Positions 1 through 64,000 of a stretch of DNA of 64,000 nt are shown here, in pieces. How positions within the stretch are numbered: position 1 is the stretch's first letter; each line of letters starts with the position of its first letter. The notes under the pieces were generated by a model that saw only the letters and a list, made by a program, of their open reading frames with translations, was not told the origin of the DNA and made no database searches. Source of the stretch: Leptospiraceae bacterium. GTDB taxonomy: Bacteria > Spirochaetota > Leptospiria > Leptospirales > Leptospiraceae. The stretch spans positions 1-64,000 of the forward strand of contig JAGOHK010000011.1 of assembly GCA_017996175.1 (NCBI GenBank), read 5' to 3'. The translations under genes were made by a program, and so were the position numbers.

Positions 1-50
1 AATGGATTTTATTTAAGAAATATAAAAGATATAAATTTCACTTACATATA

Positions 51-242
51 ATGCCCTATGATTCTAAACGATTGGTCGAACAAATCATATTTAAGCTGAT
101 GTTACAAAATAATCCTGACATCGCAAAAATGTACGAACAAAAAAAGAGATACCTAGTAGATTATGATGACCCATTATTTTATCACATGGCAAAAGAAGAT
201 TTTGTGAATGAAGTGGTAAAACTTGGTAGGAGTTCAAGTTAA
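51..242 (+). CDS. Small hypothetical protein or 3' fragment of a gene cut by the window edge
   Basis: Not recognised. The ATG at 51 gives 63 residues, charged and probably helical, without signal peptide or membrane segment. The frame stays open upstream to base 3, so this may be the C-terminal end of a longer protein starting outside the window; no good Shine-Dalgarno sequence precedes the ATG at 51, which favours the fragment reading. The next gene starts 166 bases downstream. Confidence 0.4.
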   Translation: MPYDSKRLVEQIIFKLMLQNNPDIAKMYEQKKRYLVDYDDPLFYHMAKEDFVNEVVKLGRSSS

Positions 243-408
243 GTTATTGAAGAATATTTTAATCTTTTTGATTCAATAATTAAAATCATTTGCTATCACT
301 AGTGACCGTGCTCCCTTCTTCTCAATCTCCCAACAAAATTAAAATCACTTGACGACAAAAACCAAAACTTAAAAGTCAAAAATACGTTCATGAGAAAGGG
401 AGCAGGTT

Positions 409-1023
409 ATGTATAAGGGTGAGAAAATCAATTCAATATCACATTTGGTGGGAGCAAGTTTAAGTTTAGTCGGATGGATATTACTTATCATATTTTCTAG
501 CTTGACTGGAGACCCGTGGAAGATTGTGGGTTGTACGATTTATGGGTTTTCGCTTTTCTTTATGTATTTATTTTCTACTCTCTATCATAGTTTTAAAGGG
601 CGAGCGAAAACGGTTTTTCAAATCTTCGATCATATTGCGATATACATCCTAATAGCCGGAACGTATACTCCGATTACTCTTGTGACGTTACGTGGTAAGA
701 TGGGTTGGATTATCTTTGGGCTTGTCTGGGGAATTGCGCTTGTCGGAACTATTTTTAAAACTGTCTGGACGGGGAAATCTGACAGGATTAGTACAGCCTT
801 CTACGTATTAGCCGGTTGGACAATCTTACTTGATATAACTGAGTTGTATGAAAAATTTCCTCGTGACGGATTCTATTGGATTTTTGCCGGTGGCGTATTA
901 TACACAGTTGGCGCATTTTTCTATTTGAAAGATAGTATGCGCCGTAACCATGAGATCTGGCATTTTTTCGTTTTATTTGCTAGTATATGCCATTATGTTG
1001 CGATATTTTTTTATTTGATTTAA
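409..1023 (+). CDS. Hemolysin III family (YqfA/PAQR-like) seven-helix membrane protein
   Basis: Inner-membrane protein of 204 residues, the usual family length, with about seven hydrophobic helices. Family motifs are seen in order: an N-terminal ISHLVGASLS segment, STLYHSFKGRA, FDHIAIYILIAGTYTPI (the conserved Asp-His of the PAQR metal site) and a C-terminal HEIWHFFVLFASICHYV holding the remaining conserved histidines. The start is supported by a purine-rich GAAAGGGAG sequence a few bases before the ATG. Named for haemolysis by one Bacillus member, but relatives are probably zinc-dependent membrane hydrolases or receptors; function here is unknown. Monocistronic. Confidence 0.88.
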   Translation: MYKGEKINSISHLVGASLSLVGWILLIIFSSLTGDPWKIVGCTIYGFSLFFMYLFSTLYHSFKGRAKTVFQIFDHIAIYILIAGTYTPITLVTLRGKMGWIIFGLVWGIALVGTIFKTVWTGKSDRISTAFYVLAGWTILLDITELYEKFPRDGFYWIFAGGVLYTVGAFFYLKDSMRRNHEIWHFFVLFASICHYVAIFFYLI

Positions 1024-1299
1024 TTCTCTGTATAGCTCGACTAAATGGCTTTGTTATATTGCAATTGGATTTTGTTAGGGTAATGAAATTTTAGGTCTAT
1101 GCCTAGACTCTGACGTGATAACTTCGTGCAAAATCCTGTAAAACCAGCCGAAATGAGAGGGAACTCGTAGTCGTAATTTGGTGGTGGTAGGAACTGCGTT
1201 GCTCAACCTTGACTAGAATAAAATTCATTTGGGGCGAAAAAAATAAGATTCGTTTGACTCAGGTGATGAAAAACTTGTTGAGTTTACGGCAATTAATAA

Positions 1300-1920
1300 T
1301 TAGCCTAGATGATAAATCTTTTCAAATCTTTCTGTTATCGCTCGGTGAATAGGAATTGGAAAATTTTGATTTTTCAGTAATCTTAGAAATACTTTTTTCT
1401 TGAATCCAGTTTCTTTCAAATCTAATTCTGGGAGTGATGAAAAACGTTTCCCCTTTCGAGTGCTCAGATAGAAAACATCTAAGAGCGCCTTCTCGGGTGT
1501 AGCCATTCGAAATGGAAGTTTGGTATCCGACCAGACAACACCTTCTAACATCATCTCCGGTTTCATTTGGAAAAATTCAAATACTCCGAGTTTAGTTTTT
1601 ACAACTCTAGAATGAGCGGTTGTCACAACTTGCGTTCGAGTTGGGATTTGGGAAAGAATTCCATGAATATGAAGAGCGGTTAATAGCGATATATACCCAT
1701 GTTCATTTCCTAAAAGATAAGGAGTGAGAGAGAAAGGATGGACTTCTTGGTTTTGGGTAAATGTCCATAAGCCGCGAACAACAGGATTGATTTCCTCTTT
1801 TTTTGCAATTCTATTTAATAACCTTGCAGATGCACTTATAGAAGTATTAGTTTGAATTGCAAAATCCCGCGTCGTAAAAATAGGACTTGATTGTAATACT
1901 GAATATTTATGTAAATTCAT
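1300..1920 (-). CDS. AbiEi-type antitoxin/transcriptional regulator
   Basis: Predicted antitoxin partner of the nucleotidyltransferase encoded immediately upstream. The 206-residue protein has an N-terminal winged-helix-like part (ATTR-type opening TRDFAIQTNTSISASARLLN, then a region typical of the AbiEi antitoxin N-terminal domain) and the AbiEi signature ATPEKALLDVFYLSTRK near residues 136-152. A strong TTAGGAGC Shine-Dalgarno lies just before the ATG, inside the end of the toxin gene, and the two genes overlap by 14 bases, indicating translational coupling. The toxin-first order is the reverse of the classical abiEi-abiEii arrangement. Such regulators normally repress their own promoter and neutralise the toxin. 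Confidence 0.75.
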   Translation of the reverse strand: MNLHKYSVLQSSPIFTTRDFAIQTNTSISASARLLNRIAKKEEINPVVRGLWTFTQNQEVHPFSLTPYLLGNEHGYISLLTALHIHGILSQIPTRTQVVTTAHSRVVKTKLGVFEFFQMKPEMMLEGVVWSDTKLPFRMATPEKALLDVFYLSTRKGKRFSSLPELDLKETGFKKKVFLRLLKNQNFPIPIHRAITERFEKIYHLG

Positions 1921-2677
1921 AGAGTGCTCCTAAAGTTCTAGTTCGCAATTTTTCCCAATTCTTTTTCCCAGAATACAAATCTCTTTTTTCTTCTAAAATG
2001 TATTCAAATACTTGTCCTTTAAAATCTTCATACGAAATACTTTCCGCTTTTTGAATTGCCGTATTTAATAATTCCGATTTGAGGTTACTATGAATAAACC
2101 TCTGGTTCAATTGATTCTCTGATTGTAAAATATTTAAGTCAAATAAATCCCGTGCTTGTGTTTCCGATCTACCTGCAAGAGCCTGAATCTTTTGAATCAC
2201 AGCGGCATCTACCGGATAATGCGGACAAAGAAAACCTAATTTGTTGTAAACTTTTGCAATTTCAGAATCAACCTTTTCCATTTTTACTAAATTCTTTTCT
2301 GACTTTCTTCTGGAAAATTCTACTTTAGTTGGAAGTTTTACTCCTGAGACAGTTTTCAAATTTACTTTAAATCTTTGCACTGTATCAGTATGCTTAGCTT
2401 TGTCCTTGTCTCCTATTTCAATTCCAGTAATTCCGTAAGCCGTAAGATACTTATGAAACGAAACATCTTCTAAAATTTTGTACCCGTTCTTTTTTAAAGT
2501 TTCTACTCCACCACCAAATACATCTAAGTCCATATCTTCCGAATACCTCGGACTCTTTAGAAAGAAACGTAGATTCACCCCACCTTTTACTGAATAAAGT
2601 TCAGGATCAGTTATTTTCAGAAATCTTTCCAGAAAAACGAAGTGAAATAATTCTCGTCTTTGCATATCTGAATACAT
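1907..2677 (-). CDS. AbiEii-type nucleotidyltransferase toxin (DUF1814)
   Basis: Predicted toxin of a type IV-like AbiE system. The nucleotidyltransferase signature is visible near the N-terminus: GGVNLRFFL followed by SPRYSEDMDLDVFGGG, the GG-x-L-R and S-x-D-x-D pattern that binds nucleotide and metal. The C-terminal half is the helical domain with QKIQALAGRSETQARDLFDL. I chose the ATG at 2677; the open frame extends to a TTG at 2713, but those residues fall at the edge of a dispersed repeat, and family members begin close to the first helix. A second ATG at 2665 is equally possible. No strong ribosome site is visible. Overlaps the antitoxin gene. Confidence 0.75.
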   Translation of the reverse strand: MYSDMQRRELFHFVFLERFLKITDPELYSVKGGVNLRFFLKSPRYSEDMDLDVFGGGVETLKKNGYKILEDVSFHKYLTAYGITGIEIGDKDKAKHTDTVQRFKVNLKTVSGVKLPTKVEFSRRKSEKNLVKMEKVDSEIAKVYNKLGFLCPHYPVDAAVIQKIQALAGRSETQARDLFDLNILQSENQLNQRFIHSNLKSELLNTAIQKAESISYEDFKGQVFEYILEEKRDLYSGKKNWEKLRTRTLGALYEFT

Positions 2678-2735
2678 AAATTCATTATGTATTTGAATAT
2701 ATGGAAATGTCAATTAAAATACTTAATGTATTTTT

Positions 2736-2911
2736 AAAGATTACCATGCGAAGGCGTTGGTCGCGAATGCTTGGAGCGAAGGGTGGAATAAACACCGAGG
2801 GCACCGATAGAAGATACGATAATTCTTGAATATTCGTGGTTTGGTTTGAATCCATGTTATTTTTCATCGTTCTTTTATCGGTGTCCATAGCCTTGGCGGG
2901 TGGTAATCTTT
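2736..2911. repeat. Dispersed TIR-like intergenic repeat, copy A
   Basis: Starts AAAGATTACCA and ends GGTGGTAATCTTT, so the two ends are inverted repeats. Inside are CACCGAGGGCACCGATAG and, in inverse orientation, ATCGGTGTCCAT. It also holds a segment around 2758-2790 (TGGTCGCGAATGCTTGGAG) whose reverse complement recurs at 16937-16970. Related copies lie near 5.7, 13.3, 16.8 and 58.8 kb. No transposase is encoded; the 67-codon open frame across it is not a credible gene. Confidence 0.75.
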
Positions 2912-2916
2912 GAGAG

Positions 2917-2944
2917 TTCTCTTAACTTGACAGCATTGAACACC
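2917..2944. repeat. Solo end of a second dispersed element
   Basis: The stretch containing CTTAACTTGACAGCATTG is the reverse complement of the left end (CAATGCTGTCAAGTTAAG) of the element nested in the repeat at 58.8 kb. Here it directly follows copy A, as a leftover or partial copy. Confidence 0.55.
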
Positions 2945-3009
2945 AACAAAAACATCTTGACACTTCCCTATTATAAATTTAATTCTATTGGAATTTTTGA
3001 GAGGCAATT

Positions 3010-5661
3010 ATGAATTATCCAATCCGACTGTTAATTCTAGGTTTAATATTTTTATTTCTAGGTTTTTGTAAGTCGGAAAAGCCGCAAAAAAATATTCCAA
3101 AAGCGGTTAAGGGCATATTGGATTTATCTCAATGGGATTTTGAAAAGGATGGTGTTATAAATCTCGATGGAGAATGGGAATTTTATTGGAATGAACTTGT
3201 TATTGCCGATGGGTTGCAACCCATCGGCAATAACGACAATACCAAATACATCCCCGTTCCATCGCAATGGCAAAATGAAGGTTATCCGGCGTATGGATAT
3301 GCCACCTATCGTCTGCAGATTTTATTGCCCGTTGTTGTAGGGACAGGTCGCGACCTGTCCCTACAACGACAAATCCCAATGTCCATCGCCATGACGAATG
3401 CGGCAACGGCATACGCAATGTATATCAATGGAAAATTAGCATCAGTAAATGGAAAGGTTGGGAAATCCAAAGAAGAATCGGAACCTTTTCTGCAATATCG
3501 AACATTTTCGATTGATTCGTTTTTAAATAATGAGGTAAATCCCCCCCCCTCCCGCGAAATTGAAATTATAATCCAAGTATCCAATTATCATCATTTTAAA
3601 TCTGGGCTTTGGGATATTATAAAAATTGGTGTTTCTGTTCAGTTAGAACAAAATGCAAAACAAAAATTTGTAATGGATCTTATTTTATTTAGCTCCCTTT
3701 TCATCATGGGATGGTACCATTTTGGATTGTATTTGAATAGACGAAAAGATATGTCTGCTCTCTATTTTGGTATTTTCTGTATTCTTATTGGGTTAAGAAC
3801 CATATGTTTCAATGAGAGAATGATTTTAGATGTATTTCCTTTCTTTCCATTTTTAATAGTACATAAATTAGAATTTCTCAGTTTTTATTATGCTAGCTTT
3901 ATATTTATTCAATTTCTTCGATCTTTATTTCCAGAAGAATTTTCTAAAAGATGGTTTGTAGGCTTTGCAATTATTTTATTGCCTTGTTCTCTATTTGTCA
4001 TTTTTTTTCCAATCAATCTTTATACCAGAGTATTAACATTAGTCCAAATTACTATTCTATTAGAATTTCTTTATGCCATTAAAGTTTTGATTTCTGCAGT
4101 TTTGCATAAACAATTGGGAGCAAAATTATTCCTAGTTGGATTTACATTATTTGGTTTTGCAATAACTAATGATATTTTAAGAACTATGGGAATTTTATTT
4201 AATCCTTATATGACAAGTTATGGACTTTTAACCTTCATCATCTTCCAAGCAACAGTACTTTCTAAAAAATTTGCTGGAGCATTTACGGAATCGGAAAAAT
4301 TAGCGGAAGAACTAAAAATATTTTCAGAAGGTCTAGAAGAAAAAGTAAAAGATAGAACGCATGAAATAGAAAAACAAAAAGAAGAAACCGAAAAGCTAAA
4401 CGAACTCATGAAAAATATAAATTCTGTTTCGAGTCTAACGGACATTATGTCCTTTTTAATGTATTATTTAGAGACAGAATATAAGTTCAATGATTTTTGT
4501 TTGCAAATAAAAGATGATAGCGAACAACAATTAGTAACCTTTTCTTATACGTCTTCCCGAAATACAACTGACGAAAGAGATTACTTTATGAATCAGAAAA
4601 TACTGTATAGAGACTTATCGGGAGTATTCGCTGAAGTCTTTGAAACCAAAAAGCTAGTATTTGTTAGAAAGGAAAATATTACCGAAGATGACATCATAGC
4701 AAAAGATTGGATAGAGAACGGGAGGTTTGATTATCTTTTATTACTACCTCTTGTAATTTATGATGAATTGATTGGAATTTTATTTTTGCATTCCGCTCTA
4801 AAGGAAAGTCCTGTGACAGAAGAAATTCTTTTAAAACTAGAACGATTTTCTGATTTAATTGCAGGCTCTATTTTTAACGCCAAACTTTTGAAAAAAGTAG
4901 AAGAGGCGAAAGAAATTGCGGTCATTTCTCATAGAGAAGCTGAAACAGAAAGAAGTAAATCCGAAAAGCTACTCCTGAATATCCTCCCTAAAGATGTCGC
5001 AGAGGAACTAAAAGAAAAAGGTGTTTCCGAGCCTGTTTTTTTTGAGTCTGTATCTGTATTATTTACTGATTTCAAGGGATTTACGACTATTGCAGAAACT
5101 TTACCGCCACAAAAATTGGTGCAAGAATTGGATCAATGTTTTTCGTATTTTGATTCTCTCATGGAACGTTACGGTTTGGAAAAATTAAAAACGATAGGCG
5201 ATAGCTATATGTGCGCTGGCGGGATTCCAAGAAAAAATACTACCCATGCTGTAGACTGCGTTCTTGCTGCTCTAGAGATTCAATCCATCATGAGACAAAT
5301 GAAAGAACTAAAAGAAATAGCAGGTCAGTCTTATTGGGAGTTACGTCTGGGTATTCACAGTGGATCACTGGTTGCCGGTGTGATTGGAGAAAAGAAATTT
5401 GCCTATGATGTTTGGGGTGATACTGTGAATACTGCAAGTAGAATGGAATCTAGCGGCACGCCAGGTAAGATTAATATAAGTGGTGCGACATACGCTCTCG
5501 TGAAGGATTTCTTCGACTGTGAGTTTCGCGGAAAGGTAAATGCTAAGAACAAAGGCGAGATTGATATGTACTATGTGAATGGATTAAAGATGGAATATTC
5601 CAAAGAAGGAGATAAAAAAACTCCTAACGGAACTTTTTGGAAAGAAGTATATGGTAGGTAG
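3010..5661 (+). CDS. 7TMR-DISM lipoprotein receptor with GAF and class III adenylate cyclase domain
   Basis: Signal receptor predicted to make cyclic AMP. Residues 1-20 are a lipoprotein signal ending in the lipobox LGFC (Cys20). A periplasmic 7TMR-DISM extracellular domain follows to about residue 210, seven membrane helices to about 425, a coiled coil, a GAF domain (about 475-620) and a C-terminal cyclase domain. The cyclase has both metal-binding aspartates (FTDFKGFT, Asp687; KTIGDSYM, Asp731), the adenine-selecting Lys727 and the YDVWGD aspartate, and the Asn/Arg of NTASRMES, so it should be active and ATP-specific. Two perfect palindromes lie inside the extracellular domain (3199-3234, 3334-3367) and keep the frame; a run of nine C at 3541 is also in the gene. 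The first 30 mature residues resemble the kinase at 59.0-61.1 kb. Confidence 0.88.
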   Translation: MNYPIRLLILGLIFLFLGFCKSEKPQKNIPKAVKGILDLSQWDFEKDGVINLDGEWEFYWNELVIADGLQPIGNNDNTKYIPVPSQWQNEGYPAYGYATYRLQILLPVVVGTGRDLSLQRQIPMSIAMTNAATAYAMYINGKLASVNGKVGKSKEESEPFLQYRTFSIDSFLNNEVNPPPSREIEIIIQVSNYHHFKSGLWDIIKIGVSVQLEQNAKQKFVMDLILFSSLFIMGWYHFGLYLNRRKDMSALYFGIFCILIGLRTICFNERMILDVFPFFPFLIVHKLEFLSFYYASFIFIQFLRSLFPEEFSKRWFVGFAIILLPCSLFVIFFPINLYTRVLTLVQITILLEFLYAIKVLISAVLHKQLGAKLFLVGFTLFGFAITNDILRTMGILFNPYMTSYGLLTFIIFQATVLSKKFAGAFTESEKLAEELKIFSEGLEEKVKDRTHEIEKQKEETEKLNELMKNINSVSSLTDIMSFLMYYLETEYKFNDFCLQIKDDSEQQLVTFSYTSSRNTTDERDYFMNQKILYRDLSGVFAEVFETKKLVFVRKENITEDDIIAKDWIENGRFDYLLLLPLVIYDELIGILFLHSALKESPVTEEILLKLERFSDLIAGSIFNAKLLKKVEEAKEIAVISHREAETERSKSEKLLLNILPKDVAEELKEKGVSEPVFFESVSVLFTDFKGFTTIAETLPPQKLVQELDQCFSYFDSLMERYGLEKLKTIGDSYMCAGGIPRKNTTHAVDCVLAALEIQSIMRQMKELKEIAGQSYWELRLGIHSGSLVAGVIGEKKFAYDVWGDTVNTASRMESSGTPGKINISGATYALVKDFFDCEFRGKVNAKNKGEIDMYYVNGLKMEYSKEGDKKTPNGTFWKEVYGR
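3199..3234. repeat. 36-bp perfect palindrome inside a coding sequence
   Basis: Centre at 3216/3217; half-site GTTATTGCCGATGGGTTG is followed by its exact reverse complement. It encodes VIADGLQPIGNN of the cyclase receptor. Compared with the paralogous receptor at 59-61 kb, the interval between the conserved YWN and the following Ser-x-Trp is four residues longer here. The outer flanks (TTGTT on the left, AACGACAA on the right) match those of the palindrome at 3334. Confidence 0.85.
3334..3367. repeat. 34-bp perfect palindrome inside a coding sequence (GTAGGGAC family)
   Basis: Half-site GTTGTAGGGACAGGTCG followed by its reverse complement, centre 3350/3351; with one mismatch the dyad extends over 3331-3370. 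It encodes VVGTGRDLSLQ, a stretch missing in the paralogous receptor, where the interval between ILLP and the conserved I-N motif is ten residues shorter. The core GTAGGGAC recurs in the palindrome at 7169-7230 and, as GTAGAGAC, at 8637 and 9742. Confidence 0.88.
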
Positions 5662-5999
5662 TATCAAATTTGCAAAAAGGGAAATTGATTTTATTGAACG
5701 ATATAAATGCCGTTTGCTGTAGGTGACGTATATATCGTAATCTACAGGAACATCCCTATCGGTGACTTCGGTGTTCATCGGTGGTAATCTTTTAAAAACC
5801 CCAAAATTGCAAACCGCAACCCGAAGTTTACATTGTAAACTCTGACAATAATCATTCTATTTTTGAACCACTCTGTCTAAGATAGGAAATAATAAGTTTG
5901 ATTTAAAATCATAATGCAAAATAATAGGAAAAGTTTATGACCAAAAGGTCGGATTTACAAAAACTATAATAAAACTACCAATTACAAGGGAACAAAATT
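5662..5999. other. Intergenic region with partial copy B of the dispersed TIR-like repeat
   Basis: No gene found. The segment at about 5748-5795 (CCTATCGGTGACTTCGGTG, then TTCATCGGTGGTAATCTTTT) is the right half of the repeat family; the left half is not recognisable. The remaining bases up to the acyl-CoA dehydrogenase start are AT-rich and should hold its promoter, but no clear -35/-10 pair was found. Confidence 0.55.
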
Positions 6000-7160
6000 A
6001 TGTATCAAGCTTTTACAGAAGATCAAATTCAAATTAGAGATTTAGTGAGAGATTTCACAAGAAAAGAAATTACACCTGTCGCACATATCTACGATGAAAA
6101 AAATGAACATCCTAAAGAACTCATTACCAGAATGCGTAAAGAACTTGGCATCAATGGTCTTACGATTCCCGAAGAATTTGGTGGAATGGGATATGGCTCT
6201 GTAGAACAGTGTCTTATTACGGAAGAAATGAGTCGCGGTTGTCTAGGTATCGCACTTTGTTTTGGTTACACCGGTCTTGGACAACTTCCAATTCTAAAAG
6301 GTGGAACCGATGCACAAAAGAAAAAATGGCTCGAACCAGTGATTGCTGGTGAACATGGAATCGCATTTTGTCTTTCTGAACCGGGCGCTGGTTCTGACGT
6401 TCCGGGTATGAGCACAAAAGCAGAAAAGAAGGGCGACAAATACATCATCAACGGGGCAAAACAATGGATTACCGGTGGTGGAAGTGCTGACGCATATACC
6501 GTATTTGCCTACACAGACAAAAATCGTGGAACTCGTGGTGTTAGCTGCTTCTATGTTCCTCGTAACTCTCCAGGTCTTATCGTAGGAAAAAAAGAAGACA
6601 AACTCGGTATCCGCGCATCTGATACAAGACAAATCATTTTTGAAGACTGTGAAGTTCCAGCAGAGAATTTAATCGGTCGTGAGAACATGGGATTTGTTTA
6701 CGCATTACTCACATTAAACGCTTCTCGTCCTTACGTTGCCGCAATGGGAGTTGGTGTTGGTCAGGCTGCACTTGATTACGCTGCAAAATACGCAAGAGAA
6801 AGAGAACAATTTGGTCAAAAAATTGGAACTTTCCAAGCAGTCCAACATATGTTAGCCGACATGTCTATCACGGTAGAAGTTGGTCGTGAGATTACTTACC
6901 GTGCCGCTCGTATGTCTGACGCAAACGATCCTAACCTAGCAAAATACTCCGCTATCGCTAAAGCATTTACCTCTGAAGGAGCAATGAAATGTGCGTTAGA
7001 CGCAGTGCAAATCTACGGCGGTTATGGATATACAAAAGAATACCCAGTTGAAAAGCTAATGCGTGATGCTAAGATTCTTTGTATCTTTGAAGGAACTACT
7101 CAAATCCAAAAGAACGAAATCGCAGCTTACGTAACTAAAGAAGCAGCTTCCGGAAAATAA
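6000..7160 (+). CDS. Acyl-CoA dehydrogenase
   Basis: FAD-dependent dehydrogenase of 386 residues, the normal length for short- and medium-chain enzymes of beta-oxidation and branched-chain amino-acid breakdown. It introduces the alpha-beta double bond in acyl-CoA and passes electrons to electron-transfer flavoprotein. Visible signatures: CLSEPGAGSDVPGM (first family signature), KQWITGGG, AREREQFGQKIGTFQAVQ (FAD contact), QIYGGYGYTKEYPVEKLMRD and IFEGTTQIQ, in which Glu364 is the catalytic base in the position used by short/medium-chain types. Purine-rich ACAAGGGAAC precedes the ATG. Stands alone; chain length cannot be read from the sequence. Confidence 0.93.
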   Translation: MYQAFTEDQIQIRDLVRDFTRKEITPVAHIYDEKNEHPKELITRMRKELGINGLTIPEEFGGMGYGSVEQCLITEEMSRGCLGIALCFGYTGLGQLPILKGGTDAQKKKWLEPVIAGEHGIAFCLSEPGAGSDVPGMSTKAEKKGDKYIINGAKQWITGGGSADAYTVFAYTDKNRGTRGVSCFYVPRNSPGLIVGKKEDKLGIRASDTRQIIFEDCEVPAENLIGRENMGFVYALLTLNASRPYVAAMGVGVGQAALDYAAKYAREREQFGQKIGTFQAVQHMLADMSITVEVGREITYRAARMSDANDPNLAKYSAIAKAFTSEGAMKCALDAVQIYGGYGYTKEYPVEKLMRDAKILCIFEGTTQIQKNEIAAYVTKEAASGK

Positions 7161-7168
7161 ATATAATG

Positions 7169-7230
7169 CGCGAGAGATGCAGATTGTAGGGACTTGATTA
7201 ATCAAGTCCCTACAATCTGCATCTCTCGCG
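7169..7230. repeat. 62-bp perfect palindrome after the acyl-CoA dehydrogenase
   Basis: Two 31-base arms without a loop or a mismatch, centre 7199/7200; the arm begins CGCGAGAGATGCAGATTGTA and ends GGGACTTGATT. It begins eight bases after the stop codon. It could act as a transcription terminator or RNA-end protector, but no T-run follows; the shared GTAGGGAC core links it to the palindrome inside the cyclase gene. Confidence 0.85.
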
Positions 7231-7577
7231 TTTCTCAATCGCTAACGCGAGCTCTCTCGAATACAGCGAACTATATCACTCCAATCACTTGGGTTAGATC
7301 CCAAACCTGTTTTCAATTCTTTCTTTGGTACAGCGCAATTTCCTATAAAAAACAATATGAGGCAAACCAGTCTTATCCATTTCATTTATTCAAAGTAAAT
7401 TAATATTTATCTGAGTAAACAGATTTTTAAAAGATGGGATTTAATTTACGGAATCTTTATATTCAAAAATGTCTCGCGTGTAAGAACTCAAGACTTCCCA
7501 GGCAATAAGCTTTTCGGCATGAATATAATTTCGAGCGAGTAGAGGCACGTATACCTCTACGCTCTAAATTTTTTAAA
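7231..7577. other. Non-coding interval with a GTAGAGG hairpin
   Basis: No credible gene; the open frame through 7194-7403 starts inside the palindrome and has no ribosome site or known sequence. At 7533-7564 there is an inverted repeat, GAGCGAGTAGAGG and CCTCTACGCTC around an 8-base loop, just 3' of the hydrolase-like gene that ends at 7578 on the minus strand. Hairpins of this kind follow all three paralogous genes. Confidence 0.6.
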
Positions 7578-8396
7578 TTATCTCCAACCTTCGTAAGTAA
7601 TCTCGCTATGGTCTTTGTAAAGTCCTTCCACAGCAACGGACGGTGCTCTTATATGCCCGATGTATTGAGTGTAAGTAACATTTCCGCCAAATGGCCATAT
7701 ACCTTCATATTGAACTAAAGAACTTTGGCATTTAGAAAGACCGCCTACTGTAGAGTAACCGCAAGAAGAGTGGTAAGCAACAGCGTAGTCATCTTCCCCT
7801 GGAAGAATTACGGAAGCACCAATCATTCCTTTATAGCCAGGAACATGCGCTACTGTAATTCCAGCAGTATTGTTATGGTTAAAAGAAGATCTTGCATTTC
7901 CGACAATTAAAGCATTGTCCATTGCATTTCCACCATAACCGAATGTAATACCATTCAAAGCAGAAGCTAATTCAGATCCACCAGATGCTGCGGCTAATGC
8001 TGTTACGCCGGAGATTTTGAAACCTTTGCTAGAAGCAGTTCCACCTAAGTTAGATAACCAGTATTCAGTTGCATAACAACCAGCACTATGACAAACAATT
8101 TTACAAGTATCTAGTCCCTTACACTGATTTACTAAAACGGTTGTAAGGTTTGTTTGAGCTCTTGCAGTTCCGTAAGTTCTTGGATCGGTTGTTCCGTCAT
8201 AGCCGACAAAGTATTTTACTCCAGATACAGCATTTGCGCTCGCACCCCAATAATTATTTACATCAGTTGTACCCGTTCCGTTGTGATTAGAGCTAGATTT
8301 TCCATGAACGAAAACAGTGATTGTTCCCGCCGACAAAGAAGCTGACAGTAAAACAGTTGCAGTTACAACTAAAAGATTGATTTTTGATTTAAGCAT
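7578..8396 (-). CDS. Secreted alpha/beta-hydrolase-like protein, paralogue 1 of 3
   Basis: Exported protein of 272 residues; signal peptide of about 23 residues ending SASLSAG. The mature part opens with a beta strand and TVFVHGKSS, which resembles the oxyanion-hole HG of lipase-fold hydrolases; CKIVCHSAGCYATEYWL then supplies a nucleophile-elbow-like CHSAG (Ser in place of the G-x-S-x-G serine). Candidate acid and base are in LPGEDDYAVAYHSSCGY and the late GHIRAPS. Several cysteines are conserved in all copies and could form periplasmic disulfides. Substrate unknown. AGAGGAGAAA before the ATG fixes the start. This copy ends DHSEITYEGWR, diverging from the other two. Confidence 0.75.
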   Translation of the reverse strand: MLKSKINLLVVTATVLLSASLSAGTITVFVHGKSSSNHNGTGTTDVNNYWGASANAVSGVKYFVGYDGTTDPRTYGTARAQTNLTTVLVNQCKGLDTCKIVCHSAGCYATEYWLSNLGGTASSKGFKISGVTALAAASGGSELASALNGITFGYGGNAMDNALIVGNARSSFNHNNTAGITVAHVPGYKGMIGASVILPGEDDYAVAYHSSCGYSTVGGLSKCQSSLVQYEGIWPFGGNVTYTQYIGHIRAPSVAVEGLYKDHSEITYEGWR

Positions 8397-8442
8397 AAAT
8401 TATTTCTCCTCTTAATTTTCTGATTTTTTTTCGATAAACAAA

Positions 8443-8471
8443 ATTATATACGATTTAAAAAGGATTTACAA
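8443..8471 (-). promoter_or_regulatory. Predicted sigma-70 promoter for hydrolase paralogue 1
   Basis: Reading the minus strand, TTGTAA (8471-8466), a 17-base spacer and a perfect TATAAT (8448-8443), about 47 bases before the ATG at 8396. Confidence 0.6.
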
Positions 8472-8636
8472 ATAAAAAAATTTTTTGTTAAAGTTACCTG
8501 ATTGGTTTTGTTGCGGGTTATCCTGAGTATTCGCAGGTAGAATTTGCAGATTGCAAATCTTTTTTTTAGAAGACTATTCGTGCAGGATGAAGGAAATCTA
8601 CAGAATGAAAAATTTTTTTGAATAGGTGAGATTTTA

Positions 8637-8664
8637 GTAGAGACAGATTTACACCTGTCTCTAC
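8637..8664. repeat. GTAGAGACAG hairpin 3' of hydrolase paralogue 2
   Basis: Ten-base perfect arms GTAGAGACAG / CTGTCTCTAC around an 8-base loop, 21 bases after the stop codon of the minus-strand gene. No T-run, so terminator function is uncertain; belongs to the GTAGRGAC palindrome family. Confidence 0.7.
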
Positions 8665-8684
8665 ATTACAAATTTGTTTTTAAA

Positions 8685-9503
8685 CTATCTCCAACCACTG
8701 GTTTTGATTTGACCATGATCTTCGTAGAGACCAGCAACAGGCACAGACCCTGCTCTTACGTGACCAGAATACTGGTAGTAAGTAACATTAGAATTGAAAG
8801 GCCAAATTCCTTCAGATTGAGTGATAGAACTTTGACATTTTGACAATCCGCCTACTGTAGAGTAACCGCAAGAAGAGTGGTAAGCAACAGCATAGTCATC
8901 TTCTCCTGGAAGAATTGCAGAAGCACCAGCCATTCCTTTGTAACCAGGAACGTGAGCAACTGTAACTCCAGCAGTATTGTTATGGTTAAAAGAAGATCTC
9001 GCTGTGTTTACAATGAGAGCTTTATCCATAGCATTTCCAGAATAACCAAATGTAATTGCATTTAGCGAATTTGCTAATTCAGAACCACCAGATGCAGCAG
9101 CTAACGCTGTTACGCCAGAGATTTTGAAACCTTTGCTAGAAGCAGTTCCACCCAAGTTCGATAACCAGTATTCAGTTGCATAGCAACCAGCACTGTGACA
9201 AACAATTTTGCAAGTATCAAGACCTTTACATCTATTTGTTAAAACAGTTGTAAGGTTTGTTTGAGCTCTTGCAGTTCCGTAAGTTCTTGGATCTGTTGTT
9301 CCATCATAACCTACGAAATACTTTGTTCCAGATACTGTGCTAGTACTTGTTCCCCAATAGTTGTTGACATCAGTTGTAGATGTTCCGTTGTGATTGGAAC
9401 CAGATTTTCCATGAACGAAAACAGTGATTGTTCCCGCAGATAAAGAAGCTGACAATAACACGGTCGCAGCTACAACTAAAAGATTGATTTTTGATTTAAG
9501 CAT
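8685..9503 (-). CDS. Secreted alpha/beta-hydrolase-like protein, paralogue 2 of 3
   Basis: 272 residues, closely similar to its two neighbours over the whole length. Signal peptide MLKSKINLLVVAATVLLSAS; HGKSGSNHNGT after the first strand; CHSAGC nucleophile-like motif; EDDYAVAYHSSCGYSTVGG and C-terminal YEDHGQIKTSGWR. I start it at the ATG at 9503 and not at 9518: the upstream ATGGAG itself contains the GGAG ribosome site, and the shorter start matches the paralogues exactly. Exported, function unknown; an esterase- or lipase-like activity is inferred only from the motif layout. On the minus strand, TTGCTA, 17 bases, TAGGAT (9581-9553) is a candidate promoter. Confidence 0.75.
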   Translation of the reverse strand: MLKSKINLLVVAATVLLSASLSAGTITVFVHGKSGSNHNGTSTTDVNNYWGTSTSTVSGTKYFVGYDGTTDPRTYGTARAQTNLTTVLTNRCKGLDTCKIVCHSAGCYATEYWLSNLGGTASSKGFKISGVTALAAASGGSELANSLNAITFGYSGNAMDKALIVNTARSSFNHNNTAGVTVAHVPGYKGMAGASAILPGEDDYAVAYHSSCGYSTVGGLSKCQSSITQSEGIWPFNSNVTYYQYSGHVRAGSVPVAGLYEDHGQIKTSGWR

Positions 9504-9832
9504 ATTTTTTTTCTCCATTTAAGATTTCGATTCTCGAAACCCGTTAATTCCAATCCTAGAAAAATGATTTCTAACTAGCAATCAAAAAATAATTTAGAGG
9601 AAAAATTCTGAATAAAAAATTCAGTAAAATAAAAAATGAGGCTTATTAAGATTAGCCGTATTTACGAGTTGCAGATTGCAACTACTTTGTTCGATAAAAA
9701 AATAGGCTAATGATTTTTGAAATTGAAAAAAGGATTCACTAGTAGAGACAGGTTTCAAATCTGTCTAAATTTTTTGTTTAAATTTGAAACATGTCTCTAC
9801 AATTTAAAAATGTAAATTTAATTTACTGTATT
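9504..9832. other. Intergenic region with promoter and long GTAGAGACA inverted repeat
   Basis: Contains the candidate promoter of paralogue 2 (9553-9581, minus strand) and, 3' of paralogue 3, an inverted repeat at 9742-9800: 19-base arms beginning GTAGAGACAGGTTTCAAAT, with one mismatch and a loop of about 21 bases. Otherwise AT-rich and empty. Confidence 0.65.
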
Positions 9833-10651
9833 CTATCTCCAACCGCTTGTTTTGATTTGACCATGATCTTCGTAGAGACCAGCAACTGGAACAGAACCTG
9901 CTCTTACGTGACCAGAATACTGATAGTAGGTTTTGTTAGAATTGAAAGGCCATATTCCCTCAGATTGAGTAAGAGAGCTTTGACATTTTGACAATCCGCC
10001 TACAGTTGAGTAACCGCAAGAAGAATGGTAAGCAACAGCATAGTCATCTTCGCCTGGAAGAATTGCAGAAGCGCCAAACATTCCTTTGTATCCAGGAACG
10101 TGAGCAACTGTAACTCCAGCAGTATTGTTATGGTTAAAAGAAGATCTAGCTGTTCCTACAATCAGAGCTTTGTCCATAGCATTTCCTGCAAATCCAAAAG
10201 TAATACCGTTCAAAGCAGAGGCTAATTCAGAACCACCTGATGCAGCAGCTAACGCTGTTACAACGGAAATTTTGAAACCTTTGCTAGAAGCAGTTCCACC
10301 TAAGTTAGATAACCAGTATTCAGTTGCATAACAACCAGCACTGTGGCAAACGATTTTACAAGTATCAACACCCTTACATCTTTGAGTTAACACAGTTGTA
10401 AGATTGGTTTGAGCTCTTGATGTTCCGTAAGTTCTTGGATCTGTTGTTCCATCATAACCCACGAAATACTTTGTTCCACCTACAGTATTAGCACTAGAAC
10501 CCCAGTAACTATTTACATCAGTTGTACCTGTTCCGTTGTGATTAGAACCAGATTTCCCATGCACGAAAACAGTGATTGTTCCCGCAGACAAAGAAGCTGA
10601 CAATACCAAAGAGGCAGCTACAACTAAAAGATTCATTTTCGATTTAAACAT
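9833..10651 (-). CDS. Secreted alpha/beta-hydrolase-like protein, paralogue 3 of 3
   Basis: Third tandem copy, 272 residues, signal peptide starting MFKSKMNLLVVAASLVLSAS. Retains FVHGKSGSNHNG, the VCHSAGCYATEYWLSNLGG elbow-like motif, SFNHNNTAGVTVAHVPGYKG and the EDDYAVAYHSSCGYST segment. The last 40 residues are almost identical to paralogue 2, so copies 2 and 3 look like the more recent pair (or are kept alike by gene conversion) and copy 1 is the outlier. ACAGGAGAAA lies before the ATG. All three genes are on the minus strand but separated by about 290-330 bases, each with its own upstream region, so they are probably not one transcript. Confidence 0.75.
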   Translation of the reverse strand: MFKSKMNLLVVAASLVLSASLSAGTITVFVHGKSGSNHNGTGTTDVNSYWGSSANTVGGTKYFVGYDGTTDPRTYGTSRAQTNLTTVLTQRCKGVDTCKIVCHSAGCYATEYWLSNLGGTASSKGFKISVVTALAAASGGSELASALNGITFGFAGNAMDKALIVGTARSSFNHNNTAGVTVAHVPGYKGMFGASAILPGEDDYAVAYHSSCGYSTVGGLSKCQSSLTQSEGIWPFNSNKTYYQYSGHVRAGSVPVAGLYEDHGQIKTSGWR

Positions 10652-10933
10652 ATTTTTTCTCCTGTTTTGAATTTCTTTTTTTTGAAACTCGTTATTTCCA
10701 AGTATGAGTAATTCAATTCAGTAAATCAATTAAAAAAATAAAAAAGATTTGTAGGATATACAGATAAAAATTTATCTTTAAAAAATACTACAGGGCAAAA
10801 AATGCCACAGTTGCAAAATTCAATATTGATTCAAAAATTAATTTTTAAAGCGAAAATAAATTAGGTATTTAATCAAACTCTAGTGGCATAATGCTGATGT
10901 AGTTACAAAAAGATAAATTATGAGGATGGAAGT

Positions 10934-12139
10934 ATGAATAAAAATATTATTTATGGCGCTATTGGGCTACTGGTTGTGGCGATTGGTTTGTATTTTGTTT
11001 TCGGAGCTGGAAAAAAAGGTCCCAAAGGAAAGTCGGGAGATCCAATGTCTCAAACGGATGACCCAACAAAAAAAGGAGCGGATAACTTTGAAGACAAAAC
11101 CACTACAACTTCGGAAAATGGTAATGGAAAAGTTGATGATGGGGTTACTCCTGAGTTTCTGCTAGAGCAATACAATGAATGGGCACAGTATCCTCCTCAC
11201 TCTAGACCAATTTCTTCCCTTCATGATGATATTGTACATCCGTTTACTATAGCAATTAATGCGCTTACTCTGGTAGATTCACCAACTGATAAAGAAGGGA
11301 ATGGATACAGATGTCACTTGCAACCTAAAACATGGGCAGTGATAGGGGCTAATAGTGATATGCTGATAACTCTTGAATGTAGAGATTCCTCCAGTGAACT
11401 TATAAAAGTAAATGTAGTAAATGCAACCGTATTTAAGGAATTCGAAGACCAAAAAACACCAACTCATAGCGCAGACTTTAATGATGATGGAAGAGATGGA
11501 GATGCAGTAGCAAAAGATGGAATCATTACTTTCCGTTGGAGACCTTTGAAAGCAGATTGGGGGCAAATGTCTTTAGAGACTAATATCACTTATGCGAAAG
11601 ATAAAAAAGCAAAACTAACAGCAAGCTTTTTTTCTTCTCCGAATAAACCAGCAGAAGTTGGAAATACATTTCGTGATAGCCAGGTAGATGGCTCGCTTGT
11701 AATCCATGCAACTGTTATTGTGTATAAAGCAGGAAATTATCGCTTAGAGGCAAACTTGAAAGAAGAAAAAGAAGGAAATTATTTAGCTTATGCAACGTTT
11801 GATGGTCCTTTAAAACAAGGAACTAACGAAGTGGAATTTTTATTTTTTGGAAAAATTTTGAAAGATAAAGGTTATGATGGACCATACATAATGACTAACG
11901 TTCGAGGTTATAGAGTAAATTTACCAATTGACCCAAAATGGTTTGATGAAGGGGAAGAGGGTTTGAAAAAAATTCAAGCGGCTAAAACAACCGAACCGGA
12001 CAAAGAATTAATCATTCCATTTACGGATGAATACAAAACGAAAGCATACACAGCTTCCAGCTTTAGCAAAAAGGTATGGGAAAGTGAAGATAAAAACAAA
12101 AGAATTCAAGAATTACAACAATTAGCACAACAAAAATAA
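10934..12139 (+). CDS. Membrane-anchored envelope protein of unknown function
   Basis: Not recognised as a named family. 401 residues: an N-terminal hydrophobic helix (about residues 5-24, IIYGAIGLLVVAIGLYFVFG) acts as a membrane anchor, followed by a Lys/Thr/Asp-rich linker to about 65 and then beta-rich domains resembling immunoglobulin-like or adhesin modules (FNDDGRDGDAVAKDGIITF; VYKAGNYRLEANL). The protein ends in a Gln-rich helix. TGAGGATGGA before the ATG is a good ribosome site. The S1-domain gene follows after 18 bases, so they may share a transcript. Confidence 0.7.
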   Translation: MNKNIIYGAIGLLVVAIGLYFVFGAGKKGPKGKSGDPMSQTDDPTKKGADNFEDKTTTTSENGNGKVDDGVTPEFLLEQYNEWAQYPPHSRPISSLHDDIVHPFTIAINALTLVDSPTDKEGNGYRCHLQPKTWAVIGANSDMLITLECRDSSSELIKVNVVNATVFKEFEDQKTPTHSADFNDDGRDGDAVAKDGIITFRWRPLKADWGQMSLETNITYAKDKKAKLTASFFSSPNKPAEVGNTFRDSQVDGSLVIHATVIVYKAGNYRLEANLKEEKEGNYLAYATFDGPLKQGTNEVEFLFFGKILKDKGYDGPYIMTNVRGYRVNLPIDPKWFDEGEEGLKKIQAAKTTEPDKELIIPFTDEYKTKAYTASSFSKKVWESEDKNKRIQELQQLAQQK

Positions 12140-12157
12140 TAGGATAAGACGTAGGTT

Positions 12158-13297
12158 ATGGCGAATAAGAATGATTTTGCGGCATTACTCGAAGAAAGTT
12201 TCAAAAAGAGAAAAAGTCTCGAACCAGGAGCCAAATACAATGCTCGTGTGTCAACGGTTAAGAGTGATTACACTTTTATCCAAACGGAAGAGGACAATAT
12301 CAGGGGAATCATTTCCAATGCAGAATTTTTAGATGAGGGAGCCGGGCTAACACCCGGTAACTCCTACTCTGTGTATTTCCTCAGAGAAAATCACGGAGAT
12401 TATTACTTCACCACTGCATTAACAGGAGATGATATTACACTTGAGAATTTAGAAATCGCTCAGGAAAATGAGATTCCAGTGTTAGGTCAGGTGGGACAAG
12501 AAACCGCTGCCGGTTTTGAAGTTAAGCTTGGAGATTACACAGGATTTTGTCCTTTTTCTCAGATGGATTCGGAACTAAAAAATCAGGGTGTCCAAGGCAA
12601 AAAATTCAAGTTCATAGTGAATGATCTTTCGATGAAAAATAAAAGAATCGTACTTTCTCAAAAAAAGATTTCAGATAAAGAAAGAGAATTAAAACGAGAA
12701 ATCTTAAAAGGGGAATTAAAAGAAGGATCGTACGTAACCTGCAAAATAAAATCCATTCATAATTTCGGACTCATCGTGGATATGAATGGAATTGATGCGT
12801 TAGTTCCTGCCAGTGAAGCTAGTTTCAAGAAGAACGTAGACTTAAACAAAGAGTTCCAAGTAGGCGGGACTGTTCGAGGAAAAATTCTAAGCATGGACTG
12901 GAAAGAAAACAAGGTTTCCATTTCTCTAAAGGATTCTTCCAATGACCCTTGGGCGACTAACGTTCCTTTTAAAGAAGGGGATATCGTGAAAGCAACCGTA
13001 GAGTCTCTCAAGACATTTGGAATTTTTGTAAAACTGAACGATCACTTTCATGCGTTAGTTCCTAACAAAGAGACCGGTTATCCACCGAGAACTGCTCTTT
13101 CGAATCACTTCAAACCTGGTGACGAGTTAGATGTATTTGTAACAGAAGTGAATCCTTCCAAAAAACAAATTGCTGTTTCCGTTTTAAAGGCAAAAGATGC
13201 AAAGGACAGAATGGACTACGAAAGTTACGTCTCTGAGAACAAAACTTCCAGTGAGTCAAGCTTCGGACTTCTATTAAAGAAGTCTTTGAAAAAATGA
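12158..13297 (+). CDS. S1 RNA-binding domain protein (ribosomal protein S1-like)
   Basis: 379 residues with four S1/OB-fold repeats: about 24-80 (GAKYNARVSTVKSDYTFIQT), 104-165 (a degenerate repeat), 189-255 (GSYVTCKIKSIHNFGLIVDM) and 273-340 (GDIVKATVESLKTFGIFVKL). The last two are the best conserved. It should bind single-stranded RNA in the cytoplasm, as in translation initiation or mRNA turnover. It is shorter than the main ribosomal protein S1 of most bacteria (about 550 residues), so it is more likely an accessory S1 protein than the sole rpsA. The C-terminus is Ser/Lys-rich. Confidence 0.82.
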   Translation: MANKNDFAALLEESFKKRKSLEPGAKYNARVSTVKSDYTFIQTEEDNIRGIISNAEFLDEGAGLTPGNSYSVYFLRENHGDYYFTTALTGDDITLENLEIAQENEIPVLGQVGQETAAGFEVKLGDYTGFCPFSQMDSELKNQGVQGKKFKFIVNDLSMKNKRIVLSQKKISDKERELKREILKGELKEGSYVTCKIKSIHNFGLIVDMNGIDALVPASEASFKKNVDLNKEFQVGGTVRGKILSMDWKENKVSISLKDSSNDPWATNVPFKEGDIVKATVESLKTFGIFVKLNDHFHALVPNKETGYPPRTALSNHFKPGDELDVFVTEVNPSKKQIAVSVLKAKDAKDRMDYESYVSENKTSSESSFGLLLKKSLKK

Positions 13298-13304
13298 TTG
13301 CTAT

Positions 13305-13517
13305 AAGAAACTGATTATCACCGATGAACACCGATAAAAGAACGATGAAAGAACGATGAAAGAACGATGAAAGATACGGTGGTTTTATTTTGGCTATGGA
13401 GTTAAAAAACATGCGATTAAACGACACGCACTATGAAACTATTAAAAATATACTGAATCAAATTAAAATCGTTTTGTTATCGGTGTCCATCAGTGTTCAT
13501 CGGTGGTAATCTTTTAA
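13305..13517. repeat. Dispersed TIR-like intergenic repeat, copy C, with 11-bp tandem repeats
   Basis: Begins AAGAAACTGATTATCACCG and ends CATCGGTGGTAATCTTTTA. Near the left end the unit AAAGAACGATG is repeated three to four times (13337-13372). The right end directly abuts the ATG of the methyltransferase gene at 13518, so its GGTGG is the only purine-rich sequence available as a ribosome site. Confidence 0.75.
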
Positions 13518-13985
13518 ATGTTAAACATTGCCCTTTATCGTCCTGAGATTCCACCTAATACGGGTAATATTGCCCGCCTATGTGTGGGAATTCGAGCAAA
13601 TCTACATATTGTAGGAACTCCTTCTTTTGATATGTCAGAAAAGTCAGTCCGGCGAGCGGGTCTTGATTATTGGGAGCATTTAAATTTGTTCCAACACAAA
13701 GATTGGGAGGAGTTTGTAGGAACTGTTACGGATATAAGTCGTATTTTCCTAGTTACGAAATTTGGAAAAGCCAAATATTCAGATCAAATCTATAGAGATG
13801 CCGACTATTTTGTATTTGGACGTGAAACAAGTGGGCTACCGGAAAATATTAGAAATTCTATTCCTGCTAAGAATCAAATTTATATCCCAATGACCGAAGA
13901 ATGTCGAAGTATAAATTTAAGTAATGCTGCCGCAATTGTTGCTTATGAAGCAGTTAGACAGTTGAATTTAGAGTTTAAAAAATAA
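13518..13985 (+). CDS. trmL: tRNA (cytidine(34)-2'-O)-methyltransferase, SPOUT family
   Basis: 155-residue SPOUT (trefoil-knot) methyltransferase that adds a 2'-O-methyl group at the wobble base of tRNA-Leu using S-adenosylmethionine. Family motifs: IALYRPEIPPNTGNIARLC at the N-terminus, VRRAGLDYWEHL, FGRETSGLPENI (knot loop, SAM binding) and IPMTEECRSINLSNAAAIVAYE near the end, all intact; length is typical. The start codon lies immediately after the end of repeat copy C, so its promoter and leader are supplied wholly or partly by repeat DNA. Confidence 0.92.
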   Translation: MLNIALYRPEIPPNTGNIARLCVGIRANLHIVGTPSFDMSEKSVRRAGLDYWEHLNLFQHKDWEEFVGTVTDISRIFLVTKFGKAKYSDQIYRDADYFVFGRETSGLPENIRNSIPAKNQIYIPMTEECRSINLSNAAAIVAYEAVRQLNLEFKK

Positions 13986-14041
13986 AGTTGAAAATAAAAA
14001 CTTTACACAATTAAAATAGATTACATTCTTGTAAACCAACC

Positions 14042-14710
14042 ATGCCCGCAGAAATCACAGATATACTTTTAGAGAAACTTTTAGTCGACATTCTTGCCGA
14101 CGGACTAACTGGTACCGTTAAGGACTATTGCTCTTGGATTTCAATGGAAGGTTTATTGAAATATAACGAAGAATTAGAAGCTGACAAAGAGCGTGTGAAA
14201 GCTATTTTAGATTCCTTAAAAGCAAAAGGTTATGCGGTAGAAGGTAGGTTTGATAAATCAGAATATTGTATAGCACCTACAGCTTTACCTAGAAGAGTCG
14301 ATTTTTTATCCGACAGTTATTCCTTGTATGGAGAAGCAAAGTTTTCTCCTATCCAGTATGTTCGCAGCAGGCAAGAATACTTCTTAGAATACAATTATGT
14401 AAGCGAAGAAGACGTGATGGATATTTCTATCGCAACGATTGAAGCTATCGAGAATGCAGTTAAGTATGGTGACGGGAACATGGTTCATATTGATTACCTA
14501 ATCGATAGTAGCCGCACAATGAAGTTAAATATTATTAATAATATCAAAGAGTTTGATTTATCCAATGAAATTGAGAGAGGCAAATATTCATCTAACACAA
14601 CTCTCATGCGGGGAATCATGGTTATGCAAAAGTTGTTTAACCATTTAGAACTCCAGATCATAGACGACAAAAAACAAGCCCATTTATACGCCGAAAAAAA
14701 ATTGAGTTAA
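14042..14710 (+). CDS. GHKL-type ATPase (anti-sigma/RsbW-like) signalling protein
   Basis: 222-residue cytoplasmic protein. The C-terminal part has an N-box-like ATIEAIENAVKYGDG and a late GIMVMQKLFNHLEL, the pattern of HATPase domains of RsbW-type serine kinases that bind anti-sigma-factor antagonists. The N-terminal 90 residues have no evident family. No transmembrane segment or phospho-acceptor histidine. The TAA stop is directly followed by the uvrB ATG, so the two are translationally coupled; the linkage to DNA repair may be incidental. Confidence 0.65.
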   Translation: MPAEITDILLEKLLVDILADGLTGTVKDYCSWISMEGLLKYNEELEADKERVKAILDSLKAKGYAVEGRFDKSEYCIAPTALPRRVDFLSDSYSLYGEAKFSPIQYVRSRQEYFLEYNYVSEEDVMDISIATIEAIENAVKYGDGNMVHIDYLIDSSRTMKLNIINNIKEFDLSNEIERGKYSSNTTLMRGIMVMQKLFNHLELQIIDDKKQAHLYAEKKLS

Positions 14711-16699
14711 ATGCCTGAATTTGAATTAGTAACACCTTATAAAGCCGCCGGCGATCAAGTAAAAGCAATCCAAAAAATTACAAATTCTTTCCTGAAAGGC
14801 AAAGACAAAGTAACCCTTGTAGGAGTTACCGGCTCTGGGAAAACATTTACGATGGCAGAAGTCATTCAAAATCTAAAGAAACCTACACTTGTTTTATCGC
14901 ATAATAAAACATTAGCCGCACAACTCTATCGTGAGTTCAAAGAATTTTTTCCAAACAATGCAGTTGAGTATTTTGTATCTTATTATGATTATTACCAACC
15001 AGAAGCTTATGTTCCTTCTTCGGATACATTTATCGAAAAAGATTCTTCCATAAATGAAGAAATAGACAAATTACGATTACGCGCTACATCGTCGTTGCTT
15101 GAGCGAGAGGATGTAATCATTGTTAGCTCCGTGTCTTGTATTTATGGTCTTGGTTCGCCAGAGGATTATACTGAATCTAGGATTATCTTAAAACGTGGTC
15201 AGGAAATGGAACGGGATTTACTTATTAAAAAACTTTTACATATCCAATACCAACGAAATGATTTAGACTTTTCTCGTGGAAATTTTAGAGTGCGTGGGGA
15301 TGCGATTGAGCTAATGCCAGCTTACCATGAAGATGGACTTAGAATTGAATTCTTTGGAGATGAAATCGAATCTCTCTCTCGTTTTAATCCACTTACTGGA
15401 AAAGTAATTGTCAAGATGGAGACAATGGTGGTTTACCCTGCCAAACATTTTATCACATCAGGTCCCAAAGTAGAAGATGCAATCAAAAATATCAAAGCAG
15501 AAGTTGCAGTCCAAATTCAATACTTTAAGGATAAGGGCAAACTTTTAGAAGCAGAGAGAATTGAGTCTCGCACCAACTATGATTTAGAAATGCTCGCCGA
15601 GTTAGGTTACTGCAATGGAATTGAAAATTATTCTCGCCATTTAACAGGGCGTAACTCCGGGGAACGTCCTGCTTGTCTCATTGATTATTTTCCAAAAGAT
15701 TTTCTGATGATAGTCGATGAGTCCCATGTTACGATTCCTCAGATTGGTGGAATGTATGCGGGCGATAGGGCACGTAAGGAGACACTCGTCGAATTTGGTT
15801 TTCGTTTGCCGAGTGCTCTTGATAATCGACCTTTGAACTTCCAAGAGTTTGAAGCAATTACTGGAAAAATTCTCTACGTATCCGCAACTCCAGCAGACTA
15901 TGAAATCAAAAATGGACAAATACAAGTAGAGCAGATTATCCGCCCAACTGGTCTTTTGGATCCAGTTGTAGAAGTTCGTCCTGTATCAAACCAAGTAGAA
16001 GACTTACTTGTAGAAATCAATGCACGGGTCGAAAAAAAAGAACGTGTATTAATCACAACCTTAACCAAAAAAATGTCCGAGGACTTAACCGATTACCTAA
16101 AAGAAATGGGGGTTAAGGTTGCTTATCTGCACTCGGAGGTGGAAACCATTCAACGTGTCGAAATTATCCGTGATTTACGAAAAGGAATTTATGATTGTAT
16201 TGTGGGAATCAATCTTTTACGGGAAGGTTTAGATATTCCGGAAGTTTCTCTTGTCGCAATTCTCGATGCAGACAAAGAAGGTTTTCTTCGTAATTATAAA
16301 TCTCTCATCCAAACCATCGGACGTGCGGCGCGTAACGTCAACGGGCAAGCGATCCTTTACGCAGATCGCATGACAGACTCCATGAAAAAAGCGATAGACG
16401 AAACCAATCGTCGTCGTACAATCCAAGATGCGCATAATAAAAAATTTGGCATAGAGCCAAAGACGATTATCCGCGAGATTCATGATATGCTTCCAAGGGA
16501 AATGGTAGAGTTAACCGCCGAAGAAGAAATCATCGACGAAATCGAAAAAGAATTCACTCTCAAAAAATACAAAACTCCCGAAAAACTCAAAGAGAAATTA
16601 AAAGAAGCAATGCTGGAAGCCGCGAAGGAATTAAATTTCGAAAGAGCTACTATGCTTCGTGATAAGATGTTGGCTGTGAAAATCCCTAAATCGGAATGA
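14711..16699 (+). CDS. uvrB: Excinuclease ABC subunit B
   Basis: 662-residue DNA-damage recognition helicase of nucleotide excision repair, acting with UvrA and UvrC. Walker A GVTGSGKT at residues 38-45; the beta-hairpin [20 protein letters not shown] that clamps damaged [12 protein letters not shown] (helicase motif II); [36 protein letters not shown] (motif V), QTIGRAARN (motif VI) and a C-terminal UVR domain that contacts UvrC. Full-length and intact. Begins at the base after the previous stop codon. Confidence 0.98.
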
Positions 16700-17067
16700 T
16701 TTGTCGTAGCCGCCCCCCCCCTCCAACATAACGTTACCCACATCTTTTTGTTCTAAGTGAAATATCCAAAGATTACCACCGATGCACACCGAGGACACCG
16801 ATAACTGAACGATGGTCTATAGTTTAGGATATTCCTATTCGTATCATTGCGCTCTTCGTTTAATCCCATTTCATTTAACTCCATAACACATAAATAAAAA
16901 CATCGTATTTTATATCGTCCCTATCGGTGTGCATTCCACCCTTCGCTCCAAGTATTCGCGACCTTCGCCTTCGCCTAGTAATCAGTTTCTTATTATTTAG
17001 CGTAAGCGTGGGTAAGGTTATGCCTTTGCGAAAGGGAGGGCTTTCCCTGAATCGGAATGATTTTTAT
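16700..17067. repeat. Intergenic region with dispersed repeat copy D and a poly-C tract
   Basis: No gene. A run of nine C (about 16713-16721) lies just after uvrB. Repeat copy D spans 16768-16992: it starts AAAGATTACCACCGATGCAC, carries CACCGAGGACACCGATAA, and on the right ATCGGTGTGCATTCCACCC followed by the inverse of the segment seen in copy A; it ends near TAATCAGTTTCTTA, matching inversely the left end of copy C. The rest is the 3' flank of the pseudouridine synthase gene. Confidence 0.7.
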
Positions 17068-18006
17068 CTATCTAAACTCGGCTTCTTTTTCAAACCTAGT
17101 AAATCGTTCTGGAAATGGGAGGGTAATATCGATTATCTTTCGTTTGAATGGATGTTTGAATTTAATGGCTTGGGAAAATAAGAGTAATCCGTAACTAGAA
17201 AATTCATTTCCTGTGCGAGAATAAAGCATATCACCTACAACAGGGCAACCCATATTCTGAAAGTGAACCCGAATTTGGTGGGTTCTGCCTGTTTCGATTT
17301 TGATTTCTGCTAGAGAAAAATTTCTACTTTTGCGAGAGGGGATAGATTTGATAATTTTATAAGTTGTAATAGCCCGCCGTCCGTCTTTTCTCACGCACAT
17401 TTTCAATCTCTCTGTCGGATGACGTCCGAGCGGCAAATCAATTCTACCCTCAGGCAGTTGTGGAGTTTGCACAAGCCATGCATAGTAGGTTTTTTCGACT
17501 TCTCTTTTTTGAAACATACTGGAAAGTTTGATATGTGCTTTATCCGTTTTTGCAATAATCATAAGTCCAGACGTTGGTTTATCTAGTCTGTGAACAATTC
17601 CGGGACGAATTTCTCCCCCAATCTGGGAGAGGTTTTTGAAGTAGTAGAGAAGTCCGTTTACTAGGCTAGGGGAGTCATCACCCGGTCCGCCGTGGGAAGC
17701 GATTCCAGGAGGTTTATTGATGATTACAAACTCTTCTTCTTCATAAATGATTTCAATGGGCATTTCAACCGGATCAAGGTTGAGTTTGGGCTTCGGCGGA
17801 ATGGTGACTTCGAAAATTTCTCCCGATTTAACCCTAAAATTTGGCTTTAAATTGGCAATTTGGGGTTCGGAAACCCTTTTAATATGCCCGTTCTTAATCC
17901 ATTTTTGGATGGATGTCCTGGATATATCATCTCCGGTGGATTGTGCCAGAAATATGTCTAATCGGAGGTCATTTTGGTCTTCTTGTACGTGGTTTGTAAG
18001 TATCAT
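17068..18006 (-). CDS. RluA/RluD-family 23S rRNA pseudouridine synthase
   Basis: Converts specific uridines of 23S rRNA to pseudouridine. An N-terminal S4 RNA-binding domain (DLRLDIFLAQSTGDDISRTS..IKNGHIK) is followed by the catalytic domain with GIVHRLDKPTSGLMIIAKT (the Asp is the catalytic nucleophile), KTYYAWL and GRTHQIRVHFQNMGCPVVGD. The open frame runs to an ATG at 18081, but those 25 residues are AT-rich, foreign to the family and overlap the divergent loa22 leader; I start at 18006 (MILTNHVQ), giving 312 residues. RluA, RluC and RluD cannot be separated by eye, although the S4 domain favours RluC/RluD. Confidence 0.9.
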   Translation of the reverse strand: MILTNHVQEDQNDLRLDIFLAQSTGDDISRTSIQKWIKNGHIKRVSEPQIANLKPNFRVKSGEIFEVTIPPKPKLNLDPVEMPIEIIYEEEEFVIINKPPGIASHGGPGDDSPSLVNGLLYYFKNLSQIGGEIRPGIVHRLDKPTSGLMIIAKTDKAHIKLSSMFQKREVEKTYYAWLVQTPQLPEGRIDLPLGRHPTERLKMCVRKDGRRAITTYKIIKSIPSRKSRNFSLAEIKIETGRTHQIRVHFQNMGCPVVGDMLYSRTGNEFSSYGLLLFSQAIKFKHPFKRKIIDITLPFPERFTRFEKEAEFR

Positions 18007-18104
18007 GAAATTTCGTTTCGAGTATAAAAATGGTTTTAAAATAAAATATATATTTGTATTGTGGTAATATTCAAAATTCATTATTAGAAAGGAAGCATTT
18101 ATTT

Positions 18105-18830
18105 ATGAATAGACAATTTATTAAGACTGCCCTCGTGATTGGAGTTCTATCTCTTTCTTTAGGTTACTGTAAATCTAATGACAATAAAGATACCCCAGAT
18201 CCTAATGCTAAGACTGCTGACGAAACCAAGAAGACTGATAGAGATTCTCTTGCTGATACATCAAAAGACGTTAAGCCTGTAGATTCGAAAGATTCTAAAG
18301 ATAGCAAAGATTCTAAGAATTCTCTCGCAATGCGTGCTGGAGAAGCAGCTGCAAAAGAGTTATTTGACAAGTTAAATGAGTCTCTTAAATCAGCTCGTTA
18401 TCCAGACGGTGAATCCATCAAAGGATTTGCTTACAAAAAATGGGATATTCCTAATAAGAAAGATTTCGTTCAGTGGGTAAAAGGTGCTGGAGCAGTTCTC
18501 AAGAAAGGTTTAGATGAACTTCCTGCCGCTTATACACTAGAAATTGCTGGTCACACTGATACAGTTGGACCTGAAACTCCAGTAGGTGATAAAAAAGGAA
18601 ATATGTTCTATTCTGAGCAAAGAGCAAAAGAAGTTAAACAAGCTCTTGTAAAACTCGGATTTCCTGAAAAAAGAATCGCGACCAAAGCAATGGGTTCTTC
18701 TAATCCAATTCCTGGTATCGATGGAGAAAGTGCACAAAATAGACGTGTAACTTTTCAATTCCTAGTTGGAGATGCTGAAGCTACTGGGTCATCTGATGTC
18801 CCTGGTGCTGAAACTGACGCTTCTAAATAA
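18105..18830 (+). CDS. loa22: Loa22-like OmpA-family outer-membrane lipoprotein
   Basis: 241-residue lipoprotein: signal peptide with lipobox LGYC (Cys22), an Asp/Lys/Ser-rich low-complexity linker (KDSKDSKDSKNS), then an OmpA C-terminal domain that binds peptidoglycan: LEIAGHTDTVGPETPVG, NMFYSEQRAKEVKQAL and SAQNRRVTFQF. RYPDGESIKGFAYKK and the GDKKGN insertion are shared, from memory, with Loa22, the surface lipoprotein of pathogenic Leptospira. The linker makes it longer than that protein (about 195 residues). AGAAAGGAAG before the ATG at 18105 supports this start; an upstream in-frame TTG would spoil the signal peptide. It is the clearest marker of Leptospiraceae here. Confidence 0.9.
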   Translation: MNRQFIKTALVIGVLSLSLGYCKSNDNKDTPDPNAKTADETKKTDRDSLADTSKDVKPVDSKDSKDSKDSKNSLAMRAGEAAAKELFDKLNESLKSARYPDGESIKGFAYKKWDIPNKKDFVQWVKGAGAVLKKGLDELPAAYTLEIAGHTDTVGPETPVGDKKGNMFYSEQRAKEVKQALVKLGFPEKRIATKAMGSSNPIPGIDGESAQNRRVTFQFLVGDAEATGSSDVPGAETDASK

Positions 18831-18855
18831 CTAGCGCCACTTGCATTTTGACTTC

Positions 18856-18893
18856 GCTCAATGTTCGATTTTTTTGAACTTTCGACATTGAGC
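18856..18893 (+). terminator. Inverted repeat, probable terminator of loa22
   Basis: Arms GCTCAATGTTCGA and TCGACATTGAGC pair with one bulge; loop about 13 bases. Followed only by TTTGTTG, so termination may be partial. Confidence 0.5.
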
Positions 18894-18914
18894 TTTGTTG
18901 AAACATAAACCAAT

Positions 18915-19265
18915 ATGAAAATCTACGAATACAAAGGTTGCTCTACTTGTAGAAAAGCTTTAAAGTTCTTAGATTCCAAGAAAATTCCTTACTCGAAAAT
19001 TCCAATTCGAGAAACTCCACCCTCAATTAGTGAACTCAAAAAAGCATTGAAATCTATGAATGGGGAGAGTAAGAAACTATTTAATACATCTGGACAAGAT
19101 TATAAAGCTTTGAATCTAAAAGAAAAACTTTTGGCTATGTCTCTAGATGATCAATTAAAGCTTCTGAGTCAAAATGGAAATTTAGTGAAAAGACCATTTG
19201 TAATTGCAACTGATTTTGTGTTGGTTGGTTTCAAAGAAGAAGATTGGAAGACAACATTTAAATAA
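18915..19265 (+). CDS. ArsC/Spx-family thioredoxin-fold protein
   Basis: 116 residues. Opens with IYEYKGCSTCRKALKFL, a C-x-x-C at residues 9-12 typical of the ArsC/Spx/YffB family, and has the LVKRPFVIATDFVLVGF cis-proline region. Family members are glutaredoxin- or thioredoxin-dependent arsenate reductases or Spx regulators that bind RNA polymerase; without the ars neighbours and with a C-x-x-C the role is open, with YffB-like reductase more likely than arsenate resistance. Starts 22 bases after the loa22 terminator. Confidence 0.82.
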   Translation: MKIYEYKGCSTCRKALKFLDSKKIPYSKIPIRETPPSISELKKALKSMNGESKKLFNTSGQDYKALNLKEKLLAMSLDDQLKLLSQNGNLVKRPFVIATDFVLVGFKEEDWKTTFK

Positions 19266-19273
19266 ATTCCACT

Positions 19274-19906
19274 TTAGATTCTATCGAATCCTTTTCCTTC
19301 TCTTAGAACTTCCATTTCGTCGTTTGTAAAATCTAAAACAGTAGACGTTTCTACTTTTGCAATTCCGCCGTCTATAATCCCACTCACACGGCTTCCAAAT
19401 AAATCTTCCAAGTCATTTATATCTGTCAGGTATTCATCGCCTGTAAAAACGGATGTGCAAGTAATAGTTCCTTCATGGACTCTGAGTAACTCTTGAATAA
19501 AAATACTGTCAGGAATTCTAATCCCAATTGTCTTTGCTTTTGTGTTGGCAGTTGTCCAGCGAGGTATATTCTTGTTAGCCTTGAGGATAAAGGTAAAAGG
19601 TCCCGGAGTAATTCTTTTCATGAGTTTGAATGCGTCATTTGGAAGAGACTCTACATACTCCGAGGCTGTAGAAATATCAGGACATAAAAGAGACAATGGT
19701 TTATTTTTATCTGTATTTTTTAGTTCATGTAATTTTTCAATTCCCTGTTTCGATTTTGAATCAGCTATGATCGCATACACCGTATCTGTTGGGAAAATAT
19801 AAATAAATCCATTTCGTAAATTGTCGGATATGGTCTTTAGAATTCTGACTTCTGGATTTTGAGGATGAAGCTCTAGTATCATAAGAGTTGTCTTGGAGAG
19901 AAACAT
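19274..19906 (-). CDS. YciO/YrdC/Sua5-family protein
   Basis: 210 residues with the YrdC-like fold: FIYIFPTDTVYAIIADSKSK (nucleotide-binding KxR/PTDT region), NKPLSLLCPDIS, ITPGPFTFILKANKNIPRW and GIRIPDS. It resembles the YciO branch more than TsaC/Sua5, because the C-terminus ends soon after VLREGKGF. The Sua5 branch makes the threonylcarbamoyl-AMP precursor of the t6A tRNA modification; YciO activity is less clear. An internal ATG at 19882 fits E. coli YciO better, while the ATG at 19906 sits just past the stop of the upstream gene. No strong ribosome site separates them. Confidence 0.8.
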   Translation of the reverse strand: MFLSKTTLMILELHPQNPEVRILKTISDNLRNGFIYIFPTDTVYAIIADSKSKQGIEKLHELKNTDKNKPLSLLCPDISTASEYVESLPNDAFKLMKRITPGPFTFILKANKNIPRWTTANTKAKTIGIRIPDSIFIQELLRVHEGTITCTSVFTGDEYLTDINDLEDLFGSRVSGIIDGGIAKVETSTVLDFTNDEMEVLREGKGFDRI

Positions 19907-19910
19907 GGCA

Positions 19911-20144
19911 TTAGTCGTTTAAGGGGTTACAGACGGTTTTGCGCCCTTTGTAGCTATCTAACATTTTATTGTAGTCAATTACTCCATCATCTGTGACTAA
20001 ATCTCTTTTGATATAATGTTCTCCGTCTTCATAGTAATTTCCAATCGTATCGCAGTCATTTATATCAATATTTTTTTTCTTTCGATTACAATTTGCCTGA
20101 AATAAAATCAGGCAAATTAGAATGTAAAAGCAGAGTTTTTTCAT
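19911..20144 (-). CDS. Small lipoprotein, unknown function
   Basis: 77 residues: signal peptide ending FQANC (Cys at residue 19 as lipidation site), then a short acidic, basic and Tyr-rich domain with two cysteines (DCDTIG and the TVCNP near the end). Not recognised. It sits between the YciO gene and the helical exported protein with 2-4 base gaps, so all three form one operon. The signal-peptide coding sequence contains an 11-base inverted repeat (20090-20118). Confidence 0.7.
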   Translation of the reverse strand: MKKLCFYILICLILFQANCNRKKKNIDINDCDTIGNYYEDGEHYIKRDLVTDDGVIDYNKMLDSYKGRKTVCNPLND

Positions 20145-20146
20145 TG

Positions 20147-21145
20147 TTATTTTTTTGCTGGAGTAGTTGCAGGCTCTGTAGCTGTTTTGGGAGCTTCTTT
20201 GGCTTCTTTTTTTGGCTCTACTTCTTTTTTGTCCGGTTTATCAGTCTTATCCGTTTCTTTGTTGATATTCATTTCACCGTATTTATTGGTCAGGCTTTTT
20301 TTAATTTGTTCCCGTTCTTTTTCTCTTTCCTTTTCCCGAGCCGCAAATACTAAACCTAATGAGTCATCGTAATCTTTTAGATATTCTTTTGGAATATAAT
20401 CATCATCTAAAATTAAATTCTTTCCAATACGTTCGGCTAATTTTAGATTTTTATTTTTATGTTTATTAATCGTATAGTAAATTTTAAAAAGACTTTGGAG
20501 TGCATTTTTTTGTTCATATAAAGCATCGATATAATTGCTCTTAGCCGCTAGAATTTGTGCACCAGTGGAAAATTCATTTGCAATTACAAGTTGTTTTTCG
20601 AGTACAGGATAAATTGAATCATCCGTATCAGAGTTTACTTTTAGATCAACGAGTTGAAAAGAGGCGTCTGCATAGAGTTTGCTGTAAGTCTCGACATATT
20701 TTTTTGAAAAAACTTCCGCCTCTGTATTTAGATCTAAATGATTTTGCTCAAAAATTCTTCTAGAAGTAATATAATTTTTTTCTTGAAACTTAATACTTCC
20801 ATCTACATAGTTTTTCATAATCGCATTAAATTTTTCATCTGTTCCATAATTCAAAAAAGAACTTTTGAGTCTTTTTAGATTTTTCAAATTATTTCGTTTA
20901 TAGTCAGAAGATACAATTTGTGGATCTACAGTAACAGTGCCTGTTTCCATTTTCAGAGGTTTACCTTCCTCTTTTTTTTCTGTCGGTGTCTTTGTTGGTT
21001 CAGGTGCATTTTTGGTGTCTTTTACACTTACCTGACCGAAAAGAGAAAAACTAAAACAAAGTAAAAGAAGAATAAATTTACTAGAATGTAAATGGAAGGA
21101 ATGATTGGAATTTATAGAATTAAGCAAAGAAGTATGAGTTTTCAT
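20147..21145 (-). CDS. Exported mainly helical protein, unknown function
   Basis: 332 residues. Signal peptide of about 37 residues with an extended n-region, then a Thr/Pro/Lys/Glu segment, a long alpha-helical middle (IMKNYVDGSIKFQEKNYITS onward, TPR-like spacing) and a very charged C-terminus rich in Lys, Glu, Asp, Pro and Ala. The tail EPATTPAKK is the common low-complexity end of spirochete periplasmic proteins. No family recognised. First gene of a three-gene minus-strand operon. Confidence 0.7.
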   Translation of the reverse strand: MKTHTSLLNSINSNHSFHLHSSKFILLLLCFSFSLFGQVSVKDTKNAPEPTKTPTEKKEEGKPLKMETGTVTVDPQIVSSDYKRNNLKNLKRLKSSFLNYGTDEKFNAIMKNYVDGSIKFQEKNYITSRRIFEQNHLDLNTEAEVFSKKYVETYSKLYADASFQLVDLKVNSDTDDSIYPVLEKQLVIANEFSTGAQILAAKSNYIDALYEQKNALQSLFKIYYTINKHKNKNLKLAERIGKNLILDDDYIPKEYLKDYDDSLGLVFAAREKEREKEREQIKKSLTNKYGEMNINKETDKTDKPDKKEVEPKKEAKEAPKTATEPATTPAKK

Positions 21146-21192
21146 AGTATACTTATTATCGACATTTTTGCTCTTTACGTAAGAGTGGATGA

Positions 21193-21750
21193 ATGTTAAT
21201 TTTAAAGTCTGCCTCCCCTAGACGAAAACAAGTTTTTGAAAATTTAAAATTACAGTTCCAAGTGGAACCTTCTCATATTGATGAAAATACTCGAGATAAA
21301 GAAATCCCATTAGATTACCTCAGAAGAGTAACGATTGCTAAACTGGACACTGAAAAATCTAATTTGGAAAATGTGTACGTCTCATCCGATACGATCGTTG
21401 TTTTAGACAATCGGATTCTAGCAAAACCTAAGGATTTTGCGGAAGGCATGAAAATTCTTTCTTTTTTGTCCGGTAAAATCCATTCAGTATATTCTGGATT
21501 AGCTATTTGGAAGGCAGGGCAAGTTTTCTATGACTTCGATGAAACTAAAGTGGAGTTTAAAGTTTTAGGCGAGCTTGAAATTCGAAAGTATTTAGAAGAG
21601 GCAAAACCTTACGATAAAGCAGGAGCTTATGGAATCCAAGATGCAGGAACTCCTGTATCTAACTACATTGGGTCTTATACAAATGTGTTAGGGTTTCCGA
21701 TTCGAAAATTCTATCAGTTTTTTAGAGTATGGGAAGAGTTTTTAAGCTAA
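21193..21750 (+). CDS. maf: Maf-family nucleotide pyrophosphatase
   Basis: 185-residue house-cleaning enzyme that hydrolyses non-canonical nucleoside triphosphates. Motifs: LILKSASPRRKQVFENL at the N-terminus (SxSPRR substrate loop), SSDTIVVLDNRILAKP, SGKIHSVYSG, and YDKAGAYGIQDAGTPV with GSYTNVLGFP near the end. The canonical GADT is SSDT here. Length is normal. Its last 9 bases overlap the convergent small gene. Confidence 0.9.
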   Translation: MLILKSASPRRKQVFENLKLQFQVEPSHIDENTRDKEIPLDYLRRVTIAKLDTEKSNLENVYVSSDTIVVLDNRILAKPKDFAEGMKILSFLSGKIHSVYSGLAIWKAGQVFYDFDETKVEFKVLGELEIRKYLEEAKPYDKAGAYGIQDAGTPVSNYIGSYTNVLGFPIRKFYQFFRVWEEFLS

Positions 21751-21969
21751 AATATCCAAGATCGCACCGCGCTCGGTTGGGGCTTTGTCTTTGTCTGAGC
21801 CTTGTTTGTTTGCATTTTTGAATTCTTTGAAGGCTGAGGCATTAAAAAAGTTGTCGTTAGAATAAATCTTATTTACTTGTTCGATAGGAGCATAAGTATA
21901 GATAGGTCGAATGTAAGCAAATGGCTCGGAAACGAGTGATATTCTTTGTGCACCTTCACCAAAATTCAT
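21742..21969 (-). CDS. Small conserved-looking hypothetical protein
   Basis: 75 residues from ATG at 21969, preceded by AAAAGAGGTAATC; a longer start at 22035 would overlap the holA start and has no ribosome site. Begins MNFGEGAQRISLVSEPFAYI and ends in RGAILDILA. No membrane segment. Not recognised. Divergent from holA with 47 bases between the starts. Confidence 0.6.
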   Translation of the reverse strand: MNFGEGAQRISLVSEPFAYIRPIYTYAPIEQVNKIYSNDNFFNASAFKEFKNANKQGSDKDKAPTERGAILDILA

Positions 21970-22016
21970 AACTAGATTACCTCTTTTATAACTATCGGAT
22001 TTAGTGTACCAGAAAT

Positions 22017-23126
22017 ATGGCAGAAAAACAAGCAAAAAAAAAGGAAATTACAGAATTTAAGAATTTTCCTGAATTTTTAGCCGCATACCAGACTAAAAAA
22101 ATTCTCCCCCAAGTTTATATTTATGCCTCAACCGACTCGTTTGAGTTTGATTTGATTACCGATGTATACCGATCTGAGCTGACTTCCAACGGGGAGCCTT
22201 TGGAAATTGTGGTTTATGTCGCGGAATCGGGAGATTTTGAGAAATTATTTTCGGAAATGTTCAACTTCAGTATGTTTTCTAGCCAAAAGCTTCTCATCAT
22301 TCGTTCTGGATCTGATTTCTTTAAGCCAATCTTACTTGCTGGAAAGAAGGAGATGTATGAGAGTTTTCGGCGCAATATTTCTACTTTAGCTGAAAAAGTA
22401 TACGTTTTACTTCATTATGATGCCAAGGATGTTCCAGCAAAATTAGCAACTTTATTCGATAATCGTTTTGCTCTATTAAAAAGTAGAAATTTCTATGCTG
22501 ACGAGAGAAAGCCTGCCTTAGAAGGAATACTAAAGACCGAAAAAGTCTTATTGGAAGATGCGGCGAGAGATGAGTTCCTGCATCGAATTCCACCCAATAC
22601 GGGTTCTTACATAAAGGGAATTCGTAAACTCAAGCTCATGTTAAATAAAAAGGAATTTACCCTCGAAGATATTGAGGAAGTTCTATTTAACCGAGCCGAA
22701 TTTAATCCGTTCCAATTGGTGGATTTGCTGTTTTCGAATAATAAATATGAGTTTTTTCGGGAATTTTCCAAGTTCAAACCCGGACCGGAGAGCACGTTTG
22801 TGTATTTATCTCTGCTCTCAGCCCTACTGAATCGGGCGGATGAAATAAGGAAGGCAAAAATTCTACTAAAACGTTTTCGAGATGAGAACGATGCTGAGTT
22901 TTTTAAATACTTAGGAATGTCTTCCTATTCGGACGGGCGAAAGAAATTTACCAAAAGTAGATTACGACGGGAAACCAAGTTATTTAGGACGGAAGCTCTG
23001 GACTTTTTATACGAATTGATCCTGGATTTGAATATAAAAGCCAAGTCAAGCTCCATCAAGGATGAGGGAAATTTTTATATCACAAGAGAATTTAATAAAT
23101 TGTTCTATATTTTATCATCGAGTTGA
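22017..23126 (+). CDS. holA: DNA polymerase III delta subunit
   Basis: 369 residues. Clamp-loader subunit that opens the beta sliding clamp. The layout matches HolA: YIYASTDSFEFDLITDVYRSEL at the N-terminus, NFSMFSSQKLLIIRSGSDFF in the AAA+-like domain I, the helical linker domain with LVDLLFSNNKYEFFREFSKF, and the collar domain to the end. No Walker motif, as expected for delta. Sequence is divergent but the order of blocks is typical. Confidence 0.82.
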   Translation: MAEKQAKKKEITEFKNFPEFLAAYQTKKILPQVYIYASTDSFEFDLITDVYRSELTSNGEPLEIVVYVAESGDFEKLFSEMFNFSMFSSQKLLIIRSGSDFFKPILLAGKKEMYESFRRNISTLAEKVYVLLHYDAKDVPAKLATLFDNRFALLKSRNFYADERKPALEGILKTEKVLLEDAARDEFLHRIPPNTGSYIKGIRKLKLMLNKKEFTLEDIEEVLFNRAEFNPFQLVDLLFSNNKYEFFREFSKFKPGPESTFVYLSLLSALLNRADEIRKAKILLKRFRDENDAEFFKYLGMSSYSDGRKKFTKSRLRRETKLFRTEALDFLYELILDLNIKAKSSSIKDEGNFYITREFNKLFYILSSS

Positions 23127-23151
23127 CATTTTTCCACTATCTTGCTATTAT
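23123..23151 (+). promoter_or_regulatory. Predicted sigma-70 promoter upstream of the 85-residue gene
   Basis: TTGACA (23123-23128), exactly 17 bases, TATTAT (23146-23151); the -35 box overlaps the stop codon of holA. Confidence 0.65.
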
Positions 23152-23219
23152 GTCACTTCCCTCTCTGGGAAATTCTTTTTGTTTAAGAAAAATTATACTA
23201 TTTTGCCGAAATTAGAAGT

Positions 23220-23477
23220 ATGGAGAAAAAATTGATACAAGAGTTAGAACCTTTGTCTGTTGACCGCTTTACCCCTTTTTCAAGACCCAGTTTTTCCAAT
23301 CCTGACCTTTTTGCGATGCATAGAGTTTTAGTAAATTGTGCAGAAAGTTTCACAGAATACCTCGAAAAATCGAAAGAACCGATTCGTTTTACTGATAATG
23401 TAGTTCCTCTCAAAAAAGAATTTGTGAAATTTATTCATCTACCAAATGGGACTCAGACTTTGTTTGGGGAAATCTAA
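23220..23477 (+). CDS. Hypothetical protein of 85 residues
   Basis: Not recognised. Soluble, no signal peptide; begins MEKKLIQELEPLSVDRFTPF and ends HLPNGTQTLFGEI. It is preceded by a well-formed promoter and a weak ribosome site, which supports a real gene. The nucleotidase gene follows after 29 bases. Confidence 0.6.
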   Translation: MEKKLIQELEPLSVDRFTPFSRPSFSNPDLFAMHRVLVNCAESFTEYLEKSKEPIRFTDNVVPLKKEFVKFIHLPNGTQTLFGEI

Positions 23478-23506
23478 CCGGCTACTTCTTATTAGCCTTA
23501 CGATAG

Positions 23507-23926
23507 ATGAAAAAGAAAATTCTCTATGTGGATTTAGACGGAGTACTCGCCGACTATGATCACGCAAAACAACGAACAACCGAAGAAGAACGCACACAAA
23601 AAGGTTTTTTTGAAAATCTTCCTCCTATAAATGGAGCAGTAGATGCTTTCAAAAAACTATCTGAAAAATACGAAACTTATTTTTTATCCACAGCTCCTTG
23701 GACAAATCTTCATGCACCGTCTGAAAAAAGAATCTGGGTTGAAAAACACCTTGGTGAATTTGCTTTTAAAAAATTAATCCTAACGCATAATAAGGGTTTG
23801 CTCAAAGGTGATTATTTAATTGATGATAGACTTTTAAATGGTGTAGAAGAATTTGAAGGAGAGCATATTCATTTTGGTTCAGAGAAATTTAAAACTTGGA
23901 AAGATGTGTTAGATTATTTGCTCTAA
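23507..23926 (+). CDS. 5'-nucleotidase, 5'(3')-deoxyribonucleotidase (NT5C-like HAD)
   Basis: 139-residue HAD-superfamily phosphatase. Motif I YVDLDGVLADYD (catalytic aspartates), motif II STAPW, a Lys near THNKGLLKGD and motif IV LIDDRLLNG. Compact size and the VDLDGVLADY pattern match the mitochondrial and bacterial 5'(3')-deoxyribonucleotidase (NT5C) family. Cytoplasmic; may trim nucleotide pools. The start follows the 85-residue gene closely and the RND gene follows after 9 bases. Confidence 0.85.
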   Translation: MKKKILYVDLDGVLADYDHAKQRTTEEERTQKGFFENLPPINGAVDAFKKLSEKYETYFLSTAPWTNLHAPSEKRIWVEKHLGEFAFKKLILTHNKGLLKGDYLIDDRLLNGVEEFEGEHIHFGSEKFKTWKDVLDYLL

Positions 23927-23935
23927 AAGGAAATC

Positions 23936-26900
23936 ATGATAGAAAACCTAATCGAATTTTCCATTCGAAAAAAATATATTGTATTACTAGTAACCCTTCT
24001 TATATCAATCATAGGATTTTACAATGCATCTAAGCTTTCTGTTGACGCAGTACCAGATGTGACTAACGTGCAAGTATCCGCTGTGACAGTTTCACCTGGT
24101 TTGTCACCGATGGAAGTAGAGCAGTTTATTACCAATCCAATCGAATTGCAACTCATGGGAATTCCCGGAGCAACAGAAATCCGATCTATTTCTAGAACTG
24201 GTATCAGCAGTGTGACAGTGATTTTTGAGGATAGTGTAAATATATGGTTCGCAAGACAGCTTGTAAGTGAAAGATTAAAAGTAGCCGATAAAGAAATTCC
24301 ACCTGAATACGGGCAACCGGAATTATCCCCTGTAGCAACTGCACTCGGAGATATTTATGAGTTTGCGCTTACCTCTGATAGGCATAGTCCAATGGAACTA
24401 AGGACTTATATAGATTGGGAATTATCTAAAAGAATAAAATCTGTTCCAGGTGTGATTGAAGTAAATTCTATTGGGGGAGAGGCGAAAGAATTTCAAGTAA
24501 TCATTGATCCGCGTAATCTAGTAACGCATAATCTGACTTTATCCGAAATATACGATGATATAAAATCTGCAAATACAAATACTGGTGGTGGATACATCAT
24601 TAAGGGCAAAGAACAGGTAGTCATCCGTGGAGAAGGGCAATTCGAAGGAGTTGATGAAATTAAACGTGTGGCAGTTCGAACGGCAACGGATGGAACACCT
24701 CTATTACTCGGACAAATTGCAGATGTAAAGATAGGTCCTGCACTGCGATTTGGAATAGCGAGTAAAAATCAAAAAGAAGTAGTAGGGGCAACAGTAATTA
24801 TGCTCCTAGGGCAAAATTCTAGAAACGTTGTGCGCGATGTGAAAGTGAAAATTGCTGAAATAGAATCAAATCTACCTGCTGGGATGAAAATAGAGCCTTT
24901 TTATGATCGTTCAGAATTTATCAACCGCGCACTTTCTACTATTTTTATAAATCTTACTGAGGGCGCATTGCTCGTATTGATCACACTTATTATCACGCTT
25001 GGAACCCTGAAAGGGGGAGCGTTAGTTGCTATGGCAATTCCTATTTCCATGTTATGTGCTGTAATATTTATGAAGCAGTTAGATGTAGTGGGTAACTTGA
25101 TGAGTTTAGGTGCCCTTGATTTCGGGTTGTTAGTCGATGGATCTATTGTGATGTTAGAGTCAGTGATGGCTGGATTTGTAACCAAAAAATATCTATTCCA
25201 AAAACCCATGAATCGATTTGAAATAGCAGAGATTACCGAGGGAATCATCTTAGAAAATTGTAATCGTGTAGGAAGAGCGGCAGCATTTTCAGTTGCGATT
25301 ATCATGTTAGTTTACTTACCTCTTATGGTATTAGAAGGTGTGGAAGGAAGAATGTTTCGTCCGATGGCGATTACGGTTGCTTTGGCGCTTGGAGCAGCAC
25401 TTCTATTTTCGTTAACAGTTTTTCCGGCGAGTCTTGCCATTGCGTTTCAGAAACCAATTTTTCATAAGAGTCATTATTGGGACTACTTAGAGGATAAGTA
25501 TCAGTTGTTATTAGACTGGGGATTTGGGAAAAAAAGACAGATTACTCTTTGTGCAATCGGTCTTGTATTTTTTTCCTTACTCATCGGTACAACTCTCGGT
25601 TCAGAATTTATCCCGCGAATTGATGAGGGAGAGTTAGAGATGGACGTTAAGCGCCTTCCCTCTACATCTATTGAATATTCAAGGGACTTAAATATGGAGA
25701 TTGAAAAAGTCTTAGAAGATTTTGATGAAATTAAAAGTGTGGTTTCGCGTGTGGGAAGAGGGGAGTCAGCAGCAGAACCTCTTGGAACCGATGAAACTAG
25801 TATAATGATTAAATTAAAAGACAGAAGCGATTGGAAAAAAAAGAAAACTCGCGAAGAGTTGATGATGGAAATCAAAGATAAGGTATTACAAAATATTCCA
25901 TCCAGTTATATTAGTATGTCCCAACCAATTGAAAATAGGATTAATTCGTTATTAGCCGGTTCAAAGGCAGATATCGTAGTTAAGGTATATGGAGACGATT
26001 TAAATCATCTCAAAAAGATTGGAGACGATATTTCTTCAGTCATGAAAGAAATTCAAGGGACAGGAGATATTCGTGTACAAAGAGTGCTCGGACTTCCCGT
26101 TCTTCGGATAAATGCAAATTATGATCTAATGGCACGTTATGGTGCATCTGCTTCGGAAATTTTACGAACAGTAGAAATGTTACGTGTGGGAACTAACGCA
26201 GGAAAAATTTTTGAAGGATTGAAACGTTTTGATCTAGTGCTTCGTCTTGATTTAGATATTATTAAAGACATTAAACAAATTAATAATATTCCGGTGATGA
26301 CAATTACTGGAAAAACAATTCCACTGGGGCAGGTGGCGGATATTGAACTTATTGAATCTGCGGCTTCTATACAAAGAGAGGCTCTTAAAAGAAGACTCTT
26401 TGTTGAAGTAAATATCAGGGGACGTGACCTAGTTGGTTACATCGAAGAGGCACAAGAAAAAACAAAAGTGATTACTGCTAATTTACCCCTAGGGTATGAA
26501 ATAAAATGGGGTGGTCAGTTTGAAAATTTCACAAGAGCAAAGAACAGGCTAATGCTTGTTGTCCCCATTGCACTTGCAATTATTTTTGGGATGCTGATAC
26601 TTGCATTTGGGAATGTATTTTATGCATTAGGTGTATTTATGGTTGTACCATTAGCCGCTTCTGGGGGAATTATAAGCCTTGTACTTCGTGGTCTTCCATT
26701 CAGTATACCAGCAGGGGTTGGATTTATCGCCGTGAGTGGAATTGCAGTATTAAATGGTGTAGTTTACGCGTCTACACTGAAAGATAAATTAAAAGAAGGA
26801 GTCGAACTTTCTCTGGCAGTAAAGGTTGCTGCCATCGAGTCTCTTCGTCCTGTGATGACAACTGAGTTAATTGCGGCTATCGGGTTTATCCCCATGGCGA

Positions 26901-27115
26901 TTTCTAGTATGGCAGGAGCCGAAGTCCAACGACCACTGGCAACAGTAGTCATTGGTGGGGTTATAATCGCCACAATCTTGTCCCGCTTACTTCTTCCGAT
27001 TACTATGGAGTATCTCCTTACCAAAGCAGAAGGTTTTGACGAAAAAAAACAAGCCAAAATCGAAGCAACGAAAACAAATCTAATCGCTCTTCTGGATCAA
27101 GGAGAAAGTGAGTAG
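23936..27115 (+). CDS. CzcA-type heavy-metal RND efflux pump
   Basis: 1059-residue inner-membrane proton-driven exporter, full length, with 12 predicted helices. The first helix [20 protein letters not shown] and the pore domains are typical; the HME-RND signature [18 protein letters not shown] (about residues 394-411) with its aspartates marks the metal subgroup (Czc/Cus), unlike the AcrB multidrug type. The membrane-fusion and outer-membrane-channel genes that usually accompany it are not adjacent; the gene follows the nucleotidase gene instead. It may use partners encoded elsewhere. Confidence 0.9.
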
Positions 27116-27124
27116 GCGAAAATT

Positions 27125-27829
27125 TTACTCACTCATATAAATTATATTCAAATTCCTACCCATGTCTTTGCATCTATGGCTGTGATAATCGGGATTTTCT
27201 ATTGTGCAAATTCCAGAATCGGAAAATTGGATTGGAATTTGGTTTTCTAGAAAACGTTTTTTTAGGACAATATCTATACCCAGAGAATACTTTTGATTAC
27301 CCTTTGGTTCAATTGCTTCCGGGGAGTATGCTTTGAACTTTTCGAATAAATCTCCTGCAACCTCGTAGTTTTTTTTACGGGCACACGGACCTAGATAAAC
27401 ATGAATTGAATCTAGAGAATGACCTTGTTGTTTTAGATGGGAAAAAAGTTTTTCCGAAATTCCAAGCTCTGTGCCTTTCCAGCCTGAGTGGATGATTCCG
27501 ATTAGCTTCTCTTTCTCTGACCAGAAAAAAATCGGCATACAATCGGCAGTTTTTACAACCAATACTTCGTCTGGTTTAGTTGTGTAGAGTGCGTCTCCGT
27601 CTACTACTTCGTTTACTAAATCTTTTGTGTTGTAAAATTTATCTCCATGCACTTGGTCTAGCACAAAAACCTTGTTTGCCGGTATTTTTGTTTTTTTTGC
27701 TACTAATTCTTTGATTGCTGTTGTTAGTTCTTCTTTTGGAACACCTTCTAGTTCTTTGGTTTCTGCTTTTCCTAATACCGAAAAATGAACAGAGCTCGAA
27801 AAATTGGTTTGTATTTCTTTTTCTATCAT
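27125..27829 (-). CDS. Laccase-domain purine nucleosidase/PgeF-like protein (YfiH family)
   Basis: 234 residues. Carries the family metal-site blocks: DQVHGDKFYN, VKTADCMPIFFW, GIIHSGWKGTELG and CTIENPDYHSHRCKD near the C-terminus. Members of this copper/zinc-binding family (YfiH, PgeF) correct mis-amidated peptidoglycan precursors or act as polyphenol oxidases or nucleoside phosphorylases; the substrate cannot be decided from sequence. Convergent with the RND gene, 10 bases apart. Confidence 0.88.
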   Translation of the reverse strand: MIEKEIQTNFSSSVHFSVLGKAETKELEGVPKEELTTAIKELVAKKTKIPANKVFVLDQVHGDKFYNTKDLVNEVVDGDALYTTKPDEVLVVKTADCMPIFFWSEKEKLIGIIHSGWKGTELGISEKLFSHLKQQGHSLDSIHVYLGPCARKKNYEVAGDLFEKFKAYSPEAIEPKGNQKYSLGIDIVLKKRFLENQIPIQFSDSGICTIENPDYHSHRCKDMGRNLNIIYMSE

Positions 27830-27907
27830 GGTATAATAACATTAGGCTAAAACCCTAGATTCGATAAAGCTAAAAATATAGATTAACATTAGATCGGGAG
27901 GTGTGTC

Positions 27908-28321
27908 ATGTTAAGAAGAATTTCTATATTACTTTTTTTATTTACTTTTTCGTACTGCAGTTTTCTTCCAGAAAAAGAAGAGCGACCTCCTGAAAATCCA
28001 TATCGGGCTGAAATGTTGAAAAAACTACGAGCAAAAATTGAATGTGAAAGCTGCAATCCCACGAAGGAAGAATTAGTTCTTTTTTATTATTTAAAAAATG
28101 ATTTAGATACAAAACAGTCTTCCATTTCCAATTCAAATCCCTGGCAGAATTATTTTAACACCTATTTTCTTTATTTTCCTCGTAGTTTAAGAAACCCTTG
28201 GTATACACCCGGTAGTGGCTCTGCAAATGGAGGTCGTGCTCCCGGTGTTTATTATCCGCCTTACGGTATTTATGGACATGGTGGGCATGGTTATTATGGT
28301 CATGGAAGAAGAGGTTATTAG
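27908..28321 (+). CDS. Small exported lipoprotein with Gly/His/Tyr-rich tail
   Basis: 137 residues. Signal peptide with lipobox FSYC (Cys17), a Pro- and Glu-rich start, ECESCNPTKEEL, then a C-terminal low-complexity tail of Gly, His, Tyr and Pro (GIYGHGGHGYYGHGRRGY). The tail could bind metals but there is no other support. GGGAGGTG precedes the ATG. Not recognised as a family. Confidence 0.7.
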   Translation: MLRRISILLFLFTFSYCSFLPEKEERPPENPYRAEMLKKLRAKIECESCNPTKEELVLFYYLKNDLDTKQSSISNSNPWQNYFNTYFLYFPRSLRNPWYTPGSGSANGGRAPGVYYPPYGIYGHGGHGYYGHGRRGY

Positions 28322-28592
28322 CTTATTCAATGGTTAATCATGGTTATTCTCTTTGTGTAATGAAATTATATTTTTTAAAACGAATGATACCCCTTCTTGT
28401 ATTGGTGAAATAGTATCATTGAGCGGATACGATTCTGGCGGCTATCGTTCTTCTTTAACAATCCAGTTTTATATACCAGTTCAGAAAAGTAGATTTCTTG
28501 AATATTTTACAATAGTGGGTTAGTTGTTTCCATTTAGCACTTGTAAACCTTAATTGGTTGACAGTTTTGCTAGTGTATTACACTGTAATATC

Positions 28593-30785
28593 ATGTTGGA
28601 TAAAACAGATTCAGAATTCGAATTGGATTTTCTATTCGAAGAATCGGTTACTGCTATTTCCTATACGGATTCGAATGGAATTTTTCTAAAGGCAAATTCT
28701 GCTTACGTAAAACTTTTTTCTTTTTCCAAAGAAGAATTAATTGGAAAAGATATTTCAATTCATTTACCAAATTCAGATTTTGAAGCTAAATCCAAACTTT
28801 TACAGGACTACAAAGTTTTTTATGCCACTGGGAAAAATGATTTTAGAGAAGAAAGTATTTTTACTAAAACTGGTGAGTTAAAGGCTGTAGAGATTACCCG
28901 GAAGTTTATTTTGTTATCTGATCATTCCAAAATATGCGTTAGTTTCCTTACTGACGTATCAAGTTTTAAACGTTCCAATGAAAAAATATTGAATGCTGTT
29001 TTTAATGCTTTGTCTGGTGTAATTTATCATGTAAGGTTAGATGCTTTAAAAAATAGGAAAATGATTTTTATTAGCGAGCGGGCTGATGTTATTTTTGGAT
29101 ATTCTAGTCAAGAATTACAAGAGAATATAGGTTTGATTGCAAATGTAATTCATCCTGATGATATCCTTACTCCTTCTCAAAGTTTAGAGATTTTTAGAAA
29201 GAATAATAATTTTAGACGAATCCAGTATCGAGCAAAAGATAAAACAGGCGGTTGGAAGTGGTTAGAAGAAAGATCTATTTTGATAGAGTCTCGAAAGGAT
29301 GAATATGATCTTTATGGAATGATTACGGATATTTCTGAAAGTAAATTAAGTAGTAAGCGGTTGGAAGATTTACGTTTTGCGCTTGATCAGTCTTCTGTCA
29401 TTTCGATAACCGATAAAGATGGAAACATTATTGATTTTAATGAAAATTTTTGTAAAATTAGTGGCTATAATGGAAAAGAAATTTTAGGACAAAATCATCG
29501 TATTATCAATTCCGGTTTTCATCCTAGAAGTTTTTTTACAGAAATGTGGAATGAAATTTCTTCCGGTAAAGTTTGGGAGGGGGAAATCAAGAATATGCGC
29601 AAAGATGGAACTTACTATTGGGTTTACTCACATATTATCCCCTTTCTGGACGATCATGGAAAACCTTTTCAGTATATCTCTATTCGAAATGAAATTACAC
29701 AAAGAAAAGAAGCAGAGGAGAAGTTAGCCGCCAGTGAAGAAAAATATAGACTCCTCTATGAAAATGCTCCTATTGGGATTGTGATTGTTGATCCAGAGGC
29801 TACTATTTTAGAATGTAATAATTATTTGTTAAAATTGTTAGGTTATAGTAGAGAGGAGATGATTGGAAAAAAATCTTTTAGTTTTATTCATGAAGATTTT
29901 ATAGAATTTAAAGCTAACGCTCTTCAAAAATTATTTAGTGGGGAAATTAAACGTTTTTACATTGAAGAAAAACGTAAAACCAAGGAAGGAAATTATATTT
30001 GGGTTGGATGTTATTCAAATGCGATAACCGATAAGTATGGTAAGATTATTTACAGATTAGATTTTGTTACTGATATCGAAAATAAAAAAAGAACGGAAGA
30101 AGGATTATTAAAATTAGATCAATCTAAAAATGCAATTTTAAATATAGTTGCCCATGACCTGAGAACACCTATCAGTGGAATTACAAATTTGGCTAGGTTA
30201 ATGTTAAAAAAAGAAAAAGATGAAGAATGCCAAAAGTATCTAAAATTAATGGAGGATTCGGGACACCATTCCATGACTATTATTCAAGATATTTTGGAGA
30301 TTTCCCAATTGGAACAAGAAATTTCATTAGATCATACCGAACTAACTGAATTGAATTCTTTTCTTCGGGATTGTATTTATGTTTTTCAATTGCAAGCAAA
30401 ACAAAAATCAGTAAAGATTCAATTTAGAACTTCTGTTGAAAAAATTTTCCATGATATTAACCGGGATAAAATGCGCCGTGTGTTTACAAATTTAATTTCC
30501 AATGCAATTAAATTTTCTTATGAACAAACTGCGATTGAAATTTATCTCTACCGTGAATCTCAGAGAACTATAATAAAAATTCAGGATCATGGAATCGGAA
30601 TTTCCCCTGAAATGCAATCTGTATTATTTGAAAAATTTAGCCCAGCTAGAAGAGTCGGCACAAAAGGAGAGCATTCCATTGGTCTTGGCATGTCGATCGT
30701 AAAAGAAATTATAGACAAACATAAGGCTAAAATCAGGATAGAAAGTGAGGAAAACAAAGGTACTTCTGTATACATAGAATTATGA
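28593..30785 (+). CDS. Multi-PAS sensor histidine kinase
   Basis: 730 residues, no membrane segment, so a cytoplasmic sensor. Four PAS domains in a row (about 20-120, 140-250, 255-375 and 385-500), a HisKA domain with NIVAHDLRTPISGI (His521 is the phospho-acceptor) and a HATPase domain with NLISNAIKFS (N box), QDHGIGISPEM (G1) and GLGMSIVKEIIDKH (G2). The annotated frame opens with a TTG at 28554; the ATG at 28593 (MLDKTDSEFE) is preferred. No receiver-domain gene lies next to it; the downstream ankyrin gene overlaps by 4 bases and is co-expressed. Confidence 0.9.
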   Translation: MLDKTDSEFELDFLFEESVTAISYTDSNGIFLKANSAYVKLFSFSKEELIGKDISIHLPNSDFEAKSKLLQDYKVFYATGKNDFREESIFTKTGELKAVEITRKFILLSDHSKICVSFLTDVSSFKRSNEKILNAVFNALSGVIYHVRLDALKNRKMIFISERADVIFGYSSQELQENIGLIANVIHPDDILTPSQSLEIFRKNNNFRRIQYRAKDKTGGWKWLEERSILIESRKDEYDLYGMITDISESKLSSKRLEDLRFALDQSSVISITDKDGNIIDFNENFCKISGYNGKEILGQNHRIINSGFHPRSFFTEMWNEISSGKVWEGEIKNMRKDGTYYWVYSHIIPFLDDHGKPFQYISIRNEITQRKEAEEKLAASEEKYRLLYENAPIGIVIVDPEATILECNNYLLKLLGYSREEMIGKKSFSFIHEDFIEFKANALQKLFSGEIKRFYIEEKRKTKEGNYIWVGCYSNAITDKYGKIIYRLDFVTDIENKKRTEEGLLKLDQSKNAILNIVAHDLRTPISGITNLARLMLKKEKDEECQKYLKLMEDSGHHSMTIIQDILEISQLEQEISLDHTELTELNSFLRDCIYVFQLQAKQKSVKIQFRTSVEKIFHDINRDKMRRVFTNLISNAIKFSYEQTAIEIYLYRESQRTIIKIQDHGIGISPEMQSVLFEKFSPARRVGTKGEHSIGLGMSIVKEIIDKHKAKIRIESEENKGTSVYIEL

Positions 30786-31426
30786 AATTATTATTATCAA
30801 TGCTATTACTTCTTACTGGTCTCTCGATTTTTGCTTTAGACTGGAATGAAGTTCTAATGGAATCTTCGGAAAATGGAGATTTACCCAGAATCAAGCAAGC
30901 TTTGGACAAAGGCGCTAAAATCAATTTTCAATCTGAGGATAAAGGCGGTTCTACCCCTTTAATGATTGTCGCAGAAAAAGGTTATTTAGAAATTGTAAAA
31001 TTCCTACTATCAAAAAAAGCAAAAGTAAATTTAAAAGACAGTGAAGACTATAATGCATTAATGTATGGTGTTCGGAGTGGAAGTCTGGAAATTGTAAAAT
31101 TGCTTGTATCAAATAAAATAAATGTAAACTCATCTGGTGCCGACGGATGGACTCCTTTTTTGGAAGCGGCTAATTTAGGTTATTCGGAGATGGTACAGTA
31201 TCTTTTAAGATCCGGTGCATATATAAATGAGACGAACACCTACGAAGAGACTTCTTTAATTCTTGCGGCTAAGAATGGACATACTGCTACTGTGAAATTT
31301 CTTTTGCGACATGGAGCTGATCCTACTCTTGCAGATGCTGAGGGAAAAAATGCTTTGAAATATGCAGAGGAAGCAAATCACAAAGAAATCATAGAGATAC
31401 TAAAAAAGGTTACACCTAAAAAATGA
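30782..31426 (+). CDS. Exported ankyrin-repeat protein
   Basis: 214 residues. Signal peptide MKLLLSMLLLLTGLSIFA, then about five ankyrin repeats such as GGSTPLMIVAEKGYLEIVKF, ADGWTPFLEAANLGYSEMVQ and EETSLILAAKNGHTATVKFL. It is a protein-interaction module in the periplasm. Start ATG overlaps the kinase stop by 4 bases (ATGA), so translational coupling is likely. Confidence 0.85.
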   Translation: MKLLLSMLLLLTGLSIFALDWNEVLMESSENGDLPRIKQALDKGAKINFQSEDKGGSTPLMIVAEKGYLEIVKFLLSKKAKVNLKDSEDYNALMYGVRSGSLEIVKLLVSNKINVNSSGADGWTPFLEAANLGYSEMVQYLLRSGAYINETNTYEETSLILAAKNGHTATVKFLLRHGADPTLADAEGKNALKYAEEANHKEIIEILKKVTPKK

Positions 31427-31848
31427 AACAAAAAAAAGAACTGAGCGAATCGGAACAAATCATCCAAGACATTTTAAAACCTTATACAAAGGAAATTTTA
31501 GAGATAGTTTCTCTGTTAAGAAATTTTTTTAAAGAGGAGTTTCCGGCTTTAATAGAAAAAGGTTATCCTGTTTGGAAAGGAATCGGTTATAGCGATCAAA
31601 AATCAGGATATCTTTGTGCGATTTTTCCTTTAGAGACAGAAGTAAAACTTGGTTTTGAATACGGAATTATTTTAAAGGATAAAGATAAAGTTTTGACTGG
31701 AGATGGAAAACAAGTTCGTTATTTACCCATTCCTAGTTTAGCCAGTATTAATTTAAAGCAAATCAAAGACTTTGTCAAACAGTCATTAGCCCTTCCCACT
31801 TTAAAAAAAGATAAGATGGCAATGATTGATCTAATTCGAAAAGCTTAA
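31423..31848 (+). CDS. DUF1801 family protein
   Basis: 141-residue cytoplasmic protein, YdhG/DUF1801-like: ILEIVSLLRNFFKEEFPALI, YPVWKGIGYSDQKSGYLCAI, ETEVKLGFEYGIIL and a late Leu/Lys-rich helix. Function is not known in the family. Overlaps the ankyrin gene by 4 bases (ATGA). Confidence 0.8.
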   Translation: MKQKKELSESEQIIQDILKPYTKEILEIVSLLRNFFKEEFPALIEKGYPVWKGIGYSDQKSGYLCAIFPLETEVKLGFEYGIILKDKDKVLTGDGKQVRYLPIPSLASINLKQIKDFVKQSLALPTLKKDKMAMIDLIRKA

Positions 31849-31853
31849 TCTGT

Positions 31854-31903
31854 ATTATCCAAATTTCTAATATCGCTAATGCTCCTTTAGAAATTTGGAT
31901 AAT
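31854..31903. terminator. 17-bp perfect inverted repeat between convergent genes
   Basis: ATTATCCAAATTTCTAA and its exact reverse complement around a 16-base loop, between the DUF1801 gene and the convergent Rieske gene. Without a T-run on either side it may be a bidirectional terminator or another palindromic element. Confidence 0.55.
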
Positions 31904-32024
31904 GATATTGGCCTGCCGGCGGCTTGTTATGGGCTAATACTTCGACTTCGCTCAGCACAAGTCGCCCAAACCCATTGATGTTATTTTTAAAAATTCCTTA
32001 TGATTTAACTCAGATCAATTTTTA

Positions 32025-33017
32025 TCAAGATTTTATAAATCCTTTATAGATTCTTTCGATTCGTTGTCTATTGGGTCCTAGGGAGCGGTCAAATCTTGTT
32101 AGCTTCATCCCAGAGATTTTTGGGTCTTTGTCGAGGATTTTCTCTAAAATTCTTTTATCCCGTATGACTTCTAAATCTAAGATTTTTTTGATGGCAGGCT
32201 TTATCAGTAAGTTTAACCCGAAATGGGAAAAGAGTGGATACTTCATATAGGCGAACACAAATAGCTGGGTCTGTCTTTCTCCTATCGGATTAAAAAAAGC
32301 ATAAATCCGTAAACTGGTCTCTCGTTTTTCATTTGTTTTTGGATCAATCCAGTATTGATCGTAAACTGTGTAGATGGGAGAAAAAAAACTTTTCCATTCA
32401 TCTACGAATAAATCTGATTTAGTTATACCTAGTACATAACGGAAAAGTAAAGGAAGCTTTTTTTGCTGACCTATGTTTTTGATTTGAACATATTTGTCCT
32501 CTGTTTCTACTTCGATAGAGACTTCCTTCATACTCTTCGGGTCATATCCTAAAAAAGCGTGTACGTCTGGAGTATGTTCTACTTCGGTGAAGTTGTCCAG
32601 GACTATTTCAATTGGGGCATAAATAGTATAGCGGCGAATATCCATTAGCCTAAATCCTTCTAGATCAAATTCAGGAACAGGAGCAATAGAACCGGTTGAT
32701 TTTACCCAAATCACAGTATTTAATTCCATTACATCCCATTTGTTAGCAGAAATTTTACAGTCATCCGAGCCAGGACTTTTTCCCTTACCGTCCTTGTCAA
32801 AATTCATTCCGTGGTAAATACAAGTTAGTCGTCCATTCTTTACAAAACCTTGGCTAAGAGCCATTCGCCTATGAGGACACGCGTCGTCTAACGCACCTAT
32901 AAACCCTTCTGTGTCCCTAAATAGTACAATCTGTTTTCCGTTTAAAATAATTGGAATTGGTTTAGACTTGAGTTGGTTGGATTTTAGAACTGGATGCCAG
33001 TGATCAAATACAGACAT
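32025..33017 (-). CDS. Rieske non-heme iron oxygenase, large-subunit type
   Basis: 330-residue aromatic/aliphatic ring-hydroxylase-like protein. The Rieske [2Fe-2S] motif is C47-x-H49 (CPHRR) and C66-x2-H69 (CIYHGMNFD). A mononuclear-iron site is seen at DNFTEVEHTPDVHAFLG. Related proteins act on sterols, cholesterol-like lipids, chlorophyll breakdown products or quinones and need a reductase. The upstream flavin monooxygenase gene ends 5 bases away, so they form an operon. No ferredoxin gene near. Confidence 0.85.
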   Translation of the reverse strand: MSVFDHWHPVLKSNQLKSKPIPIILNGKQIVLFRDTEGFIGALDDACPHRRMALSQGFVKNGRLTCIYHGMNFDKDGKGKSPGSDDCKISANKWDVMELNTVIWVKSTGSIAPVPEFDLEGFRLMDIRRYTIYAPIEIVLDNFTEVEHTPDVHAFLGYDPKSMKEVSIEVETEDKYVQIKNIGQQKKLPLLFRYVLGITKSDLFVDEWKSFFSPIYTVYDQYWIDPKTNEKRETSLRIYAFFNPIGERQTQLFVFAYMKYPLFSHFGLNLLIKPAIKKILDLEVIRDKRILEKILDKDPKISGMKLTRFDRSLGPNRQRIERIYKGFIKS

Positions 33018-33022
33018 TTATT

Positions 33023-34168
33023 TTACCTTGGATATTCTTTTGCAATTTTGTTTCCGATTTTCTTCGCTTCTATTGAAATATTTCTCAAAAATCCACCTAC
33101 ATGGTTGTTGAATCCTAAAAAATAGAGTCCCGGAATTTCTGCTTCCCTTCCTCTTATTTTCGGACTACCTTTTTCGTTGAATAATTCTGGGTAACCTCTA
33201 AAGATAGTCTCTAGTCCAGCCCTATAACCGGTTGCGAGTAACACTACATCTATCTTTTCTTCTTTTCCGTTTTTAAAAAAAACAGAATCTTTTGTGAATC
33301 TTTCAATTTCGGGGACAATTCTGATTTTCCCCTGTTTTACTAGGTTTACAGTTCCTATATCAATGAGTGGAACTTTTTCTTGGAATTTTAATTGAGAGAT
33401 AGTTCCAAATTCTGGAGTGACTAGTCCATACTTTGAATAATCAGGTACGACTAACCCAAGAATAGTTTTACTTAGATAATCCCCGATTTTAGGAGGAAGA
33501 AAACTAAATAGAAGAGCAGAATACTGCATCGGTGTTCCCCAAATTTCGCGGGGAACGATGCGAACGGGGCTACGTACACTTATCTGCACATTCGCTCCTG
33601 ATTCTACTAAATCAATTGCAATCTCACCGCCCGTGTTTCCAATTCCTACGACTAATACTCGTTTGCCTAAAAAATTTTTTCCATTTCTATATTCTTTACT
33701 ATGAAGTATCTGCCCCTGAAATTCATTCATCCCTTCCCATTTTGGTGTAAGCGGAGAATTGTTATAACCCGTTGCGATGATTAATTTTTTAGATTTATAA
33801 ATCACTTCGGGAGTTTCTGTAATCCAAAACTCATTTTCATAACGAATATTTTTTGCTGGTTGGTTGAAATACGGAACTAGGGAAAACTTCTTTGCGTAGG
33901 CTTCTAGGTATTCTATTAGAAGTTCTCTTGGAACATAACGCGGATAATGCGATGGATATGACATAAAGGGGAGTGCCGATAGTCCTTTCACTGTATGAAG
34001 ATGAAGTCTTTCATAGTGGTTATGCCAAGCAAACCCGACCTTATCGTGTTTTTCGATTATACTAAAAGAAACCCCACCCACGCGAAGCACTGCCCCTACT
34101 GCAAGACCAGCAGGACCTCCTCCAACTACTAGTGTATGTATTTCTTTTACTTCCGCCGTTTCGCTCAT
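33023..34168 (-). CDS. Flavin-dependent monooxygenase (FMO/CzcO-like)
   Basis: 381 residues. FAD-binding GGGPAG (residues 16-21), NADPH-binding VLVVGIGNTGGEIAIDL near 170, and the FMO-type ATGY (LIIATGYNNSPLTPKWEG). Related to the YUCCA/CzcO class that oxygenates organic substrates via a C4a-hydroperoxyflavin. It heads the operon with the Rieske oxygenase, suggesting successive oxidation of one lipid or ring substrate; the substrate is unknown. Confidence 0.85.
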   Translation of the reverse strand: MSETAEVKEIHTLVVGGGPAGLAVGAVLRVGGVSFSIIEKHDKVGFAWHNHYERLHLHTVKGLSALPFMSYPSHYPRYVPRELLIEYLEAYAKKFSLVPYFNQPAKNIRYENEFWITETPEVIYKSKKLIIATGYNNSPLTPKWEGMNEFQGQILHSKEYRNGKNFLGKRVLVVGIGNTGGEIAIDLVESGANVQISVRSPVRIVPREIWGTPMQYSALLFSFLPPKIGDYLSKTILGLVVPDYSKYGLVTPEFGTISQLKFQEKVPLIDIGTVNLVKQGKIRIVPEIERFTKDSVFFKNGKEEKIDVVLLATGYRAGLETIFRGYPELFNEKGSPKIRGREAEIPGLYFLGFNNHVGGFLRNISIEAKKIGNKIAKEYPR

Positions 34169-34212
34169 GAATCAAAAGTTCTAAGCTAGGTAATTTATTA
34201 GCAAGCTATTTT

Positions 34213-35013
34213 TTACGATTTCTCATCCACTAGAACTTCAAAGATTTTAGATTTAAAGATGAGTTCGTTTAGTTTGTTCATTTCGATTTTATGAATGGGG
34301 GGAAATTCCAAACGTGTTTCGTAGATTTTTTTTTCGACGTAAAAGTTAGCTCGTTTGTTTTTTTTCTGTTCTTGTTCTGAATCGTAGAAGGTTAAATTTT
34401 TATTATCCCAGACTAATTCGTCAGACCAAGTTTTTCTTTTATCTAATTGAATTTTACTCTTAACGTATTGGTTATAAGTATAATCGAATTGGATAGAGAC
34501 TCGTTTGGTTCCGGCATCTAGAAATTTATATTTTATATCTAGAGATTGTGCTTTGCCGCAGCAGGACTGAGTATGAGAAAGTGTTTCCATTAAAACTGGT
34601 CGAAAGGAATTGTTCTGAAAATGAAATACTAGTAGAATTTTTTGAAGAGCGGCTTCTCCTGTTTTGCCTTCAAACGTGACGAAGATCATTTTTTTTTCTT
34701 CGCCTAGGATATCGGCATATTCTACATTGGCAAAATTGTACCAAGAGGGGATGATTATTTTTTCAGGAGTACCGGAAAGAGATTGGTTATTTAATTCATA
34801 GACAAATAAATACATTTCATTTCCAGAAAATTCTTCGACGATACAATCTAATTTTCCTTTTGATTTGACAGCATGAAATTTACAATCTTCGTATTTATGA
34901 GTTGGAGTAGTTTCTGTTTCAGAGAAAATAGAATTAGAATAAAAAATTAGCGTGATAAAAAATAGAAAACTAAATTTTAAACCTAATCCTTTCATTCTAT
35001 CTAAGAACAACAT
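34213..35013 (-). CDS. Exported protein of unknown function
   Basis: 266 residues with an N-terminal signal (hydrophobic FSFLFFITLIFYSNSIFS) and then a beta-rich domain with a CC pair in the segment TQSCCGKAQSLDIKYK. AAGGAGGTTTCC just before the ATG at 35013 fixes the start. Not recognised. Similar in size and cysteine layout to the downstream lipoprotein at 36.2 kb. Confidence 0.65.
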   Translation of the reverse strand: MLFLDRMKGLGLKFSFLFFITLIFYSNSIFSETETTPTHKYEDCKFHAVKSKGKLDCIVEEFSGNEMYLFVYELNNQSLSGTPEKIIIPSWYNFANVEYADILGEEKKMIFVTFEGKTGEAALQKILLVFHFQNNSFRPVLMETLSHTQSCCGKAQSLDIKYKFLDAGTKRVSIQFDYTYNQYVKSKIQLDKRKTWSDELVWDNKNLTFYDSEQEQKKNKRANFYVEKKIYETRLEFPPIHKIEMNKLNELIFKSKIFEVLVDEKS

Positions 35014-35251
35014 AGGAAACCTCCTTAATTTTCATAGATACAAAAAACTTGTAAAGATATTCTAGGATCAAACCCGAAAGGGAGTGTTATGTTTTTACAC
35101 AAATCCCGTTACTTATTACTATCGAAAGATTTTCAAAAATTCTAACGGATAAATTGGGTTTACAGAATGAACTATTAAAAATTTAAACTAGTTAATATAC
35201 TTGTTGCAAAATGAAATCCTTTTTCCAAAACTAAATTATGGTATTAAAAAT

Positions 35252-36169
35252 ATGATTAAATCTAAATTATTTTTTTTGTTCTGCTTATTTGTCTTCTATA
35301 ATCCTATATTTGCAAATTTAAGAGCACCCTGGAGTGTTAGCCGGTATCCTTCTTATTCCCTTCCTTTTGTGAGTAGTCAGCTTTTAGTATTGAAAGAAGA
35401 TTTGGTATTTACCTGCGATAAAACATTCGAAGGTGACGGTAACATTTCAAAAATCAAAGAACAAAGTTGTGATGTAGAGGTTACTTATTTTATTCAATCT
35501 AATACAAATGTAGCGCATACATTAGAGTTTGTGCTAACTTCTGAAAAATCTGTTTCTATTTTTGTAAACGATTCTAGTATTGAAAATACGAATTCGAAGG
35601 TATTGCAACTAACGGATATTGAAAAAGAAGGTTATAGACTCTCTGATCTATGTAGATACTGTGATGAAAAAATCAACCAATTGTATACTGTGCCATTTGT
35701 TGCCAAATTTCAAGCTGGTTCCAATACGATTCGTGTTGTATATAAACAGCCATTATCCATATCTGAAATCGGGTACGGGTATTTTCAATCTAGCAAATGG
35801 ATGCATAGTTTTGCTTATGAACTCTGGCCCTTAAAAGATTGGAAATTAGATAAAAATTTTGAAATGAAAATTAAGTTCACGACAGAGGTTGGGGGAGTTT
35901 GGGATAAACTTGTAAAACGAAAAATTGTAGCGGGCTGTAATGGAATAGACCTACGTTTTAAAACTAAACCAAATTTACCGCTAAAAAAATCGCTTGGGGC
36001 TAATGGATACGATGAATTTTATACCTACAATCAAAACTTAAATCCAAAGTACAATCTAGCAGAGTTTAGTAAGGTACGCACCGAAAATGATCGTTTAATA
36101 TATGAGATTAATCTAAAAGAAACTTTTCCAGATAGACTCAATTGTTATTTCGGGCATGAGAAAAATTAG
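35252..36169 (+). CDS. Exported protein of unknown function
   Basis: 305 residues from the ATG at 35252; the longer frame begins with a TTG at 35201. Signal peptide MIKSKLFFLFCLFVFYNPIF, then a beta-sandwich-like region with cysteines in SDLCRYCDEKINQ. Not recognised; ends DRLNCYFGHEKN. Followed after 30 bases by another exported protein. Confidence 0.6.
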   Translation: MIKSKLFFLFCLFVFYNPIFANLRAPWSVSRYPSYSLPFVSSQLLVLKEDLVFTCDKTFEGDGNISKIKEQSCDVEVTYFIQSNTNVAHTLEFVLTSEKSVSIFVNDSSIENTNSKVLQLTDIEKEGYRLSDLCRYCDEKINQLYTVPFVAKFQAGSNTIRVVYKQPLSISEIGYGYFQSSKWMHSFAYELWPLKDWKLDKNFEMKIKFTTEVGGVWDKLVKRKIVAGCNGIDLRFKTKPNLPLKKSLGANGYDEFYTYNQNLNPKYNLAEFSKVRTENDRLIYEINLKETFPDRLNCYFGHEKN

Positions 36170-36199
36170 TTACTCACCTTCCGCAAAAAAAGGAAAAAT

Positions 36200-37150
36200 A
36201 TGAAGTTTATAGATAAATTTGGCATATTAGAAAATGCTAATGAATTAATCAATCCTGTTCTTTTTACAATCCTTATTTTATTTAATCTATTTGGATGCAA
36301 AGAAGCGGAAAATCCTTATATACCTACACCGGATATATTTACAAGAAATTTTACCGAAAACATTCCGCGAAATATAGAGATTGAGTCTGAATTAATAGAA
36401 ATTTTAAATACAGGAACTTTATTCTGCGAGAATTCCTTTCAAAATAAAAAAATAGAATGGAACGGAGAAAATGACAATATCCTAGTGAGTGAGTTAGATA
36501 GGCTAAATGTATCTGCCTATCTGTCTATTTACAAACAGAGAATTAAGAACAAACCCGATATATTTATTTTAAAATCCAGATGTTGCCCGATGGGTCCCTG
36601 TTATACTTCTTATTTTTTTCAGAAACAGTCTAGCGGACAATGGAAGTTATTCGATACTATCCCTGGGGAGGTAATTGATTATAAAAAAACGAAAGAGGCT
36701 ACGATAATTAAAATCCAGGATGAAACTTTGACGGGGCTAACATTCGTTGGCTCTTGGATTGATAAAGAGTTCCAACCATTATTATCCTTTCGTTTTATGA
36801 GTGTAGAAATTCCAAAAGAATTTACCCAAACTAAAAAAGTATTACAAGAAAAAAAAGAATTTAACCTCTTAAAAAAACCAAGAGATTATCATATTGACAA
36901 TCTCGCATTCAGATTGAGTGTTCCCGCTGAGGCAAATCTCTATATACTGTCAGAATCGGAAAAACACTATTTGATTCTAGTAAAAGCATCTCCAAGCCAA
37001 ATTGAAAATGTATTAGAAAACTTCCGAGGAGAAAGAGAATACTTGGTTTCGCAAATTCAGGGTTTACCTAAAAATTTTAAGAAAACAAAGGACTTGGAAA
37101 AACTTCTAGAAAAAACATTTTACAATATAGGTTGGGTGGATAAATTCTAA
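36200..37150 (+). CDS. Lipoprotein of unknown function
   Basis: 316 residues: N-terminal hydrophobic segment ending in the lipobox LFGC (Cys33). A Cys-Cys pair in LKSRCCPMGPCYTSYFF echoes the TQSCCGKAQ of the protein at 34.2 kb, so they may be distant relatives. Not recognised. Purine-rich AAAAAAAGGAAA before ATG. Convergent and overlapping by 4 bases with the metallohydrolase gene. Confidence 0.6.
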   Translation: MKFIDKFGILENANELINPVLFTILILFNLFGCKEAENPYIPTPDIFTRNFTENIPRNIEIESELIEILNTGTLFCENSFQNKKIEWNGENDNILVSELDRLNVSAYLSIYKQRIKNKPDIFILKSRCCPMGPCYTSYFFQKQSSGQWKLFDTIPGEVIDYKKTKEATIIKIQDETLTGLTFVGSWIDKEFQPLLSFRFMSVEIPKEFTQTKKVLQEKKEFNLLKKPRDYHIDNLAFRLSVPAEANLYILSESEKHYLILVKASPSQIENVLENFRGEREYLVSQIQGLPKNFKKTKDLEKLLEKTFYNIGWVDKF

Positions 37151-38085
37151 CCTTTTTTCTTTGCGCGGTTAGCGGCAAATACGAGCCCCTGTGCGTTGAT
37201 TGTCGCATCTGGCTTTAAAAAATCTAGAGTAGATAAAGGAATTTTGCGTTTTACAAATTCTTCTTTGTAAAACTCCATAATTTTTTCTTCACAAATACTC
37301 TGTAATTGAACGTCGGTTTTATTGGATTGAATTAGTTCTTTATAGATCGATTCCATTCTATCAATTCCATAAAGCATAAGTTCTGCACCTGATTTCATAT
37401 CTGTCCAAACATCGTAGTGAGTCAAATAAGCCTTATCCGCTTTTGTGTTTAAAATTTTCTCTATACTAAGTCTTGCTTCGTCTGCGTGAAAGTCAGTAGG
37501 TGTAGTAGATGGAAATAGAAAAGGGTAGGATCCTTGTTTTAAAATAGGATAACTAATTCCAAAGGAGTCACCTGTAAAAATAGAATTTGTATTCGAATCT
37601 AAAATTACAAAGTGATGATTGGCATGACCGCGAGTGTAGATGAACGTTAGTTCTCTTTCTCCAAACTTTAAAACTTCTCCGTCCTGCATAATGCGAACTC
37701 GTTCATTTGGAACTTCTAGAATTTCTCCGTACATCTTTAAAAAGTTTTCTTTTCCATAAACCATACTTGCACTTTCAATGATTCTCTTAGGATTGATTAC
37801 GTGCGGTGCAGCTTTCGGGTGAGCGAGAACAATTGCATTTGGAAACTCTAACACCAAACGAGAAGTAGCCCCTGCGTGATCTAAGTGGATATGGGTTATA
37901 ACTAAGTATTTTACATTTTCTTTTGCAAGACCTTTTTCAGATAACGCATTTAACAAATAAGGAATTGCCGCATTCGTGTTGTTATCCACAAAGAGTGCTT
38001 CGTCTCCTTCTACCATTAAGTAGGCTGCTGCAAATTCATTTGTATAATAATGACAGTCGATAGTTTGAATAGAGTTTGAGTTCAT
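37147..38085 (-). CDS. Metallo-beta-lactamase-fold hydrolase
   Basis: 312 residues. Zinc-site motif THIHLDHAG (His65, His67, Asp69, His70), then His in RGHANHHFVILD, Asp in FTGDSFGISYP and His in LTHYDVWTDM complete the di-metal site. Resembles the glyoxalase II/lactonase-like branch. No signal peptide, so cytoplasmic. Substrate unknown. Confidence 0.85.
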   Translation of the reverse strand: MNSNSIQTIDCHYYTNEFAAAYLMVEGDEALFVDNNTNAAIPYLLNALSEKGLAKENVKYLVITHIHLDHAGATSRLVLEFPNAIVLAHPKAAPHVINPKRIIESASMVYGKENFLKMYGEILEVPNERVRIMQDGEVLKFGERELTFIYTRGHANHHFVILDSNTNSIFTGDSFGISYPILKQGSYPFLFPSTTPTDFHADEARLSIEKILNTKADKAYLTHYDVWTDMKSGAELMLYGIDRMESIYKELIQSNKTDVQLQSICEEKIMEFYKEEFVKRKIPLSTLDFLKPDATINAQGLVFAANRAKKKG

Positions 38086-38205
38086 AAATGGATTTGGTGG
38101 CTGTAATTATTTATTGTCAAGAGAATTTAGTATCAGAGTAACCTGATTTTACAGAGCAAAAATATTTTTCATTGCAATTAAATTTTATATTGAAACTTTA
38201 TAATA

Positions 38206-38676
38206 ATGGATCAAAAAGTTTTGGGAAGAAAATATTATTTTGGGATAGTTTGGTTTTTCATACTAATATTTGCCTTGGAAAGTGGTTATCGAATATATGA
38301 TAATACTTTCGGTTTATATTTCTTAGAGATTCCATTCTCTTGGAAAATTCGTTTATTAACAGATCCTTTATTTTATATTGAGCAAATTTTTTCTTTTTTA
38401 CAATTGTTAATGCCATATTTTTTATTTAAGAATTCTAAATTTATTATGATTCAAATTTTTTTAAGCTGTGGTTATGCTATTATTTCCTTCCTGAATATTT
38501 TAATAGCTGTGTTTTATGCTGTTGGATACTTACAATTTTCTCCTTTCGATGAAACTTTATTTTTCCCACGTAGCAAGTTAGAAAGCTTATTTCATTCAAT
38601 ATTCCTATTTGTAAATATATTTATTATTTTGATTTTGATTAGATTTTTTCGAGAAATTAGAAAGAATTTGGTATAA
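38206..38676 (+). CDS. Small integral membrane protein, unknown
   Basis: 156 residues with about four hydrophobic helices (ILIFALESGYRIYDN; LLMPYFLFKN; AVFYAVGYLQFS; LFVNIFIILILIRFF). Not recognised. The codon use and a position-wise AT-rich composition match neighbours. Confidence 0.6.
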   Translation: MDQKVLGRKYYFGIVWFFILIFALESGYRIYDNTFGLYFLEIPFSWKIRLLTDPLFYIEQIFSFLQLLMPYFLFKNSKFIMIQIFLSCGYAIISFLNILIAVFYAVGYLQFSPFDETLFFPRSKLESLFHSIFLFVNIFIILILIRFFREIRKNLV

Positions 38677-38822
38677 AAACTGATTCTATAGACAAAATAT
38701 TCCGTAGGACGCGATCATCCCAATCAGAAGAATCATAGTAATCAAAGTTCAGACAATGGATTTTTCAAATTCAAAAAATATTTTTCTCTACAGATAAATC
38801 CCTTGAGGGCGAATATATTTTT

Positions 38823-39227
38823 ATGATTCAAAAATGCCATTGTTGTTCAGGAAAAAATTTTGACGAGTGTTGCAAAGAAATTTTAGAAGGAAATCGTAAG
38901 GCAGCTACAGCCGAAGAACTGATGCGTTCGAGATACTCTGCATATACCACTAGTTCGATTGAATATTTGATGAAGACTACTCACTCGGCGACTCGTAAAT
39001 TTTATGATGCAAAGGCGATTGAAAGTTGGGCGAGATCGAGTAATTGGATTCAACTAGAAATTCTAAAAACCGAAAAAGGAACAGAAGATGACTTTGAAGG
39101 ATTTGTAGAATTTAAGGCAACCTACGAGGACAAGGAAAATAAAACGATTGTTCACCATGAATATTCTCATTTTTTGAAAGAAAAAGGCGAATGGTTTTTC
39201 CTTGAAGGTAAGGTCAAGAATGTTTAA
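38823..39227 (+). CDS. YchJ-like SEC-C motif protein
   Basis: 134 residues. N-terminal zinc-binding QKCHCCSGKNFDECCK (SEC-C motif) and the SRYSAYTTSSIEYLMKTTHS segment of the UPF0225/YchJ family. Family function is unclear. Begins 146 bases after the membrane-protein gene. Confidence 0.85.
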   Translation: MIQKCHCCSGKNFDECCKEILEGNRKAATAEELMRSRYSAYTTSSIEYLMKTTHSATRKFYDAKAIESWARSSNWIQLEILKTEKGTEDDFEGFVEFKATYEDKENKTIVHHEYSHFLKEKGEWFFLEGKVKNV

Positions 39228-39358
39228 AGGACTGAGTCTATTCAATCGGTACAATTGCTATCATGTCGCCTAGTAATCAGCGCTAGCTCGGGGTAATAAA
39301 TTTGAACTTTTTTTTCTTGCAATTCAGACAAATTATATAATTGTGATTTCCCTACAGG

Positions 39359-39625
39359 ATGCCGATAGAAAATATGGAACAAAAAAAAAGTAAGTTTATG
39401 TCGCTTATTGAGAGAATTACAGCCAAGGTAGAGAAATTAGATCACCTTTGCCATATTATCCCAGAGGAGCTAGTTCATAGACGAGACGAAAGAACCAAAT
39501 GGAATAGCTGGCATTCTGAATGGAAAAAAGCATGGATTGAATCCGACTCTTTTCTCACAGACGCCGAAAAAGAAGAAAGAAGAATCGCTACTTCGATTAC
39601 GACTAGGTATCGTGTCGTAGATTAA
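39359..39625 (+). CDS. Hypothetical protein of 88 residues
   Basis: Charged helical protein with Trp/His-rich middle (TKWNSWHSEWKKAWIESDSF). Not recognised. ACAGG lies before the first ATG; an alternative Met at residue 6 is possible. Confidence 0.55.
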   Translation: MPIENMEQKKSKFMSLIERITAKVEKLDHLCHIIPEELVHRRDERTKWNSWHSEWKKAWIESDSFLTDAEKEERRIATSITTRYRVVD

Positions 39626-39712
39626 ACAGCTTTATTTTTCTCTCTAAATTTTTTATCAAAGTTAGCTAAGTCTAATTGGTTATAAGAGGAATCCTGAAAC
39701 GGGGGGCTATTT

Positions 39713-40033
39713 ATGACAATCTCCAATCTCAATAGTAATTTGAATAGTTACATGACTAATTTTCTGAAATCCGACTTGGAAAAACTCCAAGTGGATCTTA
39801 CTGAAATTTCTCGTTCAAAATCTTTGGACTCTATACCTCTAACAAAGGTGGATGCACCTCGGGAAATCATAGACGAATATGTCCCATTCAAAAAACAAAA
39901 AGTCGAAGTCACTTTAGAAGAAAGGCTGAGCCAAGTCATTAGTCCAGAAGAAATTAAAAACTTACTTTCTCTTATAGTCAAAGGACCACGTATATCGACT
40001 AACGTTGGTCAATTTGTCGATATAAAAGTTTAA
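39713..40033 (+). CDS. Hypothetical protein of 106 residues
   Basis: Soluble, mainly helical protein of 106 residues; starts MTISNLNSNLNSYMTNFLKS. GGGGGG-containing sequence precedes the ATG. Not recognised. Its TAA overlaps the AAGAGG ribosome site of the next gene. Confidence 0.6.
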   Translation: MTISNLNSNLNSYMTNFLKSDLEKLQVDLTEISRSKSLDSIPLTKVDAPREIIDEYVPFKKQKVEVTLEERLSQVISPEEIKNLLSLIVKGPRISTNVGQFVDIKV

Positions 40034-40043
40034 GAGGCTTAAC

Positions 40044-40700
40044 CTGTTAGCAATCATTATACAAGACAGTGCTCTTTATCTACTCGGATTAATTTTTTTA
40101 TTAGCTTTAGTAGGGTTACTCGCCGCATTTTATAACCAATTGATTGCACCTTTCATTCAACAAAAAATTTCCGAAATAGAATATCCACCAACCGTCGGTC
40201 AGGTATTTGAATACATAGTAAATGAATCAGACCGTATTGCCAATTTTACTGTGGGAGCGAATACCGGTGATATTCCGACAAAATGCTCCGCCATCTCTGA
40301 ACATCATTTAACGTTTACATTTAAAAAAGATCCTCGCGCAGAGGAATATACAATTACGATTAAACGAGAAGGTCCTGTTTTGTATAAACATCCTAGAATG
40401 ACTCATTTTTTAAAAATGGCATCTACTGAAAAACTAGAAAGTCATGAAATGATTGGTAAGCTAACAGAGTTTAGACTCTCCGATAAAATTTCTAAAGATA
40501 GAATGATTGATTTCATTGAAATTACAGTTAGTACTGCATTTGTATTTAGTAAATCAGGCAGAGAAAGATTAAAATTTATTTTTACATTTAGTAAAGTCCA
40601 TCCAGGATTTAATTTGAAAGTAAAAAATCGAAATGGTTTATTTCCACTTGGTAAAGACGGTCATCATAGAGAAGAAGTTGTGGTAGAAGAGGATAATTAG
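40044..40700 (+). CDS. Membrane-anchored protein of unknown function with probable CTG start
   Basis: Reading the frame upstream of the TTG at 40140 gives a hydrophobic helix (LYLLGLIFLLALVGLLAAF) with no stop back past the end of the previous gene, and AAGAGG lies six bases before a CTG at 40044. With that start the protein has about 218 residues: one N-terminal membrane helix and a beta-rich cytoplasmic or periplasmic domain (KISEIEYPPTVGQVFEYIV onward) not recognised. The conventional start at 40140 would remove the helix. The 3' end lies 2 bases from the convergent gene. Confidence 0.6.
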   Translation: MLAIIIQDSALYLLGLIFLLALVGLLAAFYNQLIAPFIQQKISEIEYPPTVGQVFEYIVNESDRIANFTVGANTGDIPTKCSAISEHHLTFTFKKDPRAEEYTITIKREGPVLYKHPRMTHFLKMASTEKLESHEMIGKLTEFRLSDKISKDRMIDFIEITVSTAFVFSKSGRERLKFIFTFSKVHPGFNLKVKNRNGLFPLGKDGHHREEVVVEEDN

Positions 40701-40702
40701 GA

Positions 40703-41827
40703 TTATCCTAATTTCTTGATTACGATACAAGTTAGATATTCTAAAATATTTTTTACTCCTTTCGATTTTCCAAAGCCATCCAAAAATAAACTAATTTGCA
40801 AAATAAGCTCTTTTGAGTTTTTATACTTAGGTTTGGAAAATACTTCTGCCTCCATCTCTGTTATGAGTGCACTCGGGCTTGTATCTAATAATTCATGGAT
40901 TCTATCTGACATGGCAATGAAGTAGGATGGTTTGGAGAATACTGCTTTTAAAAAGACAGCCTCTTTTGTAGGAAAATTGTAGTATATTTCTTCTGTATAA
41001 ATTGGACTTAAGCCCGAATCACTAAGTAAAAGAAGGGGAGTTTTTTGAAAGTGGAGATAGGTGATATGGTTTGCATGATTGGAAACGAAAAACAGGCTGA
41101 GATTTAAATTATCAATTTTAGTTTCTTTGAGTGCTTCATTTACGAGGAGTAAAATTTCTTCTTCCTTCGCATGGTAAAGTCCTTTCATTAAATAAAAAAT
41201 TCCCTGCAATTTGTATTTGTAAATGGATTCCAAGATTTCGGTTTTTTCAAATCCAGCGATTATTCCTAAGTATCCGCTTTCTGTTTCAATTAGATTTAGA
41301 AAGTCAGAGTGAGGATTACTAGTATGATTTGGAAATACGGATACATCTAAGTAATTTAATCCTCCTAGTTCCATCCGTGGTAAAAATGGTTTTAATCTAT
41401 CTGCAATATTTGAATTATTCAGTTCAATTGATTTTATCAGTCGATCTTCTTCCCTCTGTTTATTTGCAATTATCCCCTTGTTAAAAAATCCGATGATTTG
41501 AGTTACCTCTGAATCTTCGTATAAGGTGATTGCTTTTTCATCCATGGGAACTAATGTTCTTTCCCAGTATTGAATTAGATGAGCAAGATAACGCAATGAC
41601 TCATAAAAATTATTCGTAAATATATAGGCGCCTAGTCCTGCCAATATAGAAAAGGAAGCTGCTATTAAAAATCTTCCGATAAAGAAGTGGTTTGGAAAAA
41701 TATTTCCATTATTTACTTTGCTCAACCATATAAAGTTTTCAATGGAAAAAAATAAGAGGAAAGCGGCTAACACTAAAGCAAATACTAATAGAGAAATTCT
41801 TAAACGGAAACTTAAACTTTGTTTCAT
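40703..41827 (-). CDS. Two-helix membrane protein with degenerate SpoIIE/PP2C-like domain
   Basis: 374 residues. Two membrane helices (LLVFALVLAAFLLFFSI and FLIAASFSILAGLGAYIF), a HAMP-like linker, then a domain that follows the order of SpoIIE phosphatases: NPHSDFLNLIETESGYLGII (normally GD..), then LLLVNEALKE, NHITYLHFQKTPLLLL, and SDRIHELLDTSP (normally DG..E). The metal-binding aspartates in the first and last positions are not conserved in the expected form, so it is probably a pseudophosphatase or binding module. Downstream of a methyltransferase gene with ATGA overlap. Confidence 0.6.
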   Translation of the reverse strand: MKQSLSFRLRISLLVFALVLAAFLLFFSIENFIWLSKVNNGNIFPNHFFIGRFLIAASFSILAGLGAYIFTNNFYESLRYLAHLIQYWERTLVPMDEKAITLYEDSEVTQIIGFFNKGIIANKQREEDRLIKSIELNNSNIADRLKPFLPRMELGGLNYLDVSVFPNHTSNPHSDFLNLIETESGYLGIIAGFEKTEILESIYKYKLQGIFYLMKGLYHAKEEEILLLVNEALKETKIDNLNLSLFFVSNHANHITYLHFQKTPLLLLSDSGLSPIYTEEIYYNFPTKEAVFLKAVFSKPSYFIAMSDRIHELLDTSPSALITEMEAEVFSKPKYKNSKELILQISLFLDGFGKSKGVKNILEYLTCIVIKKLG

Positions 41828-42576
41828 CTTCTCTTTGCTACAATAATCATACGTGCACCATGATTTTTGTACTTTTCCATTTTATAATTTCCATAATTTT
41901 GTAATATATCGAATTTGAATGTACTCAGTAGTGTAGAAATTTCTTCTAGAGTGAATACTCTCATGATATGTTTGTCTTTGATTTCTTTTTTGTCTAAATT
42001 ATAAACAAAATTTACCTCTACTAAAGTTTCTTCTGATTGAGCTACTCCATCGGGACGTTTTACTTTGAAACCTCTGTTTCGTTTGATTACCATGTTTCCA
42101 ATTTTTGCGTGGCTAACAGTTGTTAATGGTTTTCTCTGGATGATTTGAATCGGGATTGCATTCCAAATTTCCATAATGACAATCCCTGATGGTTTTAAGT
42201 TTTTTCTAAGATTTGAGAAACAAGATTCCAATTCCGAGTTCGTAATTAAATAATTCATGGTTCCAAAAATAGAGTAGATTCCGTCAAAAGTTTTTTCTTT
42301 TTTGTAAGTCTGTAAATCGCCTACTTCGAAATTACAGCTAGGAAAACGTTGTTTGGCGTGTTCGATCATTTCTTTGGAGGAGTCGATGCCTAGGACTTTA
42401 TACCCTATTTCTTGGAGTGCGAGTACATGTTCCCCCGTTCCACAACCAATATCTAAAATAGATTGAACTTTGTGTTTTTTATAGATTTCATCTAAAAACT
42501 GGACTTCTTCGTGAAACTTACGCCCAGATTTTTCGATTTCGTAGTAATATTCAGCTAATTCTGTATAAAGCTTCAT
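41824..42576 (-). CDS. Class I SAM-dependent methyltransferase
   Basis: 250 residues with the Rossmann-fold SAM motif SILDIGCGTGEHVLAL (motif I), GIDSSKEMIEHAKQRFPS (motif II), EVGDLQTYKKEKTFDGIYS (motif III) and a C-terminal beta strand set. Substrate unknown. Head of a two-gene operon with the SpoIIE-like membrane protein (TGA/ATG overlap). Confidence 0.85.
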   Translation of the reverse strand: MKLYTELAEYYYEIEKSGRKFHEEVQFLDEIYKKHKVQSILDIGCGTGEHVLALQEIGYKVLGIDSSKEMIEHAKQRFPSCNFEVGDLQTYKKEKTFDGIYSIFGTMNYLITNSELESCFSNLRKNLKPSGIVIMEIWNAIPIQIIQRKPLTTVSHAKIGNMVIKRNRGFKVKRPDGVAQSEETLVEVNFVYNLDKKEIKDKHIMRVFTLEEISTLLSTFKFDILQNYGNYKMEKYKNHGARMIIVAKRR

Positions 42577-42761
42577 TTTTCCTTTTTATTCTTATTTAAG
42601 TGAATGAAAATCTATTGAATAAGAGCCCTAATTGCCGTTATTAAATATAGAATCATTGCTAAAAATAATTTACAATATACTTCTATCCGAGTAATCGGTA
42701 GATGGTATTCGTAAACTTTCTAAATTATTCAAAGCAAAGTTTTTTTTGGCAAATACTTTAA

Positions 42762-44081
42762 ATGGCTATAAATTCTATGATGAAATGTTTTTTTACATTC
42801 TGTTTCTTTTTCATTCTAAGCACACTCGATGCCGAAACTGCAAAGAGAGCTTCCTCACAAGTTGATGTTTATATTTGGGGGACTATTTTTCTTGCTCTTT
42901 CAATGGGTAGCCTTCTTTTTATTGTTCACCTTTTTCCCAAAGGAGATACTTACAAAGCACACCAATTAAAAATCCAAAATCTAAAAAAGAAAATGGCACA
43001 AGCAAAATCCTCTGAGAAAGAGAATGTTTTGCAACCGAACACTGCATCAAGTAGTATTTTACAGACAGAGGTCGAAAAAACAGCAGCACAAACCAAAGCA
43101 GTAGAAGCTAAAGCAGCAGAAACTGCCCCAGTCCTCCAGTCTACTCATACAAGTGTAAAAGTTCCAGATACCAAGCCAAGTATACCGGCGATTAGCCCAG
43201 TTCCACAACAAGAATGCCAGGTAATTAATTATAATAATGTATTTGAACCAAGTGCGACTAACGTAGAAGTATCTTGTAAGGATTTTATCAATAAACTTTC
43301 CAATCTTGTGAAATCAAAATCTATATCAATTTACTTTGTCCATAACCAAAGTTTTAATTGTATCCTAGAAAAAAAGTTAGAAATTTTCACCAAATTTGAA
43401 ACTGGAAAAAAGGCAGATTTATCCGACGAAGTTATCAAGTTTTTAAAAAATAAACTAGGTGCATTTTCTTCGAATCATGCAGATGCTGTGCTTCCACTTG
43501 TAAATAACAACCAACTATTTGGAGCGGTTAAAATTGAGTTTGCGGATCCACTTGCAAATCTGGATATTAATCCTATTTGGTCAGAAGTAAAATCTTTTGC
43601 GAAATACTTTGACCAAACCATTTACCATAATCTAACCGTTCAAGATAATGAAACATCTCTCTTTACTTTAGAACATTTTAATAATATTTTGAACTATAGA
43701 GTTTCTCTTGATATACCGCAAAATTTATCACTCCTAAAAATCTTAACTGCGACTGACAAGACAAGAGGATTAAAAGATATTTCCAATTGCATTAAAGAAG
43801 TAATTGGTAAAAAGCCAGAAATTTACAAACTTTCCGATGATTTACTCGGATTATTCCTTACTCTTGAAGATAGGGATAAAGTTAGCAAGTCAATGGGGAT
43901 ACTTGTGAATTTGCTCAAGAAGAATATTGTAAGTATTGAGATTGCAATTGGTTCTGCGGACTATAATCCAAATATCAAATTTGCAAATAAATGGTATGAG
44001 CGTGCGACTAATGCTTTGAATACCTCTATTCAATCTGGCAAAAATAATTTTAAGTTATTTGTTGAGCCGCCTAAGTCCTAG
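42762..44081 (+). CDS. Membrane-anchored GAF plus degenerate GGDEF-like protein
   Basis: 439 residues: signal/anchor, a second hydrophobic helix (IWGTIFLALSMGSLLFIVHL), a Lys/Ala/Glu-rich coiled linker, a GAF-like region (ISIYFVHNQSFNCILE; AVLPLVNNNQLFGAVKIEF) and a C-terminal domain whose end SIEIAIGSADYN..ANKWYERATNAL resembles the last part of GGDEF domains. The catalytic GGDEF is absent, so it should bind a ligand or partner, not make c-di-GMP. Function unknown. Confidence 0.6.
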   Translation: MAINSMMKCFFTFCFFFILSTLDAETAKRASSQVDVYIWGTIFLALSMGSLLFIVHLFPKGDTYKAHQLKIQNLKKKMAQAKSSEKENVLQPNTASSSILQTEVEKTAAQTKAVEAKAAETAPVLQSTHTSVKVPDTKPSIPAISPVPQQECQVINYNNVFEPSATNVEVSCKDFINKLSNLVKSKSISIYFVHNQSFNCILEKKLEIFTKFETGKKADLSDEVIKFLKNKLGAFSSNHADAVLPLVNNNQLFGAVKIEFADPLANLDINPIWSEVKSFAKYFDQTIYHNLTVQDNETSLFTLEHFNNILNYRVSLDIPQNLSLLKILTATDKTRGLKDISNCIKEVIGKKPEIYKLSDDLLGLFLTLEDRDKVSKSMGILVNLLKKNIVSIEIAIGSADYNPNIKFANKWYERATNALNTSIQSGKNNFKLFVEPPKS

Positions 44082-44088
44082 TTTTTCA

Positions 44089-45147
44089 ATGAGTAACTTT
44101 TCTCGGTTTTGGTATGGGTTTCCTTTTTTATTAAAATCTACTGGATTAATTTCAAATGTTCCTACAAAGACAGAAGAATTTTACTGGGATAGCAAACTCT
44201 TTCCTAATAAAAAATACCGTGTAAAATACTTTCTCACAAATAAAAAATCCAAAGAAAGTCCTCCGACTATTTTTTTAACACATGGAATGAGTGGGTATGG
44301 AATAGATGATATTCGAATGACAGATGTGGCTAATAGTCTTTCTGCGAGCGGTTACAATGTAGTAGTCCCTGAGTTCGAAGAAATTAAAGCACTTAAAATT
44401 ACCCATGAAAGTGTAAAGAATATTAAAGATGTTTTTTTGGCGCTCCTAGAAAGACCTGAATTAAACACCAAACAAATTGGTTTTTTTTCTATTAGCTTTT
44501 CAGCTGGATTTGGACTTACTGCATTTACTGATCCAGAAATTGCAAATTTAGTAAAAGTGATTATTGCTATAGGTGGATTTGGAAACCTTCTGGATACTTG
44601 TAGTTATGCGATGGAAAATTATTTGGAAGATGATTATCCTACGAATATTTTATTTTATAATTATCTTCATTTATTATATGAGGACACTCAATCTTTATCC
44701 CAAGTGTTTTATGAAGCGGCGTTAGACAATGGGTTTTCTAGAAAAGAGTCCGAAAAAGTTGCTCCCAAATTGTATGAAAAATTAAGTAAGGGACATAAAG
44801 AAATCTTTGATCGGGTGAAGCTAGATAAAGACTTTAGGCATCAGTTTGTAGATACAATCAAAGCCTCGTACGGTGAGTCTGCCAGATTAGCATCTCCGTT
44901 TTATTGGATTGAAAAAATCAAGTCTCCTGTTTGTTTACTTCATGGAAAGGATGACGGGGTTATCTCGGAGAACGAGTCAATAAAGTTAGCAGAAAAAATG
45001 AAAGTTCATGGATTAGAGTACCATTTAGAACTTACTGGGCTTTTGTCACACGGAGATAAAATCCCAGTATGGAAGCAAATCAGTAGTATACCGGGTTTAG
45101 CCTCCGCCTTTGGATATTTTTTCGAAAAATTGAACGAAAAAGATTAA
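44089..45147 (+). CDS. Alpha/beta hydrolase
   Basis: 352 residues from ATG at 44089 (a TTG at 44059 would overlap the previous gene). HG oxyanion motif IFLTHGMSGYG, nucleophile-elbow region GFFSISFSAGFGL (G-x-S pattern is altered: S-F-S-A-G), acid Asp in LLHGKDDGVISENES and His in LLSHGDKIP. Resembles BAAT/dienelactone-hydrolase-like families. Predicted cytoplasmic; substrate unknown. Confidence 0.75.
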   Translation: MSNFSRFWYGFPFLLKSTGLISNVPTKTEEFYWDSKLFPNKKYRVKYFLTNKKSKESPPTIFLTHGMSGYGIDDIRMTDVANSLSASGYNVVVPEFEEIKALKITHESVKNIKDVFLALLERPELNTKQIGFFSISFSAGFGLTAFTDPEIANLVKVIIAIGGFGNLLDTCSYAMENYLEDDYPTNILFYNYLHLLYEDTQSLSQVFYEAALDNGFSRKESEKVAPKLYEKLSKGHKEIFDRVKLDKDFRHQFVDTIKASYGESARLASPFYWIEKIKSPVCLLHGKDDGVISENESIKLAEKMKVHGLEYHLELTGLLSHGDKIPVWKQISSIPGLASAFGYFFEKLNEKD

Positions 45148-45254
45148 ATTTGTTTCAGAATCCGATAATGAATATATGATACACAATAAATAGGATGACA
45201 AAATAGGGATTTATAGGAAGTAATGTCCTTATAAACGATTTTTACAGATAGGTT

Positions 45255-46790
45255 ATGGAAGAAATAAAAAATCAACAAAATATGGCAGATATGGTTCAAT
45301 TGTCTGAGACAAGATTGGACGCTATATCGCTTGAAATAGCTAAAGATGCGATGTCGGCGAAAGTAATCGTTGATGTGACGGGCGTTAGCTTGAGAGACTT
45401 TTCTCCTACTATGATTTATAATTTAATTACGAATTCTAAATTAAGTGAAGATATTGTAAATTTTAGTGTTATTAAAGAAATCGTAGATGAAGTAAACAAA
45501 CGAAAAAAACAAGTGCTTCCAATTAGCCATGTTGCAAATCCGGATGATAATATCGTACGTCAGCAAATTGCAACTGGAATACCGATAGTCCATGGATTAG
45601 ATGGATGGGTAAAGTTTTATCATCCACATAATCAGAGAGTTGTGATTAAAGAAGATGGATCTGCCGATTTTCGAAATTTAGAAAAATTTATTTCCATAAA
45701 AAAAGATGATAAAATTGCAACCCTCTTTGCCGGTGTTCCTGGAAAACCCGGTAAGGATGTGTATGGAATGACACTCAATCCACCAGCAATTAAACGTCCC
45801 AAAATTACAATTGGGGCTAATATCATTACTACCAGCAATACATCTCCAGAGGAGCCAGAAAAAGTATATGTAGAATATACTTCTGCTTGCAACGGTGTTT
45901 TATTTTCAACTGATGAATCGGTTACTGTTTCACCCGAATTACGAATTGAACAAAGTGTTGGAATTTCAACGGGTAATGTCAAATACGATGGAACAGTCAA
46001 CGTAGTTGGTTCAATCGAAGATGGTTCAAAAGTGGAATGTGAGGGAAGTCTGAATGTAGCAGAGAATTTGGAATCTTCCGATATCACTGTAGGCAAAGAC
46101 TTATTTGTCAAAGGTGGAATAAAAGCAAAGGCAAAAGGATTAGTTAAGATTGCTGGTTCTGTAAAAGCTAAATTTATTGAAAATTCTATTTTAGAAGTAG
46201 GTGGGGATTTAATCATTGAAGGTTATATTTTAAATTCTAAAATATATTGTTTAGGTAGTATTGTAATGACTGGTCCTACTAGTGCAATTCTTGGATCGGA
46301 AATTATAGTGATGGGTGGATTGTCAACCTATAACTTAGGCTCTAATGCAGGAATAGATGTAGTTGTAGAGTTAGGTGCGCATTTTCAAAACGAAAGATTA
46401 TTCAATGAATTTCAAAATAAAGTAAAAACATCCGAAAAGGAAATGACAAATATTATTCCGCAAGTCCAACAAGCAAATAATATGATTAAACAACTTCGTG
46501 GTAAATTAGATGAAGAAAAGAAAAGGAAATTTACCGAATTGTTTGAGCTATTTAAACAAAAAAGTGCGAATCATAAATTTGTAACAGAAAAATTTGAAGA
46601 GCTCAAGACTTCTAGATTCAACCAAGAACAAATCAATATAGTTGTGAAGGGTGCTGCGTTTCCAGGTGCCGTGATTAAATACCGTCGTCAGATTGAAAAA
46701 ATTTCGGTTATGCAATCCGCATTTATGATGAGTTTTCTTCCCGGACAAGAAAGTGCTCCCATGACTGCGATTAATACAAAGAAAAAGTAA
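45255..46790 (+). CDS. FapA (DUF342) family protein
   Basis: 511 residues. N-terminal domain (about 1-110) followed by the DUF342 core: DGWVKFYHPHNQRVVIKEDG, NLEKFISIKKDDKIATLFAGVPGKPG, VYGMTLNPPAIKRP, and a beta-helix with repeats such as VNVVGSIEDGSKVECEGSL, VKGGIKAKAKGLVKIAG and GSIVMTGPTSAILGSEIIVM. Family members include the FapA polymer-forming membrane proteins; the C-terminus is a charged coiled coil (RKFTELFELFKQKSANHKFV). Membership in the family is sure, the role is not. Confidence 0.85.
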   Translation: MEEIKNQQNMADMVQLSETRLDAISLEIAKDAMSAKVIVDVTGVSLRDFSPTMIYNLITNSKLSEDIVNFSVIKEIVDEVNKRKKQVLPISHVANPDDNIVRQQIATGIPIVHGLDGWVKFYHPHNQRVVIKEDGSADFRNLEKFISIKKDDKIATLFAGVPGKPGKDVYGMTLNPPAIKRPKITIGANIITTSNTSPEEPEKVYVEYTSACNGVLFSTDESVTVSPELRIEQSVGISTGNVKYDGTVNVVGSIEDGSKVECEGSLNVAENLESSDITVGKDLFVKGGIKAKAKGLVKIAGSVKAKFIENSILEVGGDLIIEGYILNSKIYCLGSIVMTGPTSAILGSEIIVMGGLSTYNLGSNAGIDVVVELGAHFQNERLFNEFQNKVKTSEKEMTNIIPQVQQANNMIKQLRGKLDEEKKRKFTELFELFKQKSANHKFVTEKFEELKTSRFNQEQINIVVKGAAFPGAVIKYRRQIEKISVMQSAFMMSFLPGQESAPMTAINTKKK

Positions 46791-46880
46791 GTTTTTTTCC
46801 TAAAAATAAAAAATCTTTTTGAAAGACTTATCCTATTTTTATAAACTGACAATAAATTTATAAAAGAATAGGGATTTCTT

Positions 46881-48347
46881 ATGCAAATAAAAAAGAAGCT
46901 TGGCGTATTTATCGCATTAGTTTTAGCCGTATCATTAAATACGAGTTATATTTTCTCTCAGGAAACACAGCCTACACCGACCCCCACTACCGAAACGCAT
47001 TCGGCGGATCATGCAAAAGAGGGTGGGCATGTTGAGCACAAAGGAAATGATTTGGCTTTGTGGTCAGTAATTCCATTTGCAATTATTTTACTTTGTATTG
47101 CAATTCTTCCTATATCCTCGCATAACATTGCACATTGGTGGGAGCATAATAACAATAAGCTACTCATATCAGGTGTACTTGGCGGTGTTGCTTTCGGCAT
47201 ATTAGCCGCAAACGGTTGGATTGGAAAAATCTATCATACGCTTGTCTTTGAGTATGTGCCTTTCATCATACTTCTAGGTTCTTTATTTTATATCTCTGGT
47301 GGAATTGTTCTAAAAGGGGATATAAAAGCAACACCGGTTAACAACCTGTTATTCCTTCTTGTAGGTTCCTTCTTAGCTTCAATCATTGGAACTACGGGAG
47401 CATCTATGCTTCTGATTCGTCCTCTACTCAAAACGAACTCAGAAAGAAAACATGTAGTTCATACAGTAGTATTTTTCATTTTTATGGTTTCTAATATTGG
47501 TGGTTCCCTTACTCCACTCGGAGATCCTCCTTTATTTTTAGGGTATTTACAAGGGGTTCCATTTACCTGGACTTTCGGATTATTTCCTGAAATGATTTTT
47601 TCTATAGTAGTACTTTCTATCGTATATTTTATTTGGGACACAATCCAATACAAAAAAGAAACAAAGGTAGATATTAAAGAAGATAAGACACATGTAGAAC
47701 CAATCTCTCTTTCTGGGCAAGTGAACTTTTTGTGGTTATTTGGTATTGTCCTCTCGGTAGCTTTTTTAAATGAAAACTATATTCCTGCCATTAAGCATAA
47801 TCCGTATATTGCGTTTATCAGAGAAGTAGTTATGATTGCCTTAATTTTTGCTTCTAGGTTTACATCTGATCCAAAACTCAGAGAGCATAATAAGTTTACC
47901 CTTCATCCTATCCAAGAAGTAGCTTACCTTTTCATAGGAATTTTTATTACCATGATTCCTGCTTTGATTTTGCTGGAAGCACATGGAAAAGAGTTAGGTG
48001 TTACACAACCTTGGCAGTTTTTCTGGGCGACTGGAATTTTTTCCTCTGTATTAGATAATGCACCGACCTATCTGACATTTTTAAGTCTTGCTAAGGGTTT
48101 AACTGGGGCAACAGATGTTCATCAAATTCTTGCAAATCCTGCATGGGAGCAACTTCTAAAAGCAATTTCGGTAGGAGCGGTATTTATGGGTGCGAATACT
48201 TACATTGGAAATGCACCTAACTTCATGGTAAAATCAGTTGCCGAAGAAAACAAAATAAAAATGCCAAGTTTCGGTGGATATTTGTTATATTCCATTGGAG
48301 TATTGGTTCCGCTCTTTGGGTTAATTACGATTATCTTCTTTAGATAG
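46881..48347 (+). CDS. NhaD-type Na+/H+ antiporter
   Basis: 488 residues with N-terminal signal-like segment, a His-rich N-terminus (ADHAKEGGHVEHKG) and about 11 helices. The motif GGSLTPLGDPPLFLGYLQGVPFTW and FLWATGIFSSVLDNAPTYLTF-like segment identify the ion transporter superfamily (NhaD/ArsB-like). Likely exports Na+ in exchange for H+. TTGAAA-17-TAAACT at 46819-46847 is a possible promoter. The gene is single, followed by a 20-bp palindrome. Confidence 0.85.
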   Translation: MQIKKKLGVFIALVLAVSLNTSYIFSQETQPTPTPTTETHSADHAKEGGHVEHKGNDLALWSVIPFAIILLCIAILPISSHNIAHWWEHNNNKLLISGVLGGVAFGILAANGWIGKIYHTLVFEYVPFIILLGSLFYISGGIVLKGDIKATPVNNLLFLLVGSFLASIIGTTGASMLLIRPLLKTNSERKHVVHTVVFFIFMVSNIGGSLTPLGDPPLFLGYLQGVPFTWTFGLFPEMIFSIVVLSIVYFIWDTIQYKKETKVDIKEDKTHVEPISLSGQVNFLWLFGIVLSVAFLNENYIPAIKHNPYIAFIREVVMIALIFASRFTSDPKLREHNKFTLHPIQEVAYLFIGIFITMIPALILLEAHGKELGVTQPWQFFWATGIFSSVLDNAPTYLTFLSLAKGLTGATDVHQILANPAWEQLLKAISVGAVFMGANTYIGNAPNFMVKSVAEENKIKMPSFGGYLLYSIGVLVPLFGLITIIFFR

Positions 48348-48362
48348 GAATTTTTTTATAGA

Positions 48363-48382
48363 GGGCTGTGTATACACAGCCC
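48363..48382. repeat. 20-bp perfect palindrome after the antiporter
   Basis: GGGCTGTGTATACACAGCCC, a perfect dyad with no loop, 15 bases after the stop codon and 35 bases before the convergent CDF gene end. Possible bidirectional terminator or member of the palindromic repeats. Confidence 0.75.
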
Positions 48383-48417
48383 GTCGACGAACGTTACAAA
48401 CCCCAATCACAAAACAC

Positions 48418-49308
48418 TTAGTCTTTTGTATCATATTCCTCTTTCTTTTCGAACTCAAGGGTAGAATGTAGAATATTATGATGAAGTAGTTCATGGCGGA
48501 TATTCTTTTTTATTCTAGCAATACTTTTCCAATCTAGGTGGCTTTGAATTTTTACATGAGCAGTAAAAGCATTTAACGTTGTGCTGATAGCCCAGATATG
48601 AATGTGGTGAATATTGATTACACCTTCTATTGCTTCGATTTCTTTTTTGATATTCTTTAGATCAATTCCTTCTGGCACAGCATCAATCGACAGATTAAAA
48701 CTAGAACGCAACAGTTGAAAGGTGCTTAGAAAAACTATGATTGCAATTGCAATACTGATAACTCCATCTAACCAATACCAGTTAGTATATGCCATGAGTA
48801 AGCCCGCAATTAAAACACCTAGGGAGACTAACGTATCCGAAAGCATGTTTAGGTAAGCGCCTTTTATATTTAAGTCTCGATCTTTATCTTTTAAAAAAAG
48901 CCATGCAGTAATACCATTGATAACAATTCCGATTCCAGCTACAAAGGCTATTGGATTACCGTTAGTTACCGCTGGATTTTTAATTCTCTCAATACTTTCC
49001 CATATAATACTTCCCATCGCTAAAGCCAAAATAACTGCATTCAATAAGGACACTAAGATGGTTGTTTTCCTGTAACCGTAAGTATACCTTGTATTTGGCT
49101 TTATTTTTGCTAACCGAAATGCAAGTAGCGCCAATAGTAGACTAGCCACATCACTTAAATTATGCCCTGCGTCAGAAAGAAGGGCAAGTGAGTTATAGTA
49201 AAGACCACTTCCGGCTTCTACTAAAACAAAAATAATATTTAGTACAATCCCTATAATAAACTTGGTATTGAGATTACTGATTTTTTTAGAATGGTTGTGA
49301 CTATGCAT
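48418..49308 (-). CDS. Cation diffusion facilitator (CzcD/ZitB-like) metal exporter
   Basis: 296 residues from ATG at 49308 (AAAGGA seven bases before); the longer frame starts with a TTG at 49332. His-rich N-terminus (MHSHNHSKK), six helices and metal-site motifs LLSDAGHNLSDVASL (helix 2, H-x3-D) and LNMLSDTLVSLGVL (helix 5, where N-x3-D replaces the usual H-x3-D). C-terminal cytoplasmic domain with HHIHIWAISTTLNAFTAHVK. Probably exports Zn/Co/Fe-type ions; the Asn may change ion choice. Confidence 0.88.
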   Translation of the reverse strand: MHSHNHSKKISNLNTKFIIGIVLNIIFVLVEAGSGLYYNSLALLSDAGHNLSDVASLLLALLAFRLAKIKPNTRYTYGYRKTTILVSLLNAVILALAMGSIIWESIERIKNPAVTNGNPIAFVAGIGIVINGITAWLFLKDKDRDLNIKGAYLNMLSDTLVSLGVLIAGLLMAYTNWYWLDGVISIAIAIIVFLSTFQLLRSSFNLSIDAVPEGIDLKNIKKEIEAIEGVINIHHIHIWAISTTLNAFTAHVKIQSHLDWKSIARIKKNIRHELLHHNILHSTLEFEKKEEYDTKD

Positions 49309-49906
49309 TTTTGAATCCTTTTCTCTTCCCAATAACTTTCATCCTATTATCTATCCTTAAAAAAGCAAACCCAACAAATTCTTTTGCTACTATATATACT
49401 GATTCTAAATAATCTTTGCGCAAGACATTATAGAAAAATGAATCGGTATACATCACATACTGAGATGTTGGAACTAGACCCTTTCTACGCATTTGAATTG
49501 TTTTTATACGAAATTCAATGGTATACCAACTGCCAAAATAAATTACCCATTCGCTTAGAAAAGGGCTTCGCTATCGCTATTTTTGGCAATTGGGAATACC
49601 AAACTTTTTTTAAATGGGAAATTACTTTTGGCGTACGGTATATAAGAGCCTGTCTGAAAAGGATTATTGCAGGCTCTTGGAGCTTGACTTTTATTAATAG
49701 AATAACATCTTCTTGGACACGCTCTAAGAAAATAAACTGTCCTCTTTTTTCCGGCTATTATAAAAATAATATTGACTGTTAAAGTGAATTTTAATCTGTT
49801 ATATTAAACTGTTTATTTAATATATTGTATTAATTTTGTATAAATAATATCTATTTTCGTTATAACAGAATTCATTGGAAGTATTGAAAGGAAAAGGGAA
49901 TTGGGC
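49309..49906. other. Gene-free region with inverted repeats bordering the sulfur island
   Basis: Three repeat-like pieces: imperfect inverted repeat 49520-49600 (GGTATACCAACTGCCAAAATA / TATTTTTGGCAATTGGGAAT), a TTTTGGCGTACGGTATATA unit at 49626-49643 that closely matches CTTTTGGCGTTTGGTATA at 63491, and a hairpin 49644-49678 with 9-base arms AAGAGCCTG / CAGGCTCTT. Open frames there (49384-49782) begin with TTG, lack ribosome sites and cross the repeats. AT-rich leader of the acetyltransferase gene follows. Confidence 0.6.
49817..49833 (+). promoter_or_regulatory. Possible operator dyad upstream of the acetyltransferase gene
   Basis: TTAATA and TATTAA flank a 5-base centre (17-bp dyad), with AATATATTG shared with the 38-bp dyad upstream of the porin gene (55730-55767). 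Candidate common regulator site for the sulfur island. Chance is possible in such AT-rich DNA. Confidence 0.3.
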
Positions 49907-50818
49907 ATGATACAAGAAAATTTAGGCGATACTCTCAGAAAAACAGCGCATCATCTGTTTCATTCTGGAACTGAAATGTTTGAATATATTCCCAAATATG
50001 GTCATTCTCTTCCCTCGATGGATAATTTAAAAGAGATTGTAGAACTTTTACGAGCCATTCTATTTCCGGGTTACTTTGGAAAGACAATCACAAAGACTCC
50101 TTCACTTACCACTTCAACAGATGACAATTTAGTTCAGCTTTACGAATTGCTTTTTGAGCAAGTTCATAATGGGCTTTGCTTTAATCTAAAAGAGGATTCA
50201 GAAGAAGTTAAGGTTAGAGTTGGACAAATGACTTTAGATTTTATCCAATCTATTCCAGAAATTAGAAGACTTTTATCTACGGATGTAAGGGCAACATATA
50301 ATGCAGATCCAGCCGCGAAAAATATAGAGGAGATAATCTTTTGTTATCCTACAATTCGCGCAATGATTAATCACAGGTTTGCGCACCAACTTCTTAAATT
50401 ACAAGTTCCACTCTTGCCTAGAATTATTTCTGAAATGGCTCATTCTGAAACGGGAATTGATATTCATCCGGGGGCGGTAATTGGTGAATACTTTTGCATT
50501 GATCACGGAACAGGTGTTGTAATTGGAGAAACTTGTATCATTGGAAATAACGTTAGGCTCTACCAAGGTGTGACACTTGGTGCAAAAAAATTTTCACTGG
50601 ATGATAGCGGTAATCCGCTTAAAGATGAACAAAGGCATCCCATCATAGAGGATAATGTTGTTATTTATTCTAATGCAAATATTTTAGGGAGAGTAGTTGT
50701 CGGAAAAAATTCTGTTATTGGTGGAAATGTTTGGATTACGAATGATGTTCCGGCTAATTCTAAAATTACCCAAGCGAAAGTTGTACAAGAGCATTTTTTC
50801 TTTGGATCTGGAATTTAA
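49907..50818 (+). CDS. cysE: Serine O-acetyltransferase
   Basis: 303 residues from ATG at 49907 (TTG at 49901 is an alternative). Makes O-acetylserine from serine and acetyl-CoA, the committed step of cysteine synthesis. EpsC-type: a helical N-terminal half followed by a left-handed beta-helix with IDIHPGAVIGEYFCIDHGTG, VVIGETCIIGNNVRLYQGVTLG and HPIIEDNVVIYSNANILGRV. His in IDHGTG and IHPG are catalytic. First gene of the sulfur island, 49 bases before the first encapsulin gene; likely same transcript. No cysteine synthase gene is adjacent. Confidence 0.9.
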   Translation: MIQENLGDTLRKTAHHLFHSGTEMFEYIPKYGHSLPSMDNLKEIVELLRAILFPGYFGKTITKTPSLTTSTDDNLVQLYELLFEQVHNGLCFNLKEDSEEVKVRVGQMTLDFIQSIPEIRRLLSTDVRATYNADPAAKNIEEIIFCYPTIRAMINHRFAHQLLKLQVPLLPRIISEMAHSETGIDIHPGAVIGEYFCIDHGTGVVIGETCIIGNNVRLYQGVTLGAKKFSLDDSGNPLKDEQRHPIIEDNVVIYSNANILGRVVVGKNSVIGGNVWITNDVPANSKITQAKVVQEHFFFGSGI

Positions 50819-50866
50819 AGCGAAAAAGTATGCGAAAAATAAAAAATAAAACTAAGAGGCAAAATA

Positions 50867-52330
50867 ATGTCTGATAATTTATTGCAACGTAGCGTAACTA
50901 CTTCGGTTGCCAGAAATCTGGCTAATACGACTAAGACTCCACCGCAAATGATGTCTGTTACTCCGAGGTGGTTACTTCGTCTTCTCCCCTGGGTGCAGGT
51001 AGAAGGTGGTACATATCGAGTTAACCGAACTAGAATAGAGCTTAAAAAAGCAGAGAGAGTTGAATTAAATGTTGTAAACGGAGTTGTCTTTTTGGCGTTT
51101 AATCCACAATCACTCCGTAGTGTCCCCGTTTTTTCAAAAATCCCGAATTATATTCTCGCAGAAATAGCGAGTAAATTCAAGACCGAAGAAGTCTCTCTCG
51201 GAAATAAACTTGTAATTGAAGGAGAGGATAAAAATAAGTTTTTTATTATAGCACAGGGACAAGTGGAGGTTTTAAGTAAAGGTGTCCATGGAAGTGACCT
51301 TAGAATTGCACTTCTGACAGAAGGAGAATACTTTGGAGAGTTGGGACTAATATCCGATAAGCCTTCTGATGTAACCGTTAGAACGACTACCCCTTGTAAG
51401 CTCCTTACTCTTTCAGGAAAAGACTTAGATAGAATTTTAAATGAATTTCCAAATCTACGTCAGGATTTTCAGAAAGCTATTGATGAACATATTGAACTCT
51501 TATCTTCAGTAAACAAATACGGAGAGCGTAATATTGATTTGGTGTCAGGGTTTGCTGAGAACGTTGAAATTCCTGAGACATATATTGATTATTCTGAAAG
51601 TCCGAGAGAGTATTCTTTAAGTGCAATTCAAACAGTGGTAAGAGTCCATACGCGGGTCTCTGATTTATACAATAACCCTTACAATCAACTAGAAGAGCAA
51701 ATGCGTCTAACGATTGAAGGAATCAAAGAACGTCAAGAATGGGAATTAATTAATAGTAAAAAATTTGGTTTACTCCATTCGGTTGCTCCTGCATTTCGAA
51801 TCAGCACAAGATACGGTGCACCAACACCAGATGATCTTGATGAACTTCTTGCATTAGTTTGGAAAAAGCCTAGCTTTTTCTTGGCTCACCCCAAAGCAAT
51901 TGCTGCCTTTGAAAGAGAATGCACATGGAGAGGAGTTCCACCGGTGAATTCAGAGATATTCGGGACTCCAATTATTCTTTGGCGCGGAATACCGATTATC
52001 CCGACGGATAAACTGGAAGTAAAAAGTAATTATTTCTCGAATCAATGGTTAGGAACTACTAGCATTTTACTGCTTAGAGTAGGTGAAGATGATCAAGGAG
52101 TTGTGGGGCTACACCAAGCAGGAATTCCGGGTGAAATTTCTCCAAGCCTATCAGCACGACTCATGGGTCTCGACAAACTTGGAGTAGCCTCTTATCTACT
52201 GACTCTCTACTCTTCCGCAGCAGCACTTACCGACGATGCAATTGCGGTATTAGAAAATGTAGAAGTAGGATATTATCACAATTATCAAAATAAAAACTCA
52301 AACTATTTCAGCGATGGATTAGGAATATAA
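50867..52330 (+). CDS. Family 2 encapsulin shell protein with inserted cNMP-binding-type domain, copy 1
   Basis: 487-residue nanocompartment shell protein with an HK97-like phage-capsid fold. N-terminal arm and start [20 protein letters not shown], residues 1-87; a cyclic-nucleotide-binding-like domain inserted at about 88-205 ([24 protein letters not shown]); then the SrpI-type shell core 210-487 with [67 protein letters not shown] and VGYYHNYQ near the end. The insertion puts it in the class called Family 2B. In the PBC motif the phosphate-binding Arg is replaced (PSDVT). Followed after 16 bases by a near-copy, and then the desulfurase cargo gene. Assembles in the cytoplasm. Confidence 0.9.
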
Positions 52331-52346
52331 CAAAAAGGAAAAAAAC

Positions 52347-53786
52347 ATGTCAGATAATTTATTACAACGTAGCGTAACAACTTCTGTAGCAAGAAATCTT
52401 GCGAACACAACTAAGACTCCTCCTCAGATGATGTCTATTACCCCTCGCTGGCTACTCAGTCTTCTCCCCTGGGTACATGTGGAAGGTGGAACATATCGAG
52501 TGAATAGGACTAAAGTAGAACTCAAAAAAGCAGAGCGAGTAGAGCTTAACTTTAAAGATGGAAATGTTTCTTTTAATCCACAGGCTTTAAGATCAGTTCC
52601 TCTTTTCTCTAGATTCCAAGACGAGATCATCAATCGAATGGCATTTCGCTTTAAAACAGAAGAAGTGACACTTGGAAATAAACTCGTAGTAGAGGGTGTA
52701 GACAAAAATAAATTTTTCATCATAGCACAAGGACAAGTGGAAGTTTTGAGTAAAGGCGTTCATGGAAGTGATCTTAGAATAGCACTTCTTACGGAAGGAG
52801 AATACTTTGGGGAAATTGAATTAGTCTCAGATATTCCATCCGATGTAACAGTTCGAACGATTACACCTTGTAAACTCCTAACTATTTCAGGAAAAGATCT
52901 AGATGAAATACTAAGTGAATTCCCAAATTTAAAAGATGATTATAAGCGAGCAATTGATAAACATATTGAACTTCGATCAACCGTAAATAAATACGGAGAG
53001 CGTAATATTGATTTGGTGTCAGGGTTTGCTGAAAACGTTGAAATTCCTGAGACTTTTATTGATTATTCTGATAAGCCGAGAGAATATTCTCTCAGTGCAA
53101 TTCAAACAGTAGTTCGAGTTCACACAAGAGTCTCTGATTTATATAATAATCCTTACAATCAATTAGAAGAGCAAATGCGACTAACGATTGAAGGAATCAA
53201 AGAGCGACAAGAATGGGAGTTGATTAATAGTAAAAAATTTGGTCTACTACATTCCGTTGACCCTGCTATGCGAATTAGCACAAGGTATGGTGCCCCAACA
53301 CCTGATGATTTAGATGAGCTACTTGCACTTGTTTGGAAACAACCCGCTTTCTTTTTGGCACATCCAAAAGCAATTGCAGCATTTGAAAGAGAATGCACAT
53401 GGAGAGGGGTACCACCAGTAACCGCTAATCTATTCGGAACACAAGTGATTACATGGCGGGGAGTTCCGATTATCCCCTGCGATAAATTAGAAGTTAAAAA
53501 TACCAATCTCTCTAATCAATGGTTTGGGACTACTAGTATTTTGCTTCTCCGGGTGGGGGAAGAAAATCAAGGAGTTGTAGGTTTACACCAAGCAGGAATT
53601 CCGGGTGAAATTTCTCCGAGTTTATCCGCTCGCCTGATGGGACTCGACAACTTAGGAGTAGCCTCTTATCTACTTACATTGTATTCTTCAGCAGCAGTAT
53701 TAACAGATGATTCACTTGCAGTACTAGAAAATGTAGAAGTAGGTTACTATCACGATTACCAAAATAGAAACTCTTTACCAAAATAA
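52347..53786 (+). CDS. Family 2 encapsulin shell protein with inserted cNMP-binding-type domain, copy 2
   Basis: 479-residue paralogue of the upstream shell protein, sharing long identical blocks (first 29 residues; [60 protein letters not shown]). Differences concentrate where the N-arm meets the inserted domain: two residues shorter near 70-80 and [16 protein letters not shown] for [16 protein letters not shown]. The tail is shorter, lacking the final NYFSDGLGI. The PBC motif again reads IPSDVT without Arg. Own ribosome site AAAAAGGAAA. Two tandem shells imply mixed capsids or two capsid states. Next gene, 17 bases on, is the desulfurase. Confidence 0.9.
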
Positions 53787-53802
53787 AACTTGAGAGAATA
53801 CA

Positions 53803-55524
53803 ATGGAACAATTTGACCCAAATACAATTGCAAGGCTTGCATCTCGGATCTACAATGAAGTTCCGGGTGCATCTACAATTCCTGAAAATCCGATTGATGC
53901 GCATATTGCAAATTATGCGCATCAAGATTCAGTAAAGAATCATGGAAATTCGGTTGTAGAAAATGGATACTCTTCTGAAAGTTTGAACCTAGATAAAATA
54001 AAGGAAATCTTTGTAAAACAAGGTAATTTAGCGGAGTTAAAAAAAAGCACTTCAGATTTTCATTTCCCATCTACGGGAAGTAAAACAAGTGATAATTATT
54101 TGAGTAAGTCCAGCGCTAATCTAAAAACACAGCAATCGCTTGCTGATAATGGAAAAAGCCATTCCAGTCTAAAGTCCTTTGTAAAAAGTATTCAAGAAGA
54201 TCATCATAAATATCCTGGCGGAATTTTTACTGGAAGTTTAGAGAACTGTAAACTGTTTCCTAATTTGAATCAGGTTTCCCAAAAGCAATCAGAGATTTAT
54301 TCCAGTAGAGCATTTGATGTGAATGAAATTAGAAAAGACTTTCCTGTGCTACATCAGACTATTCATGGTAAACCGCTTGTTTGGTTTGATAATGCAGCGA
54401 CTACACAAAAACCAAAGTCAGTGATTGATGCAATCAGTAATTTCTATTCCCATGATAATTCGAATATCCATAGAGGAGCACATACATTAGCCGCTCGGGC
54501 TACGGATGCGTTTGAAGAAGCGAGGGAGAAGGTTCAGAAGTTTATCAAGGCATCTTCTACTTCTGAGATTATTTTTGTGCGAGGGACAACTGAAGCGATT
54601 AACTTAGTTGCACAGACTTATGGGCGCAAATTTCTTCAGCCTGGAGATGAAATTATTCTCTCACAAGCAGAGCATCACGCGAATATTGTACCCTGGCAGA
54701 TAATTGCAAAGGAAAAAGGCGCAGTCATTCGAGTCATTCCTTTAAATGACCGTGGAGAAGTGATTTTGTCGGAATATGAACGTTTGCTAGGACCTAGAAC
54801 AAAATTAGTATCTCTAACACAAGCCTCAAACAGCTTAGGAACCATTCTTCCTGTTCAGGAAATGACAAAAACCGCAAAGAAATATGGTGCAAAAGTTTTA
54901 ATCGATGGAGCACAGTCTGTGGCACATATTCCGGTTAACGTTCAAGAACTTGGTTGTGACTTCTTTGTATTTTCCGGTCATAAGATTTTTGGTCCTACTG
55001 GAATTGGAGTTGTTTACGGTAGACAAGAAATTTTAGAACTAATTCCTCCCTGGCATGGTGGCGGAAATATGATTAAAGATGTGACTTTTGAAGAAACCAT
55101 TTATAGTGATATACCTGCAAAGTTTGAAGCGGGAACGCCTAACGTTGCAGATGCAGTAGGACTTGGGGTTGCACTTGACTATGTGAATCGACTCGGTTTA
55201 GAAAATATTGCAAAATACGAACACTCTCTTTTGGAGTATGCAACAGACGGTCTTTCTTCTATTAAAGGCTTGCGGCTAATAGGAACTGCCCGTGAAAAAG
55301 TGGGAGTTCTATCTTTCGTATTGCAAAATAAATCCACAATCGAAGTAGGAAAACTTTTAGATTTGGAAGGGATCGCTGTGCGCGCAGGTCATCACTGTGC
55401 ACAACCTTCTCTACGTCGGTATGGAGTGGAAGCCACTGTGCGTCCTTCTCTTTCTTTTTACAATACGATAGGCGAAACAGATAGACTTGTTTCGGCAGTT
55501 CGTCGTATTGCAGGAAGTTTTTAG
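53803..55524 (+). CDS. SufS-type cysteine desulfurase with N-terminal encapsulation extension (predicted cargo)
   Basis: 573 residues. Residues about 170-573 are a complete group II SufS-like PLP enzyme: AEHHANIVPW (His291), IDGAQSVAHIP (Asp368), SGHKIFGPTG (PLP Lys394) and RAGHHCAQP (catalytic Cys532). It takes sulfane sulfur from cysteine and leaves alanine. Residues 1-168 form an extra low-complexity region rich in Ser, Asn, Lys and His, absent from normal SufS (about 410 residues). Such a disordered N-terminal domain is what loads cysteine desulfurases into Family 2 encapsulins. Short motifs in it, DPNTIARLASRIYNEVPG near the start and YPGGIFTGSLENCK near 137-150, are likely shell-binding parts. 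No SufBCD nearby. Ends in a strong terminator. Confidence 0.92.
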   Translation: MEQFDPNTIARLASRIYNEVPGASTIPENPIDAHIANYAHQDSVKNHGNSVVENGYSSESLNLDKIKEIFVKQGNLAELKKSTSDFHFPSTGSKTSDNYLSKSSANLKTQQSLADNGKSHSSLKSFVKSIQEDHHKYPGGIFTGSLENCKLFPNLNQVSQKQSEIYSSRAFDVNEIRKDFPVLHQTIHGKPLVWFDNAATTQKPKSVIDAISNFYSHDNSNIHRGAHTLAARATDAFEEAREKVQKFIKASSTSEIIFVRGTTEAINLVAQTYGRKFLQPGDEIILSQAEHHANIVPWQIIAKEKGAVIRVIPLNDRGEVILSEYERLLGPRTKLVSLTQASNSLGTILPVQEMTKTAKKYGAKVLIDGAQSVAHIPVNVQELGCDFFVFSGHKIFGPTGIGVVYGRQEILELIPPWHGGGNMIKDVTFEETIYSDIPAKFEAGTPNVADAVGLGVALDYVNRLGLENIAKYEHSLLEYATDGLSSIKGLRLIGTAREKVGVLSFVLQNKSTIEVGKLLDLEGIAVRAGHHCAQPSLRRYGVEATVRPSLSFYNTIGETDRLVSAVRRIAGSF

Positions 55525-55563
55525 TGCCTCATTCCTCTTGAGGAAAATTTTTATTTACCCCTT

Positions 55564-55593
55564 GAGGGAGGAGTAAAATCCCTCCCTTTTTTT
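55564..55593 (+). terminator. Rho-independent terminator of the encapsulin operon
   Basis: GGGAGG, nine-base loop, CCTCCC, followed by seven T, 40 bases after the desulfurase stop codon. It separates the encapsulin genes from the porin gene. Confidence 0.8.
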
Positions 55594-55729
55594 ACATGTT
55601 TTTGCCCCAAAAACTCCAAAAATAAGTATAAACTTCACTGTTCAATATAACATATATTTTTCATTAAAACATACTAAATTCTCGAAAATACATTAAAATT
55701 ATTCATTTTTATGTTTATTTTTCTATTAT

Positions 55730-55767
55730 TTCAATAAAATATCCAATATATTGAATATTTTGTTGAA
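55730..55767 (+). promoter_or_regulatory. 38-bp operator-like dyad upstream of the porin gene
   Basis: TTCAATAAAATATCCAATA followed by its near-exact reverse complement, two mismatched pairs in 38 bases. It overlaps a possible -35 (TTGAAT, 55763-55768; a -10-like TTTATA lies about 17 bases on), so it could be a repressor or activator site for the porin-sbp pair. Confidence 0.5.
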
Positions 55768-55818
55768 TAAAATAGAGTCTTGTATTTTATAGTAAAAAAT
55801 TCCACAAGGAGGAATAAG

Positions 55819-57717
55819 ATGAAAGAAACGACGAATAAAATTTTAGTAGGAGGTTTCTTCATTTGTGTTGTTACATTTGGACTTTCCTCCCAGGAAGCTA
55901 AGAAGCCAGCAAAGGCTGCAAAGGAAGCGGTAAATATAGATAATTCCCAACCAAAGGAAGCTCCCGATAAGGAGGCAAAGGATAGTCCAAATCTAAATTT
56001 AGATCCGCCTCCGGAAGTAAAATATGTTGAGCAGCCGAACGATGGAAAAGGTATTCCTGAAATTCAAGCAGAGTTAGCGAAAGAAGAGCCATACAAAAGT
56101 CCATACAAAGGAAAACTTTCTGGGGAGCTAATGAGAAGTATGCTCCTTTCACCTGAGCACCAAGATGCTGTTCGTAAAGCAGATAGACTTTGGTTTGGAG
56201 ATATTTTTCGAATTGGTTTTCAAGCGCGACCTCGTTTTGATTATTCTTTCAATGGAGACTTTGATAAAAGAACGCAAGACGGAAGAAATTTTGGAACACA
56301 AAATTCACAAGTTTGGTTTATTGTAGATCCAACTCCTTATGCTACTGTTAAAGTAACGATCCAAGATGTGCGAGTTGCAGGCGGAGATCAATCTAGAAAG
56401 GATGGTCAACTTGGTTACTTGGGACAAGCGAACTCTGCAGGTGTGGAACTTTCCTCCGCACCTTCAGCAACTCAATCAGTAAATATTCAAAACCGCACTG
56501 GACTTAGAGAAGGTTTTGTTCTACTAAAAAATTTAGTAGATGGGGTTGAGTTTGTTGTAGGAAGACAAATTTTTGGATTTGGGGATAATAGATACGTCGG
56601 AGGAAGAAACGATGGACAAACTGGAAACTCTTTTGATGGATTACGCGCAAAGTATACAAGTAAGTATTTAACTACAGAGGTTTTTACTTCTATCATTGCA
56701 GAAGAAAGTAACGCAGGGGCTGGTAACAATACTGCAAATGGTCAGAAGCGAGGAACGGTTAATGACACTTACCTCTCTGGACTTTATAATACTCTAAAGT
56801 TTGAAGATTTTCTGATAGATTTATATTTTTTCAATGTAGACAGAAAATGGGAACAATCTTTAACTCGAACTCCTACATCGAGTCAAGACAGGACGAGACA
56901 AAGAGATGATTTAAATACAGTTGGGTTTCGTCTGAGTAACCGCACTGACGGAAATCGTTTGCCGAAGACCAAGGCATGGGATTGGACAATTGAACATTCC
57001 ATGCAATTCGGATTTAATGGGGAAAGAGGAAATGCAGATTGGGATACGTTAGGCGTAACTGTAAATGGTAGACCCAATGGACAACGCATTTACTCTCAGA
57101 GAAAAGAATACGATGCAAGGTTTTTCCTAGCGCAAACCGGTTATACTTTCTTTGATCGTTTTAGAGTAGGAATTCAATACTCATTCGGATCAGGGGACTC
57201 CAGTCGCTCTGACTCTAGAGTGAAAACCTACGATGCATCCTTTGCAACAAGATCTGGTGGATTTCCCTATTTTGATTCAGGCAATGGAATTGTGAATGCA
57301 ACTTTTTGGTCAAATACAAGCACTAAGTCCGTACACTTAATGTGGAATACAGAGAAGTTTGGGCGGTTTATTGCTGTAGCCTATGACATCCAAAAGGCAC
57401 AAATGAATGATGCCTGGTATGGTTCAGGTGGAGCGGTTAACACAGGGTTAAGTTATGAAAATTCTACAGGTGGAGCATTCGGTGGAACAAACAAACTTGG
57501 GGAAAAAATGGGCACAAGATTATTCCATGAATACGATTTTATCTGGCAGTATTATTTGAAAGACTATGTTTCTATATGGGCTGGGGCTTCTTATTTAGTA
57601 GCGGGAGATGCGGTAAGAGGAGTAAGAACTAACCCTTTTGCGGGAGCGATTAATGATCGTTATACCCTCGATCCAAAGTCTTATAGTTTTTTCTTATTCG
57701 TTCAGTTTGCAATGTAA
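55819..57717 (+). CDS. Outer-membrane beta-barrel porin (alginate-export-like family)
   Basis: 632 residues from the ATG at 55819, with AAGGAGGAATA in front; an in-frame TTG at 55780 is rejected. Signal peptide [20 protein letters not shown]; Lys/Pro/Ala/Glu-rich linker; then a beta barrel from about 120 ([57 protein letters not shown]) to a terminal Phe-x-Met (FLFVQFAM), the usual outer-membrane end. Resembles alginate-export/DUF1302-type porins. Its position before a sulfate-binding protein points to uptake of sulfur-containing anions or organosulfur compounds. Confidence 0.8.
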
Positions 57718-57741
57718 TAAATTTAATCATAGGAGATTAAT

Positions 57742-58746
57742 ATGAAAATTAATTTAGTTAAATCATTAGTATCCACAATCCTTCTCTTGGCGGGATTACA
57801 ATCAGTTGCCGCAAAGGACATTACTCTTCTAAATGTATCTTATGACCCGACACGAGAACTTTACGCAGAATACAATAAAGTATTCGCAAAGTATTGGAAA
57901 GGTAAGTCAGGTGATGATGTAAGAGTCAATCAATCGCATGGAGGTAGCGGTAAACAAGCACGATCCGTTCTAGATGGGCTAGAAGCAGATTTTGTGACAT
58001 TGGCTCTCTCTTATGACATAGATATTATCGCGTCTAAGGGTCTACTTTCCCCGGACTGGCAAAAAAGTTTACCGAATAATAGTTCACCTTATACTTCTAC
58101 AATTGTTTTTGTAGTTAGAAAAGGAAATCCTAAGAATATAAAAGACTGGGATGATTTAATAAAATCGAAAGTGGGGGTAATCACGCCTAACCCCAAGACA
58201 AGTGGCGGAGCTAGATGGAACTATCTTGCTGCTTGGGGATATGCTGCTAAAAAATTCAATAACGATGATTCTAAAATTAGAGATTTCATAAAAACTCTTT
58301 ATAAAAATGTTCCAGTTCTAGATTCGGGTGCCCGTGGTTCTAGTACCACATTTGCACAAAATGGAATCGGGGATGTATTTCTTTCCTGGGAGAATGAAGC
58401 ATTTTTAATTTTAGAAGAGATGGGAAAGGATAAATTTGAAATTATTAGACCGTCTATTAGTATTTTGGCAGAACCACCTATTGCTGTGATTGAAAAAAAT
58501 ACGGAGAAACATGGAACTACCGAAGTAACAAAGGCATACCTAAAATCTCTCTACTCTGAACCAGCACAAGAAATTATAGCAAAACATGGTTATAGACCTA
58601 GAAGTGCGACAATTCTAAAAAAATATGCAGATAAATTTCCGAAACTAGATTTAATCACCGTGGATTCTAATTTTGGTGGTTGGCATAAAGCGCATAAGGA
58701 TCATTTTGCGGATGGAGCTAGTTTTGATAAGCTGTATGTGAAGTAA
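57742..58746 (+). CDS. sbp: Periplasmic sulfate/thiosulfate-binding protein
   Basis: 334 residues. Signal peptide ending in SVAAKD; then the Sbp/CysP family blocks [52 protein letters not shown] and [20 protein letters not shown], which bind the anion. The C-terminal part also matches ([20 protein letters not shown]). Delivers sulfate or thiosulfate to a CysTWA transporter, whose genes are not in the window. AGGAGATTAAT precedes the ATG; 24 bases from the porin gene, so one operon. Confidence 0.92.
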
Positions 58747-58754
58747 AGAAAAAA

Positions 58755-59060
58755 AACTGCCACCGATGGACAATGCTGTCAAGTTAAGGGAAACGAAGAA
58801 GAGGTTAACCACGAAGAGCACAGAGAACACGAAGAAAAGAAAGAGATTCTTGATAAAATCCTTCGCGAGCTTCGTGTCCTTCGTGGTGAAAAACTCTTAA
58901 TTGTACAGCATTGACCGATGGACACCTATAAAAGAACGATAAAAAATAATACAGATTCAAATCAAATTATGAATACTCAAGAACTATCGTATTTTTTATC
59001 AGTGCTCTTGGTGTCTACACGTCTGGACTGGGCTCAGTGCAGGTCGGTGGTAATCTTAAA
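58755..59060. repeat. Dispersed TIR-like repeat, copy E, interrupted by a nested element
   Basis: Starts near CTGCCACCGATGGACA and ends GTCGGTGGTAATCTTAAA, same family as copies A-D. Inside are ATAAAAGAACGATAAAA and a second element (58773-58913). The right end supplies the last codons and the stop of the histidine kinase gene on the minus strand. Confidence 0.75.
58773..58913. repeat. Nested element with inverted ends and an 11-bp direct duplication
   Basis: Ends AATGCTGTCAAGTTAAG and CTTAATTGTACAGCATT are imperfect inverted repeats; the interior has ACCACGAAGAGCACAGAG and its inverse TTCGTGTCCTTCGTGGT. ACCGATGGACA occurs on both sides (58762-58772 and 58914-58924), which looks like a target-site duplication made when it entered copy E. 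About 141 bp; no coding capacity. Confidence 0.65.
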
Positions 59061-61064
59061 AGACAGAGGCAAAGTGACAATAAACTCTGTTCCTTTGTCA
59101 TAGTTATCGTTGAGTTGAATTTCACCATTTAGCATTTTGACAATATCTCGACAAAGAGGAAGACCAAGACCAGTGCCAGCTTCACCTGCTGTCCCCCTAA
59201 AGCTAGTTTTAATAACATGCGAAAATAGATTGGCGCGAATTTCTTGTGGTATACCAACTCCTGTATCTTTAACGGATAATATATATTTGTCGTCATTTCG
59301 AATTCTGCTGATAGAAATCATATCTCCCGCATTTGAAAATTTAATAGAATTAGAAACTAGGTTTAAAATGACTTCTTGGAGTAACGCTTCATCTGTTTGT
59401 ATTTGGTCATCCTCTGAGACAAAACTCAGAAGTTGAATTTCTTTTTCTCTGACTCGACCGAGCATAATATTAAAAATCTTATCAATAACTTTCGATGGAT
59501 TGCAGGTCTGAATATTGAGTTGGATGCTTCCAGAATTTGTCTGACTGAATTGTAAAATTTTTTCGGTCATTTCTAGTGAGTGTTCAATTGATTTAATGGC
59601 TAACTCTAAATAGCTTTTAGATAATTCTTCTTCCGACTCGTCGTCTGATTCCATCGAACTTTGGATTAACATTTTCGCATTTCCAATTGGCGATCTGAGA
59701 TCGTGAGATAATAGAGAAATAAATTGATCCTTTAATTCATTTGATTTTACGGCGGCAATTTTTTCGTCCATTATTTCTTTGGTTCTTTCTGCTATTCTAT
59801 TTTCTAGGTCTTCATTGATTTTCTTCAAGTCTGAACTTAAAAGTTCGACATCCTGAAAGGCTTTTACAAATCGAATTAGTAAATAGAGAGATTGGCTGAG
59901 AACAACAAAGATTACCCCGTAATGCGCTATATAGCTAGTATGTAATACTTCTGTCGTATTAAGTATGTCGTTAATTGTGCAAATGAGCATGAAACTAAAT
60001 CCAATCAAAATAATAAAAGCATTTTCTTTCTTTTGATAAACTGCAAATGCAACTATTAGATAGGATATTATTAATTCTAAAATAAATATGGGCAAATAAA
60101 TATTAACCAGATTTGAGTAAAACACAGTTTGAGTAAAAACAGTAACAAAAGAAAATCCAATCCCGATTAAATAGCTGATCGTGATTATCCACTTTCGAAG
60201 TTTCATAAAAAACATATTACTCAAAAATTGTAGTGCAAGAGGCATTACTAAAAAGAACGTTAAATATTCAATAGCCACATAAATTGGATAACCAACCGGG
60301 AGGTAATCTGCTAAAAGTTTTTCTCCGGTGCTTGCAGTTCTTAGAAAAATGCAGATAACTAAAAAAGTAAATTGAATGGAAAGAGTTTCGCTTTTTCGAA
60401 TTAGATATAAACCAATATGGTAAAGAATTACAAAAAATAAAAAACCTAGAATGAAATCATCCCGACTACGAATAGTTTGAACATAAGACAAAAGACCCAA
60501 CTCTGTTCCAAAGTATATGTTATATAAAAATCCTCCTTTTTTATGATGAAAATTAGAAACTTGAACTACAATATCTAAAGTATTCTTCGATGTAGAAAAA
60601 GAAGCGAAAGATGGACGTGTATCTGGAATTGCGTTTGTTATATCTTTTCCTGTTATTCCTATACAATTTAATTCCAAGTCATTGATGAAAACTTTACAGT
60701 TTGTCAATGGCTTCATTCGAATTGCAAATATGGGATAATGTTTATTTTGCGGCAATAGAATTTTTAGTCGATAAGTAGCGAATCCTATACCGGCTAACGT
60801 TTGACCGTCAATAACTTTACCATTCCAAGTGGAAGGTAGATCAATATAGCTGGGTTTGAGAGATGCTATGTCTTCCGGCGAATAAAGTCCATTCCAGTAG
60901 AATTCCCAGTTTCCTTCTAGACTTATTACAGGCTCTTTTTCATAATTCCAGTTTTGTAAATCAAGAATTCCATCTTTAGCTTTGTAGGTAGTGTAATCTC
61001 TTTTGCACCCAGCAAAGAAAAGTAGTGGAACGCAAATCAGGATTAAAATGATTTTATTTTTCAT
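59034..61064 (-). CDS. 7TMR-DISM sensor histidine kinase lipoprotein
   Basis: 676 residues. Lipobox FAGC (Cys20), 7TMR-DISM extracellular domain, seven membrane helices (about 195-395), coiled coil, HisKA with LSHDLRSPIGNAKM and a HATPase domain (NLVSNSIKFS, KDTGVGIPQEI, GTGLGLPLCRDIV). The receptor part resembles that of the cyclase at 3.0 kb (ILDLQNWNYEKEPVISLEG versus ILDLSQWDFEKDGVINLDG), so similar ligands may feed cAMP and phosphorelay pathways. The last residues (KITTDLH) and stop codon are encoded in the repeat copy E. Confidence 0.9.
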   Translation of the reverse strand: MKNKIILILICVPLLFFAGCKRDYTTYKAKDGILDLQNWNYEKEPVISLEGNWEFYWNGLYSPEDIASLKPSYIDLPSTWNGKVIDGQTLAGIGFATYRLKILLPQNKHYPIFAIRMKPLTNCKVFINDLELNCIGITGKDITNAIPDTRPSFASFSTSKNTLDIVVQVSNFHHKKGGFLYNIYFGTELGLLSYVQTIRSRDDFILGFLFFVILYHIGLYLIRKSETLSIQFTFLVICIFLRTASTGEKLLADYLPVGYPIYVAIEYLTFFLVMPLALQFLSNMFFMKLRKWIITISYLIGIGFSFVTVFTQTVFYSNLVNIYLPIFILELIISYLIVAFAVYQKKENAFIILIGFSFMLICTINDILNTTEVLHTSYIAHYGVIFVVLSQSLYLLIRFVKAFQDVELLSSDLKKINEDLENRIAERTKEIMDEKIAAVKSNELKDQFISLLSHDLRSPIGNAKMLIQSSMESDDESEEELSKSYLELAIKSIEHSLEMTEKILQFSQTNSGSIQLNIQTCNPSKVIDKIFNIMLGRVREKEIQLLSFVSEDDQIQTDEALLQEVILNLVSNSIKFSNAGDMISISRIRNDDKYILSVKDTGVGIPQEIRANLFSHVIKTSFRGTAGEAGTGLGLPLCRDIVKMLNGEIQLNDNYDKGTEFIVTLPLSFKITTDLH

Positions 61065-61346
61065 ACATTTAAAACTAGGTTTAGAATTAGAGCATGTATT
61101 GCAAATTAAAAAATACCTAGGTGCTTAGCTTCGCAAAATCCGGGATCTACCTTGGTTGAGTAGGTAAAGTTTAATTTATGAATTATAAAATCTTGTTAAT
61201 CCTGTCTAAAAACTCTTCTAGACATTCCATGGTGGTCGTATGAGCGAAGCGAAAATTGGTGATATGTACAACAAACAAAATATCTAAAATAAACACAGAT
61301 ACAAATTGAAATAGTATCTGTGTCTGTAAATTCTTACGAAATGTAT

Positions 61347-62447
61347 TTATGCAGCAGGTGTAGCCGCAGCATTTTTCTTTTTGTAGTAACCGTAACCAAC
61401 AGCACCTACAATTAAGAGTAACCAGATGTACCAGAATTGAACTAGTATGCTAGTAATTGCAATAATTACAAAGGCTACCACTCCCAATGCAAATCGTAAC
61501 ACCGAACTTCCCATTGTTCCAACGAATGGAATAAAATCTAAAAGCATTGTAACAGGACCAATCAAAAGCGAAAGACCTGACCAAAGCATAATGAATGCAC
61601 AAAATCTACCAATCCATTTCATTGTGGAATCATCGGACTTAATCGCTTTCATTGTTTGCGCATAATCGCCAACACTCGCACTCATGAATGATTCATCTTT
61701 ATAAGTGAATTTCCCAAGTGTATCCCCATTTAGTTTGCCTAGAAAAGTCATATCCCCTTCCGGAATCGGTGTAGCACTTACAGTAACTCTTTCGCAACCT
61801 TCAAATTCGCTGTTGGCACAGTTCGCATTTTCATACAAATAATTTCCAGAGCTAACAAAACCGTTTGTATTGATTTCACTATCAGCCGGTTTTGAACTTG
61901 GTACAGAAGAAGTAAAATCTGTATCTGCCAGATTTACTTTATAAGACTTTCCATCACTTGCAAGCATACCACCAGTAGCCACATTGGTGTCATTTTTTAC
62001 ACGTTTTTGGTGGAATGGTTTTGATTTACAAGCAGGTAATTTAAAGGAAGACGGATTATCTGGGTTTGATGTCCACTTGAGTTTACACTCTCTTACCTTC
62101 TTTTTGTTGCTACCATCGCCTTCCGTTCTTTCTGTTTCATCCCAAGCGTATACTTCCGAGCTTTCGCTTACACTTATGTAATTTCCTTGCTTTACAAACA
62201 AACTACCAACAGGCTGTGCTGTTAATTTTCCAGTGATATATACTGGTTTGCCTTCTTCCATTTGTGTAACTGGTTTTGCATTCTTAAACGCGTCCCCCGC
62301 TTGTGTACAAGTCTCTACTTTGAAAACTACAAAGATAGAGAGAGGAATTAACGCGAATCCTGTCAGTATCCCTTTGAGCGAATCGCCGAATTGCGAAAAA
62401 AATCCTACTGATTCACTAGATGACATTCCGTCACTACTAATTGCCAT
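61347..62447 (-). CDS. TMEM43/LUMA-like membrane protein
   Basis: 366 residues. Start MAISSDGMSSSESVGFFSQF; first helix GFALIPLSIFVVFK, a large non-cytoplasmic domain, and three C-terminal helices (FCAFIMLWSGLSLLIGPVTM; VLRFALGVVAFVIIAITSIL; YIWLLLIVGAVGYGYYKKK). The layout and the YITGKLTAQPVG region match TMEM43 (DUF1625) proteins, found in animals and some bacteria. Function unknown. AGGAGATACC precedes the ATG. Confidence 0.75.
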   Translation of the reverse strand: MAISSDGMSSSESVGFFSQFGDSLKGILTGFALIPLSIFVVFKVETCTQAGDAFKNAKPVTQMEEGKPVYITGKLTAQPVGSLFVKQGNYISVSESSEVYAWDETERTEGDGSNKKKVRECKLKWTSNPDNPSSFKLPACKSKPFHQKRVKNDTNVATGGMLASDGKSYKVNLADTDFTSSVPSSKPADSEINTNGFVSSGNYLYENANCANSEFEGCERVTVSATPIPEGDMTFLGKLNGDTLGKFTYKDESFMSASVGDYAQTMKAIKSDDSTMKWIGRFCAFIMLWSGLSLLIGPVTMLLDFIPFVGTMGSSVLRFALGVVAFVIIAITSILVQFWYIWLLLIVGAVGYGYYKKKNAAATPAA

Positions 62448-62686
62448 AGGTATCTCCTAAATTAAATTTATGTGGGTGTAATAGTGTTAGATGTTATAAA
62501 TAAGACAAGTAGTTTTTTTGAGCAGGATTAGAATGATTCGCAGGATTTTCAGGATTAAGAAACTTCATTTTAAAGGATTTTTCTTCATTGAAAACCATGT
62601 GAGATTTAGTATAATGATTAGCAGTATTTATAGAATTAATATTCTGCAAAATGTAATTTGTTAGAGAATAATTAATGATTTCATAC

Positions 62687-62863
62687 TTATTTCTTCTTAG
62701 TCACGAAACGTAAATTCTTCAATTTATATTTTTTTATTATTTCTTGAGTGTTCGCACGAATCTTTTTTAAGTCAATTTTCTGTTTTGCCATTTTGTGGCG
62801 AATTGTATGTAGCTCCCACAAGGCAAAGTCTTCTTCTTTTTTGTAATCATTAGATGTTTCCAT
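62687..62863 (-). CDS. Small predicted antitoxin of the PIN-domain toxin
   Basis: 58 residues, too short for normal gene tracks. Starts METSNDYKKEEDFALWELHT and is basic and helical to the end (FVTKKK). A very strong ribosome site, TAGGAGGAGATTCC, lies before the ATG and inside the end of the PIN gene; the two overlap by 14 bases. Size and position fit an antitoxin. Family not recognised. Confidence 0.65.
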   Translation of the reverse strand: METSNDYKKEEDFALWELHTIRHKMAKQKIDLKKIRANTQEIIKKYKLKNLRFVTKKK

Positions 62864-63320
62864 AGGAATCTCCTCCTAAATTTTCAATGCTAACTATTTC
62901 TAAAGTATGATAATGATTTTCTAAATTGATTTGATGAATTGCATTCATAGTTTTAAGATTTACTATATGCCTGAAATTCCAAGAAACGATTGCATCAAGT
63001 TTATTAACTGTTGCGGTTGCAATATGGATCGAATCGTTGACTTCATTTTTAATAATTTGATTTCGGTATTTCTTTGCTAAATCTAAAACTTCTTCTTCAA
63101 TTTCTATAATGACTGGGGAAATAGAATCAAGTAAAGTAAACATTTTATCTTTCAAATCTTGATTAGTATTATTTTCAATTTCTTGTAGAATTAAATCGGA
63201 AACGAAAATTTCGTAAGCTGAAATATTATTTTTAATCCATTTGACTGTAACTAATTGTCTTAGTGGTTTTGATATATCAAAGTACGCGGATAATATAGAT
63301 GTATCTAAAAATAATTTCAT
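62850..63320 (-). CDS. PIN-domain toxin (VapC-like ribonuclease)
   Basis: 156 residues from ATG at 63320 (the open frame begins with a TTG at 63329). Mg-binding acidic residues of the PIN fold: FLDTSILSAYFD (first Asp), EIENN in helix 3, NDSIHIATATVNKLDAIVSWN (third and fourth acids). These toxins cleave RNA and are neutralised by a small antitoxin, here encoded directly downstream, a toxin-first order. Confidence 0.82.
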   Translation of the reverse strand: MKLFLDTSILSAYFDISKPLRQLVTVKWIKNNISAYEIFVSDLILQEIENNTNQDLKDKMFTLLDSISPVIIEIEEEVLDLAKKYRNQIIKNEVNDSIHIATATVNKLDAIVSWNFRHIVNLKTMNAIHQINLENHYHTLEIVSIENLGGDSYGNI

Positions 63321-63448
63321 TTGAGTCAATTATTCTTGAACTAATTCTATTTGTCAAACTCATTCAATAATTTAAAACAAACATTCGGAGTTATATACCC
63401 TTCGCCAGAAGTAATTACCCACAAGGACTTTATTTAAATAGCATTTGG

Positions 63449-63508
63449 TATAGACCAAACGCACTTTTCTAATTTCAAAATAGGTATTTTCTTTTGGCGT
63501 TTGGTATA
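63449..63508. repeat. Inverted repeat of the GGTATA/TTTTGGCG family
   Basis: ACCAAACGC (63454-63462) and its exact reverse complement GCGTTTGGT (63497-63505) with GGTATA-like outer ends; the right part CTTTTGGCGTTTGGTATA nearly equals 49626-49643. Lies in the 242-base gap between the PIN gene and the rhomboid gene. Confidence 0.6.
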
Positions 63509-63562
63509 AATAAAACTTGTATTATTTGCAAATGATTTAGCATTACAATTTTTTAAAGAAAA

Positions 63563-64000
63563 TTATCTACTAATCGATTCTATAAAATGAGGAATTATCT
63601 CCGGCACAAAAACTGCTGTAATTACCATACCGGCGACTGCCCCATAGAAATGGGCTTCGTGGTTGATATTGTCATACTGGTTGTTGGCGGAATAATAAGA
63701 GTAGGCGAGGTACAAAAATCCAAATACAAAAGCGGGAACTCCCACTGGAATAAACATGATTCCAATTTTTGCCATTGGTTGAAATAGGATAAAACTAAAG
63801 ATCACACCTGATACGCCGCCTGACGCACCAAGACTTCGATACATTGGATTTAGTTTATTTTTCAATATGCATGTGTATACGCTTGCTAGAATTGAACCAA
63901 AGTAAACGAGGAAAAACTTTGTATGCCCCAGATAACTTTCCAATACAAATGCAAAGGAATAAAAAGAAAACATATTAAAAAGTAAATGCCATATATCCGC
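63563..64000 (-). CDS. Rhomboid-family intramembrane serine protease, 5' end outside the window
   Basis: Partial: the frame is open to the window edge, ADIWHLLFNMFSFYSFAF precedes the Met at 63973, and that HxxxN belongs to the second helix of rhomboids. Serine-containing SLGASGGVSGVIFSFIL (GxSG catalytic motif), and late HEAHFYGAVAGMVITAVF (catalytic His). C-terminus ends PHFIESISR. Cleaves membrane proteins within the bilayer; substrates unknown. Confidence 0.88.
   Translation of the reverse strand, partial: ADIWHLLFNMFSFYSFAFVLESYLGHTKFFLVYFGSILASVYTCILKNKLNPMYRSLGASGGVSGVIFSFILFQPMAKIGIMFIPVGVPAFVFGFLYLAYSYYSANNQYDNINHEAHFYGAVAGMVITAVFVPEIIPHFIESISR

Follow-up and report, generated by a model that had tools for sequence, protein, structure and literature searches.

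How two perfect palindromes came to stand in frame within the coding sequence of a membrane receptor is the question raised by the window studied here, a stretch of 64,000 nt of contig C206 of G000, a Leptospirales metagenome-assembled genome of 5.44 Mb in 232 contigs. The gene concerned encodes a lipoprotein-like signal, an extracellular beta-sandwich, a 7TMR-DISM_7TM domain, a GAF domain and an adenylate/guanylate cyclase domain. The original prediction had placed perfect dyads of 36 and 34 bp in frame at 3199-3367, and both their coordinates and their sequences were confirmed (Table 1). The two palindromes lie within a single uninterrupted frame (3010-5661) and the 7TMR-DISM and cyclase domains downstream are intact; we infer that the receptor still works. 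Receptors with a 7TMR-DISM domain form an unusually large paralogous set, with 29 matches in G000 alone. A run of nine C at 3541-3549 of the receptor coding sequence is a possible slippage (phase-variation) site, and an intergenic repeat family with the words CATCGGTGGTAATC and CCGATAAAAGAACG, numbering up to 21 copies in a 0.99-Mb sample, is found at about 2860-2920 of the window.

Table 1. Palindromes, elements and receptor genes in the window
Feature	Position	Strand	Remarks
Receptor gene, 883 aa	3010..5661	+	ORF, translation, Pfam PF00211 (6e-52), PF07695 (2e-22)
Palindrome 1, 36-bp perfect dyad, GTTATTGCCGATGGGTTG followed by CAACCCATCGGCAATAAC, spacer 0	3199..3234	.	translated VIADGLQPIGNN
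Shared core TGGGTTGCAACCCA inside palindrome 1	3210..3223	.	
Palindrome 2, 34-bp perfect dyad, GTTGTAGGGACAGGTCG followed by CGACCTGTCCCTACAAC, spacer 0	3334..3367	.	translated with flank VVVGTGRDLSLQ
Putatively mobile 28-bp element GTAGGGACAGGTCGCGACCTGTCCCTAC inside palindrome 2	3337..3364	.	= GTAGGGAC-AGGTCGCGACCT-GTCCCTAC
62-bp perfect palindrome directly 3' of gene 6000-7160	7169..7230	.	palindrome-2 class, different core
GTAGGGACTTGATTAATCAAGTCCCTAC element within the 62-bp palindrome	7186-7213		flanked by 17 bp of locus-specific inverted sequence
Decayed GTAGAGACAGATTTACACCTGTCTCTAC element, palindrome-2 class	8637..8664	.	= L119 position 2952
Paralogous receptor, 7TMR-DISM and histidine kinase, without either palindrome	59034..61064	-	served as empty comparison

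In an alignment of 48 homologues, the nearest ones (L049-L051, 45-51% identity) lacked both palindromes, and the same palindromes in all distant orthologues were looked for among the homologues and not found. A search for a DNA-level empty site of the window gene gave only paralogue or low-identity alignments. Compared with the nearest homologues, loop 1 is longer by about 4 residues, as had been anticipated, and loop 2 by about 11 rather than the anticipated 10 or so. Judged from this alignment, palindrome 2 behaves as an insertion, the gain in loop 2 fitting 28-34 bp, whereas palindrome 1 with its 36 bp is not a simple gain of 12 residues. An AlphaFold2 model covering the extracellular domain only (mean pLDDT 90, the palindrome loops being among its less confident parts) places palindrome 1 at residues 40-51, between beta strands 30-36 and 55-59, and palindrome 2 at residues 85-95 (pLDDT ~70), between beta strands 72-82 and 100-104. 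Both are thus located in surface loops of the model. The modelled fold resembles parts of GH2 glycosidases, which we take to be the sugar-binding-type beta-sandwich domain of these enzymes.

A strong RNA hairpin is predicted from either palindrome sequence and the frame has been kept, as would suit a selected feature of the receptor gene, for instance an mRNA regulatory hairpin or a functional peptide loop. However, homologues of the same architecture do without the palindromes and the element also occurs in unrelated proteins and between genes, so that we consider selection at this locus a very improbable origin.

Palindromes of this kind are present in G000 beyond chance, as judged by second-order Markov controls. 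In 0.35 Mb of this genome, 17 inverted repeats (arm of at least 11, spacer of at most 8) were detected, compared with 1 in the control. A survey sample of 0.99 Mb, about 18% of the bases of G000, contained 41 inverted repeats with a spacer of at most 4 (control: 4) and 20 spacer-free perfect palindromes with an arm of at least 11 (control: 1). Where sampling had not been guided by palindromes, copies were mostly intergenic and coding ones formed a minority.

The element in palindrome 2 belongs to the class GTAGGGRC-N12-GYCCCTAC, present in 40 of the 296 Spirochaetota genomes that were scanned with the pattern GTAGGGRC-N{4,24}-GYCCCTAC (reversed-pattern control, 0-3). Matches were overwhelmingly 28-29 bp long, with palindromic, genome-specific cores, and reached up to 119 copies per genome. 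GTAGGGACAGGTCGCGACCTGTCCCTAC itself was found at three places in G000, one of them with a single mismatch; exact copies lie at C199:27244, in G002 and in G003, and a RAYT gene of G040 contains one in frame. The element is open in two of its three reading frames, and the translation VGTGRDLSL is shared by the window receptor, the large multidomain genes L094 and L095, two genes of G003 and the G040 transposase. In L095, which encodes an ATPase, the protein is 13 residues longer at the element than its five paralogues. The proposal that dispersed palindromes had entered genes and kept the frame is thus supported, by homologues that lack them, by further copies in frame elsewhere and by the surface-loop position of both palindromes. 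Four metagenomic viral contigs carry the exact 28-mer with little flank palindromy, a plasmid search with the palindrome-2 element gave no match, and a literature search on the element DNA or its encoded peptides found nothing relevant.

A second class is defined by the arms CAGTGGGT...ACCCACTG, with the members L083, L129 and L142 and, with changes, L097. On sequence grounds palindrome 1 can be placed in this class as a divergent member, it and its relatives having only a 12-14 bp core in common. The view that the outer flanks TTGTT/AACGACAA mark a single class with different cores was not supported, since the two palindromes belong to separate classes that differ in both outer arms and cores, and the sequence outside is locus-specific. 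The common flanks are nevertheless real, comprising 10 independent matching bases in a fixed register (about 1e-6 if random, by our own estimate). ACGACAA also lies close to two further GTAG elements of this genus and is absent from most copies; with five distinct cases among 119 palindromes, the idea of AACGACAA as a target motif is a weak one.

The receptor loop that holds palindrome 1 is occupied repeatedly. In the 5.44-Mb genome TGGGTTGCAACCCA occurs only twice, both times in this loop, namely in the window receptor and in a paralogue on C93, and the outer arms of the two copies are unrelated but still perfect. The C93 paralogue carries another perfect palindrome there, CTGTACAGTGGGTTGCAACCCACTGTACAG, of which the copy in the G002 orthologue has decayed. 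A near-perfect GTAAGGGCTGAATATATTCAGCCCCTAC is located in the same loop of the C193 paralogue and of its G002 orthologue. Furthermore, a different in-frame inverted-repeat element, TTCGACTCCGCTCA...TCGAAGGGAA, occupies this loop in two distant organisms, in L078 (the C112 paralogue) and in L062, a member of another receptor family in G043.

Y1/RAYT-like genes were collected with Pfam PF01797, NCBIfam NF047646 (curated RAYT cut-off >80 bits) and a G040 protein as query. PF01797 alone misses many such transposases, that of G040 included, and its absence was not counted as evidence; most RAYT-like genes stayed under the NF047646 cut-off with clear E-values. Of 27 Y1/RAYT loci, 16 had a perfect palindrome at least 24 bp long, compared with 5 of 274 control segments. 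Among 22 complete genes, 11 contain an in-frame palindrome in the HUH-to-tyrosine linker, directly behind the HUH motif; these palindromes score 11-26, compared with 9 for the best of 660 shuffled linkers, and five further linkers include weaker, apparently decayed palindromes. The G040 gene holds the exact palindrome-2 element, and a RAYT gene of G001 holds GTAAGGACTTGATTAATCAAGTCCTTAC (the TTGATTAATCAA element), which is inserted in a G000 gene as well. Two RAYT-like genes with internal palindromes were also found in G032, a finished genome of two contigs (chromosome 4,384,015 bp). In G000 a transposase on C177 scores 88.5 bits, above the curated cut-off, and has perfect palindromes on either side, while the 12-bp core of palindrome 1 lies just downstream of a Y1_Tnp/RAYT-like gene on C65. 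No RAYT with the palindrome-2 core GGTCGCGACC was found in G000, and several palindrome-rich but incomplete genomes, among them G059 (119 copies) and G062, gave no RAYT match. We consider it probable that both palindromes are solitary, non-autonomous remnants left by transposase systems of the RAYT type (HUH, single-tyrosine, IS200/IS605-related), the element having presumably been moved by such a transposase.

The element class is a variant of the REP/RAYT systems. With GTAG REP/REPIN-RAYT it has in common the GTAG end, a palindrome of 20-40 bp, dispersed copies, a family-specific core and RAYT-like neighbours (PMC2817692, PMC3733652, PMC8266576), and intragenic copies have been reported for REPs also (PMC3733652, PMC2817692). 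Palindrome 2 has the terminal GTAG (GTAGGGAC...GTCCCTAC), whereas palindrome 1 lacks it. In GTAG REPs the tetranucleotide is by definition unpaired beside the stem, with a loop of 2-20 nt (PMC3733652), whereas here it pairs with a terminal CTAC in a perfect, loopless palindrome with spacer 0. Further differences from REP/RAYT systems are the copies inside the transposase gene itself and the locus-specific inverted flanks; a cognate RAYT with the same repeat is known from G040, next to the 16 of 27 loci overall. Compared with high-copy extragenic REPs, the present core has just three copies in G000, the class reaching its maximum of 119 in other genomes. Earlier work has described REP/RAYT systems, REPs within genes and TIRs that are self-complementary (PMC3733652, PMC2817692). 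In the running text of the papers available, descriptions of loopless, fully paired GTAG elements and of in-frame palindromes inside a transposase gene were not found; nor were inverted flank copies in REPs, which were also sought in work on palindromes, on inverted duplication and on template switching.

The nearest relatives are RAYT/REP and not the Rickettsia palindromic elements, to which a likeness had originally been proposed; it holds only in idea, as size, CGTC tag and the absence of a transposase all differ. Rickettsia palindromic elements are generally longer, and neither palindrome starts or ends with CGTC/GACG or is related in sequence to them or to CGTC REPs. Common to these and the present elements are the palindromic nature and the in-frame occurrence in unrelated proteins at tolerant positions (PMC3733652). 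The Rickettsia elements have no dedicated transposase (PMC3733652), whereas the palindrome class described here is associated with RAYT-like genes. TIRtrons and TIR-associated tyrosine transposases resemble the arrangement at C177 in that HUH enzymes lie between repeats which are self-complementary in part or throughout and some of which form dispersed families (PMC3733652); in contrast, the palindrome-2 class begins with GTAG and has copies also within the transposase gene. Perfect palindromes in protein-coding genes are likewise found in Nematomorpha mitochondria, but these are organellar and up to 284 bp long (PMC6649704).

Bases beyond the 28-29 bp element are often palindromic too, and this additional sequence is usually unique to the locus. 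For 89 elements the inverted flank averaged 3.35 bp, compared with 0.97 bp when flanks were swapped within the genome, and it reached at least 5 bp in 33% of the elements (swapped control, 1.1%). Means were 4.8 bp against 0.6 bp in the finished genome G032 and 9.9 bp against 1.2 bp in G131; the effect is not universal, as G062 and G070 have almost no inverted flanks. Palindromes are able to fold back in assembly graphs, which in a genome of 232 contigs raises the suspicion of a short-read metagenome assembly artefact. The presence of inverted flanks in the finished genome as well excludes this explanation for the flanks, and with the same class in that genome and frames that continue correctly on both sides of the palindromes, an artefactual origin is scarcely credible.

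Locus-specific inverted flanks are the product expected of fold-back copying, and this also suits a scenario in which the palindromes were made in place by replication template switching, a short inverted repeat of chance or inserted origin being extended and its arms homogenised, one serving as template for the other, without any transposase. Arms that are perfectly complementary even though cores and arms vary between copies, the small net length gain of palindrome 1 and the unrelated yet perfect outer arms around TGGGTTGCAACCCA in the window and C93 agree with such a process. Nevertheless, the recurrence of one and the same 28-mer at unrelated sites and across genomes, together with the strong transposase link, requires a spreading step, and as the origin of the elements we regard template switching as rather unlikely; its contribution is probably to the flanks and not to the element. 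Alternatively, the elements might insert at the tips of pre-existing hairpins, palindromic flanks then reflecting target choice. In one G032 family most sites have 4-11 bp of palindromic flank, which would fit this idea, as would the finding that some flanks in G131 and G059 are themselves repeated. Perfect spacer-free dyads with arms of 9-17 bp are very rare as targets, yet they are found at many copies, several of them coding, and we judge hairpin targeting unlikely.

The inverted flank copies suggest fold-back priming, a process that has been discussed in connection with inverted duplications (PMC10622511). Under the reading that we prefer, relics of RAYT-type systems, the transposase would recognise the single-stranded hairpin of the element and cut near the GTAG/CTAC foot; the TnpA-REP of E. 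coli cleaves single-stranded REP at CT beside the hairpin in a GTAG-dependent manner (PMC8266576). Copying or transfer would then bring the element to a new site, where its 3' foot, paired with its own 5' arm, could prime synthesis across the target flank on the 5' side. This priming would duplicate 0-17 bp of flank in inverted orientation and, after rejoining, yield the product L-P-rc(L)-R. Most copies would settle between genes, and a few, landing where a surface loop tolerates them and the frame stays open, would add a new peptide. The mechanisms of REP dissemination are poorly understood (PMC8266576), and from inverted flank copies the chemistry of insertion may be read off directly. Where a transposase gene contains a palindrome of its own, enzyme and substrate are matched and need not be guessed. 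In addition, tiny mobile palindromes may give sensor proteins new surface loops, the same receptor loop having been struck several times. It is possible, though we would not go so far as to call it probable, that the elements constitute a distinct Spirochaetota REP-like branch in which the linker of an HUH transposase contains, in frame behind the HUH motif, the enzyme's own perfect palindrome of 28 bp; the enzyme would spread this element solo and leave an inverted target copy at each new site by fold-back priming. If true, insertion would leave a signature of a kind not seen before and would create in-frame protein loops as well.

Several additional palindromes were observed in the course of this analysis. 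Two decayed GTAGAGAC-type elements lie between genes of the window (8637-8664 and 9735-9807). On C177 a 40-bp tandem array (L143/L121) ends at a perfect palindrome adjoining the RAYT gene, and a gene of 1639 aa next to this array contains two further in-frame palindromes. In G032 an IS200-type Y1 transposase (L341) is situated amid GCCACCGAATTAATTCGGTGGC palindromes, which have locus-specific inverted flanks too.

Follow-up and report, generated by a model that had tools for sequence, protein, structure and literature searches.

Results

Gene content of the locus

The window analyzed here is a stretch of 64,000 nucleotides from a Leptospiraceae bacterium (contig JAGOHK010000011.1 of assembly GCA_017996175.1). 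Within it, six consecutive genes on the plus strand encode a serine O-acetyltransferase (CysE), two shell proteins with an insert, a SufS enzyme with an extended N terminus, a porin, and a sulfate-binding protein, just where a sequence-only reading had placed them. The first gene, cysE2 (49901 to 50818, with a probable ATG at 49907), encodes an accessory, EpsC-like serine O-acetyltransferase, which scores 161 bits against the EpsC-type model NF041874 (cutoff, 150) and 169.8 bits against TIGR01172, under the cutoff of 210.65. It is followed by enc1 (50867 to 52330) and enc2 (52347 to 53786), which encode Family 2B encapsulin shells of 487 and 479 amino acids, and by the SufS-type cysteine desulfurase gene, cd (53803 to 55524). 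The last two genes encode an outer membrane porin of the PF13372 (Alginate_exp) family (55780 to 57717, with a probable ATG at 55819) and the substrate-binding protein (SBP) of a sulfate ABC transporter (57742 to 58746), which matches the sulfate-binding family NF008022 with 508 bits.

Two other origins of the locus were rejected. The shells agree far better with curated encapsulin models and cargo synteny than with a phage capsid or prophage, and an assembly chimera is contradicted by the flanking genes, whose synteny with a congener extends through cysE2. An Rfam scan of positions 45000 to 64000 gave one weak trpB-like match (E value, 0.16; under the gathering score), which was dismissed. 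Positions 58768 to 58916, between sbp and a histidine kinase gene, hold a short MITE-like element whose inverted repeats are nested (arms of 21 nt outside and 30 nt inside, TTAACCACGAAGAGCACAGAG...). Sequence evidence for the spirochete affiliation comprised a match to the RktP family that fell below threshold and the best match of a kinase near the locus, a distant one, to Leptospira replicons.

A pair of Family 2B shells

Against the Family 2B model NF041163 (encap_f2b; cutoff, 400 bits), Enc1 scores 577.7 and Enc2 596.4 bits, and both proteins match PF19307 (SrpI-like) and PF00027 (cNMP_binding). The PF00027 insert sits between the N-arm and the remaining SrpI-like domain, at residues 112 to 193 of Enc1 (51200 to 51445, plus strand) and residues 110 to 191 of Enc2 (52674 to 52919, plus strand). 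Family 2A is marked by the lack of this insert, which both proteins possess, although the shell domain alone passes the 2A model too. Enc2 aligns over its full length with the solved 2B shells 9bje, 9bhu, and 9bix, and its shell domain aligns with SrpI (6x8m). Judged by model scores and inserts, both shells are clearly Family 2B members, the type that the sequence-only reading had assigned to them. An AlphaFold model of Enc2, based on 20 sequences, was set aside for its low confidence (pTM, 0.38).

The shells had also been called near-duplicates. The proteins are indeed 84.6% identical, but the genes, separated by 16 bp, are only 60 to 93% identical in DNA per 30-codon block (the short last block has 67%), which means that the copy was not made recently. 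In the tree, Enc1 and Enc2 are sisters (support, 96/94); Enc1 is the more diverged copy (branch length, 0.21) and Enc2 the slower-evolving one (0.091). Several shell pairs from planctomycetes also cluster as pairs (L020, L022, and L023; L018/L019; L025/L027; L028/L030), so duplication, or gene conversion, has recurred. Local duplication or gene conversion, seen in a number of planctomycete operons too, gave rise to the window pair. In all 11 planctomycete tandem pairs, which are not all independent of each other, the upstream shell is less like the window shells than the downstream shell is.

Because its two 2B shell genes are no more than 10 kb apart, the locus counts as a two-component 2B system. 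The first diagnostic motif of such systems (TVWK in Enc1 versus RRRK in Enc2) is absent, as both window shells have LVWK; at motif 2, the two copies have different interior loops (VNSEIFGTP versus VTANLFGTQ).

In the known CRP, PKA, and HCN domains, an arginine of the cassette binds the cyclic phosphate. The cassette of the window inserts contains GEYFGE and retains the glutamate, and the position that we take, from these domains, to be that of the canonical arginine is occupied by serine (PSDVT) in Enc1 and Enc2 as well as in most of their close relatives. The 2B domains tested by others do not bind cyclic nucleotides (PMC12407261). The window inserts likely have a ligand other than a cyclic nucleotide.

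The desulfurase and its N-terminal tail

The desulfurase scores 558 bits against TIGR01979 (sufS; cutoff, 475) and 798.9 bits against the encapsulin-cargo model NF041166, 1.1 bits short of the cutoff of 800. Its catalytic domain (54307 to 55524) contains Lys394 (SGHK), expected to bind PLP, and Cys532 (GHHCAQP), the expected persulfide carrier, both of which are invariant among the relatives. Solved SufS chains begin to align at about residues 168 to 171, so the 168-residue N-terminal extension (53803 to 54306) noticed in the sequence-only reading is real, and the N terminus is of the cargo type. Another, tail-less SufS-like protein of the genome matches the desulfurase only from residue 169.

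The extension is disordered and predicted to be a cargo-loading domain; in a Family 2A system, loading is driven by a disordered tail (PMC8049743). Its conserved N-terminal helix motif, FDPNTIARLASRIYNEVPGAST (residues 4 to 25; 53812 to 53877), is a candidate shell-binding element. With a matrix built from 12 relatives and excluding the window, it scores 23.5, a value reached by none of 2,000 shuffles (maximum, 5.8). AlphaFold predicts a helix at residues 6 to 19, with low confidence over most of the remaining tail. Near the N terminus, the phylum's Family 2A desulfurases have a similar-looking stretch (e.g., PSAAEIAALASAYFPEF in L010), which has a low matrix score; on inspection, no part of the window tail clearly corresponded to the second tail motif of Family 2A.

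Two transcription units

All six genes had been taken to form a single sulfur island. However, a probable intrinsic terminator, a stable, G+C-rich hairpin followed by U7 (55564 to 55595, plus strand; z = -2.36 for the stretch), lies immediately 3' of the desulfurase gene, and porin-sbp has its own upstream region. Scans for promoter and terminator consensus sequences gave results near chance level. From its sequence features, the "island" is two transcription units, cysE2-enc1-enc2-cd, ending at the terminator-like hairpin, and porin-sbp. Two congeners carry the latter genes as well: in G100, an SBP 84% identical to that of the window lies beside a porin and the counterpart of the window's histidine kinase gene, and in G029 a porin homolog adjoins the SBP. 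No 2B shell was found in either of them. Hence, porin-sbp has the appearance of a native sulfate locus, with the encapsulin operon as its neighbor.

We group cysE2 with the encapsulin genes because the genome encodes a second CysE elsewhere (48% identical to CysE2 over residues 127 to 289) and because a CysE gene lies directly upstream of the 2B shell gene in 15 relatives from the Chlorobiota and Bacteroidota. A cysE2 ortholog (79% identical) occupies the same position beside the same CDF gene in the congener G217, whose contig ends inside cysE2.

A site shared with sulfate assimilation genes

Both units are preceded by operator-like sites on the plus strand: TATATTAAACTGTTTATTTAATATATTGTATT at 49800 to 49831, with the core TTTAATATATTG at 49816 to 49827, lies 5' of the encapsulin operon, and the near-palindromic TATCCAATATATTGAATA at 55740 to 55757 lies 5' of porin-sbp. 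Combined, the two give the pattern TYYAATATATTG, which precedes the cysE2 unit, porin-sbp, cysT-A-W, and cysI-H-D-N-G and has no other match in the 5.4-Mb genome; the sulfate operons had been selected for their function prior to the search for the site. The four sites are 59 to 79 bp away from the probable start codons (for cysE2, the ATG is about 80 bp from the core). The looser pattern TNYAATATATTGNNNW occurs at seven places genome-wide; it falls twice in the window, once each upstream of cysT-A-W and cysI-H-D-N-G, and three times within coding frames. When the 150-bp upstream stretches were shuffled with their dinucleotides preserved, the site appeared in 9 (cysE2), 8, 1, and 12 of 5,000 shuffles for the four sites. 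A first palindrome, TATATTAAA-n7-TTTAATATA, was discarded since it fits the site poorly, the shared core being shifted by 16 bases.

The same core precedes cysIHD, cysTAW or cysWTA, and porin-SBP or SBP genes in three congeners. When a matrix derived exclusively from congeners was run over the 64-kb window, its two highest-ranking places were the porin-sbp and encapsulin sites, although the encapsulin site, the weakest of the set, scores 15.6 and thus barely exceeds the best window background of 15.1. No intact operator-like site was found upstream of cysE2 in G217. Overall, a sulfate assimilation regulon with a shared site in this genus is well supported, and the encapsulin operon is a probable member of it, with predicted coregulation. 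The link to sulfur limitation drawn in the sequence-only reading thereby gains backing, which is weakest at the shell operon itself.

Two side observations concern the same gene sets. A second sulfate-binding protein gene near cysT-A-W (L139:13039-14052, in G000:C14) lacks TYYAATATATTG upstream. The cysI-H-D genes of G100 (L183, G100:C105:1-4500) are 99 to 100% identical to those of this genome (L140), and most other genes shared with G100 are about 70 to 90% identical; the high identity may reflect recent exchange or cross-contamination of bins.

Occurrence in other bacteria

Among 393 genomes sampled from the phylum, this genome is the only one with a 2B shell, in line with the rarity in spirochetes that had been anticipated. 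Seven other genomes of the phylum (L010 to L016) have insert-less, 2A-like shells adjoining desulfurases; these seem to be independent of the 2B acquisition described here. The closest relatives (about 82%) reside in the same tandem operon in Planctomycetota, and the next relatives are found in Thermodesulfobacteriota, Margulisiibacteriota, Chlorobiota, and Bacteroidota. The location of the nearest relatives in other phyla and the rarity within the phylum fit horizontal transfer, by which, we infer, the encapsulin operon was acquired.

A desulfurase gene directly follows the 2B shell gene in 62 of the 64 retrieved loci with sufficient downstream sequence, a share that does not hold for 2B shells generally because the search was seeded with the window's desulfurase-linked shell. 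Twelve retrieved loci have two shells, and SBP genes are near 7 of the relatives' 78 loci. In some Chlorobiaceae metagenome-assembled genomes (MAGs), two 2B shell loci lie on different contigs (L042/L048 in CAINOC01, L051/L055 in CAJAJL01, and L049/L053 in JABDHL01), and two-shell systems without tandem genes may thus exist. In the Syntrophobacteraceae MAG PLSV01, one contig (L026) ends and another (L061) starts within a 2B shell gene, which looks like an assembly break between tandem shells.

Discussion

A 2B shell combined with a desulfurase had seemed uncommon to the sequence-only reading, a view that is not supported. Family 2B-desulfurase operons number 199 in nine phyla, with a serine O-acetyltransferase gene among their top-enriched accessory genes, and two-shell operons and disordered cargo tails have been reported as well (PMC8346489). 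Desulfurase is one of five cargo types in two-component 2B operons (PMC12407261), the loci retrieved here tell the same story, and NCBI annotation shows a 2B shell adjoining a SufS-type desulfurase in Kitasatospora. Two findings had been named as speaking against an unusual system, shells grouping with Family 2A and numerous identical tandem desulfurase loci on record; the latter largely applies, whereas the shells are 2B. Hence, the 2B-desulfurase combination, the CysE partner, and two-shell desulfurase operons are already known, and our work adds the operator-like site and the recurrent, asymmetric shell duplication. None of the papers searched ties together encapsulins, spirochetes, and cysteine desulfurase.

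The operon shares the 2B shell, the SufS-type desulfurase with a disordered tail, and the accessory serine O-acetyltransferase with the published desulfurase operons (PMC8346489), from which it differs by its two shells, its operator-like site common with sulfate assimilation, and its spirochete-type host. The Planctomycetota operons (e.g., L018, L019, and Schlesneria MAGs) also have two adjacent 2B shells, with 82% identity to Enc2, and then a desulfurase; however, cysE is not directly upstream, and the shell pairs were apparently duplicated separately. Streptomyces lydicus likewise has adjacent 2B shells, with Enc1 upstream and Enc2 downstream, but its cargo is a putative xylulose kinase, and in the two-component set of that study the Enc1s cluster apart from the Enc2s, unlike the sister pair of the window (PMC12407261). 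The Family 2A system SrpI/CyD of Synechococcus elongatus also has a desulfurase cargo, loaded via a disordered N terminus, and is induced by sulfur starvation; it differs by its single shell gene and by the lack of a cNMP-type insert (PMC8049743).

We consider it quite probable that cysE2-enc1-enc2-cd is a horizontally acquired, two-component 2B desulfurase encapsulin operon with a co-assembled shell and a tail-loaded cargo, in which sulfur is held or passed on. Enc1 and Enc2 would co-assemble into a small icosahedral shell, which would take up the desulfurase via its disordered N-terminal tail. The enzyme would remove sulfur from cysteine inside the shell, and the sulfur would be held there or released in a controlled way. 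CysE2 would provide more O-acetylserine, with which captured sulfide would become cysteine for the desulfurase pathway. The operon would be induced along with sulfate uptake and reduction when the sulfur status changes.

The same compartment might be built differently, with the shells forming separate particles or Enc1 being a mere minor modulator of an Enc2 shell. The greater divergence of the upstream copy in every tandem pair examined would suit this arrangement, as would the inability of S. lydicus Enc1 to assemble alone when Enc2 can (PMC12407261). We regard it as possible but distinctly less likely than co-assembly, since Enc1 and Enc2 hardly differ over much of the HK97 domain, which favors mixing, and the two S. 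lydicus shells, the sole case tested in the literature, co-assemble into mixed shells (PMC12407261). Slightly less likely again is a compartment that mainly delivers sulfur for Fe-S cluster assembly or cofactors instead of storing it. The enzyme is of the SufS type, and sulfur-accepting rhodaneses are overrepresented in the vicinity of related operons (PMC8346489); however, the window operon has neither rhodanese nor SufE, the genome encodes the tail-less SufS-like paralog, and the operator-like site ties the operon to sulfate assimilation. A joint island that spans sulfate uptake through storage and was acquired in one piece is improbable despite the adjacency, the common strand, the similar operator-like sites, and the SBP genes near a minority of the relatives' loci, given the terminator-like hairpin between the units and the porin and SBP genes of the shell-less G100 and G029.

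A broader speculation, which we think unlikely to hold, is the following: the cNMP-type domains of desulfurase-linked 2B shells might have been retuned from cyclic nucleotides to a sulfur metabolite and might gate the shell, lineages might repeatedly evolve a second, faster upstream subunit adjusting this gate, and transcription might be set by the regulator of sulfate assimilation.

In summary, two-shell 2B desulfurase encapsulins extend to a group in which a single sampled genome has a 2B shell. The operator-like site is a concrete DNA element that may link such a compartment to the uptake and reduction of sulfate, and simple expression and binding assays can now address when 2B desulfurase shells are produced and for what purpose. 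The repeated duplication with a faster-evolving upstream copy hints at the reason for having two shell subunits.
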